Source of the DNA: a virus
DNA length: 24,772 nucleotides
Reading direction: 5' to 3' (one strand)
Virus record (IMG/VR): IMGVR_UViG_3300027763_002051
Location: 1 to 24,772 of that record
Below are positions 1-24,772 of this stretch, piece after piece. Below the pieces are notes generated by a model, which saw only the letters and a program-made list of their open reading frames with translations, had not been told where the DNA came from and made no database searches. A program made the position numbers and the translations under genes. Numbering within the stretch: the first letter of the stretch is position 1; the number at the start of each line of letters is the position of its first letter.

Positions 1-2
1 CT

Positions 3-176
3 CGAGGGATTCTCATTGGTCGCAAAACCATCGTGACTGAGGAACAGCTTGCCCACGCAAAACTTTTGGTTAGCACAGGCAACGACGTGACGATTCGCCA
101 TATTGCTACATCGGTTGGGGTTTCCCGCGGGACCGCTTGGAGGCTTCGTCGCAAGATCGAGGACGGCTTAGTATGA
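3..176 (+). CDS. Helix-turn-helix protein, resolvase-type C-terminal end (5' partial)
   Basis: The frame is open from position 3 to a TGA at 174-176 and gives the last 57 residues of a protein that starts before the window. It reads like the DNA-binding tail of serine recombinases and resolvase-type HTH proteins. A 'GRK.-[IV]T-EEQ' lead is followed by a helix, then a turn and recognition helix around 'IRHIATSVGVSRGTAWRL' (residues 31-48), and a basic end. No catalytic part is visible, so it could be a full site-specific recombinase, a small transcription regulator, or a terminase small subunit-like DNA binder. The last possibility is attractive only because the terminase large subunit lies 2 kb downstream. 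The stop codon overlaps an ATG at 173 (ATGA), as at two later junctions in this cluster. Confidence 0.6.
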   Translation, partial: RGILIGRKTIVTEEQLAHAKLLVSTGNDVTIRHIATSVGVSRGTAWRLRRKIEDGLV

Positions 177-337
177 AGCCGATTGCAGGCGTAAAGATTG
201 TATGCAAAACCCCAGTACCACGAGGCGAGCGTGTGGTTCATCACCATCCGCTTTTGGGATGGTTGCGAATCGTCTGGCTCCAGCATCAACATCGGATCCC
301 AGTATTTCCAAAGTGGAAATGGAAAGGCAGGAACTGA
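173..337 (+). CDS. Possible 54-aa protein, or the start of a frameshifted fibre gene
   Basis: An ATG at 173 overlaps the TGA of the preceding helix-turn-helix gene (ATGA), the same coupling seen at 898 and 2007, which favours translation starting here. The first 20 or so residues ('MKPIAGVKIVCKTPVPRGER') look like normal coding. The second half is rich in His, Trp and Pro with almost no acidic residues, and it looks like an out-of-frame reading. A natural-looking reading continues instead in the frame of 198-380. The ORF may be a real small basic protein, or only the N-terminus of a longer fibre protein with an indel near 235-245. No family is recognised. Confidence 0.35.
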   Translation: MKPIAGVKIVCKTPVPRGERVVHHHPLLGWLRIVWLQHQHRIPVFPKWKWKGRN

Positions 338-512
338 GCGGCACACTGCAAGAATGAAATTGCTTGGCCGTAACTCAAAATACAAGTTTACGGCGTGCCG
401 ACACTTCCATTCATCGACCCAGCCGCTCAATTGCCGGACGACGGAGCAGCGCTCTTGTCTGCAAAAGAAGACAAAGCAGCCAAGGGTGTTGCAAATGGCT
501 ACGCACCACTAG
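198..512 (+). CDS. Alternative-frame segment, possible missing N-terminal part of the fibre protein
   Basis: This frame opens after a TAA at 192-194; the first usable start is TTG at 198. Residues 1-61 read like a beta-rich phage structural protein ('VWFITIRFWDG', 'SSINIGSQYFQSGNGKAG', 'ARMKLLGRNSK'), with ordinary acidic and Gly/Ser content. From about 381 to 512 the composition turns into shadow-like Cys/Arg/His text. At the A-run 377-380 the natural reading passes to the frame of the fibre gene: 'LLGRNSK' would be continued by 'IQVYGVPTLPFIDP'. The supported part is therefore about 198-380, as the middle of a single fibre gene spanning 173-901 with two compensating indels, or with a -1 frameshift. 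The site is not a canonical X XXY YYZ heptamer. Confidence 0.3.
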   Translation: MYAKPQYHEASVWFITIRFWDGCESSGSSINIGSQYFQSGNGKAGTERHTARMKLLGRNSKYKFTACRHFHSSTQPLNCRTTEQRSCLQKKTKQPRVLQMATHH

Positions 513-901
513 ACGCAAGCGCAAAGGTACCGATAGAAAACCTTCCGGACCAAGCCGCTCTTGATGCCGAGGTGGCTGCAGCCGTGTCTGCCCACAATGC
601 CCTGACAAATGCTCATGGCATCAGCAACACTGGAAATCTTGTTTATACCAGCGACGCAAGGCTTTCAAATTCAAGAGCACCAACGGCCCATAAAGCATCC
701 CATGCGACTGGCGGAGCGGATGCCTTAACTCCTTCTGATATTGGAGCACAACCCGCCGGTAGCTATGAGTTAACAACTTCAAAAAACACAGCGAATGGAT
801 ATGCTGGACTTGACGCTGACGGCAAAATCGACGTAACGCAACTGCCCGCCAGCAACGCCCTTGACTCGGAGGCTATCGCGTTTGCGATTGCGCTATCATG
901 A
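395..901 (+). CDS. Tail fibre-like protein with duplicated ANGYA repeat
   Basis: The GTG at 395 is the only standard start after an in-frame TAA at 371-373 and has no clear ribosome binding site, so the true N-terminus is uncertain (168 aa from GTG). The sequence has the hallmarks of phage tail fibres. There is a 30-residue unit at residues 30-59 and again at 130-159, exactly 100 residues apart (16 of 30 positions identical: 'ANGYA.LDA..K....LP..ALD.E'). Between them lies the common fibre segment 'NLVYTSDARLSNSRAPTAHK' followed by 'ASHATGGADALTPSDIGA'. Such segments form trimeric spacer and linker parts of receptor-binding appendages. The gene ends at TGA 899-901, overlapping the next ATG (ATGA). 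A full-length fibre is usually longer, so this may be a base-proximal linker protein or a split gene. The role in adsorption is inferred. Confidence 0.75.
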   Translation: MPTLPFIDPAAQLPDDGAALLSAKEDKAAKGVANGYAPLDASAKVPIENLPDQAALDAEVAAAVSAHNALTNAHGISNTGNLVYTSDARLSNSRAPTAHKASHATGGADALTPSDIGAQPAGSYELTTSKNTANGYAGLDADGKIDVTQLPASNALDSEAIAFAIALS

Positions 902-2010
902 AACAAGCTCACGGAACTTACACTTTCACTGCGTCTACCAAGACGATTACGTTACTAAATCTTTCCATTCCCCTAAACCAGCTTCTTCTTATCACAAATG
1001 TTACCCGTGGGGTAGTTTACTACAATTTCACCTCGCCATCCCATCGCGCATCTGTCACCCAAGGAGAGTCGGTCACGACTATTCTCCTGACTGACGCAAG
1101 CACCAGCGGCCATGCCGACTCCGACAAGCTGCTCATCCACTACGAAGACCTACGAAACAGCGACCTAAACATTGGCGGGCAGGATGCCCCCTTTGCCGAC
1201 TCGGACACGGGAGCAACCACGTTACTCGGATCCTCAAAAAGACTAAACGTGCACCTTTCGGCCTTGCGCGAAGAGATCGGCGCCGGCACTAGGGCGGTAG
1301 GAGGCGCATCGGCAATCGGGCTAAGAAACGACGCTGTTCCAGTTAACGCAACCGACAGCGGTTCTTTAATTGCTTTTATAAAAAGATTAAACTCTGCCAT
1401 AGACTCAATATTTGGAAGCACCTTTTTAAGTTTAAATAATAGTCAGGCCACTTTTAGAATATCTCACCCGTATGGAACGCTAGGCATAGCCTCACCAAGT
1501 TACATTGTTACTGCAAACACGGCGCAGTTGGTTTTTTCTGCCAAAAGCACATCATCGCCAAGAAGGTTTTTATTGCTCCAAAATACAAGCGACACGCCAA
1601 TGTATGTTGGATTTGGGACTGGTTTATACGCAAAGCCAGCCGCAAGTGGGTCGGTTAATGGAATTACAATAACAAGCGGTGGCAGCGGTTATGGCGCGGC
1701 CCCGAGCGTTACATTTTCACCACCACCAGCAGGAGGGACAACGGCGACTGGAACAGCAGTTATTTCCGGAGGAGTAGTCACATCGGTGGTTATTACCGAC
1801 TCAGGCTCGGGGTACGCAAGCGCACCAAGTATTGTCATAGCGCCTTCGGGCGGAACCGCTGCTACCGCTAATGCCATTATAGGGCCAACCGGATTATATC
1901 TGGCTCCCTCGTTTGGGACCCTTAGTTTCGACGGAGGCTTTATCCCAAATGATGTAATTTATTTAACCTGCGCATCGCAAGGTAAAAGCTTTGTTGCAGT
2001 TCAAGCATGA
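898..2010 (+). CDS. Beta-rich virion or appendage protein (370 aa) with inserted GSGY repeats
   Basis: The ATG at 898 overlaps the stop of the fibre gene. The N-terminus (residues 6-85) follows a pattern known to me from phage structural proteins: 'GTYTFTASTKTITL', 'LLLITNVTRGVVYYNF', then 'SDKLLIHYED'. The centre (95-175) is a mixed region. The C-terminus is a small beta barrel of the type 'LLLQNTSDTPMYVGFGTGLY' (225-244) that ends in 'LSFDGGFIPNDVIYLTCASQ' (342-361). Two GSGY beta-repeats (residues 256-328) are inserted in its loop, flanked by the near-duplicate strings GLYAKPA and GLYLAPS. No transmembrane segment or enzyme motif is visible. It overlaps the next gene by ATGA. It is probably a tail, head-decoration or fibre-attached component; the exact role is unknown. 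Confidence 0.75.
   Translation: MKQAHGTYTFTASTKTITLLNLSIPLNQLLLITNVTRGVVYYNFTSPSHRASVTQGESVTTILLTDASTSGHADSDKLLIHYEDLRNSDLNIGGQDAPFADSDTGATTLLGSSKRLNVHLSALREEIGAGTRAVGGASAIGLRNDAVPVNATDSGSLIAFIKRLNSAIDSIFGSTFLSLNNSQATFRISHPYGTLGIASPSYIVTANTAQLVFSAKSTSSPRRFLLLQNTSDTPMYVGFGTGLYAKPAASGSVNGITITSGGSGYGAAPSVTFSPPPAGGTTATGTAVISGGVVTSVVITDSGSGYASAPSIVIAPSGGTAATANAIIGPTGLYLAPSFGTLSFDGGFIPNDVIYLTCASQGKSFVAVQA
1663..1881 (+). repeat. Two GSGY beta-repeats inserted in a barrel domain
   Basis: Residues 256-328 of the 370-aa protein contain two copies of a repeat common in bacterial surface and phage proteins: 'ITSGGSGYGAAPSVTF' and 'ITDSGSGYASAPSIVI'. Each is followed by Gly/Thr/Ala-rich text ('GGTTATGTAVI', 'GGTAATANAII'), and 'SGGVVTSVV' lies between them. 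The pair interrupts a terminal barrel whose two halves are otherwise recognisable on either side. Confidence 0.8.
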
Positions 2011-2219
2011 GTAATGGATATAATCGTGAAAAAGAAGCCTTGGCTGCAATTGCGTATTTGCATGATGAAGGGTTTCTTGAGTGTTTTTTAGACCAGAACG
2101 GAACTCCATGCGTTCGGCTTACGATTGGTCTTCGTGAGGCCAGAAAAACAATTTCGCGGCTGGCGAGGGGAATAAAGCCTTCTGATTCGGCTGACTGGTG
2201 GAAGAGTGAAAAAAAATAA
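2007..2219 (+). CDS. Small hypothetical protein (70 aa)
   Basis: The ATG at 2007 overlaps the preceding TGA (ATGA), so translation is probably coupled; no separate ribosome binding site is visible. The protein is soluble, mixed-charge and mostly helical by composition: 'NREKEALAAIAYLHDEGF', 'GTPCVRLTIGLREARKTI' and a basic C-terminus 'DWWKSEKK'. The composition is natural for a real small protein. I recognise no family. Its place between appendage genes and the terminase would suit a small packaging or morphogenesis factor, but nothing in the sequence proves it. Confidence 0.65.
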   Translation: MSNGYNREKEALAAIAYLHDEGFLECFLDQNGTPCVRLTIGLREARKTISRLARGIKPSDSADWWKSEKK

Positions 2220-2349
2220 GCCGAAGAGCCTGTCGGAAAAACGCAGAGCCAACAAATTCGGAGAGTGGAAAACATCCACCTTTGGATCTGGCAAGGCAAC
2301 CGAAGTCTACTGGTCATGGCCAAAACAAAAGCCGAAGAAAAGGAATTAA
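2206..2349 (+). CDS. Very small basic protein (47 aa) overlapping both neighbours
   Basis: The GTG at 2206 lies inside the end of the 70-aa gene (14-base overlap), and the stop TAA at 2347-2349 lies 34 bases inside the terminase gene. GGTGGA at about 2198-2203 may serve as a ribosome binding site. The product is strongly basic and aromatic: 'MKKNKPKSLSEKRRANKF', 'TSTFGSGKATEVYWSWPKQK', ending 'PKKRN'. It fills exactly the interval that would otherwise be a 96-base gap between the 70-aa gene and terL, and its composition is coherent. The charge suits nucleic acid binding, and a terminase accessory role is possible. No family is recognised. Confidence 0.5.
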   Translation: MKKNKPKSLSEKRRANKFGEWKTSTFGSGKATEVYWSWPKQKPKKRN

Positions 2350-4079
2350 CCCTTGAGGCCGTACAGGCCATAGCTCGCAAGGACTTTTTATCTTGGTGGG
2401 AGGGATTCACAAAGATCCTCAACAAAGATGCCAAGCTGGTTAATCCGGTTGCTAACTACCTGCAACGCCGAGTAGCAGAGATTGTTTCTTTCATGCGCGA
2501 CAACCAAAAGCCAATTCGGCTTGTTGTGCTCAAGCCAAGACAAATGGGCAGTTCAACCATAACGTCAGCCGTCATAACACACTTTGTTAGATCCATGCCA
2601 AACGTATCGGCATGCTTGATTGGTGACGAGTTGGACACATCGCAAAACCTTTTCAATATGGTCAATCGGTATATCGAGAACGATTCGCTGGATTGGGGCA
2701 GTACCTACAACCCAAGCCGAGGTGAGTTCAGTCATGGCTCGCGAGTTGTAAAGGAAACCGCAAACGATCCTGGTGCGGGAAGGTCTATGACCCTGCAAGC
2801 CTTGCTTTGTTCTGAGGTAGCTCATTACCGCAGAGCTGGAGAGAGGTCTGGAGAGAAGATTTTATTGGCCATCCGTAACTGCGTTCCAGCGAAACCTGAT
2901 ACTATCGTGATCGAAGAGTCCACGCCAAACGGAGCTGGGGGAGCTTTTTACAATACATGGCAGAACGCCGTGGAGTTCGAAGATTTCAAGAAAGGGCAGA
3001 CTGGCAACGGCTACGTTCGGGTGTTCGCAGCTTGGCACGACTTCGAGGAAAACAGCGAGCCACACGAGAATGACCTTGAGCTGACCTTTCGAGAGGAGGA
3101 TTTGAAAAGCCGATTCAATTTAAGCAACGGACAGATCCTGTGGAGGCGCAGGGTCTTAAAAGAAAAGTGCGCCGGCGACAGCAAGCAGTTTGACCAAGAG
3201 TATCCGAATGATCCGATTACATGCTTTTTAACCTCCGGCCGGCCGAGGTTTGACCAGGATGGGATGATCCACCTAGACCAGCTGGCAAGGAAAGAGCCTT
3301 TCTACGGAGTGTTGGATACACCGAGCAATTTCACCAAGCCGATCTTTCGGAAAACATCCCAGCAAGAAAGCTGGCTCTATGTATGGGAACAACCTCAAAA
3401 CATGGCCAGATACTTAATTGCGGTGGACGCTATGACCGGAAGCTCGCAAGTAAGCGGGGCGGATCCCGACGCACACGCAGTATTTGTGCTTAAAGCTGGG
3501 TACCACGACGCAACCGACAAGTGGGTTCGACACTCGGTTGTAGCTAGGATCCGCCCGCCATGTAGGGTCGACATCGATGTATTGGCAGATCTCGTGGAAA
3601 GAATTGCGCTCTATTATGGAGGATGCCTAATCGTCCCAGAGGTCAACGGTCCCGGGCTTGCGCTGATTGAGCTTCTAAAAGTTGCGAGCCTGAATATCTA
3701 TCAGCGGGAAATCTTTAATTTACGTGAATCCAAGCGATCTAAAGCCCTTGGCTGGCAAACCACCGACAAGACAAGAAGGATGGTTGTCGAAAACCTTGCG
3801 TCTCACATTCGTGACTACAACGAGAAGGAGTTCGGGATCGACGTCTACTGCAAACACGCGGTCTCCGAGTTTAGAAGTTTTGTAATTGCAGAAAACGGGA
3901 GGCCGGAAGCTGCGACTGGAAAGCATGACGACGATGTGCTGGCTATAGCGATTGGACTAGCAACGATTGAGGGGGCAACGCCGTACACCGAGCCAAAGGC
4001 TATTCGAACTCTACCGCCCGACTTACAAAAGCTCGTTGATTCGCAGTCAAAAAGCCGTTTAGTCACCACCTTTAGTTAA
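2316..4079 (+). CDS. terL: Terminase large subunit (ATPase and nuclease), TerL
   Basis: This is the DNA packaging motor, which docks on the portal, pumps DNA into the prohead by ATP hydrolysis and cuts the concatemer. From ATG 2316 the protein has 587 residues, within the usual TerL range. The ATPase half shows a P-loop 'LKPRQMGSST' (residues 72-81), a Walker B-like strand 'ALLCSEVAHY' with the catalytic Glu at about 167, and a coupling motif 'EESTPNGAGG' (200-209). The RNase H-like nuclease half shows acidic residues at Asp371 in 'LIAVDAMTG', Glu442 in 'IVPEVNGPG' and Asp538-540 in 'KHDDDVLAIAIG'. A GTG at 2265 would add 17 residues overlapping the 47-aa gene; I prefer the ATG because the extra residues look non-native. 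No terminase small subunit is identified with confidence. Confidence 0.95.
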   Translation: MAKTKAEEKELTLEAVQAIARKDFLSWWEGFTKILNKDAKLVNPVANYLQRRVAEIVSFMRDNQKPIRLVVLKPRQMGSSTITSAVITHFVRSMPNVSACLIGDELDTSQNLFNMVNRYIENDSLDWGSTYNPSRGEFSHGSRVVKETANDPGAGRSMTLQALLCSEVAHYRRAGERSGEKILLAIRNCVPAKPDTIVIEESTPNGAGGAFYNTWQNAVEFEDFKKGQTGNGYVRVFAAWHDFEENSEPHENDLELTFREEDLKSRFNLSNGQILWRRRVLKEKCAGDSKQFDQEYPNDPITCFLTSGRPRFDQDGMIHLDQLARKEPFYGVLDTPSNFTKPIFRKTSQQESWLYVWEQPQNMARYLIAVDAMTGSSQVSGADPDAHAVFVLKAGYHDATDKWVRHSVVARIRPPCRVDIDVLADLVERIALYYGGCLIVPEVNGPGLALIELLKVASLNIYQREIFNLRESKRSKALGWQTTDKTRRMVVENLASHIRDYNEKEFGIDVYCKHAVSEFRSFVIAENGRPEAATGKHDDDVLAIAIGLATIEGATPYTEPKAIRTLPPDLQKLVDSQSKSRLVTTFS

Positions 4080-4136
4080 GCGGCACACAGCTACAGAAGT
4101 AGTTGTCCCGCATCTGCGCAGGGCAAGATTAGTGGG

Positions 4137-4325
4137 ATGGAATTAAAGAAAAAACAAAAGCCTAAGTTCGATGTGGACACGCGGTTTGCTCAAGACATGC
4201 AACCCATGGTTCATCACAACGCCGGCGAAACAGAATATAACAAGCCAGCAAAGACAAAAGCTGCTCGATCCAAAATGGCCGACAAAGCTCCAAAGATTAA
4301 CCCCAGAAAAGAGTATAAGGACTAA
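4137..4325 (+). CDS. Small basic protein (62 aa) with a shared C-terminal tail
   Basis: The gene starts at ATG 4137 after a 57-base spacer downstream of terL. The product is Lys-rich ('MELKKKQKPKFDVDTRFAQD') and lacks any hydrophobic core typical of an enzyme. Its last 28 residues (35-62, 'NKPAKTKAARSKMADKAPKI' then 'NPRKEYKD') align without gaps to the last 28 residues of the next gene, with 19 identities. This shared tail is the best evidence that both small genes are real and act together, for example by binding a common partner during head assembly. No family is recognised. Confidence 0.7.
   Translation: MELKKKQKPKFDVDTRFAQDMQPMVHHNAGETEYNKPAKTKAARSKMADKAPKINPRKEYKD
4239..4325 (+). repeat. 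28-residue C-terminal tail, copy 1
   Basis: Codons 35-62 of the 62-aa gene. The shared pattern is NK-x-AKT-xx-AR-x-K-x-ADK-x-PKI-x-PRK-x-Y-x-D, running exactly to the stop codon. Confidence 0.85.
4317..4321 (+). promoter_or_regulatory. Ribosome binding site AAGGA for the 94-aa gene
   Basis: AAGGA lies five bases before the ATG at 4327, inside the last codons of the 62-aa gene. It fixes the start of the next gene at 4327 rather than at in-frame codons further upstream. It is one of the few clear Shine-Dalgarno sequences in a cluster that mostly relies on overlapping stops and starts. Confidence 0.6.
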
Positions 4326-4326
4326 T

Positions 4327-4611
4327 ATGGGCGACGACATGTCTTCTAAATACGCAGGGCCAGATTACTCCGGAGCCGCAACTGGAGCTATTGCCCCTAT
4401 GGTCAAGTCAATGCAAAGTAGGATGAGCAAATTCCCAAGGAACGGACGGCAAAACGAAATACTTTGGACGAGCGACGGAAAAGACAGATTCGATAGTTAT
4501 GAGAAAATGGATTCAGCGAGACGCAATAAAGTCGCCAAGACTCCAATGGCTCGTGCTAAGTACGCCGACAAGCCTCCTAAAATTAGCCCACGGAAGGCGT
4601 ACCAAGACTAA
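4327..4611 (+). CDS. Small protein (94 aa) with the same C-terminal tail as its neighbour
   Basis: The gene starts at ATG 4327, one base after the TAA of the 62-aa gene, with AAGGA five bases upstream. The N-terminus carries 'SSKYAGPDYSGAATGAIAPM'; a polar middle follows ('DGKDRFDSYEKMDSARR'), and residues 67-94 ('NKVAKTPMARAKYADKPPKI' then 'SPRKAYQD') repeat the tail of the upstream gene. The string YAGP recurs in the following 501-aa protein. The gene stops at TAA 4609-4611, directly abutting the next ATG. This looks like a small virion or assembly protein; no family is recognised. Confidence 0.75.
   Translation: MGDDMSSKYAGPDYSGAATGAIAPMVKSMQSRMSKFPRNGRQNEILWTSDGKDRFDSYEKMDSARRNKVAKTPMARAKYADKPPKISPRKAYQD
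4525..4611 (+). repeat. 28-residue C-terminal tail, copy 2
   Basis: Codons 67-94 of the 94-aa gene. By my count 19 of 28 residues are identical to copy 1, without gaps, while the nucleotides have diverged mainly at third positions. This points to selection on the protein rather than a recent DNA duplication. Confidence 0.85.
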
Positions 4612-6117
4612 ATGGCTATTTCCCCCATCGCTCAGCCAGAGGCAATGCGAAGGATCGGCGGAGGACGCGGATCTGGAGGCGGCGGGGATGATTTTGCAGG
4701 CTTAGGCGGTTCTTTTGCCGGACCCGGATCCGAGTTTGCTGCTTCGTATTTGCAGAATCGTCTTTCTGGTATGAATCGAGCAACTGTAAGTAACGCAGTT
4801 AATCAAAAGAGGGTTATGTCATCTCCAGAATTCGCTTTGGCTAAGACCCTTGGGATTAGCACTCCATATAATAGCGGTGGAAGCCAAGTGGATGTGCAGG
4901 GGGCTAGGAAGACTCTAAACAATCCGTATTCGACAAGGATGGATCGTGAATACGCGCAAGCAGGGCTGGACAGATACAACCAAAAAGCAGCCAACGCTCC
5001 AAGAAACCCTGTGATGGCTGTCGCTGGACTCGCAGCTCCTGGTGATGCAATCCAAGCGGACGACTACGCAGGGCCGACCGGATCGCAGAGTGCGTTTGAT
5101 TCTATTCAAGAAAGGTTCGGCAAGCCCCAGCAGAAGATTGCGCCGGTTCCTACAACCCCGGGGGCTACTGGCGGAGGCGCACCGCAACCAACGCAAGGCG
5201 CTCCTTCTGGTGATCAAGCCGCTGCCCCAATTAGTCCACAAGCAGCAAGAGATGCGACCAAAGCTCCAATTGGGGCGGAGCTTCCGGCAACTAGCGGAGA
5301 GCCAGAAAGCCGAAGGACTCCAACGAAGGAAACCACTAAGGGGCCAAGGCTGGATACCTATCGAGGACCAACCCCTACGGGTAACGCCGGAACGTACAAA
5401 GGCGGGCAAGAAGCAAGAGCGGCCGCAGACGCAAACCGAGCTGGGGCAATGTCTCCTCAAGCGCAGATGCAGAGAGCTAATGCTTACCGCAAGGGACAAG
5501 GGATGGATGAGGTGGATTTTGCGGGGCAAGAGCCAAAGTTAGATAACGATACAATCAACAATACAATCGCGAGGCAGGAGGCCGCTGGAGTTGCCATGGG
5601 TCGAACTCGGGATGCAGGTGAACGCATGGCTCTTGCAAGAGAGCGAAATCAAGCACAAGAAGACAGAGAGGCAGTCAAAAAAGACTTTAACGACAAGTCA
5701 TCGCAACTTGATTTTGAGCGAAGAAGAGCCAACAAGGTGTACGGCAATCCGTATGGGCCAGACGGCGGAGAGTCCAGAAGACTAAGCGAAAAACCTCCAG
5801 AACTTGCGCCATTGGGCGGGTACGAAGAGAAAATTGTTTCTGGGGCTAGAGGCGGGAACCCTGATGCCAAAAGAGGCGAGGATGGGTACATGGAGAAAGA
5901 GACTGTCGCTGTCGGTCCAATGACGAATAAGCCAGCAAGCTCGCAAGCAGAGTATGATCAGAGGACTAAGGCTTTCGCTGACGCTGGAGAAAAACAGAAG
6001 CAAGATAATGCCGACGCAGCGAATCGGAAGAAGCAAGCCGCCCAGCAGAAGAATGTAGATGAGTTAAACAAGAAGTATGCCGGTCCGGGGCCGTTCCCAA
6101 GAAGGGCTGGGGCATGA
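4612..6117 (+). CDS. Low-complexity putative virion or scaffold protein (501 aa)
   Basis: The ATG at 4612 directly follows the previous TAA; a GGAAGG lies 14 bases upstream. The N-terminus is Gly-rich ('RRIGGGRGSGGGGDDFAGLG'). Residues 40-160 are moderately ordered and contain 'DDYAGPTGS' at 150. A long Pro/Gly/Ala/Thr-rich disordered stretch (about 170-270) follows, then charged, probably helical or coiled-coil text from 310 to 380 ('ARERNQAQEDREAVKKDF'), and a Lys/Gln-rich C-terminus ending 'LNKKYAGPGPFPRRAGA'. There are no enzyme motifs or membrane segments. Position between terL and the giant polyvalent gene, together with composition, suggests a scaffolding-like or internal virion protein. 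This is inference; I recognise no family. Confidence 0.8.
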   Translation: MAISPIAQPEAMRRIGGGRGSGGGGDDFAGLGGSFAGPGSEFAASYLQNRLSGMNRATVSNAVNQKRVMSSPEFALAKTLGISTPYNSGGSQVDVQGARKTLNNPYSTRMDREYAQAGLDRYNQKAANAPRNPVMAVAGLAAPGDAIQADDYAGPTGSQSAFDSIQERFGKPQQKIAPVPTTPGATGGGAPQPTQGAPSGDQAAAPISPQAARDATKAPIGAELPATSGEPESRRTPTKETTKGPRLDTYRGPTPTGNAGTYKGGQEARAAADANRAGAMSPQAQMQRANAYRKGQGMDEVDFAGQEPKLDNDTINNTIARQEAAGVAMGRTRDAGERMALARERNQAQEDREAVKKDFNDKSSQLDFERRRANKVYGNPYGPDGGESRRLSEKPPELAPLGGYEEKIVSGARGGNPDAKRGEDGYMEKETVAVGPMTNKPASSQAEYDQRTKAFADAGEKQKQDNADAANRKKQAAQQKNVDELNKKYAGPGPFPRRAGA

Positions 6118-6175
6118 ACTGGGGAATAGGATCCGCATCCCAAGCGGCCCTGGCGTAAGCCTGCGGTAATTCAGA

Positions 6176-9100
6176 ATGTCCTTACCCGATTTTGGTGGAA
6201 CTGGAACTGACGGCAAGCCAGAGGATAACTTTGGAGGGCCAGAGCCAGAGTACGTGCCAAGGACGAGAGGTGAGGCTAGGGCGCTCGAGCAAGAGCAGAG
6301 GGGTAAGATTAAGGAGGCCACGCAGGCCTATAATTACGGGTCAGAACAAGCCCTTGAAGAAGCTGGGATTGAGTACAAGAAAGACGAGCAAGGATTTGTT
6401 CAGCCCCGCTATGCGCCAAGCAATGAGTTTGGGAGGACTGTTGAGTTTGGGACTTCGGAGTTCCGGGATCCCATTACTGAAGAAACAAGGCAGATCGATA
6501 AAACTGGCAAGGTTAAGCCAAAGAAACGTCAGAATGTAACGTATAAGTCTGGCGACGCGAACAACCCCAATTTTCCCAATCCGTCTAGGATATACAGAGT
6601 ATATACACGCGAGCAGGATGCTGGAGTCGCGGATCCCAACCAACCATTTGCAGCAACCAAGGCAGAAGATATTGGCAGTGCATTCGACTTACAAGGGGTC
6701 TCGGATCAAGGCATTTCATCGCTGGCCAAGGAGACCGTAAGGAAGAATAGGCAATACGAGCTTGGTTCGGCCAAGTCGGTATTAGACGCAAGAGGTCAGC
6801 AGTTGGATGTCGAGTCAGAGACGCTCAAATCCCAGATCGACACCCTTAACCAAACGCCGATCCCAGATTGGCAACCCGATGGCGACAAGATGGATCCAGC
6901 CATTGCGTCCGAGGTTGGAGGAAAGGCTGACGCCAAATCCCGACAAGATGCAGCAGCAAGAATTGGGATGTCTAGGGATCAGAAAATTGCAGATTTCAGC
7001 TCACAGCTGGCCGAAAAGAATAAAGAAAGAATCCGCAATCGCGCCCTTCAGGTTGAGCTTCAGTCCCAGATGTCGCTCGATGAAGGCGAATCGATCTACG
7101 ACAACCGCGTTCAACAGCTTCTAAAGAATGGGGCAAAACAAGAGGATATTGATAAGGATCCGCTTATCGGAGCCATCCGAGAGGGGCTGACGAACATTCA
7201 AAAGCCTGTTCTGCCATTATCAGAGGTTTTCAAGGATCCATCATTAACCCCGCAGGCCATTTATGAAACAAGGGCATCCCAACGCGAAAAGGGCAGGATT
7301 GAGGCCGAGGGAAGGCTTGCAAAGGAAAAGGCCACAGAATTTCTAAAGCCATTCATTGAGCAGGCAACCGATACTTCCATCAGCTACACGACTCTGGCTG
7401 GGCGCAGAAACAGACTTTCATCGGTCTACAACAAGCTTTTGGATGACGCTGATGCGGCCGACACGAAGCAAAAGGGATCAGGATTAAACCTTAGAGCGCA
7501 AGCGTCTGGGTACGCCGAAGCCATTGGAGTTCTGGATGACCAGCTTAGTAAGGTTGGCAAGCAAGCCACAATTGCCGAGCAAAGCGCAAAGATCCAAGGC
7601 GAGTTTGCCAAAGAAAACGAAAAGAGAGTTCAGCAGGAGTTGCAGGGCAGGCTTACAAAACTTGAGCAAGAAACAAAGCAAAAGGTTGAAAAGCTAAAGC
7701 AACGCCGAGGACTAGAGGATGGAACCTTTATGGGACCGCCGGCTCCTGGTGATGTGCCTCCGGCCACTCCAACGCAAGGGACGCCACCAACTCAGCCTAC
7801 GACGCCTCAACCACAGCCCGAAAGCCCGACAAGCTGGTTCAAAGGTGGTCTCAACAACCTATTCAGCAAAGACACGATGCGACAAGCGGCTCGAGGATAC
7901 TTCGAGCTAAATCAGAAGTTTGCTTCTGGTATTTACCTTTCCGCTGCAAACGCATTAAGACTTCGCGGAAAAGAGGTGCCGATATCGGGAGGTAAGCTCA
8001 AGACAGCTGGGGCTGCCTTTATTGACGCCATGACTACATCGCCATCTATGCCCGCCAAAGTTATGGCGGCCCTAAGCATGGTTGATAGGCAGTTTGGCGG
8101 TAAACTTCACAACAGGGCGGCTAAGTTCTTTGAGGAATCCGCAACCGCAGCCAAAGAGAACGAGACGGCAATCCGTGAAGAGAAGTTCCTTGGACTCGAG
8201 CCAGTAAGCCCAGAGTGGCGCGAAAGCGATGTCGGCCAAGTGGTCAAATCTTTGACAGAGCTTCCGTTCTATATTGGCACAACAATGATCAATCCGGCTG
8301 TCGGATTTATTGCAACATTTGGCACATCTTACGATGATGCAATTCAAAACCAGCTAAATGCTGGCGTTAAAAACCCAGACCACGTTACGGCTTTAGCTGA
8401 AGCAATTCCTGTCGCTGCATTCGAGCAGCTCGGAAACATGGTGGAGCTGGGACTTGCTAAAGCTCTGGGCAAAAAATTCATTCAAAGCCTTCAGAGCATG
8501 ACAGCCAGAAGCCTTCGAGGGCTTTTTGCAAGTGCAGCCATGAAGATCGGTGGAGGCGCAATAACCGAAGGAGGGGAGGAAGGCGTCCAGCAATTTTGGT
8601 CAAACATGATTGCCAAGTATATCGGCAAATTTGATCCAACTAGACCGCTAGATAAAGACGTCTGGAAGAGCATCTACGTTGCAATGTGGGCTGGTGGAGC
8701 CGGAGTTACCGCGATGGGAGGCGGATCTGTTGCCCTGACAGGCGCACAGAATTATCTCAACGAGCGTGGCCTCAAGAAACAGGCCGACGAAATGAAGGCA
8801 GCTACAGAGGATATTCCAGCTAACGGATGGGAGGACTGGGGAAATAAACTTCCAGAGCAAATACTGGATCCTGGGCTTGCCGAAAGCTTTGGCGAAATCG
8901 GTGCTGATCTTGACGAGCAACAAGGGAAGTTCCTAGTTGATTTGGCTGACAGCATCAAGGGTGCGCCATTCAGAAGATTGATAGATCTTGGCAAATCAAT
9001 TGACGAAAGCCTCATTCAACCCCCTGCGCTCCAGAGCCGAGCGGCCGGGATCCTGACCGGCGCCAAAAATGAGCAATTGATTGGCGAGGCAAATTTATAT

Positions 9101-12100
9101 GCCGAAAGGGCTAACCTTGCCGCCCTTATGCAGAGCGAGGCACAACTTCGCCTGCGTGTAGCCAGAGAGATTGGAGAGCTTCCAACCGATCCCATGGACG
9201 GCGGGCTGGATCAGCAAGCGGCCGGACTTATCGCGGCCAAGGTTCTGTTTGGATCTAGCGGAGTAACCCAAGAGGAGCTGAAGGCCAAGTACCGAGGGAT
9301 GCTAATCATCCAGACCGATTCTAACGGCATCCAAGTGCCATCAGAGTTTGTTAAGCAGGACATATTCTCAAAAGCACCGACCATGTCCGAACAGCTCAAG
9401 GGGTTCTTGTCGCGAGTTAATCAAGCAATGGCGAACCAGACGGATGCCGGAGGTGCGAGTGCCGAACCGCCAGAACCACCGAAGCCCGAGCAAGAGCCAA
9501 CCGGAAAGCCGAGACAAGTTGATCAAGCAAACCTAAAGACCCCACGCCAGATTGCGGAAGCCAGCGCGAGGACAGGATCCCCAGCCTTAATGGCAAGACT
9601 AGAAGGCACGACTCCGGACGAGAGATGGGCATCGGCAGAATCAAAGATTAAAAATCTAGTTACTGCCATTGGGTCGAAGGGGCTGGATGTAAGGTTTGTG
9701 TCCGATGGGGCAGCATCTTCCGTAGCCTTTGAGGCAGACAATAAAACCCTCCGTATCAGCCTCAATAAAGAGTCGTTCATGGATATGGAGAACACGGATC
9801 CGGAGGCAAACAACCGGTACGTCAGAGAGGAGATAGCCCATCTTGGGGATATTGCAGAGGGAGCATTAGACGCAAAAAGGCAGGGCAAGGATAATTACCG
9901 CCAACATTGGGAACAGCAACGTGCAAACATGCTTTCAAGAATCTTTACTGTTGCAAAGCAGGATAAAGCCGTTGAGCAATCCGTTGTAGCGGCAGCCAAC
10001 CTTTATTTGCCTAAGGTACAAAGAATCATGAAGGCATCTGAGATGCGAATGGGCGCGAATCGAGCCGCTACTGACGACGCCTTGGTTCGTGGAGCTGTTA
10101 AGCCTCAATTCAAAACAGTGTCCGATATTCAGCAGTACATGATCCGCGTTGGAATGTCTGGAGAGAGGGGAGTCCGAGCAATGCCATTATTTATGGCTGA
10201 GATGCTCAGAATGTTAAAGACCTATGGTCAGCCCCAAACGGAGGCAAGAAACTTTCTTCAAACTGCAGCCAAAATAAGCGGGGGATCTAGGACAATCATA
10301 AAAGTAATATCCGATTACCTCCGAAAAGTATACAAAGCGCTGTTTTCAATTAAGGATAGCCTGGTCAAAGCCGACCCTCAGTTGGCTGAAGACTTAAGCA
10401 ATTTGTTGTCTGAGATAGACGATGTTCTCTCCGATTCGCCCAGCCAACCACGGCCAGAAGTGGCTCAACGTAGCCCAAATGTGCCACAAGCCCCAGAGGC
10501 CAAGCCCCGCGCTCCGCCAGAAACAGGAGGTGAAAATGTCCCGCAAGCCCCAGAAACGCCAGAAATTGTCCCGCCCCAAAATGCAGGTGAACCGCCAGTT
10601 ATCGGCCAAACTCCTGAAGGGGGTCAAACAGTTGGAACTATTGCACCGCCGGCCACAAGGATAGTCCCTCGAGGTCGGATGGTGTCAGTTACCTACGACA
10701 AGCTGGGATCTGGAGGAGTTGAATCAGTAACAGAACAAGTCCAGCTGACAAAAGAGCAGGAAGTGGAGTGGGAAAAGGGCGAGGCAGATTACCGGCAATC
10801 AGCGGAGATGGCGAAAAGAACAAGAGATCCAGCTATGCGCTCCAGCCTAATGCAGAGGGCTGGGTACGAGTGGGCAAAAAGAAAAAGAGAAATAACTGGG
10901 CGACTTCATTACAAGGAGCAAAGAGAGAAAGAAGCCCGAGAAAAGAAGAACTACCTTGGCAAGAAGGTCGGCGTACAAACTGAGGGCGGAGTCTTTGCGG
11001 CAACTATCACCGGGAATCCTTTTGGGCGGGTCAAGGTTCGGCTTGAGGATGGGCAAGAGCTGACGGTTTTGCCGGATCAGCTGACAAGCGCACCCGAGAT
11101 CGAGCAAGAGCAATCACAAGATCCTACGGCAATTCCGTCCGGTCAGGTGGTTGACTTCCCGATCAATAAAATCGTTGTTAACGACAAGATCCAGCAGTTT
11201 AAGAAGAAGGCCAAGAAGGATTCTGGAGTCGTAAAAGCTCTAACCGGAGAATACCAAGCAACTCCGAAAAACCCGATTGTTATCTGGCAAAGGAACGACG
11301 GCGTATTTGAGGTGATCACCGGCCGACATCGGCTGGATCTCGCCAAGCGGAACAATATGGCGACAATTCCAGCACAAATCGTCAAAGAATCAGAGGGTTG
11401 GACTCAAGAGAAAGCTGAAACATTTGATGCCGAAGCGAACATCCGTGACGGCCAAGGCGACCTAGAGGACTTTGCTTACTATTTTAGAAAGTCTGGAATC
11501 AGCCAGCAAGACGCCGAAGCAAAGGGTCTTTTGCGTGATGACGGCAAGGGGAAAGCTGGATTCTTAATCGCTAACGAGGCGACTGAGGACGTTTATAGCG
11601 GTGTATTGATGGGGAAAATTGACCCGGGCATGGCATATATTATCGCCTCTAGCGCCCCAAGGTCAGCAGGAGCATTAAACGAGGGGATTCAGCGGCAAGC
11701 TCTAGCTCTGATTACCACCGAAAGAACAAATCAATCAGAGCTTAAGAACTTCATTGCTGGGATGGTCGCAAAATTTGCTGACCAAGGCCCCTCCGAATCA
11801 CAAGGGGATCTGTTTGGTGGGGATGACTCGGCTCTTGAATTGATGAAACAAAGGGCAAAGAAGGCCGCAAAGAAGCAAAAAGGGCTGAAGGACGAGCTTA
11901 ACGCACTTCTAAGCTATAAGAAGCTTAGCAGTGGACAGAGAGCGAAAATTTTAGCTGACAGAGGAATTTCGATTGGGGCCGGCGAAGATGTTGACGGCAG
12001 AATCGCAAAGGAAATAACAGATTTGCAGGCTGATCTCGCCTCTTGGGAGAGGTGGGCTACAGATCCAGCAAAAGTAAGCCAAATCGACCAAATGCCTGAT

Positions 12101-15100
12101 ATTAAGGCACAAAGGATCGATATTCAGGCCCAACGAATTGACCAAAACCAAGAAGGAGGCGTAGAATCTAATCGTGAAGAAAGAACTCAACCCGGAACAA
12201 GTGAAGGAATACAGCCAGATAGCAGCGGAGGAGGCATATCCCCGACTGGTGAAGTGGCAACGGGACAACCCGGACAACTTCAGAATGTGGAAGACGGACG
12301 CGGACGCGCTGTACCAGGATCCGTGGATCAACGACCTGACGGAGGATCCGGAGAGAACCAAGGATTGGCTGACAACGCTGTTCCGACAAGCCTGCGGATC
12401 AGTAGAGGGCCACAACCAAATCTTAGCGCTATTCAGTCGCTCCAAAGGAGAGAACCGAGAGGCGAAGTTGGGCGAGCTTCTGACGTCAATGACGCTGAAC
12501 GAGTTTTAGGCGAGGGACTAGAAACCCAGATCCCTTGGGTTCCAGTAATTCAAGGTAACGGAGTCAGCCTAAAAACATTTGCTCCAGTTGGCATCGCGGA
12601 CGAGATCCGCAGAAATCTTGAGAGAATTGATAGCGAGCGTGGCGGACTCGAGAATTATGTATCGAAGGCGTTAGGCTTCGGAGATGTATCGGAGCTTTAC
12701 CGAGTCGTAAATCCAAAGGCCGGATCTAGATTCAATAAGGAGCAAGTAGAGACAATCGCGGCTTCACTTGACCGCATGGACGCAGGCAAGGCCTGTATCA
12801 TTGGACACGAGATGGGTATAGGCAAAGGCCGCATCTGTGCAGCCTTGCTTTACGCAGCTTATTTACGCGGGCAAATCCCAGTCTTTTTCACGGCCAACTC
12901 GAGAACCTTGTACCCAACCCTAATGGATGACTTTAGGGATCTTGGATTCAAGATGGATCCATTTATTACCGACCAAGACTTCGAGTCAGTAATGGGAGAC
13001 GGGAATGTTTTAACAAACAAGGGAAAGAACCCGAAAGCATTGTTCGATTCGATAGCAGCAAGCAAGAAATTGCCGGCTGGCAAGACGCTGGTAATGACCA
13101 CATGGGAACAAGCGCGACTCAAGGATGTAAATGCTGTTCTTAACGCTCTGGCTCCAAATGCGGTATTCATTATCGATGAGGCTCACAAGGGAACTGGTGA
13201 CTCGCTTTCATCGGAAGTAGCTCGAGGAATTCTAAAGAAAGCCAAAGGGGTCTCATTCTCAAGCGGAACTGCTATTAAGAATCTGGAGGCGATGCGCCTC
13301 TATTTCCCATTCACTTCAGTCAATCGGGCTGTTCCGTCCGTCCGCCGGTTGAACCAGCTTCTCAAGAAGTTTGCTAATCCTTTGCTCGAGCTGATGAATC
13401 GTGGACTTGTCTCTGCGGGTGAATATATCCGCTACCAGAGAGGCTTGACCCATAATGGTCTGCCAGTCCCATTTACCCCATTGGCTCTTCGTACCGGCCC
13501 CCAAGTTGCAGAGGTAAACGAGACCGCAAATGAGATCGCTGGCGAATTAAAGCAGATCCAAGCGGGGCCGTTCATGAAGCAACTGCGGGCTGTGCTACAG
13601 CCTTTGGCGAAAACCAAGGCCGCCGCAATGATCGAGGACAAGCCAGAGCTGGCCGAAACCCTGACAATTAAGGTCGAGCCTTACCCCATGAAGTCGCAAT
13701 TCCACAACATTGCAAACATCATGGTTCTGGCATCAAAGATCCCAGAGATTTCAAAGCAGATAAAAACCCTGGTCGACCAAGGCAATAAGGTGTTTGTAGC
13801 TTCAGATTCAACTGGAGAGGCAGCGGTACAAGAGTTGCTTGACGATGTTTCGCTGGAAACCGATCCAAAGAATGCCTCGTTTGCGGATGCCCTAGCCCGA
13901 TATACCGACAAGCTGAGGTATGTAACTATCACGGCAAAGGTCGGCCCCAAGGGAAGACAGCAGACTTTATTCCGCCAAAAGCTTGATCTGAATAGGGCGC
14001 AAGAAGAATACCCAGAGGCAGTAGAGAGAGCGCAGCAAGTGCTTCAGCAGATCTCGGATGCCAAGAGCATGATTGAGTCCTCGCGGGATGTTCTCGGCCG
14101 GTTAGGCATCTCGCCAATGGACACACTCCGACAGCAGTTAGAGTCTGTACAGATCCCCAGCGTCGAGATTTCCGGCCGGTCGGCCACGGTTATGCCCGAT
14201 GGGACCCGCGAAAAGCGGACGGAGCTAGACCAAGACCGGATGGCATCACTTTCTATGTTTAACAACATGGATGATATGAACGTAATTTCAGTTTCACGCT
14301 CTGGCTCAACTGGAATCAATGCCCATAATTCCCCTAAATTCATCTCGCAAAAGGATCGAGTGTTCTTTCTTTTACAGCCCTCTCCGAACGTGGTTGATAC
14401 AGTTCAAGTAGCGTTCCGCGTGAATCGAACCGGACAGCTGACGGCTCCTCACCTCTATATGGCGTATGCAGAGGAGTTGCCCGCCGAGAAGCGGATCATG
14501 GCCTTAACGGCCAAGAAGATGTCAAAACTCGGTGCTTCAAGCACCGGAGGTCAACGGCTGGATATGTCGGAAACATTCGGAGAGGACATGCACAATGCTT
14601 ACGGCGACCTCGCAATTGCCAATGTTCTGGCAAGGGACGAAACGTTCCGACAAGAGTTCCAGACTAGGCATAACGAGTACTTCCCGGGATCCAACGAAGA
14701 GGAGATCCGAGCGAACCTAATGAAGGGATCTGGCAACGGAGATGTGTTCAGAAGGTTTGAACACATGCTCATTATTATGCCTTTGGACATCTACTCCCAA
14801 ATTTCTGAGCAAGTACGCGACGAGTACAATGAGATTGTAGAAACAGAGAAGATGGCTGGACGCTACAATCTCACGTCCGAAAAGATGGACTACAAGGCCG
14901 TGCTAGTGGATGACATGCCTGGAATGGCTCCATACAGCCCCCGCAAGGAGGGTGAGCCAGACATCGGGACAGCCCAGCCCACGCAACTCCGCAGATACAG
15001 ATTTACCAACCCAACACCACCGCCCGCATCCGAACAGCTGGTCAAGGACATCGACAAGGTAAAAGCCGACACGGCTCAACTCGTCCAGAAATACAATGAA

Positions 15101-18100
15101 TCAGCAGAAAAATATCTAAGTGACCGAGTTAATTTCATTAACAGCAGATCCCGCCTTGATCCAAATGCAAAGAATCTCCTTATTCAGGCTATCACCAGAA
15201 AGATGGCGGTAGCCCAAACGGCCGTGGCGGATGCGGCTGAAAAGGTGGGCGGAAGCTACTGGTATCACATTAACGATACCCAAGTTCCAGTATTCGTTAC
15301 TGGCTTAAGGCTTAACCCCAAGTATCCGCATGTAGTCGCTTCCCAGCGGTTGCTCATCCAAAGCGCAGGATTCAACCATCTAATGCCGGTTCCGCTTTCT
15401 GCTAACCCTCTCTCTCGGCTGGCGTCAGCTCGGGCTGCTTTCAATAACAACCCGCTTGAGCAAGAGGAGCTTGGAGTTGAGATGCCTCTTCTGGATGTCA
15501 GCCCAACCGGCCAAGACGCCGAAGCGGCGTTCTATCGCTCATTCAAGCAGACGGAATCTTATGCAGCTGCAAAAGCTTGGGAGAATCATCCATTCTCGCT
15601 CAGAGAAAAATACATGAGCTTTGCTATGGATAGAGCTGGGTATCGACCAGGATTCTTCCGAGTAAACCGAAAATTCTCAGACGGAAAGACGCTGAATGGT
15701 CTTTATTATGATGGAAACACGATTATTGAAATGTCGCCTGTTCGTACCCGCGAGATTCTTTCCTTTGTATCCGAGAGGACTGAAAACGCCCAAACCGAGA
15801 AAGACGTAATCGACGCATTTGCAGAAGCGTTGGATGCAACGCAGGACATCGACACAATGACCGATGAAGGCGCGGTAGCAACGGATGAAGGGCAAAAAGA
15901 TTTTGTAAGCAAGATGAACAATCGCCGGCGCAACCAAGTTGTAGCCGAGGCGTATGACCGCGAGCGGCAGAAGGCGATGCAACAAGATCACTTCGTCATC
16001 GTTGGCAATCCATTGGTGGCCGCCGATATGTCCACAAGGTTGTTTGGTCAGCAGTTAAATCACCGAGTTATGCGGTTCACCAACCAAGACGGAGGCGAGA
16101 CGACTGGCATTGTTGTTCCTAGCCAAGCCGAGTTCAGCCAGCTCAAGAAGCTTTCAAATGTGCTTACTGTCAGAGAGACAATCCAGCGTTCTGACGCCGA
16201 GAAAGTCTTGGACTACCTGAATAGCACAATCACAAGACACCATAACGCAACGGAGGTCGTGTTTACTGACGGAGCCACAATTTCTTACGCAACCACAGAG
16301 GCAACGGCCATCGAGACCCCGCATTCGCTCAAATCGATAATTCCGATCAGCAGTTTGGCGGAAAGCCAGCTGGCCGATCTGTCCGTTGTGGAGGAGACCG
16401 GAGTACCAGACGAGGTAAGGGCAGAGATTGAGAAGCTAGTTCCTGGAGCAAAGGTGTCGGCCGAAGGGCCGTACATTACGGTTTCGATGGGCGGTTTTGA
16501 TGCGGGCAATTACATAGCTCGGCGCATGAGGTCGCGAAGCATTCCAGATCAAAATGCGGGACAGCGATACTTTTACGCAGATCCAAAGAAGGGCGAAGTC
16601 TTTGGGCCAGTCGGCCTAGCAGCATTGAACCAAGATTACATGATGAGCCGAATCAGTGAGGACACCCTTGTGTATCCAGAGGATCCAAGCATGCCGAAAG
16701 ACTGGAATCCCGGAACCCCATCACTTACGGACGGAACCTCTGAGTGGATGCCTTACGCAGATGTCGCAAAGAGCAAAGCAGTCGAATCTCCTGCAGGATC
16801 CGCAATCGAGGGTTACGCCTATTCCGGCCCCCGATCAGTTCAGATGAACGCCCAGCGTATTGGGGATGAAATCACCCCAGAGATCTGGAACTACTACCGG
16901 ATCGCTACCCAGCAGACCACTGACTCAGATGGTAACGTGGGGCCGTCGCCGGCAGTTCGAATGGTTCTGCGGATGTTCCCAAATATGGATGCATCGTATG
17001 TAGAGGATTCGGCCGTTTCTGGTGTCTTGAAGGCCGTCAAGGCACTTGCCGTAATGCGGACGCAGGATCCGGGCAAGTTCGCCGAAATGGAGGGATCCGC
17101 AGCTCCTGAAGGCGGAATACCCAAAAAGGTGTTCTCGTACATGGTCGAAGCCGCCAAAAACAGCGTCCTTACGTCCTACCAGAAGTTTGGGCAGTACGAA
17201 GTTGACCCGCCCGAGCAACAAGGAATGCAGATGCTTGAGGACGAGGAGACTGTGGCCGAGCTTCTTGTCGGAAGGGCAACGGCAGTAAGTGAGGATGAGG
17301 GGCCGGACATCGTTACACCTAAGGACGTAGAGGAGACCGAGTTTACTAAGGCACTTCGTAGCGACATGGAGGCCGCATTCCAGACCATTGATCCGCGCTT
17401 GGCTCAAGTGTTTGTAGCTCATAACCGAGGAATGACATTTGAGGCAATTGCAGATGAATTTGGGTTACCCCCGATTATTGGAGAGGACGGCAAACAGCGC
17501 CCAAACAAGCAGATGGCCCAGCGTATGTACGATGATGCGCTTCGATCCTTACAAGACTTTGCCGGTGACAACAGCTTGTTCGCAACCAACTCGAAGCCCC
17601 AAAAGCCTGTAAGTAAGGCCTTACGGCTTGCGATGGAGGCAGGGCTAATTCGACCCATGTCGATCAATGCGCAGAGGATTTATACAACCAATTCTGAGGA
17701 AGATGGCGAAACAGCGAACCTTGTTCGGCAGTTCCGTAACACCCAGCTCGGGCAAGCCATTATGGCCCTTCGTTCCGGACCGCAACCAGCTGGCAACCTC
17801 ATCCGCGGGATTGCAGAGCCAGCAAATGAAAACAACAAAGCGATCCAAGCCTACTATCGGTTGCTTAGCCAAGCCTTGGTCAAGGGGATTGAAGCCAACC
17901 CATCGTCGTTCCTTGGTAGGGCAGCAAATACCGACGTAGTAATTGATGAATCGATCCCAACATCCCACTTCTCATCGATCAAGATGGATCCATTTACGAT
18001 GGGGATCATCAGACTTCATCCTGGTCAATTGAGTCCAAGGGTAATTCTGCATGAATTCGTCCACTCCTTTACCGCTCAACTTATTGGGAGTGAAATCGTT

Positions 18101-21100
18101 AAGAATTTCCAGCCTCGGCGCGGAGAGATGTCCGGATCGAAGTATCGCGAGGCATTAACTACTTACGCAAACAAGCAACCCCTAGACGCTGATAATCCTA
18201 CTGGGGCAATCCCAGCCATGCAGAGCCTTGTGAAGGCATATCTTGGGGCATTGAAGTATGCCAAAGACGATGCTGGTCAACCCATTGAGAACGCGATCTT
18301 CGGATCGGGCCTAACAGCCAGCTTCTCAATCACGCTACCGATGCACCGAGCAAGCTATGCCGGCGGATTACACATGTCGGCCCACATTGATGCCTCAAAC
18401 TCAAAGGCTATCTATGAACACTTTACCGGACTTGGGCTTGAAGGTAAGGCCGGAGTGCCAAATGACACTTTGGATGCCTACGTAAACAAGAACGGGGCGA
18501 CCAACGACTTCTTTATCTCTAGTCCGGCCGGATCCTTGGCTGGTTTAGAGGTTGAGGCGGACGGAAAGCTGATTCTTACCCCTTCTGGGCTAGAGAAGCT
18601 AAGGACTCAAAACATAGCCCCTTCGGCATATTCGACTTACACAATACGGTCAACGAAGCCTGTGTTTAAGCAGAGGATTCTGGGTGTTGTTGGCGATCCT
18701 GGCAAAAAGGCGATGTCGATTCTTTATGGGTTCAAGAACATTGACGAGTTTTCCGCTGAAACAATGAGCAACCCTTCCTTTGTGGGAATGATTGCCAACT
18801 TGGATGTCCCGAAAGGGCTAACCAAAACTCCCCACGACTACCTAGTGGAGTGGTTCGACCAGCTTGAGTCAGACCTATTGAACCTAAAGGGCGGAATGAA
18901 GGGAGCCGTGAGGAACATGGCAGCCGGAACCCTTGTGGGATCAACGGCCGGATCCTTGATGGACATCGGATCCATCAAAATTACCGATTATCAGACAATT
19001 GTTGGGAATCGTGATTCAGCCGCAAGGTCGGAACCGACCACCCAACAAGGCCAGCTCTTTGCCCAAAGGATCGGCGGAGACAAGCTGGAGGATAAGATTT
19101 CTAATACTATTCAAGCAATGCCAAGGGGTGGCCTAATCACTACCACTAAAGGGGCATTCTCAATACGGCCGAGGGTTGGTTCGGATGGATGGGTAACAAG
19201 GGGCATCGATAACCCAAGAAGGGTAATCACTAAGACCATCTCGGCAGCGGTTGCTGGGTTGCCCGGGATACGCGGGATGGTGCAAGTGGTCAAATCCTAC
19301 ACCCGCGATGACGTAGCCCCTTCGGATGCGGGCGGGGAGAAAAACCCATTGGCCTTGGAATACAAGAGATTGACCGATATCCCGACCCCAACCGAAGAGC
19401 AACGCAAGCGGATCTCGGAAATCGAGAAGTTTGCCACGAAATACAAAATGCCAGGAGTTGGGGTTCAGCAATCCTTATTTGATACAGAGAAGTACGCTGG
19501 ATCGCCCAACCGGCCGACGGCATCCAGCCCATCCGTCATCGAGACTCCTCCTGCCAAGTTTATCGCTCCCCAGATGGAGCTTGCCCTTAATGCCCAGCGT
19601 ATTGAGCCAAGTGGAGCGAAGAAAATCCTTTCTGAAATTAACGATCTTCGCGCGATGCGTGATTCCGGCCAACCCTACAATGAGAAGCGGTTGCGTCAGT
19701 TAGAGTTTACCGCCAACCAGACCAAGCTGTCTGGATATCAACCAGAAGGCCAGCTGATGCCAACAGAGACCAGCGTGAACCCCACGACTCAGCCTTTTGC
19801 GTTAGAGCAAGAAACTCGGGCAGGGATGGTTCAAGGCAATCTATTCGCCCAAAGGCTTGATTACGACGAGAACGGAAACCCTGTAATTACGCCAAAGCCA
19901 CTTACCCCAGAAGAGTTGATGTCTATCCGAGCCGATCTCTTGGGCGACCTCGGCAAAGATACCCAAGAAGTAATGGCGATGTATCGCAAGTTGCGAGTCC
20001 AGCCATCTGGAACCAAAACGCTAGGCGGAGTTTACCAAAACGGAGAAAATGGCGGTCCGGCAAGAAGCTTGGCAAACCCTGGACAAACCTCCCAACAGAG
20101 AGACCTAATCAACGCCATGGACGCTATGCGGTTCCAGCGTGGACTCGGAATTAAGCAGGATACGGCAGTTGAAGACGCCGCTATTCAAATTCTTTCCACC
20201 CCAGAAGGCCGGCTTGGAGTCCAAGAGGCCGTTCTTTCCGGACAGTCCCTAAACACGGAAACAACATTAGCTGCCATGAAGATGGTCGGAGAGATGGTGC
20301 AAACGGCAATTACGAGCGGAAACGCCGAGGATCTAGGCAAGGCGTACGCAATGACGTACATGTATCGCGAAGCCAGATCTGAGACGGCTCGCGCCCTGCG
20401 AATTGGCTATGACAGATTAATGACGCCAGCACAGCGTCACGCCGAGTTCCTCATGGCCGTAATGGTTCAGCCGGAGCGGAATAGGATTCTCGACCTAAAG
20501 TATTACCCAACCGAAGCCCAAAACCGGAACGATATCCGAAGCCTTCAGGCGACCCTCGAAGACTTAATCAAAGAGAGGAACGGCTTGCTTGAGTCTAGGC
20601 AAGAGGCAAGCAACTCAGAAGAAATGAAGGCCGTTCTCGAGCAGAGGAACGCCGAGATCCAAGCCCTGCAAGGGCAAATCTCAGATTTACAGAATCGCGT
20701 GACTCGAGAACAAGTCATGGCCCAAGAGGCGCAGGATAGGTTGGCCGATGTGAATCGCACGCTGGCTGGTCTCGGGACAAATCTAGAGCAGTTAATGAAA
20801 GAGTCCGAGCTTTCGGAAATCAGAACCGGACGGCCGGCCACTCAAATGCTCGATCAGGTCAGACTTTCCCCGAAAGAACGCGAGGCGGTGGAGCTGATCA
20901 TGATCGGGCATGACCCAGTTTCAGTTTCCAAGCAAACCAAGGTCAAGATGGTGGACATTAAGGGCGCTATGGATGTCATGCGATCCGAGGCCAAGAGAAG
21001 GTTTAGCCAAATTGCCCAGAGCGGAATGACCCGCGACCAGCTCCGTAAGGCACTTCTAGAAAACGCAAGAACGGACGCCTCGATGAGGCAGATCATGGCC

Positions 21101-23416
21101 CAACGTATTCCGGATAATCAGCCACTAGGTGAGGACGAGGCGATGGAAGAGATCTATAACATGCTCGGACTTACACTTACCCCAACTGGCGAATACAAGT
21201 GGGCCGAGCGTAAGGGTAGAAGCAACCTTTTCGATCTGCGGAAGCCAGAACATATCGTGGTGTTGGCTAAAGCTATGCAGGCAGGGAAGCCGACCATAGA
21301 CGGGACATTGTTCGAGGCGTATGTCTCAAGCATTTTCAGCGGGTTTGCAACGCAACTTGCAAATGTGGCGATGACTCCGGCTTCCCCGATCACGACATCT
21401 GTCCATCGTGGATTTCAAGCCATCACTTCGTATCTGCTCGGGCAAGCTGGCATCAATCAAGAGGTAGAGATCGACAGAATTGATGATCGCCAAGTCCCGC
21501 TCTTTAGACCAAGCACGGCCTACAAAACAATGTCAGAGGCTATTAGAGGAGCGGGGAGTGAAATTGGATACATCTTGAGGTCAGTTGTTCCTGCGTTTTT
21601 CGAAGCTTCAACAATGGGCAGATTGGCTTGGGCAACTGAAGCGGGGTTCTTTGATTACAATGTTTCTGGAGTGCTTGAGGACATTGACGACCCACAGACA
21701 AGGTTTGGCGCGTTCCTGCAAAAGTACGGAAGAACAAGAAACACGAGGATCCCCGGGAAGCTTGGGAAAGCTATTCGCGTTCCGCTTCGAGGCCTGCTCG
21801 CAGCTGACGAATTCACCAAGACGTTTAGGGCATACATGACAGTCGGGGCACACGCATACCGGCTCGGCAAAGCGGCCGGGCTTAATGGGGCAGAACTAAG
21901 CTCGTTCGTAGAAAAAGAGGTCAGGGGGGCTGGATCAACAAGCTGGATGCTCGCAGCTCGTCGGGCGACCAAGGAGACATTCACATTCCAGCTACGGCCT
22001 GAGGGAGGAAGTGTTCGTTCTGTCGGAGACTTTGCGGCCGAAAACGTAGGGCGACTCTCGGATTTCTACGCAAGCCTTGAAAACGCCGCAACTGCCATGG
22101 ACGGAAATCCAGTATTTATGCCGGCTAGGGCAGCTCTTCGTCTGATCCAGTCGTTCTTGGTTTTAATTAAAAGCCCATTCAACATTTACCGCGAGGGCTA
22201 CTCCTACACGCCACCAGCCATCCTTAATCTGATCTCAAGAGCTAGAAGGGTCAAAGAGACAGATGTTGCTGGCAAGAAAACAAAGTATCTGCCTGTCACC
22301 GAGTATGATGACTTCGTTGAGAGGCTAACAAGCTTTGGAATCGGAACTGCAGTACTTGCCGGACTTCTAACTGGAGCAGCAGAGGGAGATGACGATGACG
22401 ATAAGAAGATGTTGCTTATTACTGGAACGCCAGATCCATTGGCACCAGGTGGACAGCGAGTGACTAGATTTGGGAATCCTCCATTCAAATTCATTCTCCG
22501 CGGTGACTGGCTTAAAAGCCTTGGAGTTACCACTGGAGAATACGCGCTCGATTACAGCCGAGTTGAACCAATTGGAACTGTGGTTTCATCAAATGTAAAT
22601 ATCGCAAGAACAATGAAGGAATCGGTAAGAAACCCAAGCAGGGCAGGTTCTGCTGGTGCAAATCTCTTTAAAGACTACTTCTTGGCTCCAGCGACAAGAA
22701 CATACGGCAAGCAATGGCGCGATCTGATCAGCTTGTTTGATTTAGAGGGAAGCGGTTGGCAACGAGTATTAAGAGACAAGCTATCGGCCATAATGTCGCC
22801 CAATCTATTCAAGCAACCATTTGGAGGAATTCAAGAGTACGAGAAGGACGTTTATAATCCAGATCCATTAGCCCCCGATGCTCTTGCATTTGCGGTACTA
22901 CCGGGACTCGGAGATCAGCTTGGAATTCCAGACCGGCGGACGTTCGAGGGCATGAAAGTGCCTAACCCAGTTCCGTATGAAGGTGCTGGCCCAGTCGCAA
23001 GGTCGGTCGTTCGATTACTTCCCGGACGATTTGGGGAAGGATTCGGGAAAACAGACTTTGAGAAATTCGTAGATAACTACAACCGACAACACCCAGACAA
23101 GAGGTGGAACCCAGATCTTTCTAGGCCGGATCGGTTCTTTGATGACAAGTATCTACGCCAGAGGGTTGCGTTTACCAATGACGAGTACGAGATGGTGCTG
23201 AAGATGGCAGCCCCCAAAATAAGGGCTTATCTGTACGGCAATAGTTCAGAAAACGGTGCTTTGTCCCAAAAAGACATATCTGGTTTTGTTTCGGAAGATC
23301 GCAAGGACACAATTCAAAGGACGATCTCTGGGTACTATCGGGACGCCAAAAAAGCGGTTGTGGATGCGCGGCACAGAAGAGAGCTGAAAGCTTTACAGTC
23401 TAACCCCTCAAAGTAA
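6176..23416 (+). CDS. Giant polyvalent virion protein (5,746 aa): ParB, helicase, sigma-like, metallopeptidase and other domains
   Basis: One uninterrupted frame of 17.2 kb. The start is fixed by an in-frame TAA at 6167-6169, leaving ATG 6176 as the first start codon; no good ribosome binding site is seen. Domains in order (residues): coiled coil about 190-512; Pro-rich linker 519-552; Gly/Ala hydrophobic helices 693-865; 'EEIAHL' segment around 1218; Pro-rich linker 1420-1495; SH3-like barrel 1593-1640; ParB/DdrB-like 1653-1840; strawberry-notch helicase about 2114-2830; accessory domain 3272-3327; GYF_2-like 3463-3532; sigma-like 3563-3797; HEFVH peptidase 3835-4210; coiled coil 4783-4879; region-4-like HTH 4897-4946; hydrophobic C-terminal domain 4979-5746. 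Proteins of this kind ('large polyvalent proteins') are known in phages and conjugative elements and are thought to enter the cell with the DNA. The gene lies between head genes, which fits a virion protein. It may be processed at AQR[I/L] sites. Confidence 0.95.
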   Translation: MSLPDFGGTGTDGKPEDNFGGPEPEYVPRTRGEARALEQEQRGKIKEATQAYNYGSEQALEEAGIEYKKDEQGFVQPRYAPSNEFGRTVEFGTSEFRDPITEETRQIDKTGKVKPKKRQNVTYKSGDANNPNFPNPSRIYRVYTREQDAGVADPNQPFAATKAEDIGSAFDLQGVSDQGISSLAKETVRKNRQYELGSAKSVLDARGQQLDVESETLKSQIDTLNQTPIPDWQPDGDKMDPAIASEVGGKADAKSRQDAAARIGMSRDQKIADFSSQLAEKNKERIRNRALQVELQSQMSLDEGESIYDNRVQQLLKNGAKQEDIDKDPLIGAIREGLTNIQKPVLPLSEVFKDPSLTPQAIYETRASQREKGRIEAEGRLAKEKATEFLKPFIEQATDTSISYTTLAGRRNRLSSVYNKLLDDADAADTKQKGSGLNLRAQASGYAEAIGVLDDQLSKVGKQATIAEQSAKIQGEFAKENEKRVQQELQGRLTKLEQETKQKVEKLKQRRGLEDGTFMGPPAPGDVPPATPTQGTPPTQPTTPQPQPESPTSWFKGGLNNLFSKDTMRQAARGYFELNQKFASGIYLSAANALRLRGKEVPISGGKLKTAGAAFIDAMTTSPSMPAKVMAALSMVDRQFGGKLHNRAAKFFEESATAAKENETAIREEKFLGLEPVSPEWRESDVGQVVKSLTELPFYIGTTMINPAVGFIATFGTSYDDAIQNQLNAGVKNPDHVTALAEAIPVAAFEQLGNMVELGLAKALGKKFIQSLQSMTARSLRGLFASAAMKIGGGAITEGGEEGVQQFWSNMIAKYIGKFDPTRPLDKDVWKSIYVAMWAGGAGVTAMGGGSVALTGAQNYLNERGLKKQADEMKAATEDIPANGWEDWGNKLPEQILDPGLAESFGEIGADLDEQQGKFLVDLADSIKGAPFRRLIDLGKSIDESLIQPPALQSRAAGILTGAKNEQLIGEANLYAERANLAALMQSEAQLRLRVAREIGELPTDPMDGGLDQQAAGLIAAKVLFGSSGVTQEELKAKYRGMLIIQTDSNGIQVPSEFVKQDIFSKAPTMSEQLKGFLSRVNQAMANQTDAGGASAEPPEPPKPEQEPTGKPRQVDQANLKTPRQIAEASARTGSPALMARLEGTTPDERWASAESKIKNLVTAIGSKGLDVRFVSDGAASSVAFEADNKTLRISLNKESFMDMENTDPEANNRYVREEIAHLGDIAEGALDAKRQGKDNYRQHWEQQRANMLSRIFTVAKQDKAVEQSVVAAANLYLPKVQRIMKASEMRMGANRAATDDALVRGAVKPQFKTVSDIQQYMIRVGMSGERGVRAMPLFMAEMLRMLKTYGQPQTEARNFLQTAAKISGGSRTIIKVISDYLRKVYKALFSIKDSLVKADPQLAEDLSNLLSEIDDVLSDSPSQPRPEVAQRSPNVPQAPEAKPRAPPETGGENVPQAPETPEIVPPQNAGEPPVIGQTPEGGQTVGTIAPPATRIVPRGRMVSVTYDKLGSGGVESVTEQVQLTKEQEVEWEKGEADYRQSAEMAKRTRDPAMRSSLMQRAGYEWAKRKREITGRLHYKEQREKEAREKKNYLGKKVGVQTEGGVFAATITGNPFGRVKVRLEDGQELTVLPDQLTSAPEIEQEQSQDPTAIPSGQVVDFPINKIVVNDKIQQFKKKAKKDSGVVKALTGEYQATPKNPIVIWQRNDGVFEVITGRHRLDLAKRNNMATIPAQIVKESEGWTQEKAETFDAEANIRDGQGDLEDFAYYFRKSGISQQDAEAKGLLRDDGKGKAGFLIANEATEDVYSGVLMGKIDPGMAYIIASSAPRSAGALNEGIQRQALALITTERTNQSELKNFIAGMVAKFADQGPSESQGDLFGGDDSALELMKQRAKKAAKKQKGLKDELNALLSYKKLSSGQRAKILADRGISIGAGEDVDGRIAKEITDLQADLASWERWATDPAKVSQIDQMPDIKAQRIDIQAQRIDQNQEGGVESNREERTQPGTSEGIQPDSSGGGISPTGEVATGQPGQLQNVEDGRGRAVPGSVDQRPDGGSGENQGLADNAVPTSLRISRGPQPNLSAIQSLQRREPRGEVGRASDVNDAERVLGEGLETQIPWVPVIQGNGVSLKTFAPVGIADEIRRNLERIDSERGGLENYVSKALGFGDVSELYRVVNPKAGSRFNKEQVETIAASLDRMDAGKACIIGHEMGIGKGRICAALLYAAYLRGQIPVFFTANSRTLYPTLMDDFRDLGFKMDPFITDQDFESVMGDGNVLTNKGKNPKALFDSIAASKKLPAGKTLVMTTWEQARLKDVNAVLNALAPNAVFIIDEAHKGTGDSLSSEVARGILKKAKGVSFSSGTAIKNLEAMRLYFPFTSVNRAVPSVRRLNQLLKKFANPLLELMNRGLVSAGEYIRYQRGLTHNGLPVPFTPLALRTGPQVAEVNETANEIAGELKQIQAGPFMKQLRAVLQPLAKTKAAAMIEDKPELAETLTIKVEPYPMKSQFHNIANIMVLASKIPEISKQIKTLVDQGNKVFVASDSTGEAAVQELLDDVSLETDPKNASFADALARYTDKLRYVTITAKVGPKGRQQTLFRQKLDLNRAQEEYPEAVERAQQVLQQISDAKSMIESSRDVLGRLGISPMDTLRQQLESVQIPSVEISGRSATVMPDGTREKRTELDQDRMASLSMFNNMDDMNVISVSRSGSTGINAHNSPKFISQKDRVFFLLQPSPNVVDTVQVAFRVNRTGQLTAPHLYMAYAEELPAEKRIMALTAKKMSKLGASSTGGQRLDMSETFGEDMHNAYGDLAIANVLARDETFRQEFQTRHNEYFPGSNEEEIRANLMKGSGNGDVFRRFEHMLIIMPLDIYSQISEQVRDEYNEIVETEKMAGRYNLTSEKMDYKAVLVDDMPGMAPYSPRKEGEPDIGTAQPTQLRRYRFTNPTPPPASEQLVKDIDKVKADTAQLVQKYNESAEKYLSDRVNFINSRSRLDPNAKNLLIQAITRKMAVAQTAVADAAEKVGGSYWYHINDTQVPVFVTGLRLNPKYPHVVASQRLLIQSAGFNHLMPVPLSANPLSRLASARAAFNNNPLEQEELGVEMPLLDVSPTGQDAEAAFYRSFKQTESYAAAKAWENHPFSLREKYMSFAMDRAGYRPGFFRVNRKFSDGKTLNGLYYDGNTIIEMSPVRTREILSFVSERTENAQTEKDVIDAFAEALDATQDIDTMTDEGAVATDEGQKDFVSKMNNRRRNQVVAEAYDRERQKAMQQDHFVIVGNPLVAADMSTRLFGQQLNHRVMRFTNQDGGETTGIVVPSQAEFSQLKKLSNVLTVRETIQRSDAEKVLDYLNSTITRHHNATEVVFTDGATISYATTEATAIETPHSLKSIIPISSLAESQLADLSVVEETGVPDEVRAEIEKLVPGAKVSAEGPYITVSMGGFDAGNYIARRMRSRSIPDQNAGQRYFYADPKKGEVFGPVGLAALNQDYMMSRISEDTLVYPEDPSMPKDWNPGTPSLTDGTSEWMPYADVAKSKAVESPAGSAIEGYAYSGPRSVQMNAQRIGDEITPEIWNYYRIATQQTTDSDGNVGPSPAVRMVLRMFPNMDASYVEDSAVSGVLKAVKALAVMRTQDPGKFAEMEGSAAPEGGIPKKVFSYMVEAAKNSVLTSYQKFGQYEVDPPEQQGMQMLEDEETVAELLVGRATAVSEDEGPDIVTPKDVEETEFTKALRSDMEAAFQTIDPRLAQVFVAHNRGMTFEAIADEFGLPPIIGEDGKQRPNKQMAQRMYDDALRSLQDFAGDNSLFATNSKPQKPVSKALRLAMEAGLIRPMSINAQRIYTTNSEEDGETANLVRQFRNTQLGQAIMALRSGPQPAGNLIRGIAEPANENNKAIQAYYRLLSQALVKGIEANPSSFLGRAANTDVVIDESIPTSHFSSIKMDPFTMGIIRLHPGQLSPRVILHEFVHSFTAQLIGSEIVKNFQPRRGEMSGSKYREALTTYANKQPLDADNPTGAIPAMQSLVKAYLGALKYAKDDAGQPIENAIFGSGLTASFSITLPMHRASYAGGLHMSAHIDASNSKAIYEHFTGLGLEGKAGVPNDTLDAYVNKNGATNDFFISSPAGSLAGLEVEADGKLILTPSGLEKLRTQNIAPSAYSTYTIRSTKPVFKQRILGVVGDPGKKAMSILYGFKNIDEFSAETMSNPSFVGMIANLDVPKGLTKTPHDYLVEWFDQLESDLLNLKGGMKGAVRNMAAGTLVGSTAGSLMDIGSIKITDYQTIVGNRDSAARSEPTTQQGQLFAQRIGGDKLEDKISNTIQAMPRGGLITTTKGAFSIRPRVGSDGWVTRGIDNPRRVITKTISAAVAGLPGIRGMVQVVKSYTRDDVAPSDAGGEKNPLALEYKRLTDIPTPTEEQRKRISEIEKFATKYKMPGVGVQQSLFDTEKYAGSPNRPTASSPSVIETPPAKFIAPQMELALNAQRIEPSGAKKILSEINDLRAMRDSGQPYNEKRLRQLEFTANQTKLSGYQPEGQLMPTETSVNPTTQPFALEQETRAGMVQGNLFAQRLDYDENGNPVITPKPLTPEELMSIRADLLGDLGKDTQEVMAMYRKLRVQPSGTKTLGGVYQNGENGGPARSLANPGQTSQQRDLINAMDAMRFQRGLGIKQDTAVEDAAIQILSTPEGRLGVQEAVLSGQSLNTETTLAAMKMVGEMVQTAITSGNAEDLGKAYAMTYMYREARSETARALRIGYDRLMTPAQRHAEFLMAVMVQPERNRILDLKYYPTEAQNRNDIRSLQATLEDLIKERNGLLESRQEASNSEEMKAVLEQRNAEIQALQGQISDLQNRVTREQVMAQEAQDRLADVNRTLAGLGTNLEQLMKESELSEIRTGRPATQMLDQVRLSPKEREAVELIMIGHDPVSVSKQTKVKMVDIKGAMDVMRSEAKRRFSQIAQSGMTRDQLRKALLENARTDASMRQIMAQRIPDNQPLGEDEAMEEIYNMLGLTLTPTGEYKWAERKGRSNLFDLRKPEHIVVLAKAMQAGKPTIDGTLFEAYVSSIFSGFATQLANVAMTPASPITTSVHRGFQAITSYLLGQAGINQEVEIDRIDDRQVPLFRPSTAYKTMSEAIRGAGSEIGYILRSVVPAFFEASTMGRLAWATEAGFFDYNVSGVLEDIDDPQTRFGAFLQKYGRTRNTRIPGKLGKAIRVPLRGLLAADEFTKTFRAYMTVGAHAYRLGKAAGLNGAELSSFVEKEVRGAGSTSWMLAARRATKETFTFQLRPEGGSVRSVGDFAAENVGRLSDFYASLENAATAMDGNPVFMPARAALRLIQSFLVLIKSPFNIYREGYSYTPPAILNLISRARRVKETDVAGKKTKYLPVTEYDDFVERLTSFGIGTAVLAGLLTGAAEGDDDDDKKMLLITGTPDPLAPGGQRVTRFGNPPFKFILRGDWLKSLGVTTGEYALDYSRVEPIGTVVSSNVNIARTMKESVRNPSRAGSAGANLFKDYFLAPATRTYGKQWRDLISLFDLEGSGWQRVLRDKLSAIMSPNLFKQPFGGIQEYEKDVYNPDPLAPDALAFAVLPGLGDQLGIPDRRTFEGMKVPNPVPYEGAGPVARSVVRLLPGRFGEGFGKTDFEKFVDNYNRQHPDKRWNPDLSRPDRFFDDKYLRQRVAFTNDEYEMVLKMAAPKIRAYLYGNSSENGALSQKDISGFVSEDRKDTIQRTISGYYRDAKKAVVDARHRRELKALQSNPSK
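7541..7830 (+). other. N-terminal coiled coil and proline-rich linker of the giant protein
   Basis: Residues 456-512 form a Lys/Glu/Gln heptad-rich helix ('RVQQELQGRLTKLEQETKQK'). It is followed at 519-552 by a Pro/Thr/Gln linker ('PPATPTQGTPPTQPTTPQPQ'). This separates the polar N-terminal part (1-512) from the hydrophobic segments downstream. Confidence 0.7.
8252..8770 (+). other. Glycine/alanine-rich hydrophobic segments
   Basis: Residues 693-865 contain 'PFYIGTTMINPAVGFIATFG', 'KIGGGAITEGGEEGVQQFW' and 'AMWAGGAGVTAMGGGSVALT'. Alternating Gly/Ala-rich hydrophobic stretches and a 'TEGGEE.VQQ' helix resemble membrane-interacting parts of phage internal virion proteins. A role in crossing the cell envelope during DNA ejection is inferred. 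Confidence 0.5.
9650..10290 (+). other. Segment with a degenerate peptidase-like motif EEIAHL
   Basis: Residues about 1159-1371. 'RYVREEIAHLGDIAEGAL' (E1218-L1223) has the shape of the zinc-helix found in polyvalent metallopeptidases but lacks the first His of HExxH. Upstream are beta-like strands ('VRFVSDGAASSVAFEADNKT'), as in minimal metallopeptidases. It may be an inactive relic or a variant; only weakly supported. Confidence 0.35.
10525..10533 (+). promoter_or_regulatory. Strong Shine-Dalgarno sequence AGGAGGTGA inside the giant gene
   Basis: AGGAGGTGA is followed three bases later by ATG 10536, in a different frame from the giant gene. Core-to-start spacing is close to ideal, better than at any main gene of the window. 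It may be chance inside a low-complexity linker. Confidence 0.4.
10536..10664 (+). CDS. Possible nested 42-aa basic ORF
   Basis: ATG 10536 to TAG 10662-10664, in another frame, inside the Pro-rich linker of the giant protein (residues 1454-1496). The product is very basic ('MSRKPQKRQKLSRPKMQVNR', then 'QLSAKLLKGVKQLELLHRR'). The ribosome binding site is excellent. However, a CC-rich Pro/Glu linker read one base off naturally yields Arg/Lys/Gln text, so composition gives no support. Listed because initiation here is plausible. Confidence 0.2.
   Translation: MSRKPQKRQKLSRPKMQVNRQLSAKLLKGVKQLELLHRRPQG
10952..11098 (+). other. SH3-like small beta barrel
   Basis: Residues 1593-1641: 'YLGKKVGVQTEGGVFAATIT', then 'GNPFGRVKVRLEDGQELTVL'. 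Short strands broken by Gly and ending in 'V.V.LEDG.ELTV' fit an SH3-like barrel often found just before ParB-like domains in polyvalent proteins. Probably a nucleic acid or peptide binding module; fold assignment is by pattern only. Confidence 0.5.
11132..11700 (+). other. ParB/DdrB-like nuclease-fold domain
   Basis: Residues 1653-1841. The core is 'VVDFPINKIVVNDKIQQF', 'NPIVIWQRNDGVFEVITG' and the signature 'GRHRLDLAKR' at 1716-1725, followed by 'IPAQIV' and 'EANIRDGQGDLEDFAYYF'. This is the ParB/Srx fold with the helical extension seen in DdrB-type antirestriction-associated proteins. ParB-fold domains bind DNA and nucleotides, and some are nucleases. Here it probably acts on incoming or host DNA. 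A 'QGDLFGGDD' string (Q1876) follows the domain, as in relatives. Confidence 0.8.
12098..12139 (+). repeat. Tandem DI[K/Q]AQRI repeat
   Basis: Two 21-base units (12098-12118 and 12119-12139) encode DIKAQRI and DIQAQRI at residues 1975-1988 of the giant protein, in the linker between the ParB-like domain and the helicase. The units differ at several bases, mostly third codon positions. Confidence 0.85.
12151..12159 (+). promoter_or_regulatory. Shine-Dalgarno sequence AGAAGGAGG before the nested gene
   Basis: A perfect anti-16S complement (AAGGAGG, 12153-12159) inside the giant gene, 14 bases upstream of the nested GTG at 12174. The spacing is longer than ideal, but the match is better than at most annotated starts here. 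A TAG at 12162-12164 closes the nested frame upstream, so initiation must be at or near 12174. Confidence 0.5.
12174..12509 (+). CDS. Overlapping gene nested in the giant gene (111 aa)
   Basis: GTG 12174 to TAG 12507-12509, one frame off the giant gene. The product has the composition of a real soluble protein, with an ordinary mix of charged and hydrophobic residues, four Trp, and helical segments ('MKKELNPEQVKEYSQIAAEE', 'DADALYQDPWINDLTEDPER', 'DWLTTLFRQACGSVEGHNQI', ending 'LLTSMTLNEF'). Over the same interval the giant frame reads as a Gly/Gln/Ser/Arg-rich linker (residues 2000-2111) between the AQRI tandem repeat and the helicase. That contrast is the opposite of what a random shadow frame shows. 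A strong Shine-Dalgarno lies upstream. Best explanation: an older small gene was overprinted when the flanking parts fused into one giant frame. Function unknown; no family recognised. Confidence 0.6.
   Translation: MKKELNPEQVKEYSQIAAEEAYPRLVKWQRDNPDNFRMWKTDADALYQDPWINDLTEDPERTKDWLTTLFRQACGSVEGHNQILALFSRSKGENREAKLGELLTSMTLNEF
12515..14660 (+). other. Strawberry-notch-type SF2 helicase domain
   Basis: Residues about 2114-2829. Motif I is 'GHEMGIGKGR' (2210-2219), the SBNO-style variant of GxGxGK; motif II is DEAH at 2334-2337 in 'VFIIDEAHKG'; motif III is 'SFSSGTA' at about 2361-2367; motif VI is 'QVAFRVNRTGQ' (2744-2754) with two Arg. This helicase type occurs in eukaryotic Strawberry notch and in phage and plasmid DarB-like antirestriction proteins. 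It is expected to move on duplex DNA using ATP, possibly shielding or remodelling incoming DNA. All catalytic residues appear intact. Catalytic methylase motifs were not seen next to it. Confidence 0.85.
15989..16156 (+). other. Helicase-associated accessory domain
   Basis: Residues 3272-3327: 'FVIVGNPLVAADM', then 'HRVMRFTNQDGGETTGIVVP'. A 'GN-x-L' turn followed by a '[VR]-F-T-x-x-D-G' hairpin and a 'GI-V-[VL]-P' strand is a module I associate with the region behind the helicase core in DarB/SNF2-type polyvalent proteins. The role is unknown, perhaps DNA or partner binding. Confidence 0.45.
16559..16780 (+). other. GYF_2-like domain
   Basis: Residues 3463-3532. 'RYFYADPKKGEVFGPVGLAA' matches the GYF_2 opening (aromatic strand, then G-x-V-x-GP and a helix beginning L-x-x-L). 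It continues with 'SRISEDTLVYPED' (the I-x-x-x-T-L-V strand) and ends 'SEWMPYADVA' (W-x-P-x-x-x-x). An insertion, 'PSMPKDWNPGTPSLTDG', lengthens the loop. GYF domains bind proline-rich peptides, and the giant protein and its 501-aa neighbour both have proline-rich stretches. The domain sits just before an AQRI site. Confidence 0.6.
16862..17565 (+). other. Sigma-70-like segment
   Basis: Residues 3563-3797, bounded by AQRI sites at 3559 and 3832. 'DASYVEDSAVSGVLKAVKAL' and 'VFSYMVEAAKNSVLTSYQKF' mimic sigma region 2 (D-[AV]-E-D-x-x-x-x-x-x-L-K-A, and x-x-A-[RK]-N-x-x-x-x). 'DPRLAQVFVAHNRGMTFEAI' with 'ADEFGLPP' and 'NKQMAQRMYDDALRSLQDF' (3739-3796) mimics region 4 (x-x-V-F-x-x-x-x-x-G-x-[ST]-[FY]-x-E-I-A-x-x-[LF]-G-[LV]-x, then a recognition helix). 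If functional it could redirect host RNA polymerase from within an ejected virion protein. The assignment rests on pattern alone. Confidence 0.6.
17680..18810 (+). other. HExxH metallopeptidase domain with a large insertion
   Basis: Residues 3835-4210, bounded by AQRI sites at 3832 and 4296. The zinc helix is 'RVILHEFVHSFTAQ' with H3959, E3960 and H3963. The likely third ligand region is 'YGFKNIDEFSAETMSNPSF' (E4191 or E4195), matching the 'EF-x-AE-x-x-S-NP-x-F' signature of polyvalent-protein peptidases. About 230 residues lie between the two motifs, longer than I expect for this type. They include 'ATNDFFISSPAGSLAGLEVE' and other beta text, so another domain may be inserted. It is a candidate processing protease. 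Confidence 0.75.
20522..20810 (+). other. Long coiled coil near the C-terminus of the giant protein
   Basis: Residues 4783-4879 show clear heptads: 'DIRSLQATLEDLIKERNGLL', 'LEQRNAEIQALQGQISDLQN', and a final helix ending 'NLEQLMKE'. It probably drives oligomerisation directly before the HTH segment. Confidence 0.75.
20864..21016 (+). other. Sigma region-4/LuxR-like helix-turn-helix
   Basis: Residues 4897-4946: 'LSPKEREAVELIMIGHDPVS', then 'VSKQTKVKMVDIKGAMDVMR' and 'SEAKRRF'. The 'LSPKEREA-V-x-L' opening and two-helix spacing are those of sigma region 4 and related HTH domains, although the recognition helix is unusual. It would be a second DNA-binding element after the one at 3739-3796. Confidence 0.5.
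21110..23413 (+). other. C-terminal hydrophobic domain of large polyvalent proteins
   Basis: Residues 4979-5746. 'FEAYVSSIFSGFATQLANVA' (about 5046-5065) corresponds to the recurring 'x-x-x-x-S-[IL]-[LF]-SG-x-x-T-Q-x-x-N' opening. 'AADEFTKTFRAYMTVGAHAY' and 'LIQSFLVLIKSPFNIYREGY' follow, and a probable membrane helix 'LTSFGIGTAVLAGLLTGAAE' (5384-5403) precedes an acidic run 'GDDDDDKK'. This layout closes many phage polyvalent proteins and is thought to be a virion or membrane-inserting part. The last AQRI site lies just before it. Confidence 0.6.
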
Positions 23417-23425
23417 TCGAATTAT

Positions 23426-24772
23426 ATGGCTGAAACGCAGATAGATACGCTTTTGGAGAACGCGGACGCCCTTGAAAAGGCCATAGACCAAGCCAAACCG
23501 CTGGAAGGCGGAGAGGCACTAGGAGGCGGATCCCCAGCTCCCAATAGCTTTTCAACAGCCTATCTGCTTACTGCGGAACAGGAGAAAAACCTAGTCGAGC
23601 ATGCCATAAGAAGGCTCCGGGAAACCGAAGCCGACATGGGTCGCAACCTCACCCGATCTGCCGCTTGGCATAACAATATGTCGGGCGGGATTCCGGCTCA
23701 TGATACTTTCCTCGGTAGAAGGCAGATATTCGAATGGATTTACGAGAATAACGTAAGCTGGCGTCCTTTCACGATGGGCGGAATCTTTGAGCATAGTAAC
23801 CTCATCGTTCCCTTAACCCGCAGGATTGCCCGTCAAATGATCGCCCGAGCCGTTAAATATTTCCTTGGGACAGACCCTTGGTTCGGAGTTTTGCCAGAGG
23901 GATCCTCGGATCGCAATGTAGCTGACCGGCTGGAAAAGTATGCGCGGTTCAAGTTTGACCGCTTGAAAATTAAGGATGCCCTCAAGATGGCCATCCAGAT
24001 CGCTTTTGTCCGTGGGGAATGCGTTGTCAAAACGACCTACACCCAGAAAGATCAGATATTCAAGAAGCTCCTGCGGGTACTGGTGGACGGCCAAGGGAAT
24101 CCGATTATGGCGGCCGACGGCGATTTCATCACAGAAAACGACCGGTTTGCCCCATCTCAAGACGGCCAAATGGTTCTTCAGAGGGACATGCAAACCCCCC
24201 AACCTTTATTCCCAATCTTTATGGAGCAGTTGGTCACAAGGAAATCCGACATATTTATCGGGCCTGCGGCTGAACCAGTATACTTTCAAGACTTTCTGTG
24301 TCCGCTGACGGCGGCCTCAGTCGATGATGCCGACTTCTGTGCGCATCTTTACGATGCACCAGTAATGGAGCTGGCTGACCTTTACAGGAAAAAGGGAGTC
24401 GGATCGGAGGATCCAGAAGAAGAGGTTGCCAGAATTCGAAGCGTGATTGAGCAGATTCGGTTGGCTTCAAGCGAAACCGGGAACCCTAAAACAGGAGCAG
24501 GACAGGCCAGATCAGAGCGTGGGGAAGGGCATGCAGGGGTTAATAATTCGTCGCAGCCGTCCCTTGAGGTTGCCGAGTGCTACCTACGTTACGACGCTGA
24601 CGGCGACGGAATTACCGAGGAAATCATGCTCCTTCTGGATGTTAAGAATCAAAAAGCCATTTTCTATGAGTACACAGCCAATATAACTGCTGATGGTAAA
24701 AGGCCGTTTACCGTCCTTCGGGTTAACCCAGTCGACGGCCGGTGGTATGGGATCGGAGCGGTTGAGCAGTTT
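23426..24772 (+). CDS. Portal protein (3' partial, runs off the window)
   Basis: The ATG at 23426 comes nine bases after the giant gene's TAA, and the frame is open to the last base (449 codons seen). Portal proteins form the dodecameric ring at one head vertex through which TerL pumps DNA and to which the tail attaches. Diagnostic strings are 'RYDADGDGITEEIMLLLD' (residues 388-405), 'KRPFTVLRVNPVDGRW' and 'GRWYGIGAVEQF' (438-449), the conserved pairing of an acidic DxDGDG hairpin and a 'GR-x-YG-x-G' loop. The N-terminal 45 residues are Gly/Glu-rich and disordered; helices at 50-145 fit the portal's usual start. The remaining C-terminal part, including the stem, is outside the window. Confidence 0.85.
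   Translation, partial: MAETQIDTLLENADALEKAIDQAKPLEGGEALGGGSPAPNSFSTAYLLTAEQEKNLVEHAIRRLRETEADMGRNLTRSAAWHNNMSGGIPAHDTFLGRRQIFEWIYENNVSWRPFTMGGIFEHSNLIVPLTRRIARQMIARAVKYFLGTDPWFGVLPEGSSDRNVADRLEKYARFKFDRLKIKDALKMAIQIAFVRGECVVKTTYTQKDQIFKKLLRVLVDGQGNPIMAADGDFITENDRFAPSQDGQMVLQRDMQTPQPLFPIFMEQLVTRKSDIFIGPAAEPVYFQDFLCPLTAASVDDADFCAHLYDAPVMELADLYRKKGVGSEDPEEEVARIRSVIEQIRLASSETGNPKTGAGQARSERGEGHAGVNNSSQPSLEVAECYLRYDADGDGITEEIMLLLDVKNQKAIFYEYTANITADGKRPFTVLRVNPVDGRWYGIGAVEQF

Follow-up and report, generated by a model that had tools for sequence, protein, structure and literature searches.

Does a 111-codon open reading frame (ORF) that lies in the +1 frame of a far larger phage gene encode a protein of its own, or is it only a shadow of the frame that contains it? 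The question is raised by the window, the whole stretch of 24,772 nt analysed here (IMG/VR record IMGVR_UViG_3300027763_002051). It represents part of the genome of a tailed phage; in it, a giant ORF sits between the genes for the terminase large subunit and an SU10-type portal. The product of this ORF is a giant multidomain phage protein with an SF2/strawberry-notch helicase and is thus assigned to the polyvalent proteins. With a probability of about 85%, the nested ORF in the linker before the helicase of this DarB-like protein would be a real, separately translated gene. The relevant features are as follows:

2265-4079: terminase large subunit gene (GpA ATPase)
6176-23416, + strand: giant ORF, 5746 codons, polyvalent-protein-like
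12107-12139, + strand: two AQRI motifs of the giant protein just 5' of the nested gene, candidate processing sites
12153-12159, + strand: AAGGAGG, Shine-Dalgarno (SD)-like, 14 nt 5' of the nested GTG
12162-12164, + strand: TAG in the nested frame, a few codons 5' of the nested start
12174-12509, + strand: nested gene of 111 codons, from GTG start to TAG stop, shifted by +1 against the giant ORF
12176-12508, + strand: giant-frame segment under the nested gene, a stop-free linker under no constraint at the amino-acid level
12734-14872, + strand: SF2/strawberry-notch-type helicase of the giant protein, shortly 3' of the nested gene
12734-13237, + strand: ResIII domain, part of the helicase
14117-14872, + strand: Helicase_C_4 domain, part of the helicase
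from 23426: SU10-type portal gene, 3' of the giant ORF

Selection on the two frames of the overlap

The nested ORF was found exactly where the initial annotation had placed it, with the four Trp residues noted there. The AAGGAGG sequence reported upstream is invariant in six genomes, and the giant frame is indeed of low complexity in this region (rich in Gly, Arg, Ser and Gln). The proposal that the nested frame looks better than the main one holds for the hydrophobic fraction (0.29 in the nested frame versus 0.15 in the giant frame) but not for codon usage, in which the giant frame of the window scores slightly higher. Likewise, the ends of the ORF are natural in that start and stop are conserved; the start codon, however, is GTG rather than ATG, and the initiator Met is therefore only implied. 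The encoded protein is acidic (pI 4.9), albeit moderately so with a charge of about -5, and is predicted to be all-helical. The anti-SD energy at 12153-12159 ranks in the strongest 1% of nearby positions, at a spacing to the GTG that is longer than usual. Between the two, the TAG at 12162-12164, conserved in the six genomes, closes the nested frame upstream of its start.

By itself, the size of the nested ORF is unremarkable: antisense ORFs in the window reach greater length, and the composition of the linker gives a chance of ~0.09 for a stop-free +1 frame. What exceeds chance is its conservation. Five IMG/VR contigs carry relatives of the nested protein (88-95% identical), each inside an open giant frame, and the GTG start, the TAG stop, the AAGGAGG sequence and the nested reading frame are kept in 6/6 genomes (the window and the five relatives); stops in the nested frame beside an intact giant frame were not seen. 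When divergence was computed on full codon alignments of the giant gene (564 windows along the gene), fourfold sites of the giant frame diverged by 0.011 in the overlap compared to a median of 0.397, the lowest value of all 564 windows, and this conservation starts and stops together with the nested ORF.

The distribution of substitutions within the overlap follows the nested frame. Giant codon positions 1, 2 and 3 carry 252, 68 and 50 substitutions, respectively, as opposed to 6,871, 3,935 and 22,864 over the whole giant gene. Giant position 1 corresponds to nested position 3, and 68% of the substitutions in the overlap fall on nested third positions. The pN/pS ratio is 0.15 in the nested frame and about 2.3 in the giant frame of the overlap, the latter value indicating no amino-acid constraint. 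Simulations in which the nested protein was encoded with ordinary codon choice yielded 8.4 stops on average in the giant frame, and not one of 20,000 trials kept it open; the real giant frame has none, which implies that both frames are maintained. Taken together, the alignments strongly support the dual-coding region suggested by the initial annotation: the nested frame is under purifying selection, and the giant segment that it overlaps has the character of an unconstrained linker kept free of stops. An antisense ORF at 11951-12445 shares its third positions with the nested frame and could have explained the conservation; this was rejected, as five of six genomes have stops in that ORF.

Further observations concern the giant gene at large. 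The giant protein contains nine copies of the motif AQR[ILVM] compared to 0.46 expected in shuffles (window positions 12107-21109; giant residues 1978, 1985, 3559, 3781, 3832, 4296, 4473, 4558 and 4975); the motif is often preceded by LF, LN or IN, and most copies are conserved in relatives. Possibly, these copies are protease sites at which the giant is cut into pieces, two of them just 5' of the nested gene. The contig IMGVR_UViG_3300022752_000002 (loci L035, L037 and L038) has a terminase 71% identical to that of the window; its giant gene matches only in the N-terminal and C-terminal parts and differs in the middle, including the helicase, which suggests module exchange within the giant ORF. 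Having neither the helicase nor the linker, the giant of this more distant phage was uninformative on the nested gene.

The pre-helicase linker in other phages and plasmids

The arrangement in the window would be one case of a recurrent one that is found in the same linker of giant helicase genes in phages and cyanobacterial plasmids. The giant gene of Bacteroides phage BS-TP4, which was reached via the helicase, has its own 119-codon +1 ORF in the pre-helicase linker. Comparison with an IMG/VR relative revealed 44, 25 and 9 differences at giant positions 1, 2 and 3, i.e., the same codon signature. A helicase scan of viral contigs retrieved 38 loci. In all 31 other viral loci whose long giant frame runs through the linker, several of these 31 being near-duplicates, the linker holds a +1 ORF with 99 or more codons, compared to a background of 26 other ORFs of that size in 267 kb of the same giants; the remaining seven of the 38 loci, those with separate genes, lack it. 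A +1 ORF of 146-168 codons occupies the same place in seven cyanobacterial plasmids (carriers: Picosynechococcus, Synechococcus NIES-970, Chroococcidiopsis, Leptolyngbya and Gloeobacter). That of Picosynechococcus PCC 7002 lies on plasmid pAQ6 (L053:3471-3977) and would have a 168-aa product. Overall, these viral and plasmid ORFs comprise 99-168 codons and specify acidic products.

The dual-coding signature was recovered in five further groups (cyanobacterial, A1, A2, B1 and B2). In each, the nested site is the locus-wide minimum of third-position change in the giant frame, with a fourfold divergence of 0.00-0.21 versus medians of 0.36-0.62; groups C and D, the most divergent, are saturated, so that the signature cannot show there. 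The signature is absent from the other linkers in these giants. Among 30 phage nested proteins, the pI ranges from 4.2 to 5.3 and about 30% of residues are hydrophobic, versus 8-17% in the linkers that they overlap. Judged by these patterns, the nested ORFs of the other groups are genes rather than shadows. Their leaders differ: an anti-SD match stands at canonical spacing 5' of the nested ATG in four loci (L078, L081, L086 and L087), and in Bacteroides-type loci the leader is A-rich and has no SD. The two kinds of leader suit the initiation habits of the respective hosts.

The nested gene is confined to part of the helicase genes. Among 80 bacterial genome loci with the helicase, it is present in the seven closest to the phage giants and absent in 61 shorter fusions; chromosomal methylase-helicase fusions do not have it. 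No nested gene of this kind was found in the Pseudomonas, Bosea and Cupriavidus plasmid helicase genes that were checked, and P1 darB has no acidic nested ORF; the +1 ORFs present in darB and in these plasmids look like basic shadow text. In Phocaeicola massiliensis DSM 17679 (L114), the helicase segment is identical to that of phage BS-TP4 and so is the nested protein; this region is apparently a prophage.

Origin, function and translation of the nested gene

The initial annotation had regarded the nested gene as older than the fused giant frame that overprints it. This history could not be established: no stand-alone homologue turned up, the nearest sister lineage has neither nested ORF nor linker, and codon usage, which is intermediate for the two frames alike, does not settle the order (of 30 loci, 23 have the better score in the nested frame overall but only 16 on synonymous choice). 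The search for stand-alone homologues of the window's nested protein covered phages, plasmids, viral contigs and bacterial genomes; all that it retrieved was the five IMG/VR relatives, every one nested in an open giant frame. The nested proteins gave no significant match to Pfam, PHROG or PDB families. For 21 diverse phage members outside the window's group, AlphaFold yielded a confident model (pLDDT 90.7, pTM 0.83), to which the PDB offers no match. The own AF2 model of the window protein is weak (pLDDT 70.6), and fold searches with it returned no match.

Because the window protein has no detectable homology to the other nested proteins, both one ancient, fast-evolving gene and repeated overprinting are possible. 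The odds are about even that all nested genes descend from a single ancient overlapping gene that diverged past recognition, its absence from the sister lineage then being a loss. The same linker, the same frame and similar size and acidity across loci point to this origin, as does the weak similarity that joins phage groups A, B and C (C versus B, E = 6e-4). The window's gene shares linker position and +1 frame with these families but not detectable sequence homology: profile-profile comparison (hhalign) was insignificant, and against every family profile the window group stays at the level of its shuffled sequences. Furthermore, the closest helicase relatives outside the group (L098-L103, 35-37% identity) possess a long giant frame in which both this linker and the nested ORF are missing.

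The isolation of the window group and the state of L098-L103 are likewise what would be expected if overprinting had struck the pre-helicase linker, as a hot spot, on several independent occasions and had produced the window's gene on one of these. This scenario, to which somewhat less than even odds are given, draws additional plausibility from the fact that hydrophilic linkers permit +1 ORFs. However, since the other linkers of the same giants are without the signature, an open frame alone does not account for the site.

With regard to function, co-location suggests, tentatively, that the nested product is a dedicated partner of the giant made from the same message, and that it may fold, hold or inhibit the part of the giant that handles DNA (helicase/methylase) until packaging or transfer. 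In a broader and equally tentative formulation, one linker of giant polyvalent genes, in phages of several hosts and in cyanobacterial plasmids, would harbor a conserved, unannotated second-frame gene for small acidic, obligate helicase partners; their main family has no known fold match, and the gene may have arisen anew at the same spot in some lineages, including that of the window. The principal functional alternative, an antirestriction DNA mimic that is not a partner of the giant, is unlikely: acidity is common to all nested proteins, and polyvalent proteins of the DarB type counteract restriction (PMC5512222), but the charge of the window protein is modest and Foldseek matched no known DNA mimic.

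As to translation, some ribosomes would start internally at the GTG, directed by the AAGGAGG sequence, and produce the small acidic helical protein, while others would read on through the linker to complete the giant. Alternatively, ribosomes might slip into the +1 frame within the linker, so that the first ~2,000 giant residues would be followed by a terminal 111-residue tail. SD-like sequences within coding regions can stimulate frameshifting, one is placed inside the giant frame here, and the +1 offset is constant in all loci. Internal initiation is nevertheless preferred because of the conserved upstream stop and the conservation of start codons and N-termini: the nested-frame stop 12 nt 5' of the GTG is conserved in the six genomes, in other lineages the frame opens only a few codons 5' of a conserved ATG that is followed by a conserved N-terminus, and some loci have an SD at initiation spacing. 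A frameshift thus seems very improbable. Least credible is a non-coding nested frame, whether conserved as a packaging site, RNA structure or regulatory element or arising as a by-product of a hydrophilic linker: such linkers fairly often leave the +1 frame open (mean probability 0.13), but this explanation is largely refuted by the codon-position pattern described above, by conservation limits that coincide with those of the ORF and by the same pattern in five other groups.

Relation to known systems

The closest described relatives of the giant are the phage and plasmid polyvalent proteins with an MTase-SNF2/strawberry-notch helicase dyad, with P1 DarB as the methylase-helicase archetype (Iyer et al. 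2017, PMC5512222). Like these, the window's giant is a multidomain protein with a strawberry-notch-type helicase; Pfam detected no MTase domain in it, and the dyad is common, not universal, among polyvalent proteins (PMC5512222). No acidic nested ORF comparable to that in the window's giant gene is seen in P1 darB. Term searching of the survey (PMC5512222) found no mention of overlapping or nested genes, and a full-text literature search found no report of this one; subscription-only papers and bioRxiv lay outside its scope, and novelty is provisional.

A nested ORF at the same place has been annotated on the Gloeobacter morelensis plasmid pGMOR1 (L109:1492-1941), where RefSeq lists it as a separate protein (WP_230844304.1) whose sequence has no detectable similarity to that of the window protein. 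It is annotated only because the start of the overlapping, shortened helicase gene was placed 3' of it; the helicase frame is actually open from locus position 477. Elsewhere, the extra gene, which many distantly related giant genes harbor at this spot, was mostly missed by annotation pipelines: as gene callers reject long same-strand overlaps, proteins that travel with DarB-like polyvalent proteins go unseen. Such genes would give a concrete handle on the control of giant injected phage proteins, and cultured carriers (Phocaeicola massiliensis DSM 17679, Bacteroides phage BS-TP4 and Picosynechococcus PCC 7002) make their expression directly testable. As a set, they provide a natural experiment on overlapping genes, in which site and frame stay constant across many lineages and the linker frame gives way to the nested one.

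Nested phage genes as such are well known from lambda (Rz1 in Rz) and phiX174 (E in D). With these, the window shares a complete small gene that lies inside another, in the +1 frame and with an internal start. It differs from them in that the host frame encodes a linker between domains of a giant protein. A further difference is that very distant mobile elements repeat the arrangement at this spot, with nested sequences that are not the same.
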